From positions 930,001 to 994,000 of the forward strand of contig NZ_ARQM01000011.1 of assembly GCF_000385135.1 (NCBI RefSeq): DNA of 64,000 nucleotides, in the 5' to 3' direction. This DNA comes from Promicromonospora sukumoe 327MFSha3.1 (GTDB lineage: Bacteria; Actinomycetota; Actinomycetes; Actinomycetales; Cellulomonadaceae). The notes beneath the pieces were generated by a model. That model searched no databases and had not been told where the DNA came from. It saw only the letters and a program-made list of their open reading frames with translations. Of this stretch, positions 1-64,000 are shown in pieces (position 1 is the stretch's first letter; every line of letters begins with the position of its first letter). Position numbers and translations under genes: made by a program.

Positions 1-407
1 GCCTCGGTGGCGATCCAGGCCTTGCCGTCCAGCAGGTCCTCCAGCGGCACGTTGGTCGTGTAGCCGCCGTAGGAGTGCGCCATCACGTACTCGTGCTCCG
101 ACTCCACGTTCTCGAAGACCTTGTCCAGGCTCACGCCGCGCCAGGCCATGTCGAGCCTGGACCAGTGGGTCACGCAGTGGATGTCGACCGTGACGTCCTC
201 GACCCCGAGCGCGAGCAGCTCGTCCCAGCTCCACCGGTGGTCGGCGCCGGTCTCGTCGCGGATCGTGAACTCCCAGTCCGCGGTGTCGACCTGCGGGGTG
301 GGTCCGGCGCTGAGCACCGGCCAGTCCTGGACCAGCGTCTGGCCCGGCGGGAGGCGCGGGTCCGCCTCGCGCCTGCGACCGGAGAAACCACGGGTGACGA
401 AGGACAT
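1..407 (-). CDS. Sulfite-oxidase-like molybdopterin-dependent oxidoreductase (3' end outside window)
   Basis: The first 135 residues are visible; the gene runs off the left edge. The reading begins MSFVTRGFSGRRREADPRLP and holds DIHCVTHWSRLDMAWRGV at about residues 76-93. In the sulfite oxidase/YedY-like family the Cys of this block ligates the molybdenum of the molybdopterin cofactor. No Tat or Sec signal is seen at the N-terminus, so a cytoplasmic location is likely. The start at 407 follows a GGGAGGAG ribosome site. It is divergent from the sigma factor gene across a 127-base gap. The substrate is unknown; family members act on sulfite, sulfoxides or protein methionine sulfoxide. Confidence 0.85.
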   Translation of the reverse strand, partial: MSFVTRGFSGRRREADPRLPPGQTLVQDWPVLSAGPTPQVDTADWEFTIRDETGADHRWSWDELLALGVEDVTVDIHCVTHWSRLDMAWRGVSLDKVFENVESEHEYVMAHSYGGYTTNVPLEDLLDGKAWIATE

Positions 408-522
408 GCGCACTCTCCTCCCGGCGACCGTGCCGCGCACGGTTCGATGGTGGGTTCAGCGTAGGGCCGCGACCGGCCCGCGGCGCGCGAACCGGCCCGT
501 ACCGGAGGGTGAGATCGCGCAG

Positions 523-528
523 TAGGGT
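523..528 (+). promoter_or_regulatory. -10 hexamer of a probable leaderless promoter
   Basis: TAGGGT ends exactly six bases before the ATG at 535, so transcription would begin at or next to the start codon. No good Shine-Dalgarno sequence is present. Confidence 0.45.
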
Positions 529-534
529 CGCGCC

Positions 535-1497
535 ATGACTGGTGCGCCTGGTGAGCCGTTGCGGCAGGACGAGCTCGAGGTCTTCGAGGGCCTTCGCGGA
601 CGGTTGGAGGCCATCGCGTACCGGCTGCTCGGCTCGGCGTCGGAGGCCGAGGACGCCGCGCAGGAGACGTTCCTGCGCTGGGAGGCGGCCGACCGGGCGC
701 GGATCCAGGTGCCCGAGGCCTGGCTGACCCGGGTGCTGACCAACCTGTGCCTCACCCAGCTCAAGTCCGCGCGGGCCCGCCGCGAGGTCTACGTGGGCGA
801 GTGGCTGCCGGAGCCGGTGCTGGGCGGCGACCCGATGCTCGGCCCGGCCGACACGGCGGAGCAGCGGGACTCCGTGTCCACCGCGGTGCTCGTGCTGATG
901 GAGCGGCTCACGCCCACCGAGCGGGCGGTCTACGTGCTGCGCGAGGCGTTCGCGTTCTCGCACGCCGAGGTCGCGGACATGCTCGACCTCACCGAGGCGG
1001 GCAGCCAGCAGATCTTCCACCGGGCCAAGCAGCACCTGGCCGCGGAGCGCACCCGTGCGGCGGTGGACGCCGCGGTGGCCCGGCCGGTCGTGGAGGAGTT
1101 CCTGGCGGCGGCCACCAGCGGGCAGCTCGAACCCCTGGTCAAGCTGCTCACCGCCGACGTCGTGGGCGTGGGCGACGGCGGCGGCAAGGTGCCGGCGCGC
1201 GCGAAGGCGGTGCTCGGGGCTCAGGCCATGGCCAAGTTCCTGCGCGGCCTCTTCCGGCCGGCCGAGGCCAAGCGCGCCGCCCTGGGCGGCAGCCCGGACA
1301 TCTACGCGTGGACGGCCAACGGCCTCCCGGCGCTGGTCGTCGTGGTCGGCGACCAGGTGGTCGGCGTGATGACGCTGGAGGCGACCGCCGACGGGATCAC
1401 CGCGGTGCTCAGCCAGGTCAACCCGGACAAGCTCGGCCGGGCCACGCAGCAGTGGGCCGCCACGGAGCACGGGGAGCCGCTGATCAAGGGCTGGTGA
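535..1497 (+). CDS. sigJ: ECF41-type RNA polymerase sigma factor with fused SnoaL-like domain
   Basis: 320 aa. Sigma region 2 spans about residues 10-80 and region 4 about 110-170. They are joined by a linker with WLPEP at 90-94. The C-terminal half (about 180-310) is a SnoaL/NTF2-like domain with DGGGK at 214-218. WLPEP and DGGGK/R are the two hallmark motifs of the ECF41 group. In that group the fused domain replaces an anti-sigma factor and modulates activity, and the sigma factor normally controls a neighbouring carboxymuconolactone decarboxylase, oxidoreductase or epimerase gene. Here the flavoprotein oxidoreductase 102 bases downstream fits that role. The symbol follows common actinobacterial usage. 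Confidence 0.92.
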   Translation: MTGAPGEPLRQDELEVFEGLRGRLEAIAYRLLGSASEAEDAAQETFLRWEAADRARIQVPEAWLTRVLTNLCLTQLKSARARREVYVGEWLPEPVLGGDPMLGPADTAEQRDSVSTAVLVLMERLTPTERAVYVLREAFAFSHAEVADMLDLTEAGSQQIFHRAKQHLAAERTRAAVDAAVARPVVEEFLAAATSGQLEPLVKLLTADVVGVGDGGGKVPARAKAVLGAQAMAKFLRGLFRPAEAKRAALGGSPDIYAWTANGLPALVVVVGDQVVGVMTLEATADGITAVLSQVNPDKLGRATQQWAATEHGEPLIKGW

Positions 1498-1504
1498 TCC
1501 GGGG

Positions 1505-1524
1505 CCTGTGACCGCCGTCACAGG
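1505..1524. promoter_or_regulatory. Perfect palindrome of CRP/GlxR or Rex type upstream of the flavoprotein gene
   Basis: CCTGTGAC-CGCC-GTCACAGG has perfect 8-base arms and contains TGTGA-N6-TCACA. That core is the consensus of CRP-family GlxR sites in actinobacteria and also the core of Rex operators. The right arm (CGTCACA, 1516-1522) also resembles the ECF41 -35 element TGTCACA at 6 of 7 bases, but a matching CGTC -10 element 16 bases on is weak (GTTC). The site could be an operator over the sigma-dependent promoter, or less likely a terminator for the sigma factor gene. Confidence 0.5.
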
Positions 1525-1599
1525 TGCGATCTGTCAGGGTTCGGCGCGCTGTCCGGTTCAGGAGGCACAACCGTCCCGAACGACAGGAGCTGACGGATC

Positions 1600-2811
1600 A
1601 TGAAGCACCGCATCGTCATTCTCGGAGCCGGGTATGCCGGAGCCTCCGCCGCCGGCCGCCTGGCCCGCCGGCTGCACCCGGACGACGTCGAGCTCACCCT
1701 GGTCAACGCCGAGCCCGACTTCGTCGAGCGGGTCCGCCTGCACCAGCTCGCCGCGGGGCAGGACCTGAAGGCCCGCCCGCTCGCCGACATGTTCGCCGGC
1801 ACCGGGGTGACCCTGCGGGTCGCCCGCGTGACCGGCGTCGACGTCGACCGCCGGACGGTCGCCCTCGCGGGCGCGGACGGCGCCCCCGGCGCGGACGGAC
1901 CCGCCGAGCTGGCCTACGACACGCTCGTGTACGCCCTGGGCAGCTCGGCCGACGACCACCAGGTGCCCGGCGTCGCCGAGCACGCCCACGAGCTCGCGGG
2001 CCGCGGCGGCGCGCTGCGCCTGCGCGACCGCCTGGCCGCGCTCGGACCCGGTGGGCGCGTCGTGGTGGTCGGCGGCGGGCTGACCGGCATCGAGGCGGTC
2101 ACCGAGATCGCGGAGACCCGCCCGGACCTGGACGTCGCCCTCGCCGTCCGCGGCGACCTGGGCGCCTGGCTGTCCGACGCCGGGCGGCGGCACCTGCGCG
2201 GGGTGCTCGACCGGCTCGGCGTCACCGTCCACGAGCACACCGACGTCGCCCGGGTCACCGCCACCGCCGTCGAGACCGCCGCCGGCGGCACCGTCCCGGC
2301 GGACGCCGCCGTGTGGACCACCGGGTTCGCCGCCCACCCGATCGCCGCCGCGACGGCCCTGGAGCTCACCGACCGCGGCCGCATCGCCGTGGACGCGACC
2401 ATGCGCTCGGTCTCCCACCCGGACGTCTACGCCGTGGGTGACGCGGCGCAGGCCGACGGCCCCCTGGGCAACCCGCTGCGCATGTCGTGCGCCTCGGGCA
2501 TCCCGATGGCGTGGCTGGCCGCGGACAACGTCGCGGCGCGCCTGACCGGCGGCCGGGTCCCGCACACGCCGCTGGGCTACGTGCACCAGTGCATCAGCCT
2601 GGGCCGCGGCGACGCGATCATCCAGTTCGTCACGTCCGACGACCAGGCCCGCGCGGCGGCTCCCGGCGGCCGGCTCGCGGCCCGGTACAAGGAGATGGTC
2701 TGCGCCGGGGCCTACTGGACGGTCGCGCACCCGATCCAGTACCCCGTGCGCCGGCGCCGGCTGACGGCGGCGTCGGGTGAGGTTCCGGCGGGGAGCGCGG
2801 TAGGGGCGTGA
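1600..2811 (+). CDS. NAD(P)/FAD-dependent oxidoreductase, NDH-2-like
   Basis: 403 aa. An N-terminal FAD-binding Rossmann motif (VILGAGYAGASAAGRLA, about 5-21) is followed by YDTLVYALGS at about 105, a second nucleotide-binding motif VVVVGGGLTGIEAV near 150 for NAD(P)H, and the FAD-closing YAVGDAAQ motif near 285. This is the layout of type II NADH dehydrogenases and related pyridine-nucleotide disulfide reductase-fold enzymes. There is no CxxxxC redox pair near the N-terminus. No membrane helix is evident. The start at 1600 has GGAG ten bases upstream. It lies directly behind the ECF41 sigma gene and is its likely target. The electron acceptor is unknown. Confidence 0.85.
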   Translation: MKHRIVILGAGYAGASAAGRLARRLHPDDVELTLVNAEPDFVERVRLHQLAAGQDLKARPLADMFAGTGVTLRVARVTGVDVDRRTVALAGADGAPGADGPAELAYDTLVYALGSSADDHQVPGVAEHAHELAGRGGALRLRDRLAALGPGGRVVVVGGGLTGIEAVTEIAETRPDLDVALAVRGDLGAWLSDAGRRHLRGVLDRLGVTVHEHTDVARVTATAVETAAGGTVPADAAVWTTGFAAHPIAAATALELTDRGRIAVDATMRSVSHPDVYAVGDAAQADGPLGNPLRMSCASGIPMAWLAADNVAARLTGGRVPHTPLGYVHQCISLGRGDAIIQFVTSDDQARAAAPGGRLAARYKEMVCAGAYWTVAHPIQYPVRRRRLTAASGEVPAGSAVGA

Positions 2812-2841
2812 TCGGCGGGTCCGGGGCGCGGGACCACCGTC

Positions 2842-2847
2842 TACGCT
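2842..2847 (+). promoter_or_regulatory. -10 hexamer of a probable leaderless promoter
   Basis: TACGCT ends six bases before the ATG at 2855. No ribosome site is visible between them. Confidence 0.5.
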
Positions 2848-2854
2848 GGGCGCC

Positions 2855-4543
2855 ATGGACGACAGGCCAGTCATCCTGCTGGCAGGCGGCGAGCACGCCG
2901 ACGTCGTCGAGCAGGAGTTCCGCGCCCGGTATGACCGCGACTACCGGATCGAGCTGACCGGCGGCGTGGCCGCGTGCCTCGACCGGGCCCGGGAGCTCGT
3001 CGGCGAGGGCGCGCAGGTCGCGATGGTCGCCGCCGAGCACCACCTGCCCGACGGCACGGCGATCGAGCTGCTGCACCAGCTCCCCGCGGTCGTCGCGACC
3101 TCCCGGCGGGTCTCGCTCGTCCCGTTCGAGTACTTCAACGACAGCCTGGACGAGCTGCGCGAGGCGATGACGCGCCGGGAGCTGGACACCTACGTCATCC
3201 TCCCGCGCGGGCCGCGCGACGAGGAGTTCCACACCGCGCTGATCGAGCTGCTCTCCGAGTGGGGCTGGTCGGTCGGCCGCCCCGTCGTCACGGTGACGGA
3301 CCTGGTGGCGGGGCCGGGCGACCGGAATGCCGCGGCGATCCGGGACCTCCTGGAGCGCCTCGGCTTCCCCTACCGCTCCCTCGAGCCGGACGACGACGAC
3401 GCGCAGGCGATCCTCGAGGCCGCCGGCCCGGGGGCCGAGCTGCCCGTGGTCAGCACGTTCCGGGGCCAGGCGCTGTCCGCGGCGACCCCGGCCGCCGTCA
3501 CCGAGGCGATCTACGGCGGGTTCGACTCGATCCCCGAGGGCGTGATCGCGGACGTCGCGATCGTCGGCGCCGGGCCGGCGGGCCTGGCCACGGCGGTGTA
3601 CGCGGCGTCCGAGGGGCTGGCCACGGTGGTGCTGGAGCGCGACGCGATCGGCGGCCAGGCCGGGTCGAGCTCGATGATCCGGAACTACCTCGGGTTCCCG
3701 CGCGGGATCTCGGGCATGCGGTTGGCGCAGCGGTCCCGCATCCAGGCCAGCCGGTTCGGCGCGCGGTTCTTCACGGGGCGCTCCACGGTCCGGATCGAGC
3801 CGGGCCCGCCGCACGAGCCCGAGCACCAGCACGTGCACGTCCGCGGCGCGCAGCTCTGCGCCCGCACCGTGGTGCTCGCGACGGGCGTGACCTACCGGCG
3901 GCTCGGTGTGCCGAGCGTCGAGGATCTCGTGGGCGCCGGGGTGTACTACGGCGCGGCCACCTCGATGGCGCGCGAGATGCAGGACCGCGACGTCTTCGTG
4001 GTGGGCGGCGGCAACTCCGCGGGGCAGGCCGCCGTGCACCTCGCCAAGTTCGCGGGCGCGGTGACCATCCTGGTGCGCCGCGCGAGCCTCGCCGAGACCA
4101 TGTCCGACTACCTGGTGCGCGAGATCGAGGCGACGCCCACCATCCAGGTGCGCACCCGGACCGTCGTGGCCGACGGCGGCGGGGAGGGCTGGCTGCAGTG
4201 GCTGCGGCTGGAGGACCTGGACACGGGCGAGTCGGCCAAGACCTCCGCCGACGGCCTGTTCTGCCTGCTCGGGGCCGAGCCCGACTGCGCCTGGCTGCCC
4301 GAGGGCGTGGCGCTCGACGAGCGCGGCTTCGTGCTGACCGGCCGGGACGTGCCCCGCGAGGCCTGGGTCGACGGCCAGCCGCCGGCGAGCCTCGAGACCA
4401 CGGTGCCGGGCGTCTTCGCGGTCGGCGACGTGCGCGCGGGGTCGATGAAGCGCGTCGCCTCGGCGAGCGGCGAGGGCGCCTCGGTGCTGCCGCTGGTCCA
4501 CGCCCACCTGGCGCGCCTGCGGGCCCGCGAGTTCGGCGCCTGA
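2855..4543 (+). CDS. Thioredoxin-reductase-fold flavoprotein fused to a degenerate receiver domain
   Basis: 562 aa in three parts. Residues 1-130 look like a response-regulator receiver, but the phospho-acceptor region reads VAMVAAEHHLPDG, with Ala where Asp is expected. Residues 135-205 resemble a glutaredoxin/thioredoxin fold without a CxxC. Residues 225-555 carry FAD binding (AIVGAGPAGLATAVYA), NADP binding (VVGGGNSAGQAAVHLA) and the closing VFAVGDVRAG motif. In thioredoxin reductases a CxxC lies between the two nucleotide motifs; here the equivalent stretch reads VYYGAATSMAREM, with no cysteine. Such fusions are usually annotated as fused response regulator/thioredoxin-disulfide reductases, but thioredoxin reduction is doubtful here. 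It appears to be a monocistronic, leaderless gene. Confidence 0.85.
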   Translation: MDDRPVILLAGGEHADVVEQEFRARYDRDYRIELTGGVAACLDRARELVGEGAQVAMVAAEHHLPDGTAIELLHQLPAVVATSRRVSLVPFEYFNDSLDELREAMTRRELDTYVILPRGPRDEEFHTALIELLSEWGWSVGRPVVTVTDLVAGPGDRNAAAIRDLLERLGFPYRSLEPDDDDAQAILEAAGPGAELPVVSTFRGQALSAATPAAVTEAIYGGFDSIPEGVIADVAIVGAGPAGLATAVYAASEGLATVVLERDAIGGQAGSSSMIRNYLGFPRGISGMRLAQRSRIQASRFGARFFTGRSTVRIEPGPPHEPEHQHVHVRGAQLCARTVVLATGVTYRRLGVPSVEDLVGAGVYYGAATSMAREMQDRDVFVVGGGNSAGQAAVHLAKFAGAVTILVRRASLAETMSDYLVREIEATPTIQVRTRTVVADGGGEGWLQWLRLEDLDTGESAKTSADGLFCLLGAEPDCAWLPEGVALDERGFVLTGRDVPREAWVDGQPPASLETTVPGVFAVGDVRAGSMKRVASASGEGASVLPLVHAHLARLRAREFGA

Positions 4544-4554
4544 GGCGGGGAGGC

Positions 4555-4631
4555 CGGCAGTTTGCCTCGCAGACTCGGCACTCGGCATTGAGATCGGTCC
4601 ATCCCTGGACCGATCTCAATGCCAACTGCCG
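4555..4631. repeat. Long intergenic hairpin, family B
   Basis: An 18-base perfect inverted repeat (arms 4584-4601 and 4606-4623, loop TCCC) sits inside an outer pair CGGCAGTT (4555-4562) / AACTGCCG (4624-4631). The inner arm contains CATTGAGATCGGTC, which recurs with one change at 63270-63283 beside another nested hairpin. It may end transcription of the flavoprotein gene or be a REP-like mobile palindrome. No T-run follows. Confidence 0.7.
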
Positions 4632-4690
4632 AGCTCAAGATGTGGCACCTCCTCGCGCGCTGAGACCGCTTGTCTCATAACGTGTCGAGC

Positions 4691-6988
4691 GTGAAGCGCA
4701 CTGCAGGGGGCATGAGCGCGCTCGCGACGGCGGTTCTCGTCGCGATCGGCGCTGTCATTCCGGCGATGTCGGCCTCGGCGGAGACCACCGCCGGCTGGGC
4801 CGAGTGGGACCCGTTGTCCGGTTCGGCCGGGGACTGGTCCACGAGCGTGCGGCTCCCGGCGAAGGGCTTCCCGGAGGCGACGGTGACCTCCGACTCGCGC
4901 GGCGGCGTCGGCGTGATCTCGGGGGCGTCCTCCTGGCTCGCCGCGGCCACCCCGCCCGGCGAGGTCTACGGGTCGAGCCGCGACCAGCAGTACCTCAACC
5001 TGCGGCCGCAGGCCGACCGGCCCTCCTCGCCGTCGACCACCACCTACACCTTCGAGCGCGCCACGCCGCCCGGCGGCTGGGCGTTCGTGCTCGGCGACAT
5101 CGACGCGGACCGCGCGGTGGTGACCGCGCTCGGCGTGGACGGCCGGGAGCTCGCGGGCGCGGAGCTCGGCTTCCAGGGCGGCTTCAACTACTGCTCGGGC
5201 GCGGGGTCGCCGTCGTGCACGGGGGACCCGGCGGACGTGCCCGCCTGGGACCCGGCCACCGGCGAGCTGCTCGGCAACCCGGACGCGAACGACACCTCGG
5301 GCGCCGCGGGCTGGTTCCAGCCGACGACGCCGATCAAGTCGCTCACCGTCCAGTTCTTCCAGCGCAGCGGGTTCCCCGTCTACCAGACGTGGTTCGCCTC
5401 GCTGGCGCGCGACATCTCCGGGACCGTGAACCTCGTCGACGGGGCCGGCGCCCCGCAGGGCGTGCTGCCGGGCGCGAAGCTCACGCTGTTCGGCCCGGAC
5501 GGCGCCCAGCTCGCCACGACCACGTCGGACGAGAGCGGCCAGTACGCCTTCCCCGGCTACACCGCCGCGGACGGGTACGCCGTGGAGCTGACCACCCTGC
5601 CCGAGGCCGACGACGACCACCCGTACGGTCTCGTCCCGTACGGTGAGCGGACGGTCGAGGACGTCGACCTCGGCGACGCCGACGCCACCGGCGTCGACCT
5701 CGCGGCGCGCGACGTCGCCCCCGTGGCCGTGAGCGGTACGGTCCTGACCGACGACGGCGAGCCCGTGCGCGGGGCGACCGTGACCCTCACCCCGGTCGGC
5801 GGCGGCGTGCCGCTCACGGCCGTGACCAGCTCGACCGGCGAGTACCTGATCGACCACGTGGCCTGGGACGCCGAGAACGACCGCCCGCAGGAGTACACCT
5901 TCTCGCTGAGCGACCTGCCCGAGGGCTTCGCCGTCGGCTCGTCGCCGGACCCCGTCACGGTGCGGGTGGGCCAGGAGGAGGCCAGTACCGGCAACGACTT
6001 CGTCGTCCGGGCGCCCGCGTCGCTCTCCGGCACGGTGACCGTGGGCGGGGAGCCCGTCGCCGGCGTCGTCGTCACGCGCGAGGGGCCGGGCGGGAGCGTC
6101 AGCACCACGACCGACGCCGACGGCACCTACCGGTTCGACGAGGTGCCCGCCGGCGACCACGCGGTCCGGATCACCGTGCCCGACGGCTACCGCGCCGACG
6201 GCCCCGCCACGCGGGACGTCACGGTCGGCGCGGACGACGTGACCGACGTCGACTTCGGCCTGTCGCACCCCGGGGCGATCGGCGGCACCGTGGCCGACGA
6301 CGCGGGGGAGCCCGTGGCCGGCACGACCGTCACGGTGACCGGCCCGGACGGCCCGGTCACGCTCGTCACCGACGACGTGGGCGGGTACTTCGTGGGCGAC
6401 CTGCCGCCGGGCGACTACACGATCGTCGTCACGCTGCCCGAGGGGTACACGGCCGAGGTCGTCGAGCGGTCCGTCACCGTCACCAGCGCCGGCGAGGACC
6501 TGCTGCAGGAGGACTTCGCCCTGGTCAACGGCCCCGTCGAGCCCCAGGGGCAGCCGGCCGGCGGCACGGTCACCCACGCCGGGGGCGCGCCCGTGCCCGG
6601 CACCCGGGTGACGGTCACGGATGCCGACGGCACGCCGGTCGCCGCCACGAAGGCGGACGACGACGGCGCCTGGCGCACCCGGCTGCCCGCCGGCACGTAC
6701 ACCGCCGTCGTGCACCCCGGGGAGGGGTACGTCGTGGACGGCGAGGGGCGTATCACCTTCGAGGTGGCCGACGCCGAGGTGACCGGCCTCGACTTCGTGC
6801 TCGCCAACGCCGCGCAGGCCCCGAACCCCGGACCGGGCACCGACCCGTCGGCCGGCCCCGAGCCGGACCCGGCGGAGCCCGGCGACCTGGCCGCCACGGG
6901 CGCGACCGTCGGCTCGGTGACGCTGGCGGCCGGCGTGCTCGTGGCCGCGGGCGTCGCGATGGTCCGGGGGTCACGCCGCCGGAGCTGA
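4691..6988 (+). CDS. Secreted, sortase-anchored surface protein with repeated carboxypeptidase-regulatory-like (Cna-B type) domains
   Basis: 765 aa from the GTG at 4691. The signal peptide (KRT then a hydrophobic run) ends near ASA/ETT at about residues 30-32. Residues up to about 240 form a unique, probably folded domain. Five beta-sandwich repeats follow, each opening like SGTV..DGxGxPVxGxxVTVT. The C-terminus has LAATG, a hydrophobic segment and RGSRRRS, which is a class E (LAXTG) sortase signal typical of high-GC Gram-positives. The protein is therefore expected on the cell wall, with the repeats as a stalk. The start is uncertain: TTG 4670 and GTG 4682 are in frame and no ribosome site is clear. 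4691 places Lys-Arg at the signal N-terminus. The ligand is unknown. Confidence 0.82.
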   Translation: MKRTAGGMSALATAVLVAIGAVIPAMSASAETTAGWAEWDPLSGSAGDWSTSVRLPAKGFPEATVTSDSRGGVGVISGASSWLAAATPPGEVYGSSRDQQYLNLRPQADRPSSPSTTTYTFERATPPGGWAFVLGDIDADRAVVTALGVDGRELAGAELGFQGGFNYCSGAGSPSCTGDPADVPAWDPATGELLGNPDANDTSGAAGWFQPTTPIKSLTVQFFQRSGFPVYQTWFASLARDISGTVNLVDGAGAPQGVLPGAKLTLFGPDGAQLATTTSDESGQYAFPGYTAADGYAVELTTLPEADDDHPYGLVPYGERTVEDVDLGDADATGVDLAARDVAPVAVSGTVLTDDGEPVRGATVTLTPVGGGVPLTAVTSSTGEYLIDHVAWDAENDRPQEYTFSLSDLPEGFAVGSSPDPVTVRVGQEEASTGNDFVVRAPASLSGTVTVGGEPVAGVVVTREGPGGSVSTTTDADGTYRFDEVPAGDHAVRITVPDGYRADGPATRDVTVGADDVTDVDFGLSHPGAIGGTVADDAGEPVAGTTVTVTGPDGPVTLVTDDVGGYFVGDLPPGDYTIVVTLPEGYTAEVVERSVTVTSAGEDLLQEDFALVNGPVEPQGQPAGGTVTHAGGAPVPGTRVTVTDADGTPVAATKADDDGAWRTRLPAGTYTAVVHPGEGYVVDGEGRITFEVADAEVTGLDFVLANAAQAPNPGPGTDPSAGPEPDPAEPGDLAATGATVGSVTLAAGVLVAAGVAMVRGSRRRS

Positions 6989-7023
6989 GCCTTGCGGGGA
7001 CCCGAGAACTCCCTCTAGTGTGC

Positions 7024-7038
7024 ACATGTCATACATGT
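7024..7038. promoter_or_regulatory. Candidate GntR-family operator upstream of the beta-helix gene
   Basis: ACATGT-CAT-ACATGT is an inverted repeat 68 bases before the next start codon. Its core ATGT-N3-ACAT (7026-7036) has the form of FadR/FCD-type GntR operators. Similar sites lie at 10607-10617 and 15361-15371, and the preceding nine bases TGCACATGT are shared with the 15349 region. Confidence 0.4.
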
Positions 7039-7105
7039 TCCCTCGCTGAGTCGGTGCTGCCGTCCGGGCGACGGGGAGCACGACACACGACGAGGGAGTC
7101 TCTCG

Positions 7106-9754
7106 ATGACGAGAAGGATCCATCCGGTGACAAGGCTGCGCGCGGTGGCCGTCACCCTGGCACTCACGGTGGGCGCGGCGCTCGGTGCGGGCGCTCCCGC
7201 GTCGGCGCTGCCGGCGGCCCCGGGGCACGGGCGGCTGGTGGTGTACGTCTCGGCGTCCGACGGCGACGACGCGAACCCGGGCACCCGGGGCGCCCCGTTC
7301 AAGACGATCGCCGCGGCCCGCGACGCGCTCGCGGGCCGTACCTCCGCCCAGCACCGGGGCACGGTCTGGGTGCGGGGCGGCGAGTACGTGCTCGACGACA
7401 CGGTCGCCCTGTCGGGCCCCGAGAACTCGTGGGTCACGTACGCCGCCTTCCGCGACGAGCAGGTGACCATCACGGGCACGCACGAGCTGCCCGCCGGCGG
7501 GTGGCAGCGGCTGACCGACCTGGGCGCCGACGAGCTCGCCCAGCCGCAGTACGCGGCGAACAGCCGGCTGGACAGCCCGGAGCTGCGCGACGGCGTCTGG
7601 GTCTACGACCTGGGTGCGCAGGGCATCGACCCGGGCACGCTGTACAAGAACGGCTTCAACTGGGTGCAGCAGCCGTTCGCCCCGGAGCTGGTGGTCGACG
7701 GCGCCACCCAGACGCTCGCCGAGTACCCGAACGGGAACGCCTGCGAGACCAAGGACACCGCGTGCCACCTGTGGGGCACCGGAGCCAAGTGGGGCGCCGC
7801 CGGGCCGCAGGACCTGATGAACGTGGACCTGCTCGGCCGGTTCGGGCCCCAGGGCGCCTGGGAGCGCAGCGGGACCACGCCGCGCGGCCAGTTCGAGGAC
7901 AAGAAGCAGACGCTGGCCGACCCGGACGAGCGCGGCTCGTGGACGCCCGAGCAGATGCGCACCATGACGCCGTCGATCTTCACGGTGGGCGGGCGCGCGG
8001 CCGAGGGCGACCGCTACCAGCGCTGGGCGCCGCAGGCCGAGCCCGTCGTGGACGACCTGGGCGGGCGCGGCCTCGCGGAGTACTCCGACGTGCCGGTGCA
8101 GCTCGATCCGCGGTGGATCGAGGACATCGACAGCACGCGGTACGAGACCGAGGCCTGGCTGTCCGGCTACCTCGGCAACAACTACGCCAACGACATGGTG
8201 CGGCTGCTGTCGTGGGACGAGGACCGGCTCTACGCCAAGTACCCCTCGATGTACATCCCGCAGGACGAGTGGACCAAGGTCAAGGTCGTCAACGTGCTGT
8301 CCGAGATGGACGCGGCCGGCGAGTACTACATCGATCGGTACGACGGCCACGACGTGCTCTACTACCTGCCCGAGGGCGGCTCGGTCGAGGGCAAGGACAT
8401 CTCGCTGATGGCCTTCGACAAGAACTTCTTCCACCTGGAGGGCACCACCGGCGTCACCCTGCGGGGGCTCGGCATGACCGGCTCGCTCGTCAGCGGCGTG
8501 CAGCTCCTCGACGCCGTCGACACCCTGATCGACGACGTCGAGATCTCGAACGTGAGCATGGACGCCGTCCGGATCGGGCGGCCCGCCGACACCATCACGG
8601 CGATGCCCGACTACCAGACCTTCCAGGGCGGGCACGGCAACGTGGTGCGGAACTCGTACCTGCACGACCTGGGCGGGGGCGGCGTGCTGCTCGGCGGCGG
8701 CGACCGCGCCACGCTGGAGCGCGGCGACAACGTGGCGCGGTACAACGAGATCGCGCGGTTCTCGAAGCTCGCGACGTACACGCCCGCCGGGTACCTGTAC
8801 GGCGTCGGCAACACGTTCGAGCACAACTACGTGCACGACGCCCCGCACATGGCGGTCCAGATCATGGGCAACGACATGAGGGTGAACCACAACCACTTCT
8901 ACGACCTGGTGAAGAACGCGGGCGACCAGGGCGTGGTCTACACGGGCCGCGACTACACGTTCCTCGGCAACGAGGTGGCCTACAACCACTTCGAGAAGAT
9001 CGGCGGCTCGAACGACGCGTTCTACATGGACGACGGCGCCTCGGGCATGCGGTTCCACCACAACGTGGTGCAGGGCGCGCACTCCGGCGTGTTCTTCCAG
9101 TCGGGGCACAGCAACACGGCCAACGACAACGTCTTCGTCGACGTCGACCGTACCGGCCACGACATGATGTACCACCAGAAGGGCGAGAAGTCCCTGCCGG
9201 TGTCGAACGCCTGGGTGGTGCACAGCCGGTTCAACACGTTCCTCGACGTGCGGCCGGGCGAGAAGTACAGCGCGACGCCGCAGACCGTGGCGACCTGGCA
9301 CGACCACTACACGAGCGGGGAGCACACCTACTCCGACGGCACCCCGATCGTGTACCCGGAGATCGCCGACTGGTACGTGCCCCGGGTCACCGCGACCGGG
9401 CTGGCCTGCACGACCGCGGACTACGCGACCGACGCCACCAACGGGTGCAGCCGGGCCACGGTGTGGAACAGCGCCGACTCGCTGTACGCGCCGTCGCGCA
9501 TCGAGATCGACCACTCGGTGGTGATCGGCGGCGGGGACTACGCGGCCGGCTCGGCCACGTTCTCGGCCCCGGCCGAGACCTACGGCCTGGCGCGGTGGAG
9601 CGACAAGGTGGGCACGAACGTCGTCCGCCCGGCGTCCCTGGCCGAGGCGGGCCTGGACGAGGAGACGCTCCAGTTCTCGACGACCGGGACGGTCGCGGAA
9701 GCGTTCGGCCAGGCGTGGGTCGAGGAGTGGAACCGCCTCCAGGCCGCCCCCTGA
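7106..9754 (+). CDS. Secreted right-handed parallel beta-helix protein, probable polysaccharide-active enzyme (GH141-like)
   Basis: 882 aa with a Sec signal (RRIHPVTRLRAVAVTLALTVG..., cleavage near ASALPAAPG at about residue 36). The mature start YVSASDGDDANPGTRGAPFK followed by TIAAARDAL is the opening of many beta-helix glycanases. VRGGEYVLDDTVALSG and repeated HNxVxxxxxxGVxFxxG-type rungs in residues 430-720 build the helix. The layout resembles GH141 and related families, which include alpha-L-fucosidases and xylanases; the exact family is an inference. A GGGAG site lies upstream of the ATG. Its place beside L-fucose catabolic genes, with a matching operator, suggests it frees the sugar taken up by the importer encoded at 15.4-18.5 kb. 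Confidence 0.75.
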   Translation: MTRRIHPVTRLRAVAVTLALTVGAALGAGAPASALPAAPGHGRLVVYVSASDGDDANPGTRGAPFKTIAAARDALAGRTSAQHRGTVWVRGGEYVLDDTVALSGPENSWVTYAAFRDEQVTITGTHELPAGGWQRLTDLGADELAQPQYAANSRLDSPELRDGVWVYDLGAQGIDPGTLYKNGFNWVQQPFAPELVVDGATQTLAEYPNGNACETKDTACHLWGTGAKWGAAGPQDLMNVDLLGRFGPQGAWERSGTTPRGQFEDKKQTLADPDERGSWTPEQMRTMTPSIFTVGGRAAEGDRYQRWAPQAEPVVDDLGGRGLAEYSDVPVQLDPRWIEDIDSTRYETEAWLSGYLGNNYANDMVRLLSWDEDRLYAKYPSMYIPQDEWTKVKVVNVLSEMDAAGEYYIDRYDGHDVLYYLPEGGSVEGKDISLMAFDKNFFHLEGTTGVTLRGLGMTGSLVSGVQLLDAVDTLIDDVEISNVSMDAVRIGRPADTITAMPDYQTFQGGHGNVVRNSYLHDLGGGGVLLGGGDRATLERGDNVARYNEIARFSKLATYTPAGYLYGVGNTFEHNYVHDAPHMAVQIMGNDMRVNHNHFYDLVKNAGDQGVVYTGRDYTFLGNEVAYNHFEKIGGSNDAFYMDDGASGMRFHHNVVQGAHSGVFFQSGHSNTANDNVFVDVDRTGHDMMYHQKGEKSLPVSNAWVVHSRFNTFLDVRPGEKYSATPQTVATWHDHYTSGEHTYSDGTPIVYPEIADWYVPRVTATGLACTTADYATDATNGCSRATVWNSADSLYAPSRIEIDHSVVIGGGDYAAGSATFSAPAETYGLARWSDKVGTNVVRPASLAEAGLDEETLQFSTTGTVAEAFGQAWVEEWNRLQAAP

Positions 9755-9818
9755 CCCGGTGGGTGCCGGATGTTCGCCCTGCTCGCTCGCGGGACGGGGC
9801 GGACGTCCGGCGCTCGGG

Positions 9819-10556
9819 TCACTCCGCCGGGCGGCGGCGGGCCCAGCTGCCCGTGATGTGGTCGCGCATCGCGGCCGACGCCGCCTCCGCGTCGCCCGCG
9901 AGCAGCGCCGCCAGGATGTGGGTGTGCTGCTCGTGCGTCAGCTCGAGGTCCTCGCGCGTGGGGTGCCCGCTGTACTGCGGTGTGTGCAGGGCCTTGCCCT
10001 GGATGTTCGAGACGATCGCCCGGCCGAACGCGTCCTGCGAGGCGCGGTGGATCAGCTCGTGGAACTCGACGTCGGCCGCCGCGTAGGCGGTCGGGTCGTC
10101 CATCAGCCCGGCGAGCTCCTCGGCCTTGGCCGTCAGCGCCGCGCGCTGCGGCGCGTCCAGCAGGCCGGCCGCGCGCTCCGCCATGGCGCACTCCAGCGTG
10201 GCGCGGACCTGGACGAGGTTGTCGAGGTAGACCAGCCGGTCCTCGCGCTGGAACAGCGCGTCCAGCACCAGGGGGTCCAGGAGGCTCCACTGGTCCTGGT
10301 CCAGCACCACGGTGCCCCAGCCCTGGCGCGTCGCGACGAGCCCCTTCTCGGCCAGGGTGGTCGTGGCCTCACGGATCACCGTGCGGCTCACCTCGTACTG
10401 CTCGCACAGCACGCCGGCCGGCGGCAGTGCCGACCCGGGCGCGTAGTCGCCGACGACGATGGCCGTGACCAGGCTCTTGACGACAGCCGCGGCGAGCGGG
10501 GGACGGTGCCGCTGCGGGCGGGGTACTGCGGCACCGGCCGCGGGCGTCGAGTTCAT
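9819..10556 (-). CDS. GntR-family transcriptional regulator, FCD subfamily
   Basis: 245 aa from the ATG at 10556. The winged helix spans about residues 20-90 (GDYAPGSALPPAGVLCEQYE, then VSRTVIREATTTLAEKGLV). The all-helical FCD ligand domain covers about 105-235, with the metal-ligand pattern D..E..H (AAADVEFHELIHRAS) and a later His. FCD regulators usually bind organic or sugar acids, often through a metal, and repress sugar-acid catabolic genes. It is divergent from the dehydratase operon, so it is the likely local regulator of the sugar locus, with a sugar acid such as fuconate as a reasonable inducer (inference). A longer reading to 10601 exists but crosses the promoter. Confidence 0.9.
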   Translation of the reverse strand: MNSTPAAGAAVPRPQRHRPPLAAAVVKSLVTAIVVGDYAPGSALPPAGVLCEQYEVSRTVIREATTTLAEKGLVATRQGWGTVVLDQDQWSLLDPLVLDALFQREDRLVYLDNLVQVRATLECAMAERAAGLLDAPQRAALTAKAEELAGLMDDPTAYAAADVEFHELIHRASQDAFGRAIVSNIQGKALHTPQYSGHPTREDLELTHEQHTHILAALLAGDAEAASAAMRDHITGSWARRRPAE

Positions 10557-10571
10557 CAGACCGAGGGTAGT

Positions 10572-10617
10572 CGAGTGTTGTACTATCGTCACTCGTATCA
10601 TAAGTTATGAATGACAT
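10572..10617. promoter_or_regulatory. Divergent control region between gntR and the dehydratase operon
   Basis: CGAGTG (10572-10577) and CACTCG (10590-10595) form an inverted repeat around TTGTACTATCGT. ATGA-ATG-ACAT at 10607-10617 is one change from ATGT-N3-ACAT, the motif also seen at 7026 and 15361. These are plausible GntR contacts controlling both directions. Confidence 0.4.
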
Positions 10618-10666
10618 GCTGGCGGAGCGTCGCGAGCGTGCTGTCTCGACGACGATGTGGAGCACG

Positions 10667-11809
10667 ATGCGAATCACCGGGTACCGGAGCCTGACGACGA
10701 TTCACCGCTGGGGTCGTCCCGTGGGCGATGTGAACGGCGTGGTGGCCGGTGGCGTGACCGAGGTGCCGATCGTCCTGGTCGAGACCGACGGCGGGCTGAC
10801 CGGCGTCGGCCTCGGGGCCCACGGCGACATCGCGCGGGTGTTCCCCGCCCTGGACGGGCAGGACCCGCGGGCCGTGACCGCGCTGTACGACCGGATGCTC
10901 GCGTTCGTGTTCAAGTCCGGGCACAACGGCGCCACGTTCGGCACCATCGGCGCGCTCGACATGGCCCTGTGGGACCTCAAGGCCAAGATGGCCGACGAGC
11001 CGCTGTGGCAGACCCTCGGCGCCGACGACCGGTTCGTGCGCGGGTACGCCTCGGGCCTGGAGTACGGGCTCGGCGACGACGAGCTGGTCGGCCTCTACGA
11101 GCAGTGGGCCGAGCGCGGCTACACGGGCGCCAAGGTCAAGGGCGGCCTCGACGTGAACCGCGACGCCAAGCGGCTGGCCGCGGTACGCGACGTGCTGCGC
11201 GTCAACAGCGACCAGCCCGCCATGATGTACGACGTGAACGAGTCCTGGGGCCGGCACCAGGCGGTCCGGCTCGCGCGCCAGGTCGAGGAACAGGTGGACC
11301 TGACCTGGATCGAGGAGCCCGTGCGGCGCTGGGACGTGCCGGGGCACCGTGCGGTCGTGGCGGGCGTGCAGGCCGCCGTCGCCACCGGCGAGAACCTCAC
11401 CGGCCTGGAGCAGTACCGGCAGCTCCTCGACCAGGACGCCGTGACCGTGGTGCAGGCCGGCAGCGTCTGGGGCATCACCCACTTCCTGCGGGTGTCCGTG
11501 CTGGCCCTGGGCAAGGACCTGCCCGTGAGCCCGGTGGCGTACGACGCCAACCCGGTGGCGCACGCGGCCGCTGCCGTGCCGAACCACCTCGTCACCGAGG
11601 TCCAGGACCTCGAGGCGCCGGTGGGGCTGATCGTGGACCAGGAGTTCACCGACGGCGGGATACTTCTCGGCAGGTCGCCGGGGCTGGGCATCGAGGTCGA
11701 CGAGGCGCTCATCGCCGCGCAGCGGGAGTCGGGGGCGTGGTCCGCCCCCGCCGGGCCGCACGTGCGCCCCGCCGACGCCGGCCTGCGGCTCGCCCCGCGC
11801 CGTCCCTGA
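10667..11809 (+). CDS. Enolase-superfamily (mandelate racemase type) sugar-acid dehydratase, probable L-fuconate dehydratase
   Basis: 380 aa. The capping domain comes first, then a TIM barrel. KVKGG near residue 150 gives the KxK catalytic lysines. Metal ligands appear in MYDVNES (Asp), TWIEEPV (Glu) and ATGENLTG (Glu). The seventh-strand segment that normally holds the catalytic His reads SPVAYDANPVAHAAAA, with Val at the usual His position, so the chemistry may depend on the Lys face. The start at 10667 has GGAG four bases upstream and gives the typical MRITGYR opening; ATGs at 10607 and 10655 are in frame but lack a site, and 10607 lies in the operator. As first gene of the operon it would turn L-fuconate (or a similar acid) into 2-keto-3-deoxy acid. 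Confidence 0.85.
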   Translation: MRITGYRSLTTIHRWGRPVGDVNGVVAGGVTEVPIVLVETDGGLTGVGLGAHGDIARVFPALDGQDPRAVTALYDRMLAFVFKSGHNGATFGTIGALDMALWDLKAKMADEPLWQTLGADDRFVRGYASGLEYGLGDDELVGLYEQWAERGYTGAKVKGGLDVNRDAKRLAAVRDVLRVNSDQPAMMYDVNESWGRHQAVRLARQVEEQVDLTWIEEPVRRWDVPGHRAVVAGVQAAVATGENLTGLEQYRQLLDQDAVTVVQAGSVWGITHFLRVSVLALGKDLPVSPVAYDANPVAHAAAAVPNHLVTEVQDLEAPVGLIVDQEFTDGGILLGRSPGLGIEVDEALIAAQRESGAWSAPAGPHVRPADAGLRLAPRRP

Positions 11810-11850
11810 CCATTCCTGCCCCCGGTCCAGCCAAGGAGGATGACCACCCC

Positions 11851-12861
11851 ATGACCCAGCGCCCCCGCGCGGTCCTCGCCTTCGGGCCGCCGTCCCTCGT
11901 GGGCCAGATCTTCACGCCGGACGCCCTCGCCCGGATCACCGCCGTGCTCGACGTCGACGTCGAGCAGGTGGTCACCGAGACCGGGTCCGAGGCCGCGCGC
12001 CGGCTGCTCGCCGACGCCGAGGTGCTGCTCGCGGGCTGGGGCGCGCCCCGGATCGGCGTCGAGGACGCCCCGAACCTGCGCGCCGTCGTCTACGCCGGGG
12101 GCGTCGCGAGCACCTGCCTCGACGACCCCGCGGCGCACGCCGCCCGGGGCCTGGTCGCCGCGAACGCGCGCGCCGTCAACGCCGTGCCCGTGGCCGAGTA
12201 CACGCTCGCGGCGATCCTGCTGGCCAACAAGCGCGCCTGGGCCGCCGAGCGGTCCTACCGCGCGACCCGGCGGCTGCCCGACCGCGCCGACGAGCGGGCC
12301 GACCTCGGCAACTACCGCCGCACCGTCGGCATCGTGGGCGCCTCCCAGGTCGGGCGCCGCGTGATCGAGCTGCTGCGCCCGTTCGACCTCGACGTCCTGG
12401 TGTACAGCCCGGAGCTGGACGAGACCAGCGCGGCCGCGCTGGGCGCCCGGTACGGCACCCTGGACGAGGTCGCGGCGCGGAGCGACGTGCTGTCGCTGCA
12501 CCAGCCGGTGCTCCCGGAGACGGTCGGCCAGATCGATGCCCGCGTCCTGGCCCTGCTGCCTGACGGCGCGACGCTGGTCAACACCGCGCGCGGCGCCGTC
12601 GTCGACGAGGCCGCGCTGCTGGCCGAGCTGCGCACCGGCCGGATCGACGCGGTGCTCGACGTGACCGAGCCCGAGCCCCCGGCCGCCGACAGCGAGCTCT
12701 GGGACCTGCCGAACGTGGTGCTCACGCCGCACATCGCCGGGTCGGCGGGCGGCGAGCTGCACCGCATGGGCGACCACCTCGCGGCCGAGGCCGAGCGGTA
12801 CGCCGCCGGGCTGCCGTTCGCCCACCCGGAGATCCTGCCGACGGGAGCACCACATGCGTGA
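11851..12861 (+). CDS. D-isomer-specific 2-hydroxyacid dehydrogenase family protein
   Basis: 336 aa. The NAD-binding motif is GIVGASQVGRRVIELL near residue 155. The catalytic Arg lies in LVNTARGAVVDEAALL (about 240), the Glu in DVTEPEPP, and the His in VVLTPHIAGSAGG (about 292). A strong AAGGAGG site precedes the ATG. The gene overlaps the next start by eight bases. Family members reduce 2-keto acids or oxidise 2-hydroxy acids with NAD(P). In this operon it could interconvert lactate and pyruvate, or act on a keto-sugar acid; nothing in the sequence fixes the substrate. Confidence 0.88.
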   Translation: MTQRPRAVLAFGPPSLVGQIFTPDALARITAVLDVDVEQVVTETGSEAARRLLADAEVLLAGWGAPRIGVEDAPNLRAVVYAGGVASTCLDDPAAHAARGLVAANARAVNAVPVAEYTLAAILLANKRAWAAERSYRATRRLPDRADERADLGNYRRTVGIVGASQVGRRVIELLRPFDLDVLVYSPELDETSAAALGARYGTLDEVAARSDVLSLHQPVLPETVGQIDARVLALLPDGATLVNTARGAVVDEAALLAELRTGRIDAVLDVTEPEPPAADSELWDLPNVVLTPHIAGSAGGELHRMGDHLAAEAERYAAGLPFAHPEILPTGAPHA

Positions 12862-13852
12862 GCACACCCTGCGCACCGGCACGCGGCTGACCGAGCTCGG
12901 CTTCGGCGCCGCGCAGCTCGGCAACCTCTACCGCGAGACCACCGACCAGGAGGCGCGCGACGCCGTCGACGCCGCCTGGGCCGCCGGCGTCCGCTACTTC
13001 GACACCGCCCCGCACTACGGCCTCGGCCTGTCCGAGCGGCGGCTGGGCGCCGCGCTCGCGGGCCGCCCGCGCGACGAGTACGTCGTCTCGACCAAGGTGG
13101 GGCGGGCCCTCGTGCCCACGCCGGAGCGTGCGCACCTCACGGACGACGGCGGGTTCGCCGTCCCGGCCGCGTACCGGCGGGAGTGGGACTTCTCGCGCGA
13201 CGGCGTGCTGCGCTCGCTCGAGGGCAGCCTGGACCGCCTCGGGCTGGACCGGGTCGACGTCGTCTACCTGCACGATCCCGACGACCACTGGGAGCAGGCG
13301 TCCACGGGCGGCGTCCAGGCCCTCGTGGAGCTGCGCGACCAGGGCGTGGTCTCCGCGGTCGGCGCGGGCATGAACCAGTCGGCGATGCTCGCGCGGTTCG
13401 TCCGCGAGACCGACGTCGACGTCGTCATGTGCGCCGGGCGGTTCACCCTCGTGGACCACACGGCCGTGGCCGACCTGCTGCCCGCCGCCGTCGGGCGCGG
13501 GGTGTCCGTGGTCGCGGCCGCCGTCTACAACTCGGGGCTGCTGGCGAACCCGCGCCCGCGGCCCGGCGCGCGGTTCGACTACGCGGAGGCGCCCGGCGAC
13601 CTCGTCGCCCGGGTGCACCGCATCGCGGACGTCGCCGAACGGTACGGCGTCACGGTCCCCGACCTGGCGGCCCGGTTCGCGCTGCGGCACTCCGCCGTGG
13701 CGTCGGTGGTCCTGGGCATGCGTACCGCCGAGCACGTGACGACGTCCGCCGAGCGGATCGCCCGCGACGTGCCGGCCGGGCTCTGGGACGAGCTCGACCG
13801 CCTCGGCCTGGTGCCGCACCTCTCATCACCCACAGGACGGAGCACGTCATGA
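12854..13852 (+). CDS. Aldo/keto reductase, probable L-fucose (aldose) 1-dehydrogenase
   Basis: 332 aa TIM-barrel oxidoreductase. The catalytic tetrad is visible: Asp and Tyr in FDTAPHYGLGLSE (about 49-61), Lys in VVSTKVGR (about 78), His in VYLHDPDDHW (about 138). A pyridine-nucleotide pocket is formed by the VASVVLGMRTAEHV region near 290. The closest known relatives by motif are D-threo-aldose/L-fucose dehydrogenases and pyridoxal dehydrogenases of the AKR superfamily. In the L-fucose pathway the enzyme oxidises beta-L-fucose to L-fuconolactone, which fits the mutarotase and lactonase genes nearby. Its start overlaps the upstream stop and its stop overlaps the next ATG (ATGA). Confidence 0.87.
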   Translation: MREHTLRTGTRLTELGFGAAQLGNLYRETTDQEARDAVDAAWAAGVRYFDTAPHYGLGLSERRLGAALAGRPRDEYVVSTKVGRALVPTPERAHLTDDGGFAVPAAYRREWDFSRDGVLRSLEGSLDRLGLDRVDVVYLHDPDDHWEQASTGGVQALVELRDQGVVSAVGAGMNQSAMLARFVRETDVDVVMCAGRFTLVDHTAVADLLPAAVGRGVSVVAAAVYNSGLLANPRPRPGARFDYAEAPGDLVARVHRIADVAERYGVTVPDLAARFALRHSAVASVVLGMRTAEHVTTSAERIARDVPAGLWDELDRLGLVPHLSSPTGRSTS

Positions 13853-15318
13853 CCACCCATCACGCCGCGGGGCCCGCGACGGCACCGAAGGTGACCGCGC
13901 TCGCCCGCTGGATGCGCACCTGGGTGGGCGCGGAGGGCCAGATCAGGGGCTTCCACAACCACAGCGTGTGGGGCACCAACCCGGCCACGTTCATCGACTT
14001 CACCAGCGGGCACCAGGCGTTCTCGGCACCCGCGACGGCGGCGTTCGCCGAGGCGCTGGCCAGGCACCCCGACGAGCGCGGGCTCGACCTGTGGCGCCGG
14101 ATGATGCTCTTCCAGGCCCGCACCGTCCAGGACGACGGGCAGTTCAAGCACATCGGCTTCCAGGTGGGGGAGTCGGCCACCGCCGGACTCATCCACAACA
14201 TGGCGGGCTGCATCGGGCTGCTGGAGGGCCTGCGGCACGCCGGGCACCTGCTGGAGCCCGCCGAGGTCGCGGAGGTGCTGCGCGCCGTGGCGGCCAACCT
14301 GGAGGCGTGCCGCGTCTACGGCGGCGGCCGGCCCACGCCCGAGGGCACCGTGAACCAGGAGTACGCCCGGGTCTGGGCCAAGCTCCGGTACACGGAGCTG
14401 TCCGGCGACGACCGCTACGCGGACGAGCTCGAGGAGGACCTCGACACCCTGGTGCGGCTCAGCGCCGCGCCCGGCGTGCCCGACGAGGAGAGCTCCGGCG
14501 CGTACCGGCAGCCCACCGACCGGGCGGGCGGCGGCATCCTGGAGCCGGCCGAGTACTACGGGCTGATGATGGTGCCGCTCGTGCTCGGGTCGCGGCGGTT
14601 CGGCCGCCGCGACCTGCTCGACGAGGCGGTCCGCCTCGGCCTGCACGTGGCGCGGTCGGCGTGGGTGGACGAGCGCGGCTGCACCCGCTACCACCGCTAC
14701 TGGTACGTCCGCGGGGACACGGTGCTGCGCACCACCACGCCCATGCTGATCGCGGGCATGGGGCTGAGCCTCTACGGGATCGACGAGATCCTCGCCGAGG
14801 TGAGCAACCCCGAGCTCGGCCGGTTCGTCGACGCGTGCCTGGCCACCTACGCGCACTACCAGACGCCGGCCGGCTACTTCGCGTCGGCCACGGGCTGGCA
14901 CAACGAGGCCGACGTCGCGCCGAGCACGGCGTGGCACGCCCACGACCTGATGTTCCTGGTGCGGCACGTGAGCACGCACGACTCGTTCTGGGCCGAGGTG
15001 TTCGCCGATCCCGACCGGCGGTCCGTGCTGCTCTCCGACCGGGCCTACTGGGTCGAGGACGGCGCCCACTGGGCGATCCTGAGCCCCGAGACCGCGGGCG
15101 ACCTCAGCATCTTCGGGCGCAAGGACCGGGACACCTTCGGGCGCTCGTTCTTCGCCTGGACCGACAAGGAGCCGCTCCCGCAGGAGCTGGAGCTGGCCGA
15201 GGCGCCGCACTTCTTCGTGGCGGACGACGGCATCTACCGGCTCGACGACTCGACCCGGGAGACCGACGTGTCGGTGCTCGGCGAGCTGCCGTACCGGGGC
15301 CACGTGCGCGGCGCGTGA
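13849..15318 (+). CDS. Unrecognised 489-aa protein, possibly an alpha/alpha-toroid enzyme
   Basis: 489 aa without a signal peptide, translationally coupled to the aldo/keto reductase (ATGA). I do not recognise the family with confidence. The composition is largely helical, rich in Trp and His, with repeated helical pairs such as NQEYARVWAKLRYTELSGDD and HAHDLMFLVRHVSTHDSFWA, as in (alpha/alpha)6-barrel glycoside hydrolases, lyases and epimerases. Conserved-looking acidic and aromatic clusters include FHNHSVWGTNP (about 36-46), GWHNEADVAPSTAWHAHD (about 350-367) and CTRYHRYWYVRGD. Its position inside a sugar-acid operon suggests a cytoplasmic oligosaccharide- or sugar-modifying step. This is the most interesting unassigned gene of the locus. 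Confidence 0.7.
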   Translation: MTTHHAAGPATAPKVTALARWMRTWVGAEGQIRGFHNHSVWGTNPATFIDFTSGHQAFSAPATAAFAEALARHPDERGLDLWRRMMLFQARTVQDDGQFKHIGFQVGESATAGLIHNMAGCIGLLEGLRHAGHLLEPAEVAEVLRAVAANLEACRVYGGGRPTPEGTVNQEYARVWAKLRYTELSGDDRYADELEEDLDTLVRLSAAPGVPDEESSGAYRQPTDRAGGGILEPAEYYGLMMVPLVLGSRRFGRRDLLDEAVRLGLHVARSAWVDERGCTRYHRYWYVRGDTVLRTTTPMLIAGMGLSLYGIDEILAEVSNPELGRFVDACLATYAHYQTPAGYFASATGWHNEADVAPSTAWHAHDLMFLVRHVSTHDSFWAEVFADPDRRSVLLSDRAYWVEDGAHWAILSPETAGDLSIFGRKDRDTFGRSFFAWTDKEPLPQELELAEAPHFFVADDGIYRLDDSTRETDVSVLGELPYRGHVRGA

Positions 15319-15322
15319 ACCC

Positions 15323-15346
15323 GTCACGTGCACCCTTGCACGTGAC
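15323..15346. promoter_or_regulatory. Perfect inverted repeat between the catabolic and transport operons
   Basis: GTCACGTGCA-CCCT-TGCACGTGAC has 10-base perfect arms starting five bases after the stop at 15318. It could terminate the upstream operon or act as an operator for the transporter promoter. Confidence 0.55.
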
Positions 15347-15360
15347 TTTGCACATGTAGT

Positions 15361-15371
15361 ATGTATTACAA
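15361..15371. promoter_or_regulatory. Candidate GntR operator for the sugar transporter operon
   Basis: ATGT-ATT-ACAA fits the ATGT-N3-ACAW pattern shared with 7026-7036 (and, with one change, 10607-10617). It lies 55 bases before the binding-protein start. TGCACATGT just upstream (15349-15357) is identical to bases 7021-7029. Confidence 0.4.
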
Positions 15372-15425
15372 CTAGCCAAGCCCGAGACCGGGTACGGCTC
15401 GGACCCCCAAGGTAGGGAGACAAAG

Positions 15426-16703
15426 ATGTCAACTACGTTCCTGCGCCGCGCGCGCGGTGCCGTGGTGCTCGGCATGACCCCGGTCCTCGCGCTCGCGGCC
15501 TGCGGCTCGGAGGGCGGCAGCGGCGACGCGGCCGGCGACGGCTCGATCCGCATGCTCGTGAACATCACGGACAACCTCACGCAGGCCAAGTGGGAGGAGC
15601 TCGTCAAGCCGTTCGAGGACGAGAGTGGGATCGACGTCAAGATCGAGGGCCCCAGCGGCCAGTCGGTCGCCGAGTCCTTCCCCTCGCTGCTCGCGGCGGG
15701 CACCGCCCCCGACGTCATCGAGTCGATCGTGCCCGGTCCCGACACGGCCCCCGAGGTGCTCGACCTGACCGAGTACGACTGGGCCTCCGGCACCCCGATG
15801 GCCGACCTGTACTCGACGGACGGCACGATCAACGTGGTCGGCGTCGGCATGCAGGCGCAGTCGCTCATGTACTACAACGCGGACCTCTTCGCGGAGGCCG
15901 GCATCACCGAGCCGCCGACCACCTGGGACGAGCTCGACGACGCCCTCGCCGCCCTGGCCGCGAAGGACGTGGCCACCCCCATCGCCTTCGCCTCGGACTG
16001 GGCCACCGGCGTCCAGGTCCAGGAGATCTGGCACCCGCAGCAGAACGTCACCACGCCGGGCTGGCAGCAGAGCGTGGCGGACGGCTCGTCCACCCTCGGC
16101 GACCAGTTCCAGCCGGTGTTCGAGCACGTCACCGACTGGATCGACGCGGGATACACGACCGCCGACGACGTCGCGACCGACAGCGGCACGCAGGAGGCCA
16201 ACTTCATCGCGGGCGACGTGGGCATCTACCCGATGGGCTCCTGGTTCAGCACCACGCTCGCGGCCTCCCCGCCCGACTTCGAGGTGGGCGTGTTCGCCCC
16301 GCCGGTCGACGACGCCGCTGACGCGCCCGGACCCATGGGCGCCACCCTGGCCTTCCCGTACATGGTGTGGAAGGGCACGGCCAACCCGGACGGCGCCACC
16401 GCGCTGGTCGAGTACCTGACCACGGACGAGGCCGCCATCGCCGCCCAGGCCGAGATGGACAGCTTCAGCCGCGAGGGCCTGGAGCCCAGCAGCAACGAGT
16501 ACGCGGGCATGGTGCAGGAGCTGTCCGACGCCGCGCCGTCGTACGTCGTGCCGGGCAACCAGACCGTCGGTGACTACGCGCTGCCGGTGGCCGGGTTCAA
16601 CCCCAAGTTCACCGAGCTCGTCCAGGGCCTGTGGCAGGGCCGTTCCCCGGCCGACGTCGCCGGCGACCTGACCGCCTGGTACGAGGCGGAGAAGCTCGGC
16701 TGA
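15426..16703 (+). CDS. Sugar ABC transporter substrate-binding lipoprotein (CUT1 type)
   Basis: 425 aa. The lipoprotein signal has Arg residues, a hydrophobic core and a lipobox LALAAC with Cys at about 26, followed by a Gly/Ser-rich linker. The rest is a family 1 (extracellular_1) binding protein, with the typical MYYNADLFAEAGITEPPTTWDE block near 140 and FIAGDVGIYPMGSWF near 260. It would be anchored outside the membrane and deliver sugar to the two permeases that follow. A good AGGGAG site lies upstream. Confidence 0.92.
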   Translation: MSTTFLRRARGAVVLGMTPVLALAACGSEGGSGDAAGDGSIRMLVNITDNLTQAKWEELVKPFEDESGIDVKIEGPSGQSVAESFPSLLAAGTAPDVIESIVPGPDTAPEVLDLTEYDWASGTPMADLYSTDGTINVVGVGMQAQSLMYYNADLFAEAGITEPPTTWDELDDALAALAAKDVATPIAFASDWATGVQVQEIWHPQQNVTTPGWQQSVADGSSTLGDQFQPVFEHVTDWIDAGYTTADDVATDSGTQEANFIAGDVGIYPMGSWFSTTLAASPPDFEVGVFAPPVDDAADAPGPMGATLAFPYMVWKGTANPDGATALVEYLTTDEAAIAAQAEMDSFSREGLEPSSNEYAGMVQELSDAAPSYVVPGNQTVGDYALPVAGFNPKFTELVQGLWQGRSPADVAGDLTAWYEAEKLG

Positions 16704-16704
16704 C

Positions 16705-17619
16705 ATGGCTCGCACCACGACCACCCGGCGAGGGCTCCTCAGCGGTCTCGCGAACGGGCTGATGACCCTCCCGGCCGCCGTCGTCTACACCGGGCTGACG
16801 GTGGTGCCGGTCGGGTACGCCGTCTACTACTCCTTCACGCAGTACAACGGCATCCCGAGCCAGGCGCCCACCTGGGTGGGCTGGGAGAACTACGCGCGGA
16901 TCATCGCCGACCCCATCGGCGACCTGCGCCCGGCGGCGTGGGTGACGCTCGTGATCGCCGTGGTCGGCGCCTTCCTCGTGAACGGCGCCGCCCTCGGTAT
17001 CGCGATGCTGCTGCGCCGCACGACGGCGTTCAACACCTTCGCGCGCGCCGTGATGTTCTACCCGCACGTGCTGTCCGCCCTGATCGTGGGGTTCCTCTGG
17101 CAGGCGATCCTGGGCCCGCAGGGCGCCGTGAACAACCTGCTGGAGAACGCCGGGCAGTCCACGCTGCCGTTCCTGGCGGACCCGGACTGGGCGCTGGTGA
17201 CCCTCGTCGGCGTGATCGTGTGGGCGCAGTTCGGCGTCCAGCTCGTGCTGTACCTGGCGGGCCTGCAGGCCGTCTCCCCGGAGCTCCAGGAGGCCGCGCG
17301 GCTCGACGGCGCGAACGGCCCCCAGGTGTTCCGGCACGTCACCTGGCCGGCGCTCGCGCCGACCGTGACGGTCACGATCGTCACGTCGATCCTGTCGCTG
17401 CTCAAGGTCTACGACGTGGTGCTGGGCCTGACCAACGGCGGGCCCGGCGACGCCACGCAGACCTGGGCGTACGAGATCCTCGCGGTCTCGTTCGCCAACA
17501 ACAAGGTGGGCCTCGCGTGCGCGCAGGCCGTCCTGCTGGTCGTCGTGGCCGGAATCCTGTCTTTCACGATCATCGCGCTCCGCAGGCGGGCCGAAGAAGG
17601 AGCGGAGGCCGTCGGATGA
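16705..17619 (+). CDS. Sugar ABC transporter permease, MalF-like
   Basis: 304 aa with about six membrane helices. The EAA loop reads QEAARLDGANGPQVFRHVTWPALAPT at about 195-220, the contact site for the ATPase. It starts two bases after the binding-protein stop and overlaps the next permease (ATGA). No ATPase gene follows; actinobacterial CUT1 systems often share one multifunctional ATPase (MsiK) encoded elsewhere. Confidence 0.92.
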   Translation: MARTTTTRRGLLSGLANGLMTLPAAVVYTGLTVVPVGYAVYYSFTQYNGIPSQAPTWVGWENYARIIADPIGDLRPAAWVTLVIAVVGAFLVNGAALGIAMLLRRTTAFNTFARAVMFYPHVLSALIVGFLWQAILGPQGAVNNLLENAGQSTLPFLADPDWALVTLVGVIVWAQFGVQLVLYLAGLQAVSPELQEAARLDGANGPQVFRHVTWPALAPTVTVTIVTSILSLLKVYDVVLGLTNGGPGDATQTWAYEILAVSFANNKVGLACAQAVLLVVVAGILSFTIIALRRRAEEGAEAVG

Positions 17620-18458
17620 CGCGCACCACACCGATCCGCACGGCGTTCCGCGTCGGCCTCGTCGCCGTGCTCTCGATCGCCATGCTCGTGCCGATGTACA
17701 TCATGGTGGTCAACGCCTTCAAGCCGCAGCAGGAGATCCTGCTGTCCCCGCTCGGGTTCGACCTGGCCACCCTGACCACCGACCACATCGCGGCCGCGTG
17801 GCAGAACACGAGCTTCCCGGTGGTCGAGGGCTATGCCGTCACGCTGTTCCTGGTGCTGGCCTGCAACGTGGTGGCGATCGGGGCGTCCGTCCCGGCCGCG
17901 TACACGATCGCCCGCACGCCCACGCCGCTGTTCCGGTTCCTGCTGTTCTTCTTCGTCGCGGGCATGTTCGTGCCGGCGCAGATCATCCTGGTCCCGGCCA
18001 TCTTCGTGCTCAAGGCCCTCGGGCTGATGGGCACGCTGCCGGGCCTGGTGCTGTTCATGTCGTCCACGATGATCCCGTTCACGCTGTTCATCTTCAGCGG
18101 GTACATCCGGATGCTGCCCCGCTCGCTCGACGAGGCCGCCTCGATCGACGGCGCGGGCCGCCAGCGCATCCTGTGGACCATCGTGTTCCCGCTCATGCGG
18201 CCCATCGTGGCCACCGCGTTCATCCTCAACGCGCTGAGCGCCTGGAACGACTTCGTGAGCCCGCAGCTCATCCTCGGGCCCGGCTCGCAGTTCCGGACCA
18301 TCACCACCGGTGTGTACGCCGCGGTGTCCACCTACACGACCAACTACGAGATCGTCTTCCCCACCCTGCTGCTCGCCGTGGTGCCCATCCTGCTGATCTT
18401 CGTGCTCATGCAGCGGCACATCATGGGCGGCCTCTCGGCCGGCGCCGTCAAGGGCTGA
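17616..18458 (+). CDS. Sugar ABC transporter permease, MalG-like
   Basis: 280 aa with about six membrane helices (the first is VGLVAVLSIAMLVPMYIMVV). The EAA loop reads DEAASIDGAGRQRILWTIVFPLMRP near residues 175-199. The C-terminus ends QRHIMGGLSAGAVKG, the usual tail of MalG-type permeases. It overlaps the upstream permease by four bases, so the two form the membrane channel together. Confidence 0.93.
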   Translation: MTRTTPIRTAFRVGLVAVLSIAMLVPMYIMVVNAFKPQQEILLSPLGFDLATLTTDHIAAAWQNTSFPVVEGYAVTLFLVLACNVVAIGASVPAAYTIARTPTPLFRFLLFFFVAGMFVPAQIILVPAIFVLKALGLMGTLPGLVLFMSSTMIPFTLFIFSGYIRMLPRSLDEAASIDGAGRQRILWTIVFPLMRPIVATAFILNALSAWNDFVSPQLILGPGSQFRTITTGVYAAVSTYTTNYEIVFPTLLLAVVPILLIFVLMQRHIMGGLSAGAVKG

Positions 18459-18515
18459 GCGTCCCGCCCCCGCACACCCGAGCACCCGCGCACCACCCGT
18501 ACCAAGGAGACCCGA

Positions 18516-19220
18516 ATGACCGTCGACTTCACCGACTCCAAGCAGGTCGCCCAGGCGATCCAGTACACGAACGTCAACCCGGACCTCACCCGGGCCGACC
18601 TCGTCAAGCACGTCGAGACCTGCGCCGAGTACGGCTTCGACGCCGCGATGATCGCGCCCTACTGGGTCTCGCTCGCCAAGGACGTGCTGGCCGGCACGGG
18701 CGTGCGCGTGGCCTCCACGCTCAACTTCCCGATGGCCAACGACACCCTGAAGATGCGCCTGGCCGCCCTGCGCTCCCTGGTCGCCGAGGGCGTCGACGAG
18801 TTCGACTTCCCGCCGCACCCCGGGCTGCTGATCGGCGGCGACGAGGACCTGTACGCCCAGGACATCACGGAGATCGTGGCCGTGGCCCACGCCGAGGGCG
18901 TCAAGGTCAAGGCGATGCTGGAGTTCGGCTTCCTGGAGACCGACGAGCTCAAGGTGAAGGCCACCCGGATCGCGTACGAGGCGGGCGTGGACTGGGTCAA
19001 GCAGTCGTCGGGCTGGGGCAAGGGCGGCCTGGTGGCCACCGAGCACGACGTGCGCCTGCTCGCCGAGAACATCGAGCCGCCGTGCCGGGTCAAGGTGTCC
19101 GGCAAGGTCAACACGCTGGAGAAGATGCGGTCGCTGTTCGAGGCCGGCGCCGAGCTGGTCGGCACCAGCTCGGGCCCGGCGATCGTCGACGGCCTCGTGG
19201 GGGACCCGGATGCCTACTGA
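18516..19220 (+). CDS. DeoC-family (deoxyribose-phosphate aldolase-like) aldolase
   Basis: 234 aa TIM barrel. The catalytic residues of DeoC can be placed: Asp in VDEFDFPPHP (about 92-101), the Schiff-base Lys in DWVKQSSGW (about 165), and the second Lys in RVKVSGKVNT (about 193). The phosphate-loop SGG of classic DeoC is SGK here. It overlaps the kinase gene that follows by 11 bases. Known DeoC enzymes split 2-deoxyribose-5-phosphate into acetaldehyde and glyceraldehyde-3-phosphate. With the adjacent kinase it could form a phosphorylative branch for a deoxy sugar; the true substrate is unknown. An AAGGAG site precedes the ATG. Confidence 0.85.
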   Translation: MTVDFTDSKQVAQAIQYTNVNPDLTRADLVKHVETCAEYGFDAAMIAPYWVSLAKDVLAGTGVRVASTLNFPMANDTLKMRLAALRSLVAEGVDEFDFPPHPGLLIGGDEDLYAQDITEIVAVAHAEGVKVKAMLEFGFLETDELKVKATRIAYEAGVDWVKQSSGWGKGGLVATEHDVRLLAENIEPPCRVKVSGKVNTLEKMRSLFEAGAELVGTSSGPAIVDGLVGDPDAY

Positions 19221-20160
19221 GGCCCGCGTCGCCGTCGTCGGCAGCTACGCCAAGGCGCTGGTGATGACGGCGGACCGCATCCCGGCGCCCGGCGAGACCC
19301 TGATGGGCCGCGACTTCCGCGGGACGTTCGGCGGCAAGGGCTCCGACATGGCGGTCCAGGCCGCCCGGCTGGGCGCCGCGGTGTCCTACCTCGGCGTCGT
19401 CGGCGACGACGTCTACGGGGTCGAGTTCCGCGAGCTCCTCGCGCAGGAGGGCGTCGACCCGGTCGGGCTGCGCGTCGCGCCGGGGGAGTCGACCGGCGTC
19501 GGCTTCATCGTCAAGGACACGGCGGGCCGCAACGTCATCGTCGTCGACCCGGGGGCGAACGACAGCTTCTCCCCGGCCGACGTCGACGCGGCCGCCGGGG
19601 CGCTGGGCGGCGCCCACGTCGCGCTCGCCCAGCTCGAGATCCCGCCGGCCACCGCCCTGCACGCGCTCGCCGTGGCGCGCGCGGCCGGGGTCACCACGAT
19701 CCTGAACCCCGCACCCGCGGTCGACCTGCGCGGGACCGACCTGACCTGCGTGGACGTGCTGACGCCGAACGAGCACGAGGCCAAGGCGACCCTCGGTCTC
19801 GCGCCCGACGACGCCACGCCGCCCGCCGAGCTGGGCCGGCGCCTGCTGGCCCTCGGCCCGCGCGCCGTGGTGGTCACGCTCGGTGAGGCCGGCGCGCTGG
19901 TCGTCACCGCCGACGGCACCGTCGAGGTGCCGCCGGTGCGCGTCGACGTCGTCGACTCGAACGGCGCGGGCGACAGCTTCAACGCAGCCCTGGCCGTGGC
20001 CCTCGGCGAGGGCCGCGACCTGCCCGCCGCCGCGGGCTTCGCCGGTACGGTCGCCGCACTGTGCTGCGAGCACTGGGAGACCGTCCCGTCCTACCGGGAC
20101 CGGGCCACGGTCGAGGCATTCCTGACCACTACCGAGACGACCACGGAGGCGCGACGATGA
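19210..20160 (+). CDS. PfkB/ribokinase-family sugar kinase
   Basis: 316 aa. The N-terminal PfkB signature GTFGGKGSDMAVQAARLGA spans about 39-57. The C-terminal catalytic signature VDSNGAGDSFNAALAVALGEG lies near 250-270 (GAGD anion hole and the Asp base). TPNEHEA near 183 is typical of ribokinases. It would phosphorylate a sugar with ATP in the cytoplasm. Tight coupling to the DeoC-like gene upstream and the RbsD/FucU gene downstream (ATGA) argues that the three act on the same sugar, perhaps a deoxypentose or fucose-like hexose. Confidence 0.88.
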   Translation: MPTEARVAVVGSYAKALVMTADRIPAPGETLMGRDFRGTFGGKGSDMAVQAARLGAAVSYLGVVGDDVYGVEFRELLAQEGVDPVGLRVAPGESTGVGFIVKDTAGRNVIVVDPGANDSFSPADVDAAAGALGGAHVALAQLEIPPATALHALAVARAAGVTTILNPAPAVDLRGTDLTCVDVLTPNEHEAKATLGLAPDDATPPAELGRRLLALGPRAVVVTLGEAGALVVTADGTVEVPPVRVDVVDSNGAGDSFNAALAVALGEGRDLPAAAGFAGTVAALCCEHWETVPSYRDRATVEAFLTTTETTTEARR

Positions 20161-20654
20161 GAGCTGGACGGATCCTGCACCCGGAGCTGGCCCGGGGCCT
20201 GGCCACGCTGGGGCACACCGACGTGGTGCTGGTCACCGACGCGGGCTTCCCCATCCCCGCCGGGGCCAACCGGGTCGACCTCGCGCTGACCCGCGGGCAG
20301 CTCGACGTGCAGTCGGTGCTGCGGGCGCTGCTGGACTCGACGTTCTTCGAGGAGGCGCACTTCGCCACCGAGCTCAAGACGCACCACCCACGCCTGTACG
20401 GCGAGGTGCAGGACATCTTCACCGGCTCCGGGGCCACGTTCCACGGCACCACGCACGAGGCGCTCATCGAGCAGTGGGCCCCGCGCGCCAAGGTCGTGGT
20501 GCGCTCGGGCTCGTTCGAGCCCTGGGCCAACTTCGCGCTCGTCGCCTCGACGGCCCCGTTCGAGTGGTTCGACGACGACGAGGTGACGATCCTGCCCGCG
20601 TACGTCGAGCGGCGCCGCCTCATCTCCGAGGCCGTCCGCCCCGACCTGGGCTGA
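20157..20654 (+). CDS. RbsD/FucU-family sugar mutarotase
   Basis: 165 aa. The catalytic His and Asp of the family appear in LGHTDVVLVTDAGFPIPAG (about 17-35). The C-terminus carries the conserved RSGSFEPWANFALVAS segment (about 120-135) of the FucU branch, including Tyr/Trp contacts. RbsD interconverts pyran and furan forms of ribose, whereas FucU interconverts alpha- and beta-L-fucose. Here the neighbours (lactonase, aldo/keto reductase) favour a FucU-like role of supplying the right anomer. Decameric cytoplasmic enzyme by family knowledge. Confidence 0.87.
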   Translation: MRAGRILHPELARGLATLGHTDVVLVTDAGFPIPAGANRVDLALTRGQLDVQSVLRALLDSTFFEEAHFATELKTHHPRLYGEVQDIFTGSGATFHGTTHEALIEQWAPRAKVVVRSGSFEPWANFALVASTAPFEWFDDDEVTILPAYVERRRLISEAVRPDLG

Positions 20655-20657
20655 GCC

Positions 20658-21566
20658 ATGACGCAGAGGATCGACGCGCACCACCACCTGTGGGTGCGCT
20701 CGCGGACGCCGCAGGACTGGATCGACCCGGTGGGCATGGCGGCCATCGACGCCGACTTCACGCCGGACGACCTGGCCGCGGCGCTGGCCGGCCAGGGCGT
20801 GACGGGCACCGTCGTGGTCCAGTCGGTGCAGGTCGAGGCCGAGACCGTCGACCTGCTGGCCCTCGCGGCCCGCACCCCGGTGGTGCAGGGCGTCGTGGGC
20901 TGGGTGGACCTGACGGCCCCCGACGTCGCCGGAGCCCTGGCCCGGCTGCGGTCCGGGCCGGGCGGCGCGCACCTGGTGGGCGTCCGGTCGATGGTCCAGG
21001 CGGAGCACGACCCCGCCTACCTGGACGGCGCCGACCTGCGCCGGGGCATGCGGGCGGTGGCCGCCGCCGGTCTGGCGCTCGACCTGGTGACCCGGCACGA
21101 CCAGCTCCCCGCCGTCGCGCGGCTGGTCCGCGAGCTGCCCGAGGTGCCGTTCGTGCTGGACCACCTGGGCAAGCCGCCGCTCGCCGGCGACGACCCCACC
21201 ACCGGCGGCGACCTCGCCGGCTGGGCCGCGGCGATCGACGCCGTCGCGGCCTCGCCGAACGTGACGGCCAAGCTGTCCGGCCTGGTTACCGAGGCGTCCT
21301 GGACCGGGTGGTCCGCGGAGGGCCTGCGGCCCGCCGTCGAGCACGCGCTCGCCGCCTTCGGTCCGGACCGGCTCATGTTCGGCTCCGACTGGCCGGTCAG
21401 CCTGCTGGCCGCCCGCTACGACACGTGGGTCGAGTCGCTGTCCGGCCTCCTGGCCGGCCTGGCGCCGGCCGAGCAGGAGGCGATCTGGCACGGCACGGCG
21501 CGGCGCGCGTACGGCCTGCCCGCCTCCGCCACCGAAGAACCCCGGCAAGAAGAGGAGCAAGGATGA
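20658..21566 (+). CDS. Amidohydrolase-fold lactonase, probable L-fuconolactonase
   Basis: 302 aa. The metal site HHHLW is at the N-terminus (IDAHHHLWVRS, about 5-14); VLDHLGKPPL (about 168) and MFGSDWPVSLL (about 237) carry the further catalytic His and Asp. These motifs mark the COG3618 lactonases, which include L-fuconolactonase and L-rhamnonolactonase. It would open the lactone formed by the aldo/keto reductase. The gene starts three bases after the mutarotase stop and overlaps the next ATG. Confidence 0.88.
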   Translation: MTQRIDAHHHLWVRSRTPQDWIDPVGMAAIDADFTPDDLAAALAGQGVTGTVVVQSVQVEAETVDLLALAARTPVVQGVVGWVDLTAPDVAGALARLRSGPGGAHLVGVRSMVQAEHDPAYLDGADLRRGMRAVAAAGLALDLVTRHDQLPAVARLVRELPEVPFVLDHLGKPPLAGDDPTTGGDLAGWAAAIDAVAASPNVTAKLSGLVTEASWTGWSAEGLRPAVEHALAAFGPDRLMFGSDWPVSLLAARYDTWVESLSGLLAGLAPAEQEAIWHGTARRAYGLPASATEEPRQEEEQG

Positions 21567-22432
21567 AGTTCGCCCGGATCGGAACCCCCGGCCAGGAGCG
21601 TCCCGTGGTGCACGACGGCGACGGCTGGCGGGACCTGAGCCCGCTCACGGCGGACCTCGACGGCGCCTTCCTCGCCGCCGACGGCGTGGCGCGCACCCGC
21701 GCTGCCCTGGCGGCCGGGACGCTGGCCGAGGTCGACGTGGACGGCGTGCGGTTCGGCGCCCCCGTGGCCCGGCCGTCCGCCGTCGTCTGCGTGGGCATGA
21801 ACTACGCGGCGCACGCCGCGGAGTCCGGCTCCGCCCCGCCGGAGCGCCCGGTGATCTTCCTCAAGACGCCGAACACCGTGGCCGGGCCGGACGACGCCGT
21901 CACCATCCCGCGGGGCAGCCGCAAGACGGACTGGGAGGTGGAGCTCGCGGTGGTGATCGGCCGCCGCGCGAGCTACCTCGACTCGCCCGAGCAGGCGCGC
22001 GACGTGATCGCCGGGTACACCGTGGCCAACGACCTGTCCGAGCGCGCGTGGCAGATCGAGGAGTCCGGCGGCCAGTGGTCCAAGGGCAAGAACGCCCCCG
22101 GCTTCACGCCGCTCGGCCCGTGGCTGGTCACGCCCGACGAGGTGGACGGCGCCGGCACCGGGCTGCGGCTGCGCTCCTTCGTCAACGGCGAGCCGCGCCA
22201 GGACTCGTCCACGGCCGACCTGATCTTCGGCGTCGACGTGCTGGTGCACACCCTCAGCCAGTACCTGGCCCTGGAGCCCGGCGACGTGCTGCTGACCGGC
22301 ACGCCCGAGGGCGTCGCGCTGTCGGGCCGGTTCCCGTACCTGAGCCCGGGCGACGTCGTGTCGCTCGAGATCGAGGGCCTGGGCCGCCAGCGCCAGGAGT
22401 ACGTCGCGTGGGAGCCGGAGGTGCGCGCATGA
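21563..22432 (+). CDS. Fumarylacetoacetate hydrolase-family enzyme, probable 2,4-diketo-3-deoxy-L-fuconate hydrolase
   Basis: 289 aa. A short N-terminal domain is followed by the FAH fold: VGMNYAAHAAESG (about 72-84), TDWEVELAVVIG (metal-ligand Glu pair, about 115), VANDLSERAWQ (metal Asp, about 155) and KGKNAPGFTPLGPWLVT (about 175-191). These match Ureidoglycolate lyase/FAH enzymes that cleave 2,4-diketo sugar acids. In the non-phosphorylating L-fucose pathway the products are pyruvate and L-lactate. It is coupled to both neighbours by ATGA overlaps. Confidence 0.88.
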   Translation: MKFARIGTPGQERPVVHDGDGWRDLSPLTADLDGAFLAADGVARTRAALAAGTLAEVDVDGVRFGAPVARPSAVVCVGMNYAAHAAESGSAPPERPVIFLKTPNTVAGPDDAVTIPRGSRKTDWEVELAVVIGRRASYLDSPEQARDVIAGYTVANDLSERAWQIEESGGQWSKGKNAPGFTPLGPWLVTPDEVDGAGTGLRLRSFVNGEPRQDSSTADLIFGVDVLVHTLSQYLALEPGDVLLTGTPEGVALSGRFPYLSPGDVVSLEIEGLGRQRQEYVAWEPEVRA

Positions 22433-23175
22433 CCGCCTTCGACGGCCTCGTCGCCGTGGTCACGGGCGGGTCCTCCGGCATCGGCGCCGCGATCGTGCGC
22501 CGGCTGCGCGCGGGCGGGGCCCGGGTCGCGGTGTTCGACGTCGACCCCGAAGCGGCCGACGCCGACCTCGCCCTGCCGGTCGACGTGACCGACGCCGCCT
22601 CCGTCGAGGCCGCGACGGCCGCCGTCGAGAAGGAGTTCGGCCGGCTCGACGTGCTGGTCAACAACGCGGGCATCGGCGCGCAGGGCACCGTGGCCGACAA
22701 CCCCGACGAGGAGTGGCTGCGGGTGCTCGACCTGAACGTGGTGGGCATCGCGCGCACCACCCGGGCCGCGCTGCCGCTGCTGCGGCGCTCGCCGTCCGCC
22801 GCGATCGTCAACACGTGCTCGATCGCCGCGACGGCCGGGCTGCCCCAGCGCGCGCTGTACAGCGCCAGCAAGGGCGCCGTGCTGGCGCTGACCCAGGCCA
22901 TGGCCGCGGACCACGTGCGCGAGGGCATCCGGGTCAACGCCGTGAACCCCGGCACCGTGGACACCCCCTGGGTGGGGCGCCTCCTGGCGCGCGCCGACGA
23001 CCCCGCGGCCGAGCGCGCGGCCCTGGAGGCGCGGCAGCCGCACGGCCGCCTCGTCTCCGCGGACGAGGTCGCCGAGGCGGTCGCGTACCTGGCGAGCCCG
23101 CAGGCGGCGTCGACCACGGGCACGACGATCGCGGTGGACGGCGGGATGCACTCGCTGCGGGTCCGGCCCGCGTGA
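22429..23175 (+). CDS. Short-chain dehydrogenase, probable 2-keto-3-deoxy-L-fuconate dehydrogenase
   Basis: 248 aa classical SDR. The cofactor loop is TGGSSGIG (about 12-19). An acidic residue after strand 2 (VAVFDVDPE) predicts NAD preference. NNAG, the catalytic Ser in NTCSIAATAG and the YSASK motif (about 145-149) are all present. The C-terminus STTGTTIAVDGGMHS is typical. In the fucose pathway an SDR oxidises the C4 hydroxyl of 2-keto-3-deoxy-L-fuconate before FAH-type cleavage, and its coupling to the FAH gene (ATGA) supports that step. It is the last gene of the transport/catabolic operon. Confidence 0.9.
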   Translation: MTAFDGLVAVVTGGSSGIGAAIVRRLRAGGARVAVFDVDPEAADADLALPVDVTDAASVEAATAAVEKEFGRLDVLVNNAGIGAQGTVADNPDEEWLRVLDLNVVGIARTTRAALPLLRRSPSAAIVNTCSIAATAGLPQRALYSASKGAVLALTQAMAADHVREGIRVNAVNPGTVDTPWVGRLLARADDPAAERAALEARQPHGRLVSADEVAEAVAYLASPQAASTTGTTIAVDGGMHSLRVRPA

Positions 23176-23200
23176 CGTCTCGCGTGACGTCTCGGCGGCC

Positions 23201-23225
23201 GGTCCCCGGCGCTGCGCCGGGGACC
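23201..23225 (+). terminator. GC-rich hairpin after the sugar operon
   Basis: GGTCCCCGGCG-CTG-CGCCGGGGACC is a perfect 11-base stem with a three-base loop, 26 bases past the SDR stop. It is preceded by two copies of CGTGACGTCTCG (23171-23194). There is no T-run, so termination is likely but not certain. Confidence 0.55.
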
Positions 23226-23233
23226 ACGCGGGT

Positions 23234-23239
23234 TAGCGT
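23234..23239 (+). promoter_or_regulatory. -10 hexamer of a probable leaderless promoter
   Basis: TAGCGT ends six bases before the ATG at 23246. Confidence 0.4.
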
Positions 23240-23245
23240 GGCCGG

Positions 23246-24388
23246 ATGAGCACCATCACCACTGACGTGGTCGTCGTCGGGCTGGGCGGGTTCGGGAGCG
23301 CCGCGCTCTGGCGGCTCGCCGAGCGCGGCGTCTCCGTGGCCGGGATCGACCGCTTCGACATCGGGCACAACCTCGGGTCCTCGCACGGCGCGACGCGGCT
23401 GTTCCGGGTCGCCTGCATGGAGCACCCCGGTCTCGCCGCGGTGGCCCGCAAGTCGCTGGACCTGTGGACCGGGCTGGGGGAGCGGTACGGCGAGAGCTAC
23501 GTGGAGCAGACCGGCTGCCTGAGCGTCGGGAGCCCGGCGTCGCTGCCGGTCCGGGGCACGACGGCGGCGGCCGAGGCGGCCGGCGTCGAGGTGCACCACC
23601 TGGCGCACGACGAGCTGGTGCGCCGGTTCCCGCAGTACGCCGGCCTGGACGAGCGGACGGTCGGCGTGTTCGACCCCGAGGGCGGGTTGTGCTTCCCCGA
23701 GCGGAACGTCCGAGCCCAGGTCCGGGCCGCGGCCGAGGCGGGCGCCCAGGTGTACCCGGGCACGCGCGTGACGTCGGTGGAGCTCGTGGACGGCGGCGTG
23801 CGCGTGACCACGCCGACCGTCGTCTTCGAGGCCGCGCAGGCGGTCGTCACGGCCGGGGCCTGGAACGCCAAGCTGCTGCCCGACCTGCCGCTGCGGCCCC
23901 GCCGCACCCCGCTGTACTGGTTCGCGCCCAAGGAAGGCGCCACGCAGCCGTTCGACCTGGCGGCCTTCCCGTCGTTCATCTACGAGCTCGCCGACGGGCG
24001 CGGCCTGTGGGGCCACGGGAGCGGTGACGGCTTCCACATCAAGATCGGGCTCAGCGACCACGGGCACGACGACACCGACCCCGACGAGCTGGACCGGTAC
24101 ATCCACCCGCGGCGCGACGTCGACCGCCTGGCCGAGACGGTCGCTGCGGCGTTCCCGCAGGTGGACCCGGTCCCGGTCAAGGCGATCCCGTGCATGATCA
24201 CCAACTCGCCGGACGAGCTGTTCCTCGTGGGCCGCCCCGGCGGCGACCCGCGCCTGGTCATGGCCGGCGGGGACAGCGGGCACGGGTTCAAGCACGTCGC
24301 GGGCGTGGGCGAGCTGCTGGCGCAGATCGCCGTCGGCGAGCAGACCTACGGCGACGTGAGCTTCATGGACCCGGACCGGTTCGCGTGA
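23246..24388 (+). CDS. solA: Monomeric sarcosine oxidase / N-methyltryptophan oxidase-like flavoenzyme
   Basis: 380 aa. The N-terminal dinucleotide motif is VVVVGLGGFGSAALWRLAERG (about 7-27). GSSHGATRLFRVACMEHP (about 49-66) is the SolA/MSOX signature region. AIPCMITNSPDELFLVG near residue 315 holds the Cys that covalently binds FAD in this family. These oxidases demethylate sarcosine or N-methyl amino acids with O2, giving formaldehyde and H2O2. The gene has its own leaderless-type promoter, so it may be independent of the sugar operon. The gene symbol reflects family resemblance only. Confidence 0.85.
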   Translation: MSTITTDVVVVGLGGFGSAALWRLAERGVSVAGIDRFDIGHNLGSSHGATRLFRVACMEHPGLAAVARKSLDLWTGLGERYGESYVEQTGCLSVGSPASLPVRGTTAAAEAAGVEVHHLAHDELVRRFPQYAGLDERTVGVFDPEGGLCFPERNVRAQVRAAAEAGAQVYPGTRVTSVELVDGGVRVTTPTVVFEAAQAVVTAGAWNAKLLPDLPLRPRRTPLYWFAPKEGATQPFDLAAFPSFIYELADGRGLWGHGSGDGFHIKIGLSDHGHDDTDPDELDRYIHPRRDVDRLAETVAAAFPQVDPVPVKAIPCMITNSPDELFLVGRPGGDPRLVMAGGDSGHGFKHVAGVGELLAQIAVGEQTYGDVSFMDPDRFA

Positions 24389-24431
24389 AGAATGGCACCG
24401 AGCACCCCCTGACATGCGGAAAGATGCGCGC

Positions 24432-24947
24432 ATGAGGTTCGAGTATTTTGCGGCCCCCGACGACGAGACGGCGGCCCTGACGATCGACGGCGGAGAGATC
24501 GACGGAGCCGTGGGATCCCACGTGGTCGACCCCGCCTCCGTGCTGGGCCAGCTGGAGCGGCTGCTCGGCGGCCCCCGGGGTGACGACGGCCTGCGCAGCG
24601 CCCAGCTCGTGGCCGAGAGCCCGGACGGCGCCCGGCTGCTGATCCGGCTTTCCAACCACCTGGTCACCTTGTTCGGCATGGTGCGACCCACCACGCTGGA
24701 TGACGTCGTCAAGCACTGGTCCCTCTCGCGGCGCTTCCGCCGGGCTGAGCCCGAGGACCTGCACGCCTTCGCCACCGGCCTGCACGAGCTGTGCAAGGGC
24801 AGCGGCAAGCGCGTGTACTGCCGCGCGACCGCGGACGAGAGCGAGCTGGCCGCGGCGATGGCCCCGGCCGGGTCGGCCCCTGCGGGAGAAGCCGGGGCGG
24901 ACGGGGCGGACCCGGCCGAGCCCAAGCCCCTGCCCCGGCGGCGCTGA
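24432..24947 (+). CDS. Hypothetical protein
   Basis: 171 aa from the ATG at 24432, which has GGAAAG eight bases upstream; an in-frame ATG at 24414 lacks a site. I do not recognise the family. The first 125 residues look like a compact alpha/beta domain (MRFEYFAAPDDETAALTIDG; LIRLSNHLVTLFGMVRP; DDVVKHWSLSRRFRRAEPED), with two Cys (ELCKG and VYCRA). The last 40 residues are a low-complexity Ala/Gly/Pro tail ending PKPLPRRR. There is no signal peptide or membrane helix. It lies between the sarcosine-oxidase-like gene and a secreted lectin protein. Confidence 0.7.
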   Translation: MRFEYFAAPDDETAALTIDGGEIDGAVGSHVVDPASVLGQLERLLGGPRGDDGLRSAQLVAESPDGARLLIRLSNHLVTLFGMVRPTTLDDVVKHWSLSRRFRRAEPEDLHAFATGLHELCKGSGKRVYCRATADESELAAAMAPAGSAPAGEAGADGADPAEPKPLPRRR

Positions 24948-24961
24948 TAGGGGTTTTTACC

Positions 24962-24977
24962 TACTGACAGGTTAGTA
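24962..24977. promoter_or_regulatory. Operator-like palindrome upstream of the secreted lectin gene
   Basis: TACTGAC-AG-GTTAGTA pairs at six of seven positions. It follows a T-run (TTTTTAC) about 64 bases before the ATG at 25041, in the promoter area, and may be the binding site of an unidentified regulator. Confidence 0.4.
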
Positions 24978-25040
24978 AGTGGCTCGGTAGGGTGAGGCGC
25001 CGCCGCGACGACGCGGCGCCAGACCCTGCCGGAGGCTGCC

Positions 25041-27221
25041 ATGTCACGTGTTCGGAAGGTGGTCGGCGCACTGAGCGCCGTCCTGCTCGCCGGTCTGCTG
25101 GGGGTGGTCGCGTCACCCGGCGCGACCGCCGCCTCCACCGGAACGATCGTCGGCTCGGCCAGCGGCCGGTGCCTCGACGTGACCGAGGGATCGACCGCCA
25201 ACGGCAACCGGCCCCAGATCTGGGACTGCACGTCGAACAACGCCAACCAGACCTGGACCTTCGCGGACGACGGCTCCGTGCGCGGGCTCGGCAAGTGCCT
25301 CGACGTCGCCGACGGCTCGACGGCGAACGGCGCCGTCGTCCACCTCTGGGACTGCTACTCCTCGCTCGCGAGCCAGAAGTGGTCCTTGACCGCGGCCGGC
25401 GACCTGGTCAACCAGGCCGCGAACAAGTGCCTGGACGTCACGGGCGGCGCGACGGCGAACGGGACCAAGGTGCAGCTCTGGACCTGCACCGGAGCCGCCA
25501 ACCAGAAGTGGACGCACAACGGAGGGTCCGGGCCCGGTCCCGACCCGGACGCCGTGCTCCCGGACCCGGCCAACCCCGACCTCGGCCCGAACGTGGCGGT
25601 CTTCGACACCTCCATGTCCGACGCCGCGGTCCAGGCCAAGCTGAACAGCGTCTTCGACGCCCAGGAGACCAACCAGTTCGGCCCGCAGCGCCACGCCATG
25701 CTGTTCTACCCGGGCTCCTACGACGTCGACGCCAACGTCGGCTTCTTCACCCAGGTCGCGGGCCTGGGCCTGGTGCCCGACGACGTGAACATCAACGGCC
25801 ACGTGCACGTCGAGGCCGACTGGTGGCCGGACGGCTCGCAGAACGCCACGCAGAACTTCTGGCGCTCCGCCGAGGGGCTGTCCGTCACGCCCGGCGACGG
25901 CAACGACCGGTGGTCCGTGTCCCAGGCCGCGCCCTACCGGCGCATGCACCTGCGCGGCGGTCTCGCCCTGTCCGACGGCGGCTGGTCGTCCGGCGGGTTC
26001 ATCGCCGACTCGAAGATCGACGGCCAGATCAACTCCGGCACCCAGCAGCAGTTCCTGACCCGCAACTCCGCGATGGGCAGCTGGACCGGGTCCAACTGGA
26101 ACCAGGTGTTCGTGGGCAGCACGGGGGCGCCGTCGAACAGCTTCCCGAACCCGCCCTACACGACCATCGCCGCGACCCCGAAGGTCGCGGAGAAGCCGTA
26201 CCTCTACGTCGACGACAACGGCTCCTACCGGGTGTTCGTCCCGGCCGTGCGGTCCGGCTCGGTCGGCACCACCTGGGCCAACGGCGACCCGGCCGGGCGG
26301 TCGCTGCCGATCGCCGACTTCCAGGTGGTGCGGCCCGGCGACTCCGCGGCCAGCATGAACGCGGCCCTCGCCGCCGGCAAGAACCTGCTGGTCACCCCCG
26401 GCACCTACCCGATCAACCAGACGCTCCAGGTCAACCGCGCCGACACCGTGGTGCTGGGGCTGGGCCTGGCGACCTTCGTGCCGCAGGGCGGCATCGACGC
26501 CATGCGGGTGGCCGACGTCGACGGCGTGCGCCTGGCCGGCATCATGTTCGACGCCGGGACCGGCGGCTCGAACGTGCTGCTGCAGGTGGGCCCGGCCGGC
26601 TCGTCCGCGGACCACGCGGCCAACCCGACGGTGCTGTCCGACGTGTTCATCCGGGTCGGCGGCTCGGTCGCCGGCAAGGCCGTGGTGAGCATGGAGGTCA
26701 ACAGCGACGACGTGATCGGCGACCACGCCTGGATCTGGCGCGCCGACCACGGCAACGGTGGCACGGTGGGCTGGAACATCAACACCGGTCGCAACGGCCT
26801 GATCGTCAACGGCGACGACGTGACGATGTACGGCCTGTTCGTCGAGCACTACCAGCAGTACCAGACCATCTGGAACGGCGAGCGCGGGCGCACGTACTTC
26901 TACCAGAACGAGATGCCGTACGACCCGCCGAACCAGGCCGCGTACATGAACGGCTCCACCGAGGGCTGGGCCGCGTACAAGGTGGGCGACGCCGTGACCG
27001 ACCACCAGGCCTGGGGGCTCGGCAGCTACGCGTTCTTCAACGTGAACCCGGCGGTGGCGAACGCGCGGGCCTTCGAGGTGCCGGTCCGGTCGGGCGTGCG
27101 GTTCCACAACATGGTGACCGTGTCGCTGGGCGGGGTGGGCACCATCCGGCGGGTCATCAACAACACGGGGGAGACGGTGAACTCCGGTCGGCAGGTGACG
27201 TACCTGACGACGGGGCCGTGA
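25041..27221 (+). CDS. Secreted ricin-type lectin plus parallel beta-helix protein
   Basis: 726 aa with a Sec signal (cleavage near GATAAS, about residue 34). Residues 35-160 form one ricin B lectin domain with three repeats, each with a CLDVxxGxTANGxxxxxWxC pattern and closing QxW (QTWTF, QKWSL, QKWTH). A Gly/Pro linker follows. Residues 185-720 begin NVAVFDTSMSDAAVQAKLNS, and later ADTVVLGLGLATFVPQGG and GWNINTGRNGLIVNGDDVTM give beta-helix rungs like those of GH55-type and pectate-lyase-like proteins. It probably binds and perhaps cleaves a polysaccharide outside the cell. The catalytic family is not certain. GGAGG lies seven bases before the start. Confidence 0.8.
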   Translation: MSRVRKVVGALSAVLLAGLLGVVASPGATAASTGTIVGSASGRCLDVTEGSTANGNRPQIWDCTSNNANQTWTFADDGSVRGLGKCLDVADGSTANGAVVHLWDCYSSLASQKWSLTAAGDLVNQAANKCLDVTGGATANGTKVQLWTCTGAANQKWTHNGGSGPGPDPDAVLPDPANPDLGPNVAVFDTSMSDAAVQAKLNSVFDAQETNQFGPQRHAMLFYPGSYDVDANVGFFTQVAGLGLVPDDVNINGHVHVEADWWPDGSQNATQNFWRSAEGLSVTPGDGNDRWSVSQAAPYRRMHLRGGLALSDGGWSSGGFIADSKIDGQINSGTQQQFLTRNSAMGSWTGSNWNQVFVGSTGAPSNSFPNPPYTTIAATPKVAEKPYLYVDDNGSYRVFVPAVRSGSVGTTWANGDPAGRSLPIADFQVVRPGDSAASMNAALAAGKNLLVTPGTYPINQTLQVNRADTVVLGLGLATFVPQGGIDAMRVADVDGVRLAGIMFDAGTGGSNVLLQVGPAGSSADHAANPTVLSDVFIRVGGSVAGKAVVSMEVNSDDVIGDHAWIWRADHGNGGTVGWNINTGRNGLIVNGDDVTMYGLFVEHYQQYQTIWNGERGRTYFYQNEMPYDPPNQAAYMNGSTEGWAAYKVGDAVTDHQAWGLGSYAFFNVNPAVANARAFEVPVRSGVRFHNMVTVSLGGVGTIRRVINNTGETVNSGRQVTYLTTGP

Positions 27222-27269
27222 CCCGGACCGGTGCGGGGCCGGGGACCGGGTCCCGCTGACGGCTTCCCC

Positions 27270-27329
27270 TTTGAGGCCTAAGTTTCTTCGCTTTGAGCCC
27301 GCTCAAAGCGAAGAAACTTAGGCCTCAAA
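27270..27329. repeat. Near-perfect long intergenic palindrome, family A
   Basis: Arms 27270-27298 and 27301-27329 pair perfectly over 29 bases, with only CC between them. The core CCTAAGTTTCTTCGCTTT recurs in a second hairpin at 35645-35712. It lies 49 bases after the lectin gene stop and could terminate it, but the shared sequence and length suggest a repeated palindromic element. Confidence 0.8.
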
Positions 27330-27379
27330 CGCGTCTGCGGACGGGGCTTCGAGGGCGGCGCGGCCGCGAGGGGCAAGTT

Positions 27380-27429
27380 TTGGACTTGTGGGTCCAATTT
27401 ATGAGGTTCACAGTGGACCGCACAGTCCA
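27380..27429. promoter_or_regulatory. Two TGGAC-N6-GTCCA operators upstream of the epoxide-hydrolase operon
   Basis: TTGGAC-TTGTGG-GTCCAA (27380-27397) and TGGAC-CGCACA-GTCCA (27414-27429) share the same half-sites and spacing; their centres are 33 bases apart, about three helical turns. A third copy lies at 29691-29706 in front of the TetR gene, so that repressor very likely controls both promoters. Confidence 0.7.
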
Positions 27430-27448
27430 GTCAAGGAGAGAAGCCCAC

Positions 27449-27874
27449 ATGTCCAGCAGCACCGGCACCGCCACCGGCACCACCACCGGAACGGAGCGGG
27501 AGGCGCGCAACGGCGCCCTCGTGCGTGATTTCGTCGCCGCCTTCGAGAAGCAGGACGCCGCCCTGCTCGGGTCCTGGTTCGCGGACGACATCGTCTTCGA
27601 GAACTACGGCGACCCCGTCGTCCGCGGCCGCGCCGACCTCGTCGCGATGTGGGCGGGGGTGTTCCGCAGCTTCGCCGACGTCCGGTTCGAGACGCTGCAC
27701 CAGGCGGTCGACGGCGACGTCGTCATCGCCGAGCAGGTGCACGGCCTGGCCCTGGCGGGCGGGCCGCTCGCGCCGATCAAGAACCTCGCGGTCTACGAGA
27801 TCCGCGACGGGAAGATCGCCGCCTGGCGCGACTACACCAACCCGCTGGAGGCCAAGCGCCTCCTGGGCCTCTGA
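27449..27874 (+). CDS. NTF2-fold (SnoaL-like) protein
   Basis: 141 aa. An initial Thr/Ser/Gly-rich stretch is followed by the fold: VRDFVAAFEKQDAALLGSWFADDIVFENYGD (about 25-55), VVRGRADLVAMW, and the C-terminal VYEIRDGKIAAWRDYTNPLEA. This pattern is close to limonene-1,2-epoxide-hydrolase-like and SnoaL_2 proteins (hydrolases, isomerases or binding proteins of small hydrophobic compounds). The start at 27449 follows AAGGAGAG; an upstream reading to 27293 crosses the operators. First gene of the TetR-controlled operon. Confidence 0.85.
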   Translation: MSSSTGTATGTTTGTEREARNGALVRDFVAAFEKQDAALLGSWFADDIVFENYGDPVVRGRADLVAMWAGVFRSFADVRFETLHQAVDGDVVIAEQVHGLALAGGPLAPIKNLAVYEIRDGKIAAWRDYTNPLEAKRLLGL

Positions 27875-27897
27875 CCGGCGTGCGGAAGGGAAGACCC

Positions 27898-28368
27898 ATG
27901 AGAGACCTGGAGACCCTGAACGCGATCGAGGACATCCGCCGCGTCGAGGCGCGCTACGCCCGGTACGCCGACCAGAAGCGCTGGCGGGACCTTGCCGGCC
28001 TGTTCGCCGACGACGGCTGGTTCCGCTCCCTCGACGTGGACGGCGACGAGATCGTGCACATGGTGGGTCCCGCCGAGATCGCGGAGCAGCTCGGCGCCCA
28101 CAACTCCGGCGACGTGCAGCCCCTGCACCAGCTGTTCACGCACGAGATCGACGTCGAGTCCGCCGACACCGCGTCCGCGGTCTGGGCGATGTCCGACCTG
28201 ATCTTCCGGGGCGACAGCGCGATCCCCACGCCCGCCCCGGGCGACGCCCTGCCGCCGTTCCGCACCATGCGCGGCTGGGGCCACTACCACGTCACCTACC
28301 GCAGGGTCGACGGCGAGTGGCGCATCGCCACCCGCACCCAGACCCGCACCCGGCTGGAGTTCGCATGA
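27898..28368 (+). CDS. SnoaL_4-type NTF2-fold protein
   Basis: 156 aa. EDIRRVEARYARYADQKRWRDLAGLFADDGWF (about 10-41) is the typical opening of the SnoaL-like dehydratase/dioxygenase-beta-like group. GHYHVTYRRVDGEWRIATRTQTRTRLEF closes the cone-shaped fold. Both Asp and His residues line the likely pocket (LFADD; GDVQPLHQLFTHEI). A purine-rich GGAAGGGAAG site lies upstream. Its role is probably a dehydration, isomerisation or hydration step in the same route as the epoxide hydrolase, whose upstream in-frame ATG overlaps this stop. Confidence 0.85.
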   Translation: MRDLETLNAIEDIRRVEARYARYADQKRWRDLAGLFADDGWFRSLDVDGDEIVHMVGPAEIAEQLGAHNSGDVQPLHQLFTHEIDVESADTASAVWAMSDLIFRGDSAIPTPAPGDALPPFRTMRGWGHYHVTYRRVDGEWRIATRTQTRTRLEFA

Positions 28369-28406
28369 CGAGCTCGCCGGCACCCGACCCCCGAAGGAGC
28401 AGCACC

Positions 28407-29657
28407 GTGTCTGACGCCCAGAAGACCGACACCGTGAAGACCGACCTCGAGCAGCACCGGTTCACCGTCTCGATCCCCCAGGAGACGATCGACGACCTCA
28501 AGGACCGCCTGCGCAACACCCGCTGGCCCGCCGACATCGACGAGAACGACGGCTACTACGGCACCAGCCAGGCCTACATGAAGGAGCTCGTCGCCTACTG
28601 GCTCGACGAGTTCGACTGGCGCAAGGCCGAGCGCGCGCTGAACGAGGCGAACCAGTACCGCGTCACGGTCGACGGCACGCCGATCCACTTCGTGAAGCAG
28701 GACGGCGTGGGGCCGGCCCCGATCCCGCTGGTCATGAGCCACGGCTGGCCCTGGAGCTACCGCGAGTGGTCCAAGGTGATCGGGCCGCTCACCGACCCCG
28801 CGGCGCACGGCGGCGACCCGGCCGACGCGTTCGACGTCATCGTGCCCTCGCTGGCGGGCTTCGGGTTCTCGACCCCGGCGGGTCGCCCGGACATGAACTT
28901 CTGGAAGATGGCGGAGCTCTGGCACAAGCTGATGACCGAGCACCTCGGCCACGAGAAGTACGCCGCCGCCGGGGCCGACTACGGTGCCCTGGTCACGAGC
29001 CAGCTCGGCCACGAGTACGCGAAGGACCTGTACGGCATCTGGCTGGGCCACGCCATCCACCTGGACCTCTTCCAGGGTGAGCGGCCGTGGGACCTGACCG
29101 GCGGCGCGACGGTGCCGCCCGGCGCGTCCGACGAGATCAGGGACGGCATCCTCACCTTCCAGGACCGGTACGCGTCGCACGTCGCGGTGCACATCCTCGA
29201 CAACCAGAACCTCGCCTACGGGCTCGCGGACTCACCGGTGGGGATGCTGTCCTGGATCCTGCGCCGGTGGACCAAGTGGAGCGAGTCGAACGGCGACGTC
29301 GAGAGCGTCTTCCCGCGGGAGCACCTGATCACGAACGCGACGATCTGGTGGGTCACGAACTCGATCACCAGCTCGATCCGGTCCTACGTCAACGCGAACC
29401 GGTACCCGTGGACGCCGTCGCACGACCGCACCCCGATCATCGAGGCGCCCACCGGGCTCACCTTCCTCGGCAACGAGAACCCGCCCGGGGTGAGCACCGA
29501 GCAGCGGGTCCAGGCGTTCCTCGACGACCCCGCCGAGAAGCCCTGGTACAACCCGACCTACCTCAAGGCGCACGAGCACGGCGGGCACTTCACGCCGTGG
29601 GAGAACCCCGAGGCGGTCGTCGAGGACATCCGCGCGACGTTCCGCCCGCTCCGGTGA
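28407..29657 (+). CDS. Epoxide hydrolase (EHN domain plus alpha/beta-hydrolase)
   Basis: 416 aa from the GTG at 28407, chosen for AAGGAG seven bases upstream; an in-frame ATG at 28365 overlaps the previous stop. The N-terminal EHN domain (about 15-120) has VSIPQETIDDLKDRLRNTRW. The hydrolase domain has the oxyanion motif MSHGWPWSYREW (about 118), the nucleophile Asp in GADYGALVTSQLG (about 195), and the catalytic His in HEHGGHFTPWENPE near residue 390. It resembles microsomal-type/juvenile-hormone epoxide hydrolases, which open epoxides to diols. No signal peptide, so cytoplasmic. Confidence 0.9.
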   Translation: MSDAQKTDTVKTDLEQHRFTVSIPQETIDDLKDRLRNTRWPADIDENDGYYGTSQAYMKELVAYWLDEFDWRKAERALNEANQYRVTVDGTPIHFVKQDGVGPAPIPLVMSHGWPWSYREWSKVIGPLTDPAAHGGDPADAFDVIVPSLAGFGFSTPAGRPDMNFWKMAELWHKLMTEHLGHEKYAAAGADYGALVTSQLGHEYAKDLYGIWLGHAIHLDLFQGERPWDLTGGATVPPGASDEIRDGILTFQDRYASHVAVHILDNQNLAYGLADSPVGMLSWILRRWTKWSESNGDVESVFPREHLITNATIWWVTNSITSSIRSYVNANRYPWTPSHDRTPIIEAPTGLTFLGNENPPGVSTEQRVQAFLDDPAEKPWYNPTYLKAHEHGGHFTPWENPEAVVEDIRATFRPLR

Positions 29658-29661
29658 GCAC

Positions 29662-29705
29662 GGACGCCACGGTCCGCCGCCCGGCGGGGCTGGACCGTGG
29701 CGTCC
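29662..29705. terminator. 14-base inverted repeat between epoxide hydrolase and tetR
   Basis: GGACGCCACGGTCC (29662-29675) pairs perfectly with GGACCGTGGCGTCC (29692-29705) around a 16-base GC-rich loop that itself can fold. It starts four bases after the stop and is a likely terminator. Its right arm coincides with the TetR-type operator. Confidence 0.6.
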
Positions 29706-29706
29706 A
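29691..29706. promoter_or_regulatory. Third TGGAC-N6-GTCCA operator, in the tetR promoter
   Basis: TGGAC-CGTGGC-GTCCA has the same half-sites and spacing as the two sites before 27449. It covers the -35 region of the TAGCCT -10 hexamer at 29724-29729, so binding would block tetR transcription (autorepression). Confidence 0.65.
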
Positions 29707-29723
29707 GTCGTCCCTGATCCCAC

Positions 29724-29729
29724 TAGCCT
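29724..29729 (+). promoter_or_regulatory. -10 hexamer of a probable leaderless promoter
   Basis: TAGCCT ends six bases before the ATG at 29736. Confidence 0.5.
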
Positions 29730-29735
29730 GAGGAC

Positions 29736-30344
29736 ATGACCATGCGGACGACGGCGCGGGGCGCCGCCACGAGGCAGCGGCTGGTGTCGGGGGCGGCGCT
29801 GCTGATGCGCGAGCAGGGCGCGGCGGAGACCAACCTCGACCAGGTGCTGCGGGCGACGTCGACGAGCAAGAGCCAGCTCTTCCACTACTTCCCGGACGGC
29901 CGCGCCGGGCTGCTGGTCGCGGTGACCAGCTACGAGGCGGAACAGGTCATCGACGCGCAGCGCCCCTACCTCGACGACCTGTCGACGGCGGCGAGCTGGA
30001 GCGAGTGGCGTGGCGCCGTCCTGCGGCACTACGTCGAGCTCGGCGAGCGGTGTCCCATGGGGTCGCTGACCTCCGAGCTGGGCATGTCCTCCCCGGAGGC
30101 CCGCAACATCGTCAACGACCTCTACGACCGCTGGGAGGGGGCGCTGATGGCCGGCGTGCAGGCCATGATCGTGAACGGGGCCGTACGGCCCGACCTGCCG
30201 GTGCGCGACACGGCCCGGAGCATCCTCACCGCCGTCCAGGGCGGGGTCGTGCTGCTGCGCGCCACCGGGCGCCTCTCCTACCTGGAGACCACGCTGGACA
30301 CGACGCTCGAGCCGCTGCTCGGCGCCCCGGCGGACGCCGCGTGA
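29736..30344 (+). CDS. TetR-family repressor, LmrA/YxaF type
   Basis: 202 aa. The DNA-binding domain spans about residues 8-60, with TNLDQVLRATSTSKSQLFHYFPDGRAGLL as helix-turn-helix. The C-terminal half has the GERCPMGSLTSELGMSSPEARNIV block that marks the LmrA/YxaF branch, and a helical ligand pocket. Members repress neighbouring detoxification or efflux genes and respond to hydrophobic small molecules. Three matching palindromes (27380, 27414, 29691) give it a clear local regulon. It is coupled to the monooxygenase gene by a GTGA overlap. Confidence 0.92.
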   Translation: MTMRTTARGAATRQRLVSGAALLMREQGAAETNLDQVLRATSTSKSQLFHYFPDGRAGLLVAVTSYEAEQVIDAQRPYLDDLSTAASWSEWRGAVLRHYVELGERCPMGSLTSELGMSSPEARNIVNDLYDRWEGALMAGVQAMIVNGAVRPDLPVRDTARSILTAVQGGVVLLRATGRLSYLETTLDTTLEPLLGAPADAA

Positions 30345-31453
30345 GCGCGCCGCGTCCCGCTCCGGACGGCCGGAGGGTCCTCGTCGTGGGCGCAGGCGTC
30401 GCCGGCCTCGCCGTCGCGCGGGCCCTGCGCGGGTCGGGCGCGGAGGTCGAGGTGGTGGAGCGGGCCGCCGCCCCGGCCGTGGGCGGAGCGGGCATCTTCC
30501 TACCGGCCAACGCCGTCCGCGGGCTGCGCCTGCTGGGCCTCGAGGACGCCGTCCTGGGCTCGGCCGTGCCGATCGCCCGCCAGGAGGTGGCGGACCACCG
30601 CGGCCGGCTGCTCTACCAGGTGGGCACGGACAGCGTGTGGCAGGGCATCGCGCCGACCGTCGCCACCCACCGCGCGGCGCTCCACGCCGCCCTGCTCGAC
30701 GGCGCCGGGCACATCGGGATCCGCTGGGGCACCGGCCCGGCGTCGATCGTGCCGGACGGGCCGGAGGCCGACGTCACCCTCGACGACGGCACCTCGGGCC
30801 GCTACGACCTGGTCGTCGGTGCCGACGGCGCGCACTCGACGGTGCGCCGCCTCGTGTTCGGGGACGCCGGGCTGCGGCCCTCGGGGCTGCACGCGTGGCG
30901 GTTCCTCGCCCCGCGCGGGGACACCGAGGCCGTGTGGTCGTGCCGGCTCGGCCGCGGGGTCACGTTCCTGACCTTCCCGATCGGCCCGGACCTGGTCTAC
31001 CACTACCTGGACGCGAGCGCGGACGACGCCGGCGCGGGCCTGGACGGGCTCGTCGCCCGGTTCGGCGCGCCCGTCGCGGAGCTGGTCGCCGCGGCCACCG
31101 TGGCGCACAGCGGGCCGATCGAGGAGGTGTCGCTCGCGCCGTGGAGCAGGGGGCCGGTGCTGCTGGTCGGCGACGCGGCGCACGCCACGACGCCGAGCAT
31201 GGCGCAGGGCGCGGCGATGGCCTTCGAGGACGCCCTGGTGCTCGCCGACGTCCTGGGCCGCACGGCCTCGGTCCCCGACGCCCTGCGGGAGTACGAGGAG
31301 CGCCGGCGGCCGCGCGTCGAGCGGGTCCAGGAGCAGACCCGCCGCCGCGACCGGACGCGCGGCCTGCACCCGGCCGCGCGCAACGGGCTGCTGCGCGTGG
31401 CGGGCGAGCGGCTGTTCCGCGCGAACTACCGGGGCCTGCATCCGGCCCCCTGA
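30341..31453 (+). CDS. FAD-dependent aromatic-ring-type monooxygenase
   Basis: 370 aa. The N-terminal FAD motif is VLVVGAGVAGLAVARALRGSG (about 13-33). The DG motif region reads YDLVVGADGAHSTVRRL (about 148-164), and the second FAD motif VLLVGDAAHATTPSMAQGA lies near 277-295 (GD motif). This is the PHBH/UbiH-like class A flavoprotein layout using NAD(P)H and O2. The GTG start at 30341 overlaps the tetR stop, so both share a transcript. With the epoxide hydrolase and two NTF2-fold proteins it suggests oxidation of a small hydrophobic substrate. Confidence 0.88.
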   Translation: MSAPRPAPDGRRVLVVGAGVAGLAVARALRGSGAEVEVVERAAAPAVGGAGIFLPANAVRGLRLLGLEDAVLGSAVPIARQEVADHRGRLLYQVGTDSVWQGIAPTVATHRAALHAALLDGAGHIGIRWGTGPASIVPDGPEADVTLDDGTSGRYDLVVGADGAHSTVRRLVFGDAGLRPSGLHAWRFLAPRGDTEAVWSCRLGRGVTFLTFPIGPDLVYHYLDASADDAGAGLDGLVARFGAPVAELVAAATVAHSGPIEEVSLAPWSRGPVLLVGDAAHATTPSMAQGAAMAFEDALVLADVLGRTASVPDALREYEERRRPRVERVQEQTRRRDRTRGLHPAARNGLLRVAGERLFRANYRGLHPAP

Positions 31454-31462
31454 CCCGCGGGC

Positions 31463-32200
31463 CTAGCGCTGTGCCGCCGGGCGGACGACGATCTCGTTCA
31501 CGTCGACGTCCGCGGGCTGGGCCATGGCGAACGAGATCGCCCGGGCGATCGTGTCCGCCGGGATGAGGTTGCGGCGGAACGACCGCATGTACGTCTGCGC
31601 GTCCGGGTCGGAGATGTGCTCGGCGAGCTCGCTCTCGACCGTCCCGGGCGTGATCGTGGTGGCGCGGATGCTCGGGTCGGACTCCATGCGCAGCCCCTCG
31701 GTGATCGCCCAGGCCGCGAACTTCGTGGCCGAGTACACCGCCGAGGTCGGGTACACCTCGTGCGCCCCGATCGACGCGACGGTCACCACGTGCCCGCCGC
31801 CCTGCCGCCGGAAGTGCGGGAGCACCGCGGCGATGCCGTGCAGCAGCCCGCGCACGTTGACGTCGATCATGCGGTCCCACTCGTCCAGCAGGAGCGCGTC
31901 GAGCCGGGACAGCGGCATGACGCCGGCGTTGTTCACGATGACGTCGATGCGGCCGTGCTCGCGCACCACGGCGTCGACGGCGGTGCGCACGGCGTCGGCG
32001 TCGGTCACGTCCAGGGGCAGGGCGCTCGCTCGTCCGCCGTCGGCCCGGATGCGCTCGGTGACCGCCGTCAGGCGGTCCGTGCGGCGGGCGCCGAGCACCA
32101 CGACGTGGCCCTCCGCGGCGAGCCGGACGGCGGTGGCCTCGCCGATACCGCTGCTCGCGCCGGTCACCAGGACGATCTTGGGGGTGTCTGTGTGTGTCAT
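31463..32200 (-). CDS. Short-chain dehydrogenase/reductase, partner of the MmyB-like regulator
   Basis: 245 aa from the ATG at 32200. TGASSGIGEATAVRLA (about 13-28) binds NAD(P); VVLGARRTDRL, with Arg after strand 2, favours NADP. NNAGVMP, the catalytic VASIGAHE region and YSATKFA (about 155) complete the SDR site. The tail DVNEIVVRP is typical of the YdfG/serine 3-dehydrogenase-like group. It is divergent from an XRE/MmyB regulator, an arrangement repeated at 45955-47691. Substrate unknown. Confidence 0.9.
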   Translation of the reverse strand: MTHTDTPKIVLVTGASSGIGEATAVRLAAEGHVVVLGARRTDRLTAVTERIRADGGRASALPLDVTDADAVRTAVDAVVREHGRIDVIVNNAGVMPLSRLDALLLDEWDRMIDVNVRGLLHGIAAVLPHFRRQGGGHVVTVASIGAHEVYPTSAVYSATKFAAWAITEGLRMESDPSIRATTITPGTVESELAEHISDPDAQTYMRSFRRNLIPADTIARAISFAMAQPADVDVNEIVVRPAAQR

Positions 32201-32247
32201 GGCCCCAGGTTCGTCCGCCGCCCGGCGGCCAGGAAGGCCGCCGTCCA

Positions 32248-32268
32248 CCTGGGTGCGGCACACCCTGG
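32248..32268. promoter_or_regulatory. Candidate operator in the first SDR/MmyB divergent region
   Basis: A 21-base block begins CCTGG and ends CCTGG with GGGTG/CACACCC inside. A 21-base palindrome in the second SDR/MmyB region (46786-46806) has CCAGG and CCTGG at the same spacing. Weak on its own; the pairing makes it worth noting. Confidence 0.3.
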
Positions 32269-32288
32269 ATAGGGGACCGCGTGCGTCG

Positions 32289-32294
32289 TACGGT
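32289..32294 (+). promoter_or_regulatory. -10 hexamer of a probable leaderless promoter
   Basis: TACGGT ends six bases before the ATG at 32301. Confidence 0.4.
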
Positions 32295-32300
32295 CGGGGC

Positions 32301-33128
32301 ATGACCTCCTCCCCGCTCGGTGACTACCTGCGCGGCCGGCGCGACCGGCTCGCACCCGAGGCGCTCGGGCTGCCGGTCCACGGCCGGCGCCGCGTTGCCG
32401 GGCTGCGCCGCGAGGAGGTGGCCATGCTGACCGGGGTGAGCGTGGACTACTACGTGCGCCTGGAGCAGGGGCGCGAGACGAGCCCGTCGCCGCAGGTGCT
32501 CGACTCCCTGGGCGAGGTGCTCCGCCTCGACGACGACGGCCGGCAGCACCTCTACCGCCTCGCCGGCCTGAGCCCCCGGCCGGTGCCGCCCGCGCCGGTC
32601 GAGGAGGCGGACGACGCCCTCCTGGAGGTCATGCTCTCGTGGACCGGCAGCCCCGCGCTCGTGTTCGGGCGCGCCTTCGACGTGCTGGCGGCCAACCCGC
32701 TCGCCGAGGCGCTCTTCGGCGGTTTCCCGTTCTCGCGGAACCTGACCCGGGCGACCTTCCTGGACCCCCGCGCGCGGACCTTCTACCCGGACTGGCACCT
32801 CGTCGCGGAGAACACCGTGGCCGGGCTCCGGCTCGCCGACGGGCTCACGCCGGGGGACCCGCGGATCCGGGCGGTCGTCGACGAGCTGCGGGTCAAGAGC
32901 CCCGACTTCGCGGAGCTGTGGGACCGCAACGACGCGCGCGGCAAGCGGCTGGACAGGAAGCGGTTCGCGCACCCCGAGGTGGGCCACCTGGAGCTGCGGG
33001 TGCACGTCTTCGACGTGCGCGGCGCGGCGGGCCAGGAGCTGGTCGTCTACCACGCGACGGCCGGGTCGCCGTCGGCGGAGGGGCTGGCGCTGCTCGGCAC
33101 CCTGGCCGCGACCCGGGCGATCGGCTGA
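32301..33128 (+). CDS. XRE-family regulator with MmyB-like ligand-binding domain
   Basis: 275 aa. The helix-turn-helix covers about residues 5-90 and has the signature VAGLRREEVAMLTGVSVDYYVRLEQGRE (about 33-60). Residues 105-270 form the PAS-like MmyB domain (FDVLAANPLAEALFGGFP; HPEVGHLELRVHVFDVRG). MmyB-like regulators are known to bind fatty-acid-like ligands and to sit divergently beside SDR genes, exactly as here. It probably controls the SDR gene and itself. Confidence 0.9.
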   Translation: MTSSPLGDYLRGRRDRLAPEALGLPVHGRRRVAGLRREEVAMLTGVSVDYYVRLEQGRETSPSPQVLDSLGEVLRLDDDGRQHLYRLAGLSPRPVPPAPVEEADDALLEVMLSWTGSPALVFGRAFDVLAANPLAEALFGGFPFSRNLTRATFLDPRARTFYPDWHLVAENTVAGLRLADGLTPGDPRIRAVVDELRVKSPDFAELWDRNDARGKRLDRKRFAHPEVGHLELRVHVFDVRGAAGQELVVYHATAGSPSAEGLALLGTLAATRAIG

Positions 33129-33144
33129 CGCCGTCGGCGTCTTC

Positions 33145-33150
33145 TATCCT
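33145..33150 (+). promoter_or_regulatory. -10 hexamer of a probable leaderless promoter
   Basis: TATCCT ends six bases before the GTG at 33157. Confidence 0.45.
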
Positions 33151-33156
33151 TGACCC

Positions 33157-34557
33157 GTGGCAGACCGGATCCCTACGGGAGTACCCACCCGACCAGGACC
33201 CAGGCCTCGGGTCGACATCCCGTATCCACGTCTCTCCCCAGGGCTGCGCAGCTACTTCGCGACCGAGGGCGGGGGCGCGACGCTGCTGCTCGCGGCGTCG
33301 GCGATCGCGCTGGTCTGGGCGAACGTCGCAGGCGGCTCCTACGAGGCCGTGTGGGACACGCCGATCAACCTGACGGTGGGTACCTGGGAGCTGCACCTGT
33401 CGCTGCACCACTGGGTCAACGACTTCCTCATGGCCGTGTTCTTCCTGGTGGTCGGCGTGGAGGTCAACCGGGAGCTGACGGTCGGCGAGCTGCGCAGCTT
33501 CCGCGCCGCGTCCGTGCCGCTGTTCGGGGCCATCGGCGGGCTGGCCGTGCCGATCGGCATGTACCTGCTGATCAACCCGTCGGGGCCGGACGCCGCGGGC
33601 TGGGGCCTGCCGATGTCCACGGACACGGCGTTCGTGATCGGCGTGCTCGCGCTGGTCGGGCCGCGCTGCCCGGACCAGCTGCGCATCTTCCTGCTGACGC
33701 TGGCGATCTTCGACGACATCGGCGCCATCGCCCTGCTCGGCATCTTCTACTCCGACGCGCTCATGGTCGGGGCGCTGGTGCTCGCGGCGTTCCTGGCGGT
33801 CGTGCTGTTCGCGATGCGCTGGATCGGCATCTGGCAGATCGCGCCCTACCTGCTGGTGGGCGCCGTGCTGTGGGTCGTGGTGCTGGAGTCCGGGCTGCAC
33901 CCCACCCTGGCGGGCGTGGTGGTGGGTCTCGCGGTGCCGACGGCGCGCCGTGGGCACGACGACGAGGCGCGCTGGTACTTCCGGGTCTACGGACGCGCCC
34001 TGATGGAGGAGCTCGACCCGGCCCGTTCCCGGCTCGCGGTCAGCGCCGCGCGGTCGGCGGTCCCGACGAGCGACCGGCTGCTCGACGCGCTGCACCCGCT
34101 GAGCTCGTACGTCGTGGTGCCGGTGTTCGGGCTCGCGAACGCGGGTGTGGTGCTGTCCGGGGAGTCGATCAGCGCCGCCGTGTCGAGTCCCGTCACGCTC
34201 GGTGTGCTGGTGGGCCTGGTCCTGGGCAAGGGGATCGGCGTCTTCGCCGGAGCGATGATCGCGCTGGTCACCGGGCTGGGCACCCTGCCCGGCCAGGTGC
34301 GGTACGGGCACCTGGCCGGGGGTGCGTTCCTGTGCGGCATCGGCTTCACCATCGCGCTCTTCGTCAGCGAGCTCGCGTTCGACGACGAGGCGCTGATCAA
34401 CGAGGCCAAGGTCGGCATCCTGCTCGGGTCCCTGCTGGCCGGGGTCATCGGCGCGGTGATCCTGCGGTACTTCGGCGACCGGCTGCCCCTGTGCTCGCCG
34501 AACGAGGCCACCGGCCCGCCGCCGCTGCCCGAGGGGGCGTGGCGCCCGCCGGCGTGA
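33157..34557 (+). CDS. nhaA: Na+/H+ antiporter NhaA
   Basis: 466 aa integral membrane protein with 11-12 hydrophobic segments. Family hallmarks: FLMAVFFLVVGVEVNREL (about 90-107), PMSTDTAFVIGVLALVG (about 150-166, the unwound TM4 region), and IFDDIGAIALLG (about 188), holding the two Asp residues that bind Na+ and H+. GAFLCGIGFTIALFVSELAF (TM11) is near residue 390. It exports Na+ in exchange for protons. The GTG start has a leaderless-type promoter. A cytoplasmic tail ends PEGAWRPPA. Confidence 0.95.
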   Translation: MADRIPTGVPTRPGPRPRVDIPYPRLSPGLRSYFATEGGGATLLLAASAIALVWANVAGGSYEAVWDTPINLTVGTWELHLSLHHWVNDFLMAVFFLVVGVEVNRELTVGELRSFRAASVPLFGAIGGLAVPIGMYLLINPSGPDAAGWGLPMSTDTAFVIGVLALVGPRCPDQLRIFLLTLAIFDDIGAIALLGIFYSDALMVGALVLAAFLAVVLFAMRWIGIWQIAPYLLVGAVLWVVVLESGLHPTLAGVVVGLAVPTARRGHDDEARWYFRVYGRALMEELDPARSRLAVSAARSAVPTSDRLLDALHPLSSYVVVPVFGLANAGVVLSGESISAAVSSPVTLGVLVGLVLGKGIGVFAGAMIALVTGLGTLPGQVRYGHLAGGAFLCGIGFTIALFVSELAFDDEALINEAKVGILLGSLLAGVIGAVILRYFGDRLPLCSPNEATGPPPLPEGAWRPPA

Positions 34558-34576
34558 GGACGGGCGCCGTCGGGTG

Positions 34577-35413
34577 TCACCCCTGCCCGTGTGCCGGGGT
34601 GGAGTCGTCGTCTGCCCTGCCGACCGGTGGTCTCGCCGTAGCGGCCGCCTCCTCGCGGGCCAGGAAGCTGCCGAGCTCGCCGATGGTGCTCATCAGCGGC
34701 GCCGGGAACACGACCGTGGTGTTCCGGTCGACGCCGAGCTCGACCAGCGTCTGCAGGTTGCGCAGCTGCAACGCCAGCGGGTGCACCATCATGATGTCGG
34801 AGGCGTCGCCCAGCCTCGTGGCTGCGAGCTGCTCGCCCTCGGCGTTGATGATCTTCGCGCGCTTCTCCCGCTCGGCCTCGGCCTGCCGTGCCATGGCGCG
34901 CTTCATGGTCTCGGGCAGCTGGATGTCCCGGAGCTCGACCAGCGTGATCCGGAGGCCCCATCCGGTGGTCGTGCGGTCGAGGATCAGGCGGATGGCGTCG
35001 TTGATCCGGTCGGTCTCCGCCAGGATCTCGTCCAGCGCGTGCTGCCCGACGACGTTCCGCAGCGTGGTCTGGGCGATCTGGTTGATGGCCGCGGAGACGT
35101 TCTCGATCTCGATCACGGACTTCACGGCGTCGACCACCCGGAAGTAGGCGACGGCGGCCACGTCGACGCTCACGTTGTCCTTGGTGATGATGCCCTGCGA
35201 CTGGATCGGCATCGTGACGATCCGCAGGGAGATCCGGTGCAGCACGTCGACCACCGGGATGATGACCTGGAGGCCCGGCTCACGGGTGCCCTTGAGCCGG
35301 CCGAACCGGAAGAGCACGCCTTTCTCGTACTGCTTGACGATCTTGATCGCCATCGCCAGGCCGATCACGACGAGGACGACGACCACGATCAGGATCCAGG
35401 CCCAGGTGCTCAT
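34577..35413 (-). CDS. SPFH-domain (slipin/stomatin-like) membrane protein
   Basis: 278 aa. One N-terminal membrane helix (WAWILIVVVVLVVIGLAMAI, about 4-23) precedes the SPFH/Band 7 domain (about 25-190): YEKGVLFRFGRLKGTREPGL, ITKDNVSVDVAAVAYFRV, LDRTTTGWGLRITLVELRDI. A helical stretch (KRAMARQAEAEREKRAKIINAEGEQ) promotes oligomer formation. Slipins organise membrane microdomains and often pair with NfeD, which is absent here. Convergent with nhaA. Confidence 0.93.
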   Translation of the reverse strand: MSTWAWILIVVVVLVVIGLAMAIKIVKQYEKGVLFRFGRLKGTREPGLQVIIPVVDVLHRISLRIVTMPIQSQGIITKDNVSVDVAAVAYFRVVDAVKSVIEIENVSAAINQIAQTTLRNVVGQHALDEILAETDRINDAIRLILDRTTTGWGLRITLVELRDIQLPETMKRAMARQAEAEREKRAKIINAEGEQLAATRLGDASDIMMVHPLALQLRNLQTLVELGVDRNTTVVFPAPLMSTIGELGSFLAREEAAATARPPVGRADDDSTPAHGQG

Positions 35414-35759
35414 CGGGATGCTCCGCAGGGTCCGCGCGAGGAGCAGTCAGCCGGCGGGCCGGCGTTCGACGTCGTCATGACGCCTACCTCTCAGGAAGAT
35501 TCAGGACCGGGTCCCGGGCAGAGGCGTCCTGGGCCGTCCATTTCTCACGATACTCCGGCGGCGAGGGGGCGCGGCCGGGGGTTTCCGCCGTCGGCCGGGT
35601 GGGCTACGGGTGCCTCGGGGGATGCGTTCCGCCGTTGGCTGGTTCCCCTTTGAAGCCTAAGTTTCTCCGCTTTGGCGCTCGGGAAAGCGAAGAAACTTAG
35701 GCCTCGAAGGGGAGTGGGGCGGATGGTCGGTAGTTTGGCTGCAGACCGTGGTCGGTCCG
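35414..35759. other. Intergenic stretch without a supported gene
   Basis: 346 bases between the SPFH gene (start on the minus strand) and the stop of the BTAD regulator. It should hold the SPFH promoter near 35414-35540. A family A hairpin occupies 35645-35712. No open reading frame here has convincing coding character. Confidence 0.6.
35645..35712. repeat. Long intergenic hairpin, family A (second copy)
   Basis: Arms 35645-35673 and 35684-35712 pair at 26 of 29 positions around GGCGCTCGGG. The right arm contains AAAGCGAAGAAACTTAGGCC, identical to a stretch of the hairpin at 27270-27329, about 8 kb away. It lies after the BTAD regulator stop on that strand. Confidence 0.8.
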
Positions 35760-37766
35760 TCAGTTGGCGAGGAACGTCTCCAGTGCGTTCAGGTGGTCCC
35801 GGACCGGGCCCGCCGTCAGGACGCCGCTGCCCGCCGCGATCTCGGCGGCGGCCGGGGTCAGGGCCGCGCGGGCGCGTTCGGCCATGCGGCGCTCGCCCAC
35901 CGCGACGGCCGCGCGGCCGGCGAGGATCCAGAGGACCTCGGCCAGGAGGCCTGGCGGAGGGTCCGGGATCCGGCGGACGGCCCTTGCCGCCGCAGTGATC
36001 GCCGCCGCGCTCGCCGTGGCATCTGCGGCGGCGCGGGCCAGGAGCAGGTGCGGGCGGGCCCAGGGCTCGTAGGGGCCCCAGTTGGCGTCCTCCAGGGTCG
36101 GTGCGGTCCCGGCCTTCCTGGGGGACGCTGGTAGCCCCAGCCACACCCGCAGCCCGAGGATTGCCAGCGGCAGCAGGCCCTCGGTGAGCCCGGGCATGCC
36201 CGCGCCGTCGAGCGTCGCGGCGGCCGCCCGGTATCGGCGCTCGGCGTCTGCGACGGAGACGGCGTCGTCCGCGCCGGCCGCCGCCGGCAGCGCCCCGAAC
36301 CACGCTGTGAACACGCCCACCAGCGGCCGCTCGTGCCGCAGCCCGAGGGCCTCGGCGCTGTCCGCGTGCCGCTGCGCGTCGGACCACCGGCCGAGGGCGG
36401 ACAGGGCCTGCACCCGCACCAGGTGCCCCAGGATCTCGAACGTCGCCAGCCCGTGCCGGGCGGCGAGCGACACGAGCTCGGCGCCGATCGCGTCGCGCTC
36501 CGGGGCCAGGCCCGGGTGCTCGAACCGGGTCAGGTACCGTCCGGCCAGCGCGAACGCGAGGACCGCCGGGTCGCCGGACCGCCGGGCGAGCACCTCCGCC
36601 TCGTGCGCCGCCTGCGGCCCGCGGGCCCCGGCCAGGCCCCGTGACTCGACGGCCACCGTCGCCAGGAGCTTGGCTCGGACGGCGTCGGGCGCGTCGTCGG
36701 GCAGCGCGGCGAGCGTCCGCTCGGCGGCGGCGACCACCTGGGCGGCCAGCTCGGCGTCGTCGGACCGGGTCCAGGCGCCGGGCACGTCGAACGCGCCGAT
36801 CACGCGCGCGGTGAGGTCCGGGTCTCCGAGCTGCTCCGCGGCGCCGACGGCGGCCACGCGCTGCGCGCGGGCGGCGGCCAGCCCCTCGCCGCCGGTCATC
36901 GCCAGGGTGCGCAGCAGCGTGGTGGTGGACTCCAGCCGGGTGCGCGCGCCGGCGGCGACCACCCGCTCGTAGGCCGACGTCGTGTCGCGCCAGACGTCGT
37001 CGGCCCCGGGCGTGCCGCCCGTGGCCGGGTCGTGCCGCAGCACCTGCGCCTCCAGCTCCGCCAGCCGCGGCCCCGGGTCGACGCCGAGCTCGCCGGCCAG
37101 CATGGCGCGCGCCCGGCGGAGCACCGCCAGCGCGTCGGCCTGCCGGCCCGACCGGTACAGCGCCAGCGCGAGCAGCCGCCAGCCCTCCTCGCGCCAGGGG
37201 TGCTCGGTCACGTGCGCGTCCAGGCCTGGCACGACGTCGGCGGCCTCGCCCAGGTTGGTGCGCGCCTCGGCGACGCGCTCGACCGCGACCAGCCGGAGCT
37301 CGGCCAGGCGGCCCCGCTCGGCCACGGCCCAGGGCTGCTCCAGCCCCGCGTACGCCGCGCCGCGCCAGGTGCCCAGTGCCCGGTCGAGCGCGGTGCGGGC
37401 CGCGGCGGGCGCCAGGTCCCGCGCGCCCGCCACCGCTGCCTCGAACGCCCGGGCGTCCACGTCGGCCTGGCGCAGCGCGTACCCCGGGCCGTCGGTGACG
37501 AGCACCCGCGCCGGGGTGCGGGCCGCGCGCCCGGGCTCGATCGCGCGGCGCAGGGCCGCGACGAAGGTGCGCAGCGCCACGAGCGCGCCCTGTGGCGGCT
37601 CGTCCCAGAGGTCCTCGACCAGCCGGCCGGCGGTCACCACCCGCCCCCGGGCGGCCACCAGGCGCGCGAGCACCGCTCGCTGGCGCGGGCCGCCCAGCGC
37701 TGCCTCGGCGTCGTCGACCCAGGCCGTGACCGGGCCGAGCACGCCCACCCGCACGGATCCGCTCAT
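35760..37766 (-). CDS. BTAD-domain (SARP/AfsR-type) transcriptional regulator without NB-ARC
   Basis: 668 aa from the ATG at 37766. Residues 5-95 are an OmpR-type winged helix (VRVGVLGPVTAWVDDAEAALG; RQRAVLARLVAARGRVV; LVEDLWDEPPQGALVALRTF). Residues 100-250 are the bacterial transcriptional activation domain (DRALGTWRGAAYAGLEQPW; ALALYRSGRQADALAVLRRARAML; GELGVDPGPRLAELEAQVL). The remaining 400 residues are Ala-rich helical repeats, TPR-like, with no P-loop, so it lacks the NB-ARC ATPase of AfsR. It is divergent from an alpha/beta-hydrolase gene with only 34 bases between starts, so that gene is a likely target. A longer upstream reading overlaps that gene and is rejected. Confidence 0.88.
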   Translation of the reverse strand: MSGSVRVGVLGPVTAWVDDAEAALGGPRQRAVLARLVAARGRVVTAGRLVEDLWDEPPQGALVALRTFVAALRRAIEPGRAARTPARVLVTDGPGYALRQADVDARAFEAAVAGARDLAPAAARTALDRALGTWRGAAYAGLEQPWAVAERGRLAELRLVAVERVAEARTNLGEAADVVPGLDAHVTEHPWREEGWRLLALALYRSGRQADALAVLRRARAMLAGELGVDPGPRLAELEAQVLRHDPATGGTPGADDVWRDTTSAYERVVAAGARTRLESTTTLLRTLAMTGGEGLAAARAQRVAAVGAAEQLGDPDLTARVIGAFDVPGAWTRSDDAELAAQVVAAAERTLAALPDDAPDAVRAKLLATVAVESRGLAGARGPQAAHEAEVLARRSGDPAVLAFALAGRYLTRFEHPGLAPERDAIGAELVSLAARHGLATFEILGHLVRVQALSALGRWSDAQRHADSAEALGLRHERPLVGVFTAWFGALPAAAGADDAVSVADAERRYRAAAATLDGAGMPGLTEGLLPLAILGLRVWLGLPASPRKAGTAPTLEDANWGPYEPWARPHLLLARAAADATASAAAITAAARAVRRIPDPPPGLLAEVLWILAGRAAVAVGERRMAERARAALTPAAAEIAAGSGVLTAGPVRDHLNALETFLAN

Positions 37767-37800
37767 TGGTTGCTCATTCGTGTCCTGGAGATTGGCGGGC

Positions 37801-38745
37801 ATGACAACGAAGATCCCTGAGTTCGAGTACCAGCGTGTCGCCGTGGGCGACGTGCACCTCAACGTAGCCGTCGGCGGCGCCGGCAGCCCGGTGGTCCTGC
37901 TGCACGGGTTCCCGGAGACCCACCTGATGTGGCGGCACGTCGCGGCGGACCTCGCCCGGGACCACACCGTGATCGTCCCCGACCTGCGCGGTTACGGGGA
38001 CAGCGACAAGCCGGCCGAGCAGGACCGGGACACCTACTCCAAGCGGACCATGGCGCAGGACGTCGTGGAGCTCGCCCGGGCGCTCGGCCACGAGACGTTC
38101 GCGCTCGCCGGGCACGACCGCGGCGCCCTCGTCGCGGTCCGCGCCGGCTTGGACCACCCCGACCGCGTGACCCACCTGGCGATCCTGGACGTGCTCCCGA
38201 CCCTCGACATGTGGGACGTGCTGCACGGGGCGAACGCGGCCGTCGCGTTCCACCTGTACCTGATGGCCCAGCCGCCCGGCCTCCCCGAGCGGATGATCGA
38301 GGGCGCGGCCGACGAGTTCTTCGCGTTCTTCCTCGACGCCTGGGGCACCAGCCAGGAGGCGATCCCGCCCGAGGTCCGGGCGGAGTACCTGCGGGCCTCG
38401 CGCGAGGCGGTCCCCTCGATCGTGGCGGACTACCGGGCGTCGGCCGGGATCGACATCGAGCACGACGAGGCCGACCGGGCCGCCGGGCGCCGGATGGCGA
38501 TGCCTGTCACCGTGCTCCAGCAGGACTGGGGCGCCGCGCTCGGCTACGACGCCGCCGGCCTGTGGTCGGCCTGGGCCGCCGACCTCGACCACCGCACGGT
38601 GACCGCCGGCCACTTCATGGCCGAGCAGGCCCCGGACGAGATCGTCGGCCACCTGCGCGCGCTGCTCGCGCGCCAGCAGTCACCTACCGACCCCAGCGGG
38701 ACGCGCGCTTGCGCGACAGGCCCATCGTGTCCCGCAGGTCGGTGA
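37801..38745 (+). CDS. Alpha/beta-hydrolase, haloacetate-dehalogenase/epoxide-hydrolase-like
   Basis: 314 aa. The oxyanion motif is LLHGFPETHLMWRHVA (about 33-48). VIVPDLRGYGDSDKP (about 58-72) is typical of this group. The nucleophile is Asp in LAGHDRGALVAVRAG (about 102-116), as in fluoroacetate dehalogenase and epoxide hydrolases rather than Ser esterases. The His lies in TVTAGHFMAEQAPDE near 275. The last residues (SPTDPSGTRACATG...) run over the 3' end of the DsbA-like gene on the other strand by 62 bases. Likely controlled by the divergent BTAD regulator. Confidence 0.87.
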   Translation: MTTKIPEFEYQRVAVGDVHLNVAVGGAGSPVVLLHGFPETHLMWRHVAADLARDHTVIVPDLRGYGDSDKPAEQDRDTYSKRTMAQDVVELARALGHETFALAGHDRGALVAVRAGLDHPDRVTHLAILDVLPTLDMWDVLHGANAAVAFHLYLMAQPPGLPERMIEGAADEFFAFFLDAWGTSQEAIPPEVRAEYLRASREAVPSIVADYRASAGIDIEHDEADRAAGRRMAMPVTVLQQDWGAALGYDAAGLWSAWAADLDHRTVTAGHFMAEQAPDEIVGHLRALLARQQSPTDPSGTRACATGPSCPAGR

Positions 38746-39292
38746 CGGTGACGTCGCCCAGGTAGGGCTCGCCGTTGATGAACAGCGTCGGCGTGCCGTG
38801 CACGCCGGCGTCGATCCCGTCCTGGTAGTCCGTGCGGACGGCGTCGGCGAACTTCTGCGCCCCGTCGCCCACCAGTGCGGAGGTGTCCAGGTCGAGCTGC
38901 TCGCCGTACCGGACGATCGACGCGTCGTCGAGGCTGTCCTGGTGCTTGAAGAGCAGGCCCGCCATCGGCCAGAACGCGCCCTGGTGGCCCGCGGCCTCGG
39001 CCGCCAGGGCCGCGGTGAGCGCGTACGGGTGCGGCTCGAACAGCGGGAAGTGGCGCCAGACCAGGCGGACCTGGCCGTCCGAGCCGTTGATGAGCTCGTG
39101 CAGCACCGGCTTGGCGGCCCCGCAGTAGGGGCACTCGAAGTCGCCGAACTCCACGATGGTGAACGGCGCCTCCGGGTTGCCGTAGGCCCAGCGGAACGCG
39201 AAGTCGTCGGCGTCGTGCGCGGCCGCCGGCACGGCGCTGGCGGTCGCCTCGCGCGTGCCCTTCTCGGACTCGTCGGTCGTCATGTCGCTCAT
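38684..39292 (-). CDS. DsbA-family thioredoxin-fold oxidoreductase
   Basis: 202 aa, coupled to the TetR gene upstream (ATGA). The thioredoxin-fold start EAPFTIVEFGDFECPYCGAA (about 37-56) has the active-site CPYC. HGTPTLFINGEPYLGDVT (about 162-179) supplies the cis-Pro loop. No signal peptide or lipobox is seen, so it probably works in the cytoplasm, like some actinobacterial NhaA-linked DsbA-like proteins. Possible roles are thiol redox control or oxidative-stress response. Confidence 0.9.
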   Translation of the reverse strand: MSDMTTDESEKGTREATASAVPAAAHDADDFAFRWAYGNPEAPFTIVEFGDFECPYCGAAKPVLHELINGSDGQVRLVWRHFPLFEPHPYALTAALAAEAAGHQGAFWPMAGLLFKHQDSLDDASIVRYGEQLDLDTSALVGDGAQKFADAVRTDYQDGIDAGVHGTPTLFINGEPYLGDVTVTDLRDTMGLSRKRASRWGR

Positions 39293-39876
39293 GATCCCAC
39301 CACCGCCGCGGGTCGCGCCGGGACGGCGGCGTCGAGCAGGGTCTCGGCGGCGGCCCGCGCGTGGTGCGCGGCGTCCGGCGTACCCGCGATGGCGGCCGTG
39401 GTCTGCGCGCCCTCGGCCAGGATGGCGAGCTGGGGCGCCAGGGCGGGCGGGGCCCCGGCGTCGGCCACGAGCTGGGCGACGTACTGCTGGAAGGTGCGCT
39501 TCTGCTCGCGGACGGCGTCCGCCACCGCGGTCGACGACGCGCCCAGCTCGCCGTGGGTGTTGATGAACGCGCACCCGCGGAAGTCCGGCTCGCGGAACCA
39601 GGCGTCGAGGAAGTCGAAGATCGCCAGGATGCGTTCGCGCGCCGTGGTGGCCCGCTCGGACGCGGACGCGAGCCCGCTGTCCCAGACCCCGGTGCGGTGG
39701 TGCAGGACGGCGACGATCAGCTCGTCCTTGGAGGCGAAGAGCGAGTAGATCCGCTTCAGCGAGACGCCCGCCGCCGTCCGCACCGCGTCCATGCCCACGG
39801 CCTGCACGCCGCGCGCGTAGAACAGCTCGTCGGCGGCCCGCACCACGGCCTCGCGGGCGGCGTTCTCGTCCATCAT
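39289..39876 (-). CDS. TetR-family regulator
   Basis: 195 aa from the ATG at 39876, preceded by GGGGTGAGAT. Helix-turn-helix: ARGVQAVGMDAVRTAAGVSLKRIYSLFASKDELI (about 19-52). The C-terminal domain with WFREPDFRGCAFINTHGELGA (about 92-112) is the TetR_C group often beside hydrolase or dehydrogenase genes. Two copies of AGAACG-N2-CGTTCT in the 124-base divergent region are its probable operators, controlling itself, the DsbA-like gene and the facing alpha/beta-hydrolase. Confidence 0.92.
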   Translation of the reverse strand: MMDENAAREAVVRAADELFYARGVQAVGMDAVRTAAGVSLKRIYSLFASKDELIVAVLHHRTGVWDSGLASASERATTARERILAIFDFLDAWFREPDFRGCAFINTHGELGASSTAVADAVREQKRTFQQYVAQLVADAGAPPALAPQLAILAEGAQTTAAIAGTPDAAHHARAAAETLLDAAVPARPAAVVGS

Positions 39877-39915
39877 CGCGATCTCACCCCGTCTTCCGTC
39901 CCGCACGACTTGCGC

Positions 39916-40843
<928 letters not shown>

Positions 40844-40873
40844 ACCCGCTGGGCGCTGAGCGCCTCGCAGGGT

Positions 40874-40935
40874 GATCGGTAGAAGGTCAGGTGGTCGGCA
40901 GCTCGGGTTGCCGACCACCTGACCTTCTGCCGACC
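40874..40935. repeat. Long intergenic hairpin, family C
   Basis: Arms 40874-40900 and 40909-40935 pair at 25 of 27 positions around GCTCGGGT. The arm core AGAAGGTCAGGTGGTCGGCA closely matches the hairpin at 50352-50415. It lies between the stop codons of two convergent genes and could terminate both. Confidence 0.8.
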
Positions 40936-40953
40936 GCCCGGCTGGAGCTGGGC

Positions 40954-41367
40954 TCAGCGGGGGAGCGGGCCCGTGTACGCGGCGCGCGACCGCTCGACGT
41001 CGGACATGTGCGCGTCGCCCCACTCGCCCAGCGCGGCGAAGACGCTCTGCAGACTGCCGCCCAGCTCGGTGATCTCGTACTCCACGCGCGGTGGGACCTC
41101 GGCGTAGATCCTGCGCTGGACCAGGCCGTCCCGCTCGAGCTGGCGCAGACGCTGGGTCAGCACCTTCGGCGTCACCCCGATGCGCCGCTCCAGCTCGACG
41201 AAGCGCTGGGTCCCGTGCGCCTGCAGCACCCACAGGATCGGCGTGGTCCAGCGGCTGAACACGAGGTCGACGACCGGCGAGATGGGGCAGGCGGTGGCGG
41301 GGTCGTCGTCGGGCTGCGGGCACCAGGTGCCGGTGCCGGGCTTGGTGGCGGACGTCGCGTTCGGCAT
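40954..41367 (-). CDS. HxlR-family transcriptional regulator
   Basis: 137 aa. CPISPVVDLVFSRWTTPILWVLQ (about 27-49) with the conserved N-terminal Cys, then RFVELERRIGVTPKVLTQRLRQLERDGLVQRRIYAEVPPRVEYEIT, cover the winged helix. A second Cys (WCPQP) precedes it. HxlR-type regulators often sense redox state or quinones through Cys. It is divergent from an NmrA-like reductase gene, a common pairing in which HxlR represses the reductase. Confidence 0.92.
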   Translation of the reverse strand: MPNATSATKPGTGTWCPQPDDDPATACPISPVVDLVFSRWTTPILWVLQAHGTQRFVELERRIGVTPKVLTQRLRQLERDGLVQRRIYAEVPPRVEYEITELGGSLQSVFAALGEWGDAHMSDVERSRAAYTGPLPR

Positions 41368-41490
41368 GACAGGCTCCAATACTTTCCTGAGGGAACCTAC
41401 TGTACTGACGCTCGTAACGTCGGCGGCACGGCGGCCGCAGGGGTCGCCCGGCCCTGGTCCAGGGCTGTGTCCTACCGACAAGGAGCACCC

Positions 41491-42333
41491 ATGATCGTCA
41501 TCACCGGAGCCACGGGAAACATCGGCCGGCCGCTGGTCGCAGAGCTCGCCCGCCGGGGTCACGACGTCACCGCCGTCTCCCGGGCGGGTGCCGCCCCGCT
41601 CGACCACCCGCAGGTCCGCGGCGTGAGTGCCGACCTGGCGGAACCGGCGAGCCTGCGCGCTGCCGTCGACGGCGCTGACGCCATGTTCCTGCTGGTTCCG
41701 GGCTCGGGCGGGCACCTGGACACCGAGCGGATCATCGGCACCGCCGCCGACGCCGGTGTGTGGCGGCTCGTCCTGCTGTCCTCGCTGGGCGCCGTCACGC
41801 GTGCCGGCTCGGCCTCGCACGGTCCGCTCGCCGAGCTGGAGAAGCGGGTACAGGGCTCGGGCCTGGAGTGGACGCTGCTGCGTCCGGCCGACTTCGCCAG
41901 CAACGCGTTCGCCTGGGTGCCGACGGTCCGGGCCGGACGCACCGTCAACGCGCCGTTCGGCGACGTCGCGCTCCCCGCCGTCGACCCGCTCGACATCGCG
42001 GAGGTCGCGGCCGCGACGCTGGCCGACGACGGTCACGCGGGCCGCGCCTATGTGCTGACGGGTCCCGCGGCCGTCTCGCCGCGCGAGCGGACCGCGGCGC
42101 TCGCTGAGGCGCTGGGTGTCCCGCTGGCCTTCGCCGAGCAGACCCGGGAGCAGGCGCGCGCCGAGATGCTCGCGTACATGCCGGGGTCGGTCGTCGACGG
42201 CACCCTCGCGATCCTGGGCGAGCCGACGGCGGAGGAGCAGCTGGTCAGTCCCGACATCGAGACCGTGCTGGGCCGGCCTGCGCACTCCTTCGCGGACTGG
42301 GCGCGGAGGAACGCCGCGGCGTTCGGGGGCTGA
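41491..42333 (+). CDS. NmrA-like NAD(P)-binding protein (atypical SDR)
   Basis: 280 aa. The cofactor motif is VITGATGNIGRPLVAELARRG (about 3-23, GxxGxxG). LVLLSSLGAVTRAG (about 92-105) and WTLLRPADFASNAFAW (about 128-143) match the NmrA/QorB/YtfG group. The Tyr-Lys catalytic pair of classical SDRs is not apparent, so it may be a quinone reductase or a redox sensor. AAGGAG lies five bases before the ATG. The divergent HxlR regulator probably controls it; TACTTTC-type half-sites lie at 41381-41413. Confidence 0.87.
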   Translation: MIVITGATGNIGRPLVAELARRGHDVTAVSRAGAAPLDHPQVRGVSADLAEPASLRAAVDGADAMFLLVPGSGGHLDTERIIGTAADAGVWRLVLLSSLGAVTRAGSASHGPLAELEKRVQGSGLEWTLLRPADFASNAFAWVPTVRAGRTVNAPFGDVALPAVDPLDIAEVAAATLADDGHAGRAYVLTGPAAVSPRERTAALAEALGVPLAFAEQTREQARAEMLAYMPGSVVDGTLAILGEPTAEEQLVSPDIETVLGRPAHSFADWARRNAAAFGG

Positions 42334-42396
42334 GCCGGGGATCTCACGGGGCGGGGGCGGGGGTGTGTGCCGGGACTGTGGTGAGTGGGAAATATC

Positions 42397-42452
42397 GGTC
42401 GGCCCGGCTGGCGGCGGGTCTGTCGGTCCGGCCGGTGGGCGGCGGGTCTGTC
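42397..42452. repeat. Two imperfect 28-base tandem repeats
   Basis: Units 42397-42424 and 42425-42452 both end GGCGGCGGGTCTGTC and differ at a few positions in their first halves; a third unit begins (CGTCCGGCCG) and decays. They lie between the NmrA-like gene and the DUF222/HNH pseudogene. Confidence 0.6.
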
Positions 42453-42481
42453 CGTCCGGCCGAATCCTGACCCGGGGCTCG

Positions 42482-44126
42482 TCAGAAGGGCGGTTCTGAC
42501 GAGAAGCGGTCGTTCGTGGGCCGGGCCTTGCCGACGGTCGGGTGTTGTCCGAGGAGGTGTCGGACGTCGTCGGTGGGGCTGGTGAGGTCGTTGCTGACCT
42601 GCCCCACCTGGGTGGGCGGGCGTTGGTAGGTGTGGCCGGTGGGTGCTGTCCAGGTGGTGGTCCCGGTTTCGGGGTCGCGCTCCACGTCCCACCCGTGGTG
42701 GGTCTTGGCGAGGTGGTGGGCACGGCACAGGGGTTGGAGGTTGGTGGCGCGGGTCTGTCCAGGGGTGCTGGTTGGTTGGACGGAAGTGTCGAGCGCGTGG
42801 TCGAAGGGCTGGATGTGATCGAGGTCGGCCCAGCGAGCGGGGCGGTCGCACTGGGGGAAGCAGCAGGTCTGGTCGCGTGCGGTGACTGCCTGGCGCAGGA
42901 CCTTGCCGGGTTGGTAGCTCGTGGTGGAGTAGTCGGTCAGGATCCCGGTGACGGGGTCGGTCAGCAGTCGCTGCCAGGTCGCGTCGGTCGCTATGCGGGC
43001 CGCGGTCTGTGCGGGGATCGGTCCGTAGCCGTCGAGGTGTCCGGGGGCGTCGTCCAGGCCGAGGAGCATGGTGGCCGGGACGGTGACCTTGATCCGCGGC
43101 TTGACGATGATGATTCGAACGGTGGTGCCGCCGCAGAGGCATCCGCCGCAGGTGCAGCCGGTCGCGGGCACGGTGGTGCGCGGTAGGGCAGGGTCCGTCG
43201 GCGCGGGCCTGGGCCAGGGTCCGGGTGTTCCCAGGTGTCCTGCGCAGGGTGTGGGCGGCCTGCTCGACCGCGTCCCAGATGGCGGCCGCGTCGGTGGCGG
43301 GCAGGTTGGCGCTGATCCAGGCCATGGCGTTGTCGGCGGGGTCGAGGTAGACCGCGCGGCGGGTCATCGCCTGCTTGGCCACTTCCGTGGAGCCGTGCAG
43401 GCGGGTGGCGTACTGGTTCATCTTGTCGCGCAGCCAGCGGCGGGTGCGGTCGGGTGCCTGGGGCAGGTAGCGGGTGATCGCCTGGTCGCGTTCCTCGACC
43501 GTCAGGGGGTTGCCGGAGCGCAGCAGGATGTCGGCCTTGGCGGTGTCTATGAGGCCGTCGTGCAGGGCGTCCATGACCTGGGGGTGCTCGGCCAGGCCGC
43601 TCCCACGGGCCATGAGCTTGTTCGCGTCGGTCTGCGGGATGCGCAGGCGGGCGCTGACCTCGGCCGCCGCGGCGGTGTGCTCGGCGGTCCAGCCCCGCCG
43701 ACGGGCGATCTCAGCGGTGGCACGCGACTGCATCGCTGTGGCCCAGGAGATGACGTCCTGCCAGCGGGCCGCGACGTCCACCAGCTTGGCGTCACCGGCA
43801 TCCGCCATCTCGACATCGGTGAGCGCGCCGACCAGCGCGGAACCCACCGGCAGATCCATGAGCTCCGGCAGCTTCGTCACACCTGCCCGGTCGGCGTGCT
43901 CGAGCACCCGGTCGACGAGCGCGCCTGTGGAGCGTCCGGCGCCCCCGTGAGCCTGCCAGGTCATGGTCGCGGTCGGCAGTGCACCCTCTCCGTCGACGGG
44001 CTGCGCGGTCCAGCAGAGTGTGGCGGATGCCGTCGTCGTCCCCGCATGGGCGGGCAGCCGACCGGCAAGGGCGGCTTGGACGGTGCGCTCGACGGCGCCA
44101 GCAGGAACGACTATTGTCTTCATCAT
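42482..44126 (-). pseudogene. DUF222/HNH endonuclease (13E12-type), frameshifted
   Basis: The N-terminal part reads from 44126 (MMKTIVVPAGAVERTVQAAL) through the DUF222 domain (ATAEIARRRGWTAEHTAAAA; VYLDPADNAMAWISANLPAT) to TLAQARADG near 43200. The family sequence then continues in another frame as DPALPRTTVPATGCTCGGCL... to the stop at 42482. The C-terminal part has the HNH site CCFPQCDRPARWADLDHI...NLQPLCRAHHLAKTHH. The change of frame near 43194-43206 may come with a small deletion, since the joined protein lacks the usual residues there. It could also be a sequencing error. A near-consensus SOS box lies upstream, and this family is LexA-controlled in mycobacteria. Confidence 0.85.
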
Positions 44127-44167
44127 CCCGCCTTTCGTCATGAAACACACTGATAAGGCCTCCTCGT

Positions 44168-44185
44168 ATCGAATATACGTTCGAT
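44168..44185. promoter_or_regulatory. LexA (SOS) box candidate upstream of the DUF222/HNH gene
   Basis: ATCGAA-TATACG-TTCGAT is a perfect inverted repeat. It differs from the actinobacterial SOS box TCGAAC-N4-GTTCGA at one base (TCGAAT-ATAC-GTTCGA), 43-60 bases before the start codon at 44126 on the minus strand. Confidence 0.7.
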
Positions 44186-44318
44186 CCGATCGCCCTGCAT
44201 CACCAGATCCGAATCTGTGGACAACTCCGCTCGCCGGCCCCCGGGGGACCTGCTCCGGTGACCAGATCGGTCCGCCCCCGGACCGGATCCGGCCTCCCGC
44301 GCCGCGGCCGAGCGGGGC

Positions 44319-44324
44319 CAGACT
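44319..44324 (+). promoter_or_regulatory. -10-like hexamer of a probable leaderless promoter
   Basis: CAGACT ends six bases before the ATG at 44331. It deviates from TANNNT at the first base but keeps the spacing seen at eight other genes here. Confidence 0.3.
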
Positions 44325-44330
44325 GGGGCC

Positions 44331-44918
44331 ATGAACAGAGCGCTGATCGTCGTCGACGTCCAGGAGTCCTTCCGGGTGCGCCCCCTGTGGGCCGACACCC
44401 TCAACCCCGGGGTCGCGGAGCCCGTCAACCGGCTGGTCGCCCTCGCCCGCGCGGCCGGCGACCTCGTGGTCTGGGTGCTGCACACCGAGCCGGGGTCGGG
44501 TAACCCGTTCGACCCCGCTACCGGTCACGTCCGCCTGTTCGAGGAGCTGGGCGAGCCCCGGCCCGGCGAGCCCGTGCTCCACAAGACCGCGCACAACGCG
44601 TTCACCACCACCAACCTCGCCCAGATCCTCACCGCGCGCGGCGTCGGCGAGCTGCGGATCTGCGGCATCCGGGCCGAGCAGTGCGTCGAGACCACCACGC
44701 GCGTCGCCTCCGATCTGGGCTACGACGTGACCTTCGTCAGCGACGCCACCACCACCGACCCGCTGGGCCGGTTCAGCGCCGCCGACATCCTGGAGCGCAC
44801 CGAGACCGTGCTCCGGGACCGGTTCGCGCGCATCGCGACGGTCGCCGATCTCGAGGCCGAGGACGCGGCCGGTACCCCGGCCGAGAACCCGGCCGAGGTG
44901 GCAGCATCGACGGCGTGA
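44331..44918 (+). CDS. Isochorismatase-family cysteine hydrolase
   Basis: 195 aa. The catalytic Asp is in ALIVVDVQESF (about 4-14), the Lys in VLHKTAHNAF (about 83-92), and the Cys in ICGIRAEQCVETTTRVASDLGY (about 111-132). These are the triad of nicotinamidase/isochorismatase-type amide or ether hydrolases. The gene overlaps a GlxA-type regulator (GTGA), so both are cotranscribed and probably serve one pathway. The C-terminal 20 residues are a low-complexity Ala/Pro tail. Confidence 0.9.
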   Translation: MNRALIVVDVQESFRVRPLWADTLNPGVAEPVNRLVALARAAGDLVVWVLHTEPGSGNPFDPATGHVRLFEELGEPRPGEPVLHKTAHNAFTTTNLAQILTARGVGELRICGIRAEQCVETTTRVASDLGYDVTFVSDATTTDPLGRFSAADILERTETVLRDRFARIATVADLEAEDAAGTPAENPAEVAASTA

Positions 44919-45901
44919 CCACCGTCGTCTTCCTGCTCCTGCCCGGGGTCCACCTGCTCGACCTGGCAGGCCCCGCGCAGGCGTTCTTCACGGCGGGGGA
45001 CCTCGGCCACCGCTACGACCTGCGGTACGTGTCGGGCGCGCCGGCCGACGTCGGCTCCACCGACGACGCCCCGGCCGACGTCGGCTCCGCCGACGGCGCC
45101 CCCGCCGACGCCGCCCCCACCACGGTCCCGTCCGCCCAGGGCCTCCCGCTCCTCGCCGGCACCGACTGGCCCGCGCTGGCCCCGGGCGACCTCGTCGTCG
45201 TCCCGGGCTGGCGCGTGGGCGGCGATCCGGGCGCCTGGCCCCGCCTGACCGAGTCCACGCGCGAGCGGCTGCGCGAGCACCACGCGCGCGGCGGCACCGT
45301 CGCCAGCGTCTGCGCGGGCTCGGACGCCCTGGGTCAGGTCGGTCTGCTCGACGGCCGCCGCTGCACCACCCACCACGCCGTCCAGGACGCGCTCGCCGCC
45401 CGCCACCCGCGGGCGCACGTCGTGCGCGACGTCCTGTTCACCTCGGACGACGGCGTGGTCACCTCCGCCGGGATCGCCAGCGGCATCGACCTCTCGCTGC
45501 ACCTGCTGGCCATGCGCCACGGCCCGGCGCTCGCGGCCCGGGTGGCCCGCGAGATGGTCGTGTACGCCCGGCGCAACGGGGCGGAGCCGCAGGCCAGCGC
45601 GATGCTGCGGCACCGGTCGCACGTCGACGACACGGTCCATCGCGCTCAGGACCACATCGACGAGCACTTCGCACGGACCCTGCCGCTCGCGGACCTCGCG
45701 GCGCGCGCCGGTGTGGCCGAGCGCACGCTGACCAGGGCGTTCACCCGGGCCACCGGGGTGACGCCCCTGCGCTACCAGCAGCTCCTGCGGCACGAGCGCG
45801 CCGAGCACCTCATCGGCCAGGGCGCCACGGTGGAGCAGGCGGCGCACACGGTCGGCTTCGAGGACGCGCGCTCCTTGCGCCGCCTCCGCGGGTCCCGCTG
45901 A
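44915..45901 (+). CDS. GlxA-type AraC regulator (DJ-1/PfpI domain plus helix-turn-helix)
   Basis: 328 aa. Residues 1-190 form a DJ-1/PfpI-like amidotransferase fold (FLLLPGVHLLDLAGPAQAFF; GTVASVCAGSDALGQVGLLDG with the nucleophile-elbow Cys; VVTSAGIASGIDLSLHLL). Residues 230-325 form the AraC DNA-binding domain (LPLADLAARAGVAERTLTRAF; VEQAAHTVGFEDARSLRRLRG). An in-frame insert near residues 43-72 consists of 10-residue repeats (ADVGSTDDAP, ADVGSADGAP). Cotranscribed with the isochorismatase, as is common for GlxA regulators. Confidence 0.9.
   Translation: MTTVVFLLLPGVHLLDLAGPAQAFFTAGDLGHRYDLRYVSGAPADVGSTDDAPADVGSADGAPADAAPTTVPSAQGLPLLAGTDWPALAPGDLVVVPGWRVGGDPGAWPRLTESTRERLREHHARGGTVASVCAGSDALGQVGLLDGRRCTTHHAVQDALAARHPRAHVVRDVLFTSDDGVVTSAGIASGIDLSLHLLAMRHGPALAARVAREMVVYARRNGAEPQASAMLRHRSHVDDTVHRAQDHIDEHFARTLPLADLAARAGVAERTLTRAFTRATGVTPLRYQQLLRHERAEHLIGQGATVEQAAHTVGFEDARSLRRLRGSR
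45043..45122 (+). repeat. In-frame 30-base tandem repeat within the GlxA-type gene
   Basis: Two units (45043-45072 and 45073-45102), each starting GGCCGACGTCGGCTCC, differ at three positions or so; a partial third follows. The unit length keeps the reading frame and adds ten residues per copy. Confidence 0.75.
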
Positions 45902-45954
45902 GCGTGCCCGCCGAGCGGACCCCGCCGAGCGACGTCAGGCCCCGCCCCGCGGCG

Positions 45955-46752
45955 TCAGGCCCCCGCCCCGCCGTCCACCTGCAGGATCGCCCCGGTCACG
46001 TACGACGCGCGGTCGCTGAGCAGCCACGCCGCGGCCTCCGCGATCTCCTCGGGCTGCGCCCCGCGCCGCAGGGGGATGCCGGGCGCGAGGTGCTCCATGA
46101 GCCCGGGCGTGTACTCCTCCCAGGTGCGGATCATCTCGGTGTCCGTGCCGCCCGGGGAGACGGCGTTGACCCGGATCCCCTCCGGGCCGTAGGTGACGGC
46201 GGCCGACTCGGTGAGGCTGTTCACGCCCCGCTTCATCGCGCCGTAGGCCGGTAGCACCGGGTTGGCCCGCAGGCTGCCGACGCTGGTGTTGTTGACGATC
46301 GCACCAGTACCCGCCGTCGCCCGGATCGCTGCGATCTCGGCGACCATCGACAGCCACGGCCCACGCAGGTTCACCGCGTAGAGGTGGTCGAAGTCGGCCT
46401 CGGTGACCTGGTCGACGGGCACGGGCTCCGTGAAGGTCGCGGCGTTGTTGAAGGCGACGTCGAGCCGCCCGTACCGCTCCACGACCTGGTCGACGGCGGC
46501 GCGCACGCTCGCGGCGTCGGCCAGGTCGGCCACGGACCAGGTCGCGGTGCCGCCGGCCGCGCGGACCTCCTCGGTCACCGACTCGAGCTGCGCCCGGGTA
46601 CGGGCGGCCAGGTGCACGACGGCACCCTCCCGGGCGAAGAGCCGGGCCGCGGCGGCGCCGATGCCCCGGCCCGCGCCGGTGACGAAGGCGACCTTCCCGG
46701 CCAGGAGGCCGGTGCCGGTCGCCGTGTTCCCGATGGTTGCTGTGGTTTCCAT
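45955..46752 (-). CDS. Short-chain dehydrogenase, partner of the second MmyB-like regulator
   Basis: 265 aa. VAFVTGAGRGIGAAAARLFA (about 21-40) is the cofactor loop. LDVAFNNAATFTEPVP replaces the usual NNAG with NNAA. The active site has VNNTSVGSLRANPVLPAYGAMK (Ser..Tyr-x-x-x-Lys, about 155-176). The ending YVTGAILQVDGGAGA is standard. Divergent from the MmyB-like regulator at 46840, mirroring the 31463/32301 pair. Substrate unknown. Confidence 0.9.
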   Translation of the reverse strand: METTATIGNTATGTGLLAGKVAFVTGAGRGIGAAAARLFAREGAVVHLAARTRAQLESVTEEVRAAGGTATWSVADLADAASVRAAVDQVVERYGRLDVAFNNAATFTEPVPVDQVTEADFDHLYAVNLRGPWLSMVAEIAAIRATAGTGAIVNNTSVGSLRANPVLPAYGAMKRGVNSLTESAAVTYGPEGIRVNAVSPGGTDTEMIRTWEEYTPGLMEHLAPGIPLRRGAQPEEIAEAAAWLLSDRASYVTGAILQVDGGAGA

Positions 46753-46785
46753 GCCGACGAGCCTGCGCCGCGTCAGCAGGCCCAT

Positions 46786-46806
46786 CCAGGCACCGCGGGT
46801 ACCTGG
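46786..46806. promoter_or_regulatory. Palindrome in the second SDR/MmyB divergent region
   Basis: CCAGG-C-ACC-GCG-GGT-A-CCTGG is a 21-base inverted repeat interrupted only at single positions. It lies midway between the two divergent genes and is the best candidate operator of the MmyB-like regulator. Compare 32248-32268. Confidence 0.5.
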
Positions 46807-46827
46807 CTGTCGGCGCACGACCCTGCC

Positions 46828-46833
46828 CATACT
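46828..46833 (+). promoter_or_regulatory. -10-like hexamer of a probable leaderless promoter
   Basis: CATACT ends six bases before the ATG at 46840. Its first base differs from TANNNT, but the spacing equals that of the other leaderless candidates. Confidence 0.3.
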
Positions 46834-46839
46834 CGGGAC

Positions 46840-47691
46840 ATGGACCGAGCTGGACTGGCCGCGTTCCTGCGGGGCAGGCGCGAGCGCATCACACCCGCCG
46901 ACGTCGGGCTGCCCGCGGGGCCGCGGCGGCGCACCCCGGGCCTGCGCCGCGAGGAGGTGGCCCAGCTCGCGTTCATCTCGACCGAGTACTACACGCGGCT
47001 GGAGCAGGCCCGTGGCCCGCACCCGTCCCGCGAGGTGCTGTCCGGGCTGGTCCGCGCCCTGCGCCTGTCCGACGCCGAGCGCGACCACCTGCACCAGCTC
47101 GCCGACGTCCCGCGCGGCCTGCCGCCCGGCCCGCCGCGGGAGGTGCGGACCAGCATCCTGGAGCTCCTGCGCCGCCTGCCGCTCTCCGCGGCGTTCGTGA
47201 CGTCGGCCGCCCAGGAGGTGCTCGCCTGGAACGACCTCGCGGCGGCCCTCATGGCCGACTTCTCCGCGGCCCCGCGACGCGACCGCAACCTGCTGCGGCA
47301 GGCCTTCCTGATCCGCGACGAGCACGGGCGGCGGCTGTACGGCGTGTCGGACGCCGACGAGTTCGAGCACGCGTCGGTGAGCCGGTTCCGGACCGTGCTG
47401 GCCCGGTACCCCGGCGACCCCGAGCTGACGGCGCTGCTGGCCGAGCTGCTGGACGGGAGTGCCCGGTTCGCCACGCTGTGGGCGGCCGAGGAGGTGCAGG
47501 CCGAGCCGGTGCTGCGCAAGACGTTCCACCATCCGCTCGTCGGCCCGGTCACCGTGAACTGCGACGCGCTCGACATCGCCGACCTGGACCAGCACCTCGT
47601 GATCTACACCGCCGACACGGGCTCGTCGTCCGAGGAGGCGCTCCGGCTGCTGTCGGTGCTCGGCACGCAGCGGATGGACGTGCCGATCTAG
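46840..47691 (+). CDS. XRE-family regulator with MmyB-like ligand-binding domain (second copy)
   Basis: 283 aa. Helix-turn-helix with TPGLRREEVAQLAFISTEYYTRLEQARG (about 32-59), the same signature as the protein at 32301. The MmyB domain covers about 105-280 (QEVLAWNDLAAALMADFSA; FHHPLVGPVTVNCDALDIAD; YTADTGSSSEEALRLLSVLG). Likely regulates itself and the divergent SDR gene in response to a hydrophobic ligand. Confidence 0.9.
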   Translation: MDRAGLAAFLRGRRERITPADVGLPAGPRRRTPGLRREEVAQLAFISTEYYTRLEQARGPHPSREVLSGLVRALRLSDAERDHLHQLADVPRGLPPGPPREVRTSILELLRRLPLSAAFVTSAAQEVLAWNDLAAALMADFSAAPRRDRNLLRQAFLIRDEHGRRLYGVSDADEFEHASVSRFRTVLARYPGDPELTALLAELLDGSARFATLWAAEEVQAEPVLRKTFHHPLVGPVTVNCDALDIADLDQHLVIYTADTGSSSEEALRLLSVLGTQRMDVPI

Positions 47692-47710
47692 CGTCGTCCG
47701 GGACCTGGTT

Positions 47711-48097
47711 TCAGACCGCGAGCCCGACGAGCACGGCGATCACGCCCAGCAGCGGCACCAGCCCCTGCTTGAGGGCGGCGCTGCGCTTGCCCGGGTCCGA
47801 GATCACCAGCACGAGCGACGCCGCGAACATGGAGCCGGCCCCCGCGAGCACGAGCGCAGTGCCTGCCGCCGTCGACCCGGTGGCCGTCAGGACGATGCCG
47901 ACGCCCGTGACGATCGCGAGGAACAGGTTGTAGTACCCCTGGTTCAGGGCCAGCGGCTTGGTCACCTCCGCCTCCTGCGCGGTCATGCCGAACGTCGCGA
48001 GGGTCCGCTTCTCCGTCCAGGCGAAGGACTCCAGGTAGAAGATGTACACGTGGATGAGCGCGGCGACGCCCGCGAGCACGAGTCCGACGATCAGCAA
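47711..48097 (-). CDS. DUF1304 family membrane protein
   Basis: 128 aa from a TTG at 48097, chosen because GGAGGA lies seven bases upstream. Four membrane helices: IVGLVLAGVAALIHVYIFYL, LFLAIVTGVGIVLTA, TALVLAGAGSMFAASLVLVI and GLVPLLGVIAVLVGLAV. The block FYLESFAWTEKRTLATFGMT (about 20-39) is diagnostic of DUF1304. Function unknown. Divergent from an AraC regulator. Confidence 0.88.
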   Translation of the reverse strand: MLIVGLVLAGVAALIHVYIFYLESFAWTEKRTLATFGMTAQEAEVTKPLALNQGYYNLFLAIVTGVGIVLTATGSTAAGTALVLAGAGSMFAASLVLVISDPGKRSAALKQGLVPLLGVIAVLVGLAV

Positions 48098-48134
48098 GGC
48101 GGTTTCCTCCGAACGGGTGCGGCCTGACGGGGAC

Positions 48135-48153
48135 GGCGGCCGGCTGGTCGGAA
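48135..48153. repeat. Half copy of the family C palindrome
   Basis: TGGTCGGAAGTATGTCAGG matches the left arm at 50352 (TGGTCGGCAGAATGTCAGG) at 17 of 19 positions. Only one arm is clear, so this may be a decayed copy. Confidence 0.4.
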
Positions 48154-48230
48154 GTATGTCAGGACCTGCCACGACCGGCTCCGGGAATAGCCGGCGCGCC
48201 CAATTGGCTCCGTCTCGTATGGAGTGGGAG

Positions 48231-49193
48231 ATGACGGCGCTGCGGCGCGAGCGGCTCACCGCCGGTGACGTGCGGTCCCGGCCCGGTGCCCTGTGGGCCG
48301 TCGTGCTCGCCGGCGCCGCGACCCTGGAGACCGCCGACGCCCGGCACCGGCTGCTGCCCGGCGACGCCGTGCTCGTCGACGCCCGGACGGCGCACCGGCT
48401 CACCGCCGACGCCGGGACCGACCTCGCGCACGGCGACCTCCGGCGCGTGGCCCCGGGCCCGGTGCTGCCGAGCCCGCTCGTGGTGCGCGGGTTCGACGAG
48501 CGGCAGCGCGGCGTCGTCGCGCTCGTGACCGCGTGCCCGCTCGACGCGATCTCCAGCCCGGCCCCGTTCGCCGCGAGCTACGCCGGCCTGATCGGGGCGG
48601 CGATGACGGCGCTCTGGCAGCAGGGCCACGCCCTCGACGGGGGCCCGGCGTCCGACGGCGCCATCGGCGCCGGCCCCGCGGACACCCAGGTGGCCGACGT
48701 CGTCGCGGCGCTCGCGGCCAGCCCCGGCGAACCGTGGACGCTCGACCGGATGGCGGCGCTCGTGCACCTGTCGCGCTCCGCGCTGACCGAGCGGTTCCGC
48801 CGCGCCACCGGGCACAGCCCGATGCAGATGCTGCGCGAGGTGCGCATGCACCGGGCCCGCACGCTGCTCACCGACCGGTGCCTGCCGGTCACGCGCGTCG
48901 CGTTCGAGGTGGGCTACGGCTCGGTGGCGGCGTTCAGCCGGGCCTTTGCGTCCGACCACGGCCGCTCGCCGCTCGCGTGGCGGGCCGAACCGGCCCCGAC
49001 GGCCCAGCCGGCCCCGGCCGTCCCGCCCGCCACGCCGAACCCGGCCCTCGTGCGCCAGGCCCGCCCCTGGGTCCCGTCCGCCCCGCCGACCTCAGCGGCG
49101 CGGTACCCGCAGGACCGCCCAGCCGAGGCCGGCCGCGACCGCGGCGGCCGCGCCGACCAGCATCAGCGGCCGGACGCCGTGGCCGTCCAGTAG
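48231..49193 (+). CDS. AraC-family regulator with N-terminal cupin
   Basis: 320 aa from the ATG at 48231 (GGAG six bases upstream); ATG 48219 is an alternative. Residues 5-130 are a cupin-like sensor (LWAVVLAGAATLETADARHRLLPGDAVLVDA). Residues 160-265 are the AraC domain (EPWTLDRMAALVHLSRSALTERFRRATGHSP; LPVTRVAFEVGYGSVAAFSRAF). The last 60 residues are a Pro/Ala-rich tail that overlaps the convergent MFS gene by 102 bases. The DUF1304 gene divergent to it is a plausible target, and perhaps the MFS exporter. Confidence 0.85.
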   Translation: MTALRRERLTAGDVRSRPGALWAVVLAGAATLETADARHRLLPGDAVLVDARTAHRLTADAGTDLAHGDLRRVAPGPVLPSPLVVRGFDERQRGVVALVTACPLDAISSPAPFAASYAGLIGAAMTALWQQGHALDGGPASDGAIGAGPADTQVADVVAALAASPGEPWTLDRMAALVHLSRSALTERFRRATGHSPMQMLREVRMHRARTLLTDRCLPVTRVAFEVGYGSVAAFSRAFASDHGRSPLAWRAEPAPTAQPAPAVPPATPNPALVRQARPWVPSAPPTSAARYPQDRPAEAGRDRGGRADQHQRPDAVAVQ

Positions 49194-50276
49194 CGCGCCG
49201 CCCAGCGACGACCCGACGGTGATCGCGATCTGGAACGCGGTCACCTGCAGCGACATCGCGGACTCGGCCCGCTCGGACTCGACCCGGGTGACCCAGAGCT
49301 GCGAGAACACCGGCACCATGCTCATCGACAGGCCCCACAGCACCACCGCGACGGCCAGCACCGGCACGGTCGAGGCGTATGCCGTCAGGACGAGCGCCGC
49401 GGCCAGCGCGAGCGGGGCCGTGGCGGCCAGCGGCCGGAGCCACCGCGCGAGCACCCCGGCGAGCACCGTTCCCACCGCGCCGCCGAGGCCCCAGGCCAGC
49501 AGCATCCACGTGGTGGTCGACGGGTCCACCCGCTCGATCGCGATGCGGATGTAGGGGTAGGCGGTGAAGTTGGCGAACGCGACCAGCACCACGCAGGCGA
49601 TGCCCGCCAGCAGCCGCCGGTTGCGCAGCGCGGCGGTCAGCATCCGCAGGCCCGCGGTCGGGTGGGCCGGCACCGACCGCAGGGTCAGGGCGAGCACGAC
49701 GGCGCCGAGCGCGGTCAGCACCGCCACGCCCCCGAACGTGGCGCGCCAGCCGACGGCGTCGCCCACCACGGACGCCACCGGGATGCCGACGACCGTCGAG
49801 ATGCTCGTGCCGAACGCCAGCGCGGACGAGACCACGTGGTCCTTGCCGGGCACCGCGTGGGTGCCGGCGCCGAACGCGAACGACCAGTACCCGGCCAGCG
49901 CGATCCCGAGCAGCAGCCGGCCCGCCAGCAGCACGGCGAAGCTGGGCGCGACCGCCACCGCGAGGTTCGACAGCGCGGCCAGCGCGAGCAGGGAGACCAG
50001 CACGGTGCGCCGGTCGGCACGGGGCAGCAGCACCGCGATGCTCGGCGCCGTGAGGGCCCCCGCGATGGCGGTCGCGGCCACGGCCAGCCCGGCCGTTCCC
50101 TCGCTGACACCGACGTCGGCGGCCAGCGCCGGCAGCACACTGGCCGGCAGGAACTCGCTGAGCACCACCATCGCGATGCCGAACGAGAGGGCGACCACGG
50201 GGGTCCAGGTGGGGTCGTCCGACGACGGGGCCACGCCGGGTTCCCGCGGCGTGGTGGTGGTTGTGCTCGTGGTCAT
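49092..50276 (-). CDS. Major facilitator superfamily transporter (DHA1-like)
   Basis: 394 aa with 12 predicted membrane helices and a Thr-rich N-terminus. The motif-A-like loop is SIAVLLPRADRRTVLVSLL (about 79-97). Helix 4 has LLAGRLLLGIALAGYWSFAFGAG with the drug-exporter Arg. The pattern resembles arabinose-efflux/YdhP-type permeases, exporting small molecules with protons. Its 3' end overlaps the AraC gene. Two neighbouring regulators could control it; none is proven. Confidence 0.9.
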   Translation of the reverse strand: MTTSTTTTTPREPGVAPSSDDPTWTPVVALSFGIAMVVLSEFLPASVLPALAADVGVSEGTAGLAVAATAIAGALTAPSIAVLLPRADRRTVLVSLLALAALSNLAVAVAPSFAVLLAGRLLLGIALAGYWSFAFGAGTHAVPGKDHVVSSALAFGTSISTVVGIPVASVVGDAVGWRATFGGVAVLTALGAVVLALTLRSVPAHPTAGLRMLTAALRNRRLLAGIACVVLVAFANFTAYPYIRIAIERVDPSTTTWMLLAWGLGGAVGTVLAGVLARWLRPLAATAPLALAAALVLTAYASTVPVLAVAVVLWGLSMSMVPVFSQLWVTRVESERAESAMSLQVTAFQIAITVGSSLGGALLDGHGVRPLMLVGAAAAVAAGLGWAVLRVPRR

Positions 50277-50351
50277 GGGACCAGCCTGGGCGCCTCACCG
50301 GGCTGCGGGTTGATCGAACGGCGGACGCTGTTGACCGCCCGGCGCGACCTG

Positions 50352-50415
50352 TGGTCGGCAGAATGTCAGGTGGTCGGCATTCCGAGCTGCCGATCACGTG
50401 ACGTTCTACCGATCA
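50352..50415. repeat. Long hairpin, family C (second copy), supplying a stop codon
   Basis: Arms 50352-50379 and 50388-50415 pair at 23 of 28 positions around TTCCGAGC. The left arm resembles 40874-40900. The right arm ends with the TCA that is the stop codon of the DedA gene on the minus strand (50413-50415), so the element reaches into the end of that gene. Confidence 0.75.
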
Positions 50416-51078
50416 CTCGGCCCGCGGTGCCTCCGCTTCCGCCTCGGCGTGCGGCCGGGTCGCCCGGTCGTGCCGCCAGGCCCGGATGCCCGCGACCACA
50501 GACGCCGCGATGACCACGCCGGCCACCACGTAGGCGATGGGCCGCACCGACGGGTCCGACGCCGCGTAGTAGCCCAGCACCGTGATCAGCACCGCCCAGC
50601 TCAGGGCACCGAAGATGTTCGCCGTCAGGAACCTGCCGTACGGCATGCGCGTCACGCCCGCGATCACCGGCACGAAGACGCGGGCCCAGGGCATGTACCG
50701 GCCGATCACCACGGACCACCAGCCGAACAGGTCGTAGAACCGCTCCGTGCGCACCACGGCGGCCTGCACCCAGCGGCCCCGGCGCGACTCGAGGTACGGC
50801 CGCCCGTAGCGGCGGCCCAGCACGAACGCGACCTGGTCGCCCGCCACCGCGGCGACGCCGACGCCGATCGCCAGCACCCAGATGTCGATACGGTCGGTGC
50901 TGCCGGCCACGATGCCCGCGCCGAACAGCAGCCCGTCGCCCGTCAGGAACGGGATGAACACACCGACGAAGAACGCGGTGCCGACGAACACGAGGCCCCA
51001 GACCACCAGGTAGAAGGCGAGGGGGCCGAGCACGTCGAGCCAGCCGGCGACGTCGTCCGAAACCGCGGTCCTGAGCAT
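50413..51078 (-). CDS. DedA-family membrane protein
   Basis: 221 aa with about five hydrophobic segments. The DedA signature region reads VAGDQVAFVLGRRYGRPYLE (about 78-97) and VVIGRYMPWARVFVPVIAGVTRMPYGRF (about 122-149), with the Arg residues needed for function in homologues. Family members act in lipid carrier (undecaprenyl phosphate or phospholipid) flipping and membrane homeostasis. The C-terminus is a charged Ala/Glu tail. Gene start ATG at 51078. Confidence 0.9.
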   Translation of the reverse strand: MLRTAVSDDVAGWLDVLGPLAFYLVVWGLVFVGTAFFVGVFIPFLTGDGLLFGAGIVAGSTDRIDIWVLAIGVGVAAVAGDQVAFVLGRRYGRPYLESRRGRWVQAAVVRTERFYDLFGWWSVVIGRYMPWARVFVPVIAGVTRMPYGRFLTANIFGALSWAVLITVLGYYAASDPSVRPIAYVVAGVVIAASVVAGIRAWRHDRATRPHAEAEAEAPRAE

Positions 51079-51153
51079 CGAGGGGGCCTCCGGTCCTGGG
51101 GGAACAACCTGGTTAGGACAGCCTAAGGCGTCGCGGGGAGGTATCCCGCAGGC

Positions 51154-51591
51154 TCAGGCCCCCGGCCGGTCGATCACCCGGGACATCACCAGCGCCGTGC
51201 GCGTCTTGACCACGTGCGTGACGGTGCGGATGCGCTCCACCGTGCGCTCGATCTCCTCCATGCTCGTGGCCATGACGTGCACCATCGCGTCGGCGTCGCC
51301 GGTCACGGTGGAGACCCGCACCACCTCGGGGATCGGCGCGAAGTCGCGCTCCAGCACCTTGGGGGAGACGATGCCGGAGCAGAAGATCTCGACGTAGCCC
51401 TCCAGGATCCAGCCCATCGCCTGCGGGTCCACGCGCACGGTGAAGCCCGCGATCTCCCCGCGGGCGATCATGAGGTCCACCCGGCGCTTGACCGCGGGCG
51501 CCGACAGGCCCACGACGCTGCCGACCTCCTGGTACGTGGCACGCCCGTCGCGCAGCAGCTCTCCGACGATCGCCCGGTTCACGGCATCCAT
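51154..51591 (-). CDS. Lrp/AsnC-family transcriptional regulator
   Basis: 145 aa from the ATG at 51591. The helix-turn-helix lies in ELLRDGRATYQEVGSVVGLSAPAVKRRVDLMIARGEI (about 10-46), followed by an AsnC-type ligand domain (VEIFCSGIVSPKVLERDFA; VVRVSTVTGDADAMVHVMATSMEEIERT). Divergent from ddaH-ocd, so it probably senses an amino acid such as arginine or ornithine and controls that operon. The palindrome TGAACGA-A-TCGTTCA overlaps its start codon, a sign of autoregulation. Confidence 0.92.
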   Translation of the reverse strand: MDAVNRAIVGELLRDGRATYQEVGSVVGLSAPAVKRRVDLMIARGEIAGFTVRVDPQAMGWILEGYVEIFCSGIVSPKVLERDFAPIPEVVRVSTVTGDADAMVHVMATSMEEIERTVERIRTVTHVVKTRTALVMSRVIDRPGA

Positions 51592-51605
51592 GAACGAATC
51601 GTTCA
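51591..51605. promoter_or_regulatory. Perfect 15-base palindrome at the lrp start, probable Lrp operator
   Basis: TGAACGA-A-TCGTTCA has perfect seven-base arms. It covers the lrp start codon and lies 89 bases before the divergent ddaH start. Confidence 0.6.
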
Positions 51606-51681
51606 ATACAGCGAGCGATCACGCAAGAATCCGCGGCAGGATGCGCAACGGATGCGTGCCTGTTGTGAATCGGTGCGGCCG

Positions 51682-51687
51682 TAGCCT
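51682..51687 (+). promoter_or_regulatory. -10 hexamer of a probable leaderless promoter
   Basis: TAGCCT ends six bases before the ATG at 51694. Confidence 0.5.
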
Positions 51688-51693
51688 CGCGCC

Positions 51694-52683
51694 ATGACGC
51701 AGACCACCGCGCAGCGGACCGCCACCCCGCGGCACTACCTCATGTGCCCGCCCACGTACTTCGACGTCGTCTACGCCATCAACCCGTGGATGGACCCGTC
51801 CTCGCCCGTCGACACCACCAAGGCGCTCGCCCAGTGGGAGGCGCTCCGCACGGCCTACGAGGCCCGCGGTCACAAGGTCGACGTCATCGAGCCCGAGGCG
51901 GGCCTGCCCGACATGGTCTACGCGGCCAACGGCGGCATCGTCGTCGGCGGACGGGCGCTCGCCGCCCGGTTCACCTACCCGGAGCGCGCGGCCGAGGGCC
52001 CGGCGTACGACCGCTGGTTCGGCACCCCGGCCGCCGAGGGCTACCGCCGGCTCGGCGAGTCGGTCGAGATCATGGAGGGCGAGGGTGACCTGCTGCTCAT
52101 CGGCAAGCTGCTGCTCGCCGGCACCGGCTTCCGCACCACGCCCGCCGGCCACGCCGAGGTGGCCGAGCGCCTGGAGCTCGCCGAGCAGGGCGTCGAGCTG
52201 GTCCCGCTCGAGCTGGTCGACCCGCGCTACTACCACCTCGACACGGCGCTCTCCGTGCTGGACGACGGCGCCGTCTCCGGCGAGGTCGTCGTGGCCTACC
52301 ACCCCGAGGCCTTCAGCCCCGCCGCGCAGGAGACGCTGCGCGAGAGGTTCCCCGACGCGATCCTGGTCGGTGCCGAGGACGCCGCCGTCCTGGGCCTGAA
52401 CGTGGTGTCCGACGGGCTGCACGTGTTCCTCAGCGACCGCGCCGGCGCCTACGCCGAGGCGCTCAAGGAGCGCGGCTTCGTGCCCGTGGGCATCGACCTG
52501 TCCGAGATCTTCAAGGGCGGCGGCTCGGTGAAGTGCTGCACGCTCGAGCTGCGCCCCGAGACGACGACGCCGTCCGCCCTGCCCGCGCTGACCGGCACCG
52601 CCCTGGCCAGCGCCGTCGTCGCCAGCGCGGTGCTCGCCGACGCGGCCGCCGCCACCCCCGCCACCACCGAGGAGACCCGATGA
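51694..52683 (+). CDS. ddaH: Dimethylarginine dimethylaminohydrolase-like amidinotransferase-fold enzyme
   Basis: 329 aa. The pentein fold has the substrate block DMVYAANGGIVVGGRALAARF (about 70-90), the catalytic His in YYHLDTALSVL (about 176-186) and the catalytic Cys in KGGGSVKCCTLELRP (about 271-285). DDAH converts methylated arginines, or arginine-like compounds, to citrulline (or ornithine) and amine. About 45 Ala/Thr/Val-rich residues after the active-site Cys are unusual for the family. The gene overlaps ornithine cyclodeaminase (ATGA), so the operon would lead from arginine derivatives to proline. Confidence 0.88.
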   Translation: MTQTTAQRTATPRHYLMCPPTYFDVVYAINPWMDPSSPVDTTKALAQWEALRTAYEARGHKVDVIEPEAGLPDMVYAANGGIVVGGRALAARFTYPERAAEGPAYDRWFGTPAAEGYRRLGESVEIMEGEGDLLLIGKLLLAGTGFRTTPAGHAEVAERLELAEQGVELVPLELVDPRYYHLDTALSVLDDGAVSGEVVVAYHPEAFSPAAQETLRERFPDAILVGAEDAAVLGLNVVSDGLHVFLSDRAGAYAEALKERGFVPVGIDLSEIFKGGGSVKCCTLELRPETTTPSALPALTGTALASAVVASAVLADAAAATPATTEETR

Positions 52684-53708
52684 CCACCGTCCCGTACCTC
52701 GACGTCGCCGCCACCGCCCGCTGGGTGGCCCGCCGCGGCCCGGAGGCCGCCATCGCCGCGCTGACCGACGCCCTGGACCGCGACTTCGCGCGCTGGCCCG
52801 AGCTCGACAAGCGTCCCCGCATCGCGTCGCACTCCCCGGAGGGCGTCATCGAGCTCATGCCCACCTCGGACGCGCAGACCTACGGGTTCAAGCTGGTCAA
52901 CGGGCACCCGCTCAACCCGGCCAACGGCTTCCAGACCGTCACCGCGATCGGCATGCTGGCCGACGTCGGCAACGGGTACCCGACGTTCCTCGCCGAGATG
53001 ACGCTGCTCACGGCCCTGCGCACGGCGGCCACGTCGGCCCTGGCCGCGCGCTACCTGGCCCCGGCGAACTCGCGGACGCTGGCGCTGATCGGCTGTGGGT
53101 CGCAGGCCGAGTTCCAGGCCCTCGGCATGCGCGCCGAGCTGGGCATCGAGACGCTGCGCGTCTTCGACGTCGACCGCGACGCGATGGAGAAGCTGGCGAA
53201 GCACGCCAAGGCGCTCGGCTTCGACGTCGTGCTGGCCGACGACGCCGCCGACGCGGTGCGCGGCGCCGACGTCATCACCACCTGCACCGCCGACAAGCAG
53301 AACGCGACCGTGCTGCACGACGCCGACGTGACCGGCGGCGTGTTCATCAACGCGATCGGCGGCGACTGCCCGGGCAAGACCGAGCTGGACCCGGCGATCG
53401 TGGCCCGCGCGAGCGTGTTCGTCGAGCTGCCGGAGCAGACCCGCATCGAGGGCGAGATCCAGCGCCAGGCCGCCGACTTCCCGGTGACCGAGCTGTGGCA
53501 GGTCGTCACGGGCGCCGCGCAGGGCCGCCGGAGCCAGGACGAGCTCGTCGTGTGGGACTCCGTGGGCTTCGCCGTGGAGGACTGGACCGCGCTGAAGTTC
53601 GTGCTGGAGGACGTCACGGCCAACGCCCCGGAGCTGCTTCAGCACCTGGACCTCATCGCCGAGCCGACCAACCCGAAGGACCTGTTCTCGCTGGTCGCGG
53701 AGGCCTGA
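52680..53708 (+). CDS. ocd: Ornithine cyclodeaminase / mu-crystallin family protein
   Basis: 342 aa. The catalytic domain holds GFKLVNGHPLNPANGFQTVTA (about 67-87) and EMTLLTALRTAATSALAARYLAP (about 100-122). The Rossmann motif is LALIGCGSQAEFQALGM (about 128-144); the conserved Asp lies in INAIGGDCPGKTELDP (about 220-235). It uses NAD to convert ornithine to proline plus ammonia. Coupled to ddaH; convergent with the M81 peptidase gene across a strong hairpin. Confidence 0.92.
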   Translation: MTTVPYLDVAATARWVARRGPEAAIAALTDALDRDFARWPELDKRPRIASHSPEGVIELMPTSDAQTYGFKLVNGHPLNPANGFQTVTAIGMLADVGNGYPTFLAEMTLLTALRTAATSALAARYLAPANSRTLALIGCGSQAEFQALGMRAELGIETLRVFDVDRDAMEKLAKHAKALGFDVVLADDAADAVRGADVITTCTADKQNATVLHDADVTGGVFINAIGGDCPGKTELDPAIVARASVFVELPEQTRIEGEIQRQAADFPVTELWQVVTGAAQGRRSQDELVVWDSVGFAVEDWTALKFVLEDVTANAPELLQHLDLIAEPTNPKDLFSLVAEA

Positions 53709-53712
53709 GGCA

Positions 53713-53766
53713 CCGCTGGTCGAGCTTGTCGAGACCTGGTGAGGTCTCGACAAGCTCGACCAGCGG
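53713..53766. terminator. Perfect 25-base hairpin, family D
   Basis: Arms 53713-53737 and 53742-53766 pair perfectly around GGTG, between two convergent genes. The arm contains GGTCGAGCTTGTCGAGACC, which recurs at 61277-61295 inside a coding region. It probably works as a bidirectional terminator and belongs to a dispersed palindrome family. Confidence 0.75.
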
Positions 53767-53795
53767 TCGTGTCGTTCGACCAGCCGAGCGGCGCC

Positions 53796-55298
53796 TCAGA
53801 GCAGCTCGGCGCGGAGCTCCGGCTCGGCGTCGAACGCGTGGAACGGGTGGGTCGGCGCCGTCAGGCGGTGGTGGCCGAGCCGCAGCAGGTCCTGGTCGAC
53901 GCCACCCGGGGTGAGCATGAGCATCCAGTCGGCCGCCATGTCGTACAGCTCGGGCTCCAGGTAGCCGATCTTCACCACGACGACGTCGGTGCCGCGCGGG
54001 TCCAGGCCCAGCACCGTGAAGTCGCGCTCCAGGTGGTACGGCTTGCGCCGCTCCGTGAGGATCACGCGCAGCCCGCCCACGCGGACGACGGCGGCGATCC
54101 CCGCATCGGGGTCGCCCTCGCTCACGTGCTCGACCACGCCGGTCAGCCGGACGGGACCGTGCGGGCCGTCGTCGACCCGGGCGCCGGCCTCGACGTCGAC
54201 CGGGGCACCCGCGCCGTGCGCCGCGAACGTGGCGGCCACGGAGCGCGCCGCCGCGGCGTCGGGCAGGGAGGCGTAGATCGCGGTGCTGCCGCCATCCTCG
54301 GCCGGACGGGCGAAGGCGGGCTCCGCCAGGAGCCGCGCGAGCGTCCAGGTGACATCGCCCGCGCCGCCCGCCGTGGGGTTGTCGCCGGAGTCGGACAGGA
54401 AGTACGGCCGCGCCGTGCTCGCCAGCGCCGTCGCGACGCACTGCTCGTACGGCGCGGCCGGCGCGACGAACGCGAACTCGTCGCGCGCGTCCCAGTACTG
54501 CCGGGCGAGCTGCTCGGCCTCGCGCACGATCACGTCCTCGTCGTCGCCCGTGACCACGACGGCGGCGCGGCAGCTCGGCTCGTCGGCCCACGCGTACCCG
54601 ACCCAGAGCGCCGCGTCGAGAACGCCCGGCAGGTCGGCCACGCGCGCGACGTCGGCGTAGATCGAGGCGGCCGGCTCGATGCGGGTGCTGGTCTTCTCGC
54701 CCGGCAGCAGCACGGGGACCTGCAGCCACGCCTTCTTCGGGGCGCCGCCCGACCCCAGCCGCGCGAGCAGGTTCGTGGCCGCCCGCTCGCGGGTCTCCCA
54801 GGCGTCCTCGTGCGGGGCCATGCGGTAGCAGGTGATCAGGTCGCTGGCCTGCGCGAGCTCCCGGGGCACGTTGCCGTGCAGGTCCATCGTGGTGCTGATC
54901 AGCGTCCCGGGCCCGACGACGGCGCGCACCGCCGCGGCGAGGTCGGACTCGGCGTCGTCCCGCCCCACCACGGTCATGGCGCCGTGGATGTCGAGCAGCA
55001 GGCCGTCGTACGGGCCGTGCTCCTCCTGGTGCGCGCGGAGGGTCGCCACGATCTCGTCGCGCACCGACTCGTACACCTCGGCCGGGACGGCGCCGCCCGG
55101 CAGCGACCGGGCGTGCAGCACGCCGGTCCAGTCGGCGGCGTCGCGCAGCGGGGCGCCGTCGGCCAGGAACGGGTAGTGCGCCACGAGCTCGTCGCCGCGG
55201 CGGAGCGTGAAGGCCTCCCACCCGGAACGGTGCGGGGAGAACGTACTGGACTCGATCGACATGCCGGCGATCGCGACCCGCGGGCGGGTGGTGGTCAT
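53796..55298 (-). CDS. M81 (microcystinase C, MlrC-like) metallopeptidase
   Basis: 500 aa. N-terminal RVAIAGMSIESSTFSPHRS (about 7-25) and LLLDIHGAMTVVGRDDAESD (about 100-119) carry the zinc-binding Asp and His of MlrC proteins. TMDLHGNVPRELAQASDLITCYRMAPHEDAWETRERAA (about 137-174) is the family core. YFLSDSGDNPTAGGAGDVT (near 300) marks the MlrC_C region. Despite the name, substrates in most bacteria are unknown, and amino-acid-derived or N-acyl compounds are possible. No signal peptide. Coupled (ATGA) behind a ROK repressor, and divergent from a dipeptide-type importer. Confidence 0.88.
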   Translation of the reverse strand: MTTTRPRVAIAGMSIESSTFSPHRSGWEAFTLRRGDELVAHYPFLADGAPLRDAADWTGVLHARSLPGGAVPAEVYESVRDEIVATLRAHQEEHGPYDGLLLDIHGAMTVVGRDDAESDLAAAVRAVVGPGTLISTTMDLHGNVPRELAQASDLITCYRMAPHEDAWETRERAATNLLARLGSGGAPKKAWLQVPVLLPGEKTSTRIEPAASIYADVARVADLPGVLDAALWVGYAWADEPSCRAAVVVTGDDEDVIVREAEQLARQYWDARDEFAFVAPAAPYEQCVATALASTARPYFLSDSGDNPTAGGAGDVTWTLARLLAEPAFARPAEDGGSTAIYASLPDAAAARSVAATFAAHGAGAPVDVEAGARVDDGPHGPVRLTGVVEHVSEGDPDAGIAAVVRVGGLRVILTERRKPYHLERDFTVLGLDPRGTDVVVVKIGYLEPELYDMAADWMLMLTPGGVDQDLLRLGHHRLTAPTHPFHAFDAEPELRAELL

Positions 55299-56503
55299 CG
55301 TGGTCCTTCCGACGCGGTGGAGGGGGCAGGGGAGGCCGGGGTGGCCAGGGCGTGCGGCACGAGCGTGTCCTCCAGCAGGCGGCCCACGCCCACGAGGTTC
55401 GCGTCCGGGCCCAGGCCGGACGGCGCGATCACGAGGTCGCGGGTCATCAGCGGGTGGGCGCCCTCGTAGATCTGGCTGCGGATCGCGGAGACGAACGGCT
55501 CCAGCGTGGACAGCGCGCCGCCCAGGTACACGGCGCCGGGGTTGAAGAAGTTGACCACCGTGCACAGCGCCGCGCCCAGGTTCCGGCCGGCGGTCCGGGT
55601 CAGGGTGGTCGCCACGGGCTCGGCGTCGCGCACCAGGGCGAGGACGTCGGCGGTCGCCTCCACGGCGTAGCCCTGCTCGCGCAGCAGCCGCACCAGGGCC
55701 GCGCCCGAGGCGACGGTCTCCAGGCAGCCGCGGTTGCCGCAGGTGCACGGGGTGTCGCCGCCGGCCGGGATGCGCGTGTGCGTGATGTCGCCCGCCGCGC
55801 CGCCCGCGCCGCGGTACAGCCGGTCGTCGACGAGGATCCCGGCGCCGATCGCGGTCCCCGCCTTGACGGAGACCGAGTGTCGCGTGCGCCGGGCGTGCCC
55901 GAAGTGCTCGCCGACGGCCATCGCGTTCGCGTCGTTCTCGACGACGGCGGGCACGCCCAGGGCGTCCTCCAGCCAGGAGCCGACGTCGAACCCCGACCAC
56001 CCGGGCATGCGCGACGGGCTGTCGAGGGCGCGCCGGGCGACGTCGACCGGGCCGGGCAGGCAGATGCCGACGCCGAGCAGCCGGCCGCCGTCGGGCTGCG
56101 CGGCGGCCATCTCCCGCAGCGCGGCCGTGACCTGCGTCAGCACCGGCCCGGGGCCGTCGCCGATCGCGAGGGCCACCTCGGTGGTGGTGGTCAGCTCGCC
56201 GCCGTGCGGCAGGATGCCGAGCCGGGCGTGGGCGCCCCCGAGGTCGACGACGCCGAGGTAGCCCGTGCTGCCGGGCACCCGGAGCGCGCGCGGCCGCCGT
56301 CCGCCGCTCGACTCACCCTCGCCCGTCTCCTCCAGGACGCCGGCGGCGAGCATCGCCTGCACCCGTTGCGAGACGGTGGACGGCGCGATGCCGAGCGACT
56401 CGGCGATCTCCTTGCGGGACCGGGCGCGGCCGCTCGACACGAGCACGAGAATCTCCCGCTCGAGCCGTGCGGCGGCCACCCGGGGACGCGCGGGCTGGGC
56501 CAC
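55295..56503 (-). CDS. ROK-family transcriptional repressor
   Basis: 402 aa from a GTG start. A winged helix at about residues 12-70 (RARSRKEIAESLGIAPSTVSQRVQAML) is followed by a ROK sugar-kinase-like domain: LGVVDLGGAHARLGILP, VENDANAMAVGEHFG, GTAIGAGILVDDRLYRGAGGAAGDI. The zinc site CTCGNRGCLE is intact (about 252-261). It probably senses a sugar or amino sugar and represses its own operon and the divergent ABC importer. The 264-base divergent region holds tandem 12-base repeats and a palindrome suited to it. Confidence 0.9.
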   Translation of the reverse strand: MAQPARPRVAAARLEREILVLVSSGRARSRKEIAESLGIAPSTVSQRVQAMLAAGVLEETGEGESSGGRRPRALRVPGSTGYLGVVDLGGAHARLGILPHGGELTTTTEVALAIGDGPGPVLTQVTAALREMAAAQPDGGRLLGVGICLPGPVDVARRALDSPSRMPGWSGFDVGSWLEDALGVPAVVENDANAMAVGEHFGHARRTRHSVSVKAGTAIGAGILVDDRLYRGAGGAAGDITHTRIPAGGDTPCTCGNRGCLETVASGAALVRLLREQGYAVEATADVLALVRDAEPVATTLTRTAGRNLGAALCTVVNFFNPGAVYLGGALSTLEPFVSAIRSQIYEGAHPLMTRDLVIAPSGLGPDANLVGVGRLLEDTLVPHALATPASPAPSTASEGPR

Positions 56504-56515
56504 GGGCCTCCTCCA

Positions 56516-56568
56516 AGTTCTTCCAGAACTTCTTTCAGCACTTCTTTCAGGACACGGAACAAGTTCCG
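56516..56568. promoter_or_regulatory. Tandem repeats and palindrome in the ROK/ABC divergent region
   Basis: Three 12-base units (AGTTCTTCCAGA, ACTTCTTTCAGC, ACTTCTTTCAGG) run from 56516 to 56551. CGGAAC-AA-GTTCCG, a perfect palindrome, follows at 56555-56568. Both lie just upstream of the ROK start, and about 200 bases before the importer start. Confidence 0.5.
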
Positions 56569-56767
56569 GGCAAGAGTCTGCACCACATCGGGCACGGTCC
56601 GGACAGGTCGGCCTTTTTGCGGTCCCGAATTAACAGCCTTGTTACGGATTTCGCATAGATCCGGGAAACTTAGTACGTCTACGGTGCTCCATTATTCGGC
56701 TGGCGAAACAAGTGCCCGAGTCGCACAGGCTCCGGCGTCGCCGGCCCCGCAGACCAAGGAGACCCAG

Positions 56768-58579
56768 ATGCGCACCACGCATGCCGGACGGGCCGTACGG
56801 CTCGCCGTCGGCGCTGCCGCCGCCGTCGCCCTCCTCGCCGGATGCTCGACGTCTTCGTCCGGCAGCGACGAGGCAGCCGCACGCACCGACGTGAACTACG
56901 CCCTGCCCGCGAACGCGACCCCCAACTGGATCGTGCCGCTGGGCATCGCGGGCAAGCTCGCCACCCACAACTCCGCGATCATGCGCACCCTCTGGGAGCC
57001 GCTCGTGGCCTACGACGGCTCCGAGGGCGAGGTGGGGCGCGTGGCGAGCGCCGATCTCGCCGACGAGATCACCTTCTCCGACGACGGCCTGGTCGCCACC
57101 ATCACCCTCGACGACCGCACCTGGAGCGACGGCGAGCCCGTCACCTCGGCGGACGTGAAGTTCTGGTTCGACCTCGTCAAGGCGAACACGGACGTCTGGG
57201 CCAGCTACTCCGAGGGCCGCATGCCCGACAACGTGACCGAGGTGGCCACCCCCGACGAGAAGACCGTCGAGCTCACCTTCGACAAGGTCTACAACCCGGA
57301 GTGGCTCCAGGCCTCGCAGCTCACGCTCGTCGTGCCGCTGCCGGCCCACGCCTGGGCCAAGGCCGCCGACGACGACGAGCCCGACCCGGCGCTCGCCGAG
57401 ACCGCGGACGGCGCGAAGGCGATCTTCGAGTACCTCGTCGGCCAGAGCGAGGACCTCGCGACCTACGAGTCCAACCCGCTGTGGCAGACCATCAACGGCC
57501 CCTACTCGCTGACCGGGTTCACCGACAGCGGCCAGGTCGAGCTGACGCGGAACGAGAAGTACGACGGCGACGACGCCGCCTCGATCGACACCGTCAACCT
57601 GCTCCCGTACACGTCCACCGACGCCGAGGTGAACGCCGTGCGCTCCGGCGCCGTCGACTACGGGTACATCCCCACCACCGGCCTGGACGCGCCGGAGCAG
57701 TACGAGCAGCTCGGCTACGCCGTCGAGCCCTGGGCGGGCTGGTCCATCACCTACCTGCCGTACAACTTCAACCACCCCGAGCTGGGCCCGGTCTACCGCC
57801 AGCTCTACGTGCGCCAGGCGCTCCAGCACCTGGTGGACCAGGAGCAGATCTCCGACGTCATCTGGAAGGGCGCCGCGCTGCCCGGCTACGGGCCGGTGCC
57901 GCAGAACCCCGAGAGCGACTTCCTCTCCGACGAGCAGAAGGCCAACCCGTACCCGTTCGACCCGGAGGCCGCGGCCGCGCTGCTCGCGGACCACGGCTGG
58001 ACCGCCGGTTCGGACGGCGTCCTGGAGTGCACCAGCCCGGGCGACGGCGACGACGAGTGCGGCAAGGACGTCGAGGACGGCCAGAAGCTGGCGATCACGA
58101 TCCTGACGCAGAGCGGCTCGGCCGAGACCGACAACATGTTCGCCGAGATCAAGTCCACGTTCGAACAGGCCGGCGTGGGCGTGACCATCGAGAGCGCGCC
58201 GCTGAACACGGTGCTGTCCTCCATCGCGCCGTGCACCGCCGACCAGGCGGACTGCGACTGGCAGCTCCCGTTCTTCGGCACCGCCGGGAGCTGGTACTTC
58301 GGCGGCTACCCGAGCGGCGAGCGCGTGTTCGGCACCGGCGCGGCCTCGAACTTCGGCTCCTACTCGGACGACGAGCTCGACACCCTGATGCACGACTCCA
58401 CCGAGAGCACCGACACGTCGGTGATGCAGGAGTACTCGAAGTACGGCGCCGAGAACCTGCCGGTCATGTGGCTGCCGAACCCCGTCTACCAGGTCTCCGT
58501 GATCAAGGACGGGCTGGAGGGCACCACGCAGGACCCGCTCGCCAGCTTCCACCCGCAGCGCTGGAGCTGGGCCGGCTGA
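56768..58579 (+). CDS. Peptide/nickel-type ABC transporter substrate-binding lipoprotein
   Basis: 603 aa. The lipobox is AVALLAGCSTSSSGSDEAAA, with Cys at about residue 26. The rest is an SBP_bac_5 (DppA/OppA) domain: LWEPLVAYDG near 75, RTWSDGEPVTSADVKFWFDLV (about 117-137), LYVRQALQHLVDQEQISDVIW (about 345-365). It captures oligopeptides or similar solutes, such as some oligosaccharides, outside the cell. GGAG lies upstream of the ATG. First gene of a five-gene operon ending with a ROK kinase. Confidence 0.93.
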   Translation: MRTTHAGRAVRLAVGAAAAVALLAGCSTSSSGSDEAAARTDVNYALPANATPNWIVPLGIAGKLATHNSAIMRTLWEPLVAYDGSEGEVGRVASADLADEITFSDDGLVATITLDDRTWSDGEPVTSADVKFWFDLVKANTDVWASYSEGRMPDNVTEVATPDEKTVELTFDKVYNPEWLQASQLTLVVPLPAHAWAKAADDDEPDPALAETADGAKAIFEYLVGQSEDLATYESNPLWQTINGPYSLTGFTDSGQVELTRNEKYDGDDAASIDTVNLLPYTSTDAEVNAVRSGAVDYGYIPTTGLDAPEQYEQLGYAVEPWAGWSITYLPYNFNHPELGPVYRQLYVRQALQHLVDQEQISDVIWKGAALPGYGPVPQNPESDFLSDEQKANPYPFDPEAAAALLADHGWTAGSDGVLECTSPGDGDDECGKDVEDGQKLAITILTQSGSAETDNMFAEIKSTFEQAGVGVTIESAPLNTVLSSIAPCTADQADCDWQLPFFGTAGSWYFGGYPSGERVFGTGAASNFGSYSDDELDTLMHDSTESTDTSVMQEYSKYGAENLPVMWLPNPVYQVSVIKDGLEGTTQDPLASFHPQRWSWAG

Positions 58580-58580
58580 C

Positions 58581-59618
58581 ATGACGACAGCCATCCCCGC
58601 CCAGAGCGGGGCCGTCGAAGCCGGAGCCGCCGCGCCCGCGCCCGTCAGGGCAGCCCGCGGCGGCTTCGGCCGCTTCCTGATCCGGCGCGTGCTCCAGGCG
58701 CTCGTCGTGATCCTCGTGGTCAGCGTCATCGTGTTCGCGCTGCTGCACGCGCTGCCGGGCGGACCCGCCCGCGGCGTCCTCGGCCAGCAGGCCACCGAGG
58801 AGCAGATCGCCGCGTTCGAGGCCGCCAACGGCCTCGACCAGCCCGTCGTGCTCCAGTACCTGTCGTTCCTGGGGCGCTCGCTGACGGGCGACCTCGGCGA
58901 GTCCTACCTGCTCAACCAGTCGGTCTCCGACGCGATCGCCCTGCGCCTGCCCAAGACGCTGCTGCTGACCGGGCTGTCGCTCGTGGTCGCGGTGCTGATC
59001 GCCGTGCCCGTCGGCGTCTACCAGGCCGTGCGCCGCAACCGTGCCGTCGACTACTGGCTCTCCACGCTGGCGATCGTCGCCTACTCGACGCCGACGTTCT
59101 TCCTCGGGATGCTGCTGATCCTGCTGCTCAGCCAGACCGCCGGGCTCTTCCCGGCGGCGGCCCCGCAGGGCACCGGGATCGCCGAGGTGCTGGCCCAGCC
59201 GGACGCGCTCGTGCTGCCCGTGCTCACGGGCGCGGTGCCGATCGTGGCCACGTTCAGCCGGTACATGCGGTCGGCCACGCTCGACAACCTGGGCGAGGAC
59301 TACGTGCGCACCGCCCGCGCCAAGGGCACCGGCCGCCGCCGCGTGGTGCTGCGACACGTGCTGCGCAACTCGCTCACCCCGGTGGTCGCGATGCTCGGCT
59401 ACTACCTGCCCGTCATGTTCGGCGGCGCCCTGGTGGTCGAGCAGCTCTTCAACTACCCCGGCATGGGGCTGCTGTTCTGGAGCGCCGCGCAGAGCAGCGA
59501 CTTCCCGGTGCTGCTCGGCTGCGTGCTCGTCATCTCGGTCGCCACCGTCGTGGGCTCCCTGCTGGCCGACGTCGTCCAGGCCGTCCTGGACCCCCGCACC
59601 CGAGGAGGCCTGCGATGA
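58581..59618 (+). CDS. Peptide-type ABC transporter permease, DppB-like
   Basis: 345 aa. An extended N-terminal Ala-rich tail precedes FGRFLIRRVLQALVVILVVSVIVFALLH, the usual first helix region of DppB. About six membrane segments follow. The EAA-type loop is DYVRTARAKGTGRRRVVLRHVLRNSLTPV (about 238-266). Starts one base after the binding-protein stop and overlaps the next permease. Confidence 0.93.
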   Translation: MTTAIPAQSGAVEAGAAAPAPVRAARGGFGRFLIRRVLQALVVILVVSVIVFALLHALPGGPARGVLGQQATEEQIAAFEAANGLDQPVVLQYLSFLGRSLTGDLGESYLLNQSVSDAIALRLPKTLLLTGLSLVVAVLIAVPVGVYQAVRRNRAVDYWLSTLAIVAYSTPTFFLGMLLILLLSQTAGLFPAAAPQGTGIAEVLAQPDALVLPVLTGAVPIVATFSRYMRSATLDNLGEDYVRTARAKGTGRRRVVLRHVLRNSLTPVVAMLGYYLPVMFGGALVVEQLFNYPGMGLLFWSAAQSSDFPVLLGCVLVISVATVVGSLLADVVQAVLDPRTRGGLR

Positions 59619-60447
59619 CGGGGCTGCGTCGTTTCACGAGGAACCGGCTGGCCGTCGTGGGCGCCGTGGCGCTCGCCGTGCTGGTGCTGTTCGTGCTGAT
59701 CGGGCCGCTCGTGTACCCCACGGAGCAGGTGGCGACCGACCTCGGCGCGGCCAACCTGCCGCCCGGCGTCGACGGGCACCCCCTGGGCACGGACGCGCTC
59801 GGCTACGACAACCTGGGCCGGCTGATGGTCGCCGGCCAGGTCTCGCTGCTGGTCGGAGTCCTGGCAGGGGCGCTCGCCACCGTGGTCGGCACCCTCTGGG
59901 GCGCGGTCGCCGGGTACGTGGGCGGCGCCGTCGACGTCGTCATGATGCGCGTGGTCGACGCCGGCATCGCGATCCCCGCGATCTTCCTGCTGCTGGTGCT
60001 CTCCACGATCGTGCGGCCCACGGTCGGCATGATGATCGTCGTGCTCGGCCTGGTGTCCTGGCTGGTCCCGGCCCGGCTGATCCGGGCGGAGGCCCTGTCG
60101 GTCCGCACCCGCGACTACGTGGTGGCGGCCCGCGCGATGGGCGCCTCGCACGGGCGCACCGTGCTGACGCACGTCATCCCCAACACCGTGGGCACCGTGG
60201 TGGTCAACGCGACCTTCCAGGTGGCCGACGCCATCCTGCTGGTCGCCTACATCAGCTTCCTCGGGATGGGCGTGCAGCCACCCACGACCGACTGGGGCGC
60301 GATGCTGAACGACGGCATCAACTACATCTACCAGGGCGCCTGGTGGCTCATCCTGCCGCCCGGCCTGGCGATCGTGGTCGTGGTCTGCGCCCTGAACTTC
60401 GTGGGCGACGGGCTGCGGGACGTCGTCGACGTGAAGGGGAGGACGGC

Positions 60448-60451
<4 letters not shown>
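59615..60451 (+). CDS. Peptide-type ABC transporter permease, DppC-like
   Basis: 278 aa. FTRNRLAVVGAVALAVLVLFVLIGPLV opens the protein. HPLGTDALGYDNLGRLMVAGQVSLLVGVLAG (about 53-83) is the DppC hallmark. The ATPase-contact loop is DYVVAARAMGASHGRTVLTHVIPNTVGTVV (about 167-196). It forms the channel with the DppB-like partner and overlaps both neighbours by four bases. Confidence 0.93.
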
Positions 60452-62273
<1,822 letters not shown>

Positions 62274-62277
<4 letters not shown>

Positions 62278-63170
62278 CGGGCGGACCCACCGCGGGCGTC
62301 GACATCGGCGGCACCAAGATCCGAGCCGCCGTCGTCACGGCGGACGGCGCCGTGCTCGCCTCGGCGACCGCGCCGACGCCGTCGGGCGGTGCGGCGATGC
62401 TCGACGTCGCGGCCGAGCTCGTGGAGCGGGCGACCGCCACGGCGCGGGTGCGGGTCGCGGCGGTCGGCGTCGGCGCGGCCGGGGTCGTGGACCCGGTGAC
62501 GGGGGAGGTGCTCGCCGCGAGCGACTCGTTCGTCGGCTGGGTCGGCACCGACCTGCGGGGCGGGCTCGCGGCCCGGACGGGCCTGCCGGTCACCGTGGCG
62601 AACGACGTCGACGCGTTCCTCGTGGGCGAGGCGACCTGGGGCGCCGTCCGCGGCGTGCGGTCGGCGGCGGGGATCGCGCTCGGGACCGGCGTCGGGGGCG
62701 CGCTCTGGCTGGACGGCGCGCTGTACCGCGGTGCGGGCGCGGCCGGGGAGATCGGGCACATGCCCGGGTTCGGCGACGCGCGGTGCACCTGCGGGCAGCG
62801 CGGGCACCTGGAGACGCTGGCGTCGGGGCGCTCGGTGGAGCGGCGGTACGGGGAGGCCGTGGTCGCCGGCGGCGTCGTCGGCGCGGCGGAGATCGAGGCC
62901 CGGGCGCGGGCGGGGGACGCTGACGCGGCGCGCGTGCTGGCCGACGCCGGGCGCGCGGTCGGGTCGGCGGTGCTGGTGCTGGCGGCGCTGCTCGACGTCG
63001 GGCACGTGGTGGTGGGCGGCGGGCTGGCGCACGCCTGGGACCTGCTGGAGCCCGCGATCCGGGCCCGGCTGGTCGACGAGCCGCCCGTGTCGGGGCACCC
63101 CGTCGAGGTTCGCCGGGCCGTGCTGGGTGGCGACGCGACGGTGGTGGGCGCGGCGGCGCTGGCGCGGTGA
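62274..63170 (+). CDS. ROK-family sugar kinase
   Basis: 298 aa from a GTG that overlaps the ATPase stop. AGVDIGGTKIRAAVV (about 7-21) is the ATP-binding start. VANDVDAFLVGEATWG (about 103) holds the catalytic Asp. GIALGTGVGGALWLDGALYRGAGAAGEIGH is the ROK signature. The zinc-like site reads CTCGQRGHLE (about 170-179), with His in place of the third Cys. Without a DNA-binding domain it should phosphorylate a sugar such as glucose, N-acetylglucosamine or N-acetylmannosamine. Its presence suggests the importer may carry a sugar or muropeptide rather than a plain peptide. Confidence 0.9.
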
Positions 63171-63202
63171 CTGCGGCTTCCTGGGGCGCATGACGGGTGC
63201 GC

Positions 63203-63283
63203 ATGACATCGGTCCGTTGCCCCGAGACCGGTCATTCGTCGGACCGGTCTCGACGCAGGGGACCGAAGTCATTGAGTTCGGTC
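63203..63283. repeat. Nested hairpin, related to family B
   Basis: Outer arms 63203-63215 and 63260-63272 pair at 12 of 13 positions. Inner arms CGAGACCGGTC (63223-63233) and GACCGGTCTCG (63242-63252) pair perfectly. CATTGAGTTCGGTC at 63270-63283 matches 4586-4599 at 13 of 14. It lies between convergent genes and may terminate both. Confidence 0.75.
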
Positions 63284-63361
63284 GGTTGCCTGCCTCAGGA
63301 ACGCCGACGGCGCCCGGCCGCGGTGTGCGGTCGGGCGCCGTCGGAGGGGCTGCCTGGGGGA

Positions 63362-63778
63362 TCAGGCGGCGGTGGTGACCTCGACGCGCTGCGGCGTCGT
63401 GCCGGCGAAGACGCCCGGCACGGTGACCGTCAGGACGCCCGAGTCGTAGGACGCGCGCACGGCGTCGCCGTCCACGGCCTTCGGCAGGGTGACGACGCGG
63501 CGGAAGGAGCCGAAGCGGACCTCCGAGATGCGGCGGCCCTCGGACTCCTCGGAACGCTGGTCCTTGCGCTCGCCGCGCACGACGAGCTTGCGACCCTCGA
63601 CCTCGACGGTGACGTCGTCGGCCGGGTTCACGCCCGGCAGGTCGAGGCGGGCGACGAGGTCCTCGCCCTCACGGTAGACGTCGGCCGCGGGCACGGGGCC
63701 TGCGGTCGCGGCAGTCTGGCTCCACGGGTCACGGAGCCAGGTCTGGGCGAACGGTGAACGGGTCAGAACGGTGGTCAT
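63362..63778 (-). CDS. Small heat-shock protein (Hsp20/alpha-crystallin family)
   Basis: 138 aa. The alpha-crystallin domain spans about residues 30-125: ADVYREGEDLVARLDLPGVNPADDVTVEVEGRKLVVRGERK, then GSFRRVVTLPKAVDGDAVRASYDSGVLTVTVP. The GVLTVTVP motif is the family hallmark. It is an ATP-independent chaperone that holds unfolding proteins. A GGAGGAG site precedes the ATG at 63778, and an HspR-type palindrome lies about 40 bases upstream. Confidence 0.94.
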   Translation of the reverse strand: MTTVLTRSPFAQTWLRDPWSQTAATAGPVPAADVYREGEDLVARLDLPGVNPADDVTVEVEGRKLVVRGERKDQRSEESEGRRISEVRFGSFRRVVTLPKAVDGDAVRASYDSGVLTVTVPGVFAGTTPQRVEVTTAA

Positions 63779-63814
63779 GATGTTCTCCTCCGGATGGGGT
63801 GATGACCGGTACAA

Positions 63815-63835
63815 CCTGAGTCGACCCGACTCAAT
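63815..63835. promoter_or_regulatory. HAIR-type operator (HspR) upstream of hsp20
   Basis: CCTGAGT-N7-ACTCAAT matches the HspR operator CTTGAGT-N7-ACTCAAG at 12 of 14 positions. Its core TGAGTCG-ACC-CGACTCA is perfectly symmetrical. Heat-shock control by HspR is expected. Confidence 0.75.
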
Positions 63836-63877
63836 TTCCGGGTTCGCCGACGGCGGACGCGGCCCCTGTCGCCAGGG

Positions 63878-64000
63878 TCAGTGGCGGGTGATCGTCAGTG
63901 CCGCCTCGCGCTCGCCGACGACGACGTCCGCCGCGCCGCCGATCGGCACGGTGAGCAGCGGGCTCGTGTGCCCGAAGTCGACGCCGGCCAGGACCGGCTT
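63878..64000 (-). CDS. S66-family LD-carboxypeptidase-like protein (C-terminal 40 residues)
   Basis: Only the end of the gene is inside the window. It reads KPVLAGVDFGHTSPLLTVPI, then GGAADVVVGEREAALTITRH and a TGA at 63878-63880. The VDFGHTxPxxTxPIGG pattern, with the catalytic His, is the C-terminal signature of LD-carboxypeptidase/MccF (peptidase S66) proteins, which cleave muropeptides or microcin-like nucleotidyl peptides. It faces away from the window centre, transcribed leftward toward hsp20. Confidence 0.8.
   Translation of the reverse strand, partial: KPVLAGVDFGHTSPLLTVPIGGAADVVVGEREAALTITRH

Follow-up and report, generated by a model that had tools for sequence, protein, structure and literature searches.

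The window, a 64,000-nucleotide stretch of the Promicromonospora sukumoe 327MFSha3.1 genome, carries a gene cluster around an unassigned open reading frame for a 489-aa protein (13849-15318, + strand). On its upstream side, family scans placed a right-handed beta-helix protein with a secretory N-terminal segment (7106-9754, +), a GntR/FCD regulator (9819-10601, -), a mandelate racemase/muconate lactonizing (MR/MLE) superfamily protein that is a probable sugar-acid dehydratase (10607-11809, +), a D-isomer 2-hydroxyacid dehydrogenase (11851-12861, +) and an aldo/keto reductase (AKR; 12854-13852, +). On its downstream side lie a sugar ABC transporter substrate-binding lipoprotein (15426-16703, +; family scan) and two sugar ABC permeases named after annotated Streptomyces relatives (16705-17619 and 17616-18458, both +). 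Family scans then gave a DeoC-type aldolase (18516-19220, +), a PfkB kinase that is nearest to ribokinase at a score below cut-off (19210-20160, +), an RbsD/FucU mutarotase family protein (20157-20654, +) and an SDR dehydrogenase (22429-23175, +). Between the last two are an amidohydrolase, or lactonase, nearest the L-fucono-1,5-lactonase model (20658-21566, +) and an FAA hydrolase nearest the 2,4-didehydro-3-deoxy-L-rhamnonate hydrolase model (21563-22432, +), both below the equivalog cut-off. A secreted 772-aa protein with repeated carboxypeptidase-regulatory-like domains is encoded just upstream of the cluster (4670-6988), and another secreted protein, of 726 aa, at 25041-27221; the latter has a ricin-type lectin domain, matches no catalytic domain in Pfam and is also present in a close relative (L012).

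Oxidation of L-fucose or L-galactose can proceed by a route through a lactone, a dehydratase and a diketo-hydrolase. By its family assignments the cluster resembles this route, with L-fucose or L-galactose as the candidate sugar. The AKR had five PDB matches at cut-off, all five of them L-galactose dehydrogenases. Among NCBIfam models the MR/MLE protein was nearest to L-talarate/galactarate dehydratase, far under the cut-off, and none of its PDB matches at 1e-30 was named L-fuconate dehydratase.

Translation of the window gave 489 codons without a stop for the unassigned frame, which is a genuine gene. From the sequence, the preliminary description had proposed that it is translationally coupled to the AKR, lacks a signal peptide and is rich in Trp and His, and each of these points held. 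The ATG shares four bases (ATGA) with the AKR stop, the AKR ending at 13852, and the same overlap recurs in at least nine relatives with an AKR upstream, seen in Promicromonospora, Glycomyces, Ruania and Streptomyces. A four-base overlap also joins the gene to an upstream ThuA-domain gene in two relatives (Agromyces and Leucobacter), and several Streptomyces loci have an alternative start further upstream that overlaps the stop of the lactonase or the AKR likewise. The gene is thus probably co-translated with sugar-oxidation genes. Coupling to the AKR is real but not universal, and the steadier partners are the importer, the 2-hydroxyacid dehydrogenase and the beta-helix protein. No hydrophobic N-terminal segment or signal peptide was found in the 489-aa protein, unlike the adjoining beta-helix and binding proteins, which do have such a hydrophobic segment. 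Trp and His make up 2.7% and 4.3% of its residues, compared with 1.8% and 2.0% in the other proteins of the cluster. Against three Promicromonospora orthologues dN/dS was 0.08-0.12, and third codon positions carry most of the differences among close orthologues; the gene is under purifying selection.

Searches of Pfam, NCBIfam, PHROGs and PDB sequences gave no assignment at curated cut-offs, in keeping with the preliminary description, which could not place the protein in a family. A match to NCBIfam TIGR02284 (E 0.0017 over 61 residues, 18.7 bits against a cut-off of 44.8) was taken as a chance match to a helix pair. Weak matches to PF07944 (GH127) were found in 22 of 24 members of the family, with a best E of 2e-5; the 489-aa protein itself scored 11.3 bits against the cut-off of 24.9, and its gene was absent from the PF07944 matches in its own genome at E 1e-3. 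PF07221 (AGE epimerases) and PF03663 (GH76) matched neither the protein nor any of the 24 members at E up to 1. No profile match was obtained with PF07470 (GH88/GH105) in the protein or the members, with the alginate-lyase family PF05426, or with Pfam models for GH95. Profile-profile tests against GH127, AGE, GH76 and PF05426, run with shallow profiles, gave no convincing match: hhalign returned E 0.15 for AGE, E 0.22 for PF05426, which is not significant, and for GH76 a local alignment of 81-85 columns with E about 0.001 and a probability of 19-24%. Because the profile tests do not support membership, we do not place the protein in GH127, AGE, GH76, GH88 or PF05426; it resembles the first four in fold and the last in one motif. 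No relative was found in viral contigs, and no report on the family was found in the open literature searched.

Two AlphaFold2 models (pLDDT 85.9 and 87.1, pTM 0.89 and 0.90) predicted a closed (alpha/alpha)6 barrel, whose twelve helices extend to residue 373, followed by a beta domain at the C terminus (residues about 391-485; 15019-15303, +). The models and the structural comparison bear out the helical six-hairpin barrel, like that of alpha/alpha-toroid enzymes, that had been suggested from the composition. Structural matches with Z 23-30 over about 280-345 residues were mostly sugar enzymes; GH95 did not occur among the 50 matches listed, nor did polysaccharide lyases, and both may appear further down. 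The best match was YPO2471 (PDB 7tem), a putative exported protein with Z 28.9-29.6 and an rmsd of 3.2-3.3 A over 333-334 residues. It differs from the 489-aa protein in being titled exported, in its sequence (10-11% identity) and in an alignment that stops short of the beta domain, and an open-literature search found no paper on it. The GH76 alpha-1,6-mannanases also have the barrel in common (Z 24-27), but their profile-profile likeness is local only, about 80 columns. Foldseek ranked GH127 first, at E 5e-7. The GH127 beta-L-arabinofuranosidase HypBA1 likewise has a barrel followed by a beta domain; it uses a Cys nucleophile with a Cys3-Glu zinc site, whereas the 489-aa protein has four Cys, of which only C330 is invariant. 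Barrels of the GH88/GH105 unsaturated uronyl hydrolases match in fold too, although not in profile. The predicted fold and the genomic setting are well supported, and the modelled fold would suit a hydrolase as well as an epimerase.

We then compared sequences across the family. In 23 sequences, 111 residues were invariant, and 77 of them fall in six segments (187 of the 489 residues) around the loops preceding the inner helices, which were recognised by helix order rather than by coordinates. About 80 residues were still invariant, down to 40% identity, once divergent Paenibacillaceae sequences had joined the comparison. The alignment marks four blocks. FHNHSVW (residues 35-41; 13951-13971, +) lies in loop 1, with N37-H38-S39-V40-W41-G42 invariant. 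NQEYAR (169-174; 14353-14370, +) lies in loop 3 with N169, Q170, Y172 and R174 invariant, EPAEYY (232-237; 14542-14559, +) in loop 4 with E232, E235, Y236 and Y237, and WHNEAD (350-355; 14896-14913, +) in loop 6 with W350 and E353. A WHAHD sequence with W362, H365 and D366 invariant follows the WHNEAD block. D50, Q98, E108, N117, D212, R220, R269 and D274 are also invariant, and so are the His residues H38, H55, H116, H266 and H365, several of which lie at the barrel mouth. FHNHSVW and WHNEAD, the blocks singled out in the preliminary description, thus sit in loops of the same barrel mouth. Model confidence is low (pLDDT under 50 at 42-54 and 105-111) in loops 1 and 2, which are two of the best conserved, and for this reason the model does not allow roles to be given to individual residues.

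We counted the neighbouring genes in 32 actinobacterial loci, using the window proteins and annotated Streptomyces proteins as tblastn queries; the counts are lower bounds because of short contigs and flanks, and near-identical strains account for some of the loci. The importer was found in all 32, the 2-hydroxyacid dehydrogenase in 31, the beta-helix protein in 30, the GntR/FCD regulator in 29, the MR/MLE protein in 27 and the AKR in 26, and the sugar-oxidation setting that had been read from the window alone is thus conserved. Less frequent were the FAA hydrolase (16), the lactonase (15), SDR and ThuA proteins (14 each), RhaM (12) and GH95 (8). The DeoC aldolase, PfkB kinase and RbsD/FucU genes (18516-20654) follow the importer in 7-8 loci only, and a second MR/MLE copy is present in several Streptomyces loci. 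In Streptomyces, GH95 and GH141_M proteins adjoin the family gene, and one beta-helix protein carries a GH141_M domain, the GH141 and GH95 identities coming from weak profile matches or record annotation. Both are families of alpha-L-fucosidases, and BT1002, an endo-acting enzyme of GH141, yields a fucose-containing disaccharide (PMC10154630). In Paenibacillus, the family gene occurs with a GH88-family protein, an AKR, an FAA hydrolase, a GFO/IDH/MocA protein and a 645-aa protein of no known family. This last protein (L061:6148-8085, -), 645-650 aa in length and with no Pfam or NCBIfam match, recurs beside the family gene or near it in six Paenibacillus loci (L061, L039, L057, L059, L060 and L062).

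From the computed fold, conservation, neighbourhood and partner families we infer that the 489-aa protein is catalytic; it is very probably a carbohydrate-active enzyme of (alpha/alpha)6 fold in an unassigned family. The new cytoplasmic sugar-active enzyme put forward in the preliminary description is thereby supported as a reading. Its reaction may be glycoside hydrolysis, which we favour tentatively, at somewhat under even chances, and the reaction centre would be the barrel mouth, where six loops carry the majority of the invariant residues. The operon as a whole would release, import and oxidise a sugar of the L-fucose or L-galactose type. Outside the cell, GH141-like beta-helix enzymes and GH95-type enzymes, both secreted, would cut a polysaccharide, the ABC importer would take in short oligosaccharides, and the 489-aa enzyme would free the sugar inside. 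The co-translated dehydrogenase and the lactonase would oxidise it, with dehydration and cleavage to follow. An endo-acting GH141 that releases a fucose-containing disaccharide would need a cytoplasmic step such as this one. Breakdown of oligosaccharides in the cytoplasm also fits because the GH88-like proteins of Paenibacillus and the beta-helix protein of L039 have no signal segment. Counting against hydrolysis are that no catalytic acid pair could be assigned in the protein, that the fold suits AGE epimerases and GH76 hydrolases about equally, that a lyase-like NHSVW motif is present and that GH95 occurs in only 8 of the 32 loci.

The protein could instead be a sugar epimerase, isomerase or mutarotase, akin in fold to the N-acylglucosamine 2-epimerase (AGE) group, that readies the dehydrogenase's substrate. 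The (alpha/alpha)6 barrel is found in cellobiose 2-epimerase, glucose 2-epimerase, mannose isomerase and YihS, which all match at Z 23-26 over about 315-333 residues; a step on a monosaccharide would be in keeping with the co-translation with a sugar dehydrogenase, and several invariant His residues lie at the mouth, as noted above, where AGE epimerases have two catalytic His. We nevertheless consider such an activity unlikely. Neither PF07221 nor the profile-profile comparison revealed any similarity, and a mutarotase, RhaM or RbsD/FucU, is already present in many loci. Moreover, the extra beta domain has no counterpart in the AGE structures, because the structural matches end at about residue 377.

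A cytoplasmic lyase seems improbable, and somewhat more so than an epimerase; it would break a glycosidic bond by beta-elimination beside a sugar that is acidic or oxidised, N37 being the neutraliser and H38 the base. The alginate-lyase family PF05426 is marked by an NNH motif in its active-site loop. The invariant NHSVW, which is NNHSVW in one Paenibacillaceae branch, resembles NNHSVCW and NNHGTW of PF05426 proteins from the same bacterial family. Enzymes of family GH88 act on lyase products, and a GH88-family protein is adjacent or near in nine Paenibacillus loci. However, the PF05426 profile comparison was not significant, the motif lies in the first barrel loop here and mid-chain in PF05426 proteins, and none of 24 genomes around that of the window had a GH88 gene above cut-off. 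As a further rival, the protein could descend from a sugar enzyme, bind the sugar that is imported and be non-catalytic or regulatory. This would agree with the strict co-occurrence with the importer and with the lack of assigned catalytic residues, but is very unlikely given that about 80 residues, many around the mouth, do not vary even at 40% identity, a pattern typical of active sites.

The 489-aa protein could conceivably be the first examined member of a new family with an undescribed step in fucose or L-galactose use, for example a lyase or hydrolase for imported fucose-containing disaccharides; we regard this as possible, though rather doubtful. Knowing its activity would give a name to a family of hypothetical proteins, could extend the set of carbohydrate-enzyme families, and would show on which fucose- or L-galactose-containing polymer these bacteria feed. 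The operon, conserved in soil actinobacteria and Paenibacillus, groups one unnamed protein with beta-helix enzymes (partly GH141-like), an importer and a pathway of oxidation.

The family is rare. A scan of 84,980 GTDB species genomes found relatives on 30 contigs, mostly of actinobacteria (Promicromonospora, Isoptericola, Krasilnikoviella, Glycomyces, Ruania, Agromyces, Leucobacter, Streptomyces, Kitasatospora, Prauserella and Nocardioides), with one Paenibacillus relative at 40% identity. Matches were present in 7 of 150 genomes of the window's bacterial family and 3 of 396 of its phylum, one of these weak, its own genome being counted in both. Profile searches found the family in 12 of 104 genomes from the bacterial family of that Paenibacillus, once as a short fragment only; among 299 genomes of its phylum the starting genome alone matched. 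Copies in Glycomyces are 81-84% identical to that of the window, and those of Isoptericola and Krasilnikoviella, from its own bacterial family, 76-78%. Two Streptomyces plasmids (L010 and L011) carry the cluster, one of them 1.5 Mb, linear and typed mobilizable. As the Glycomyces copies are nearer than those of its own family and plasmids carry the cluster, the sequences suggest horizontal transfer. One further locus, L139 (G1241:C3:493399-493671), retains the family's C-terminal part only (about residues 388-486, with 60% identity) and, next to it, a truncated permease; this relic looks like a copy of the cluster that has decayed.
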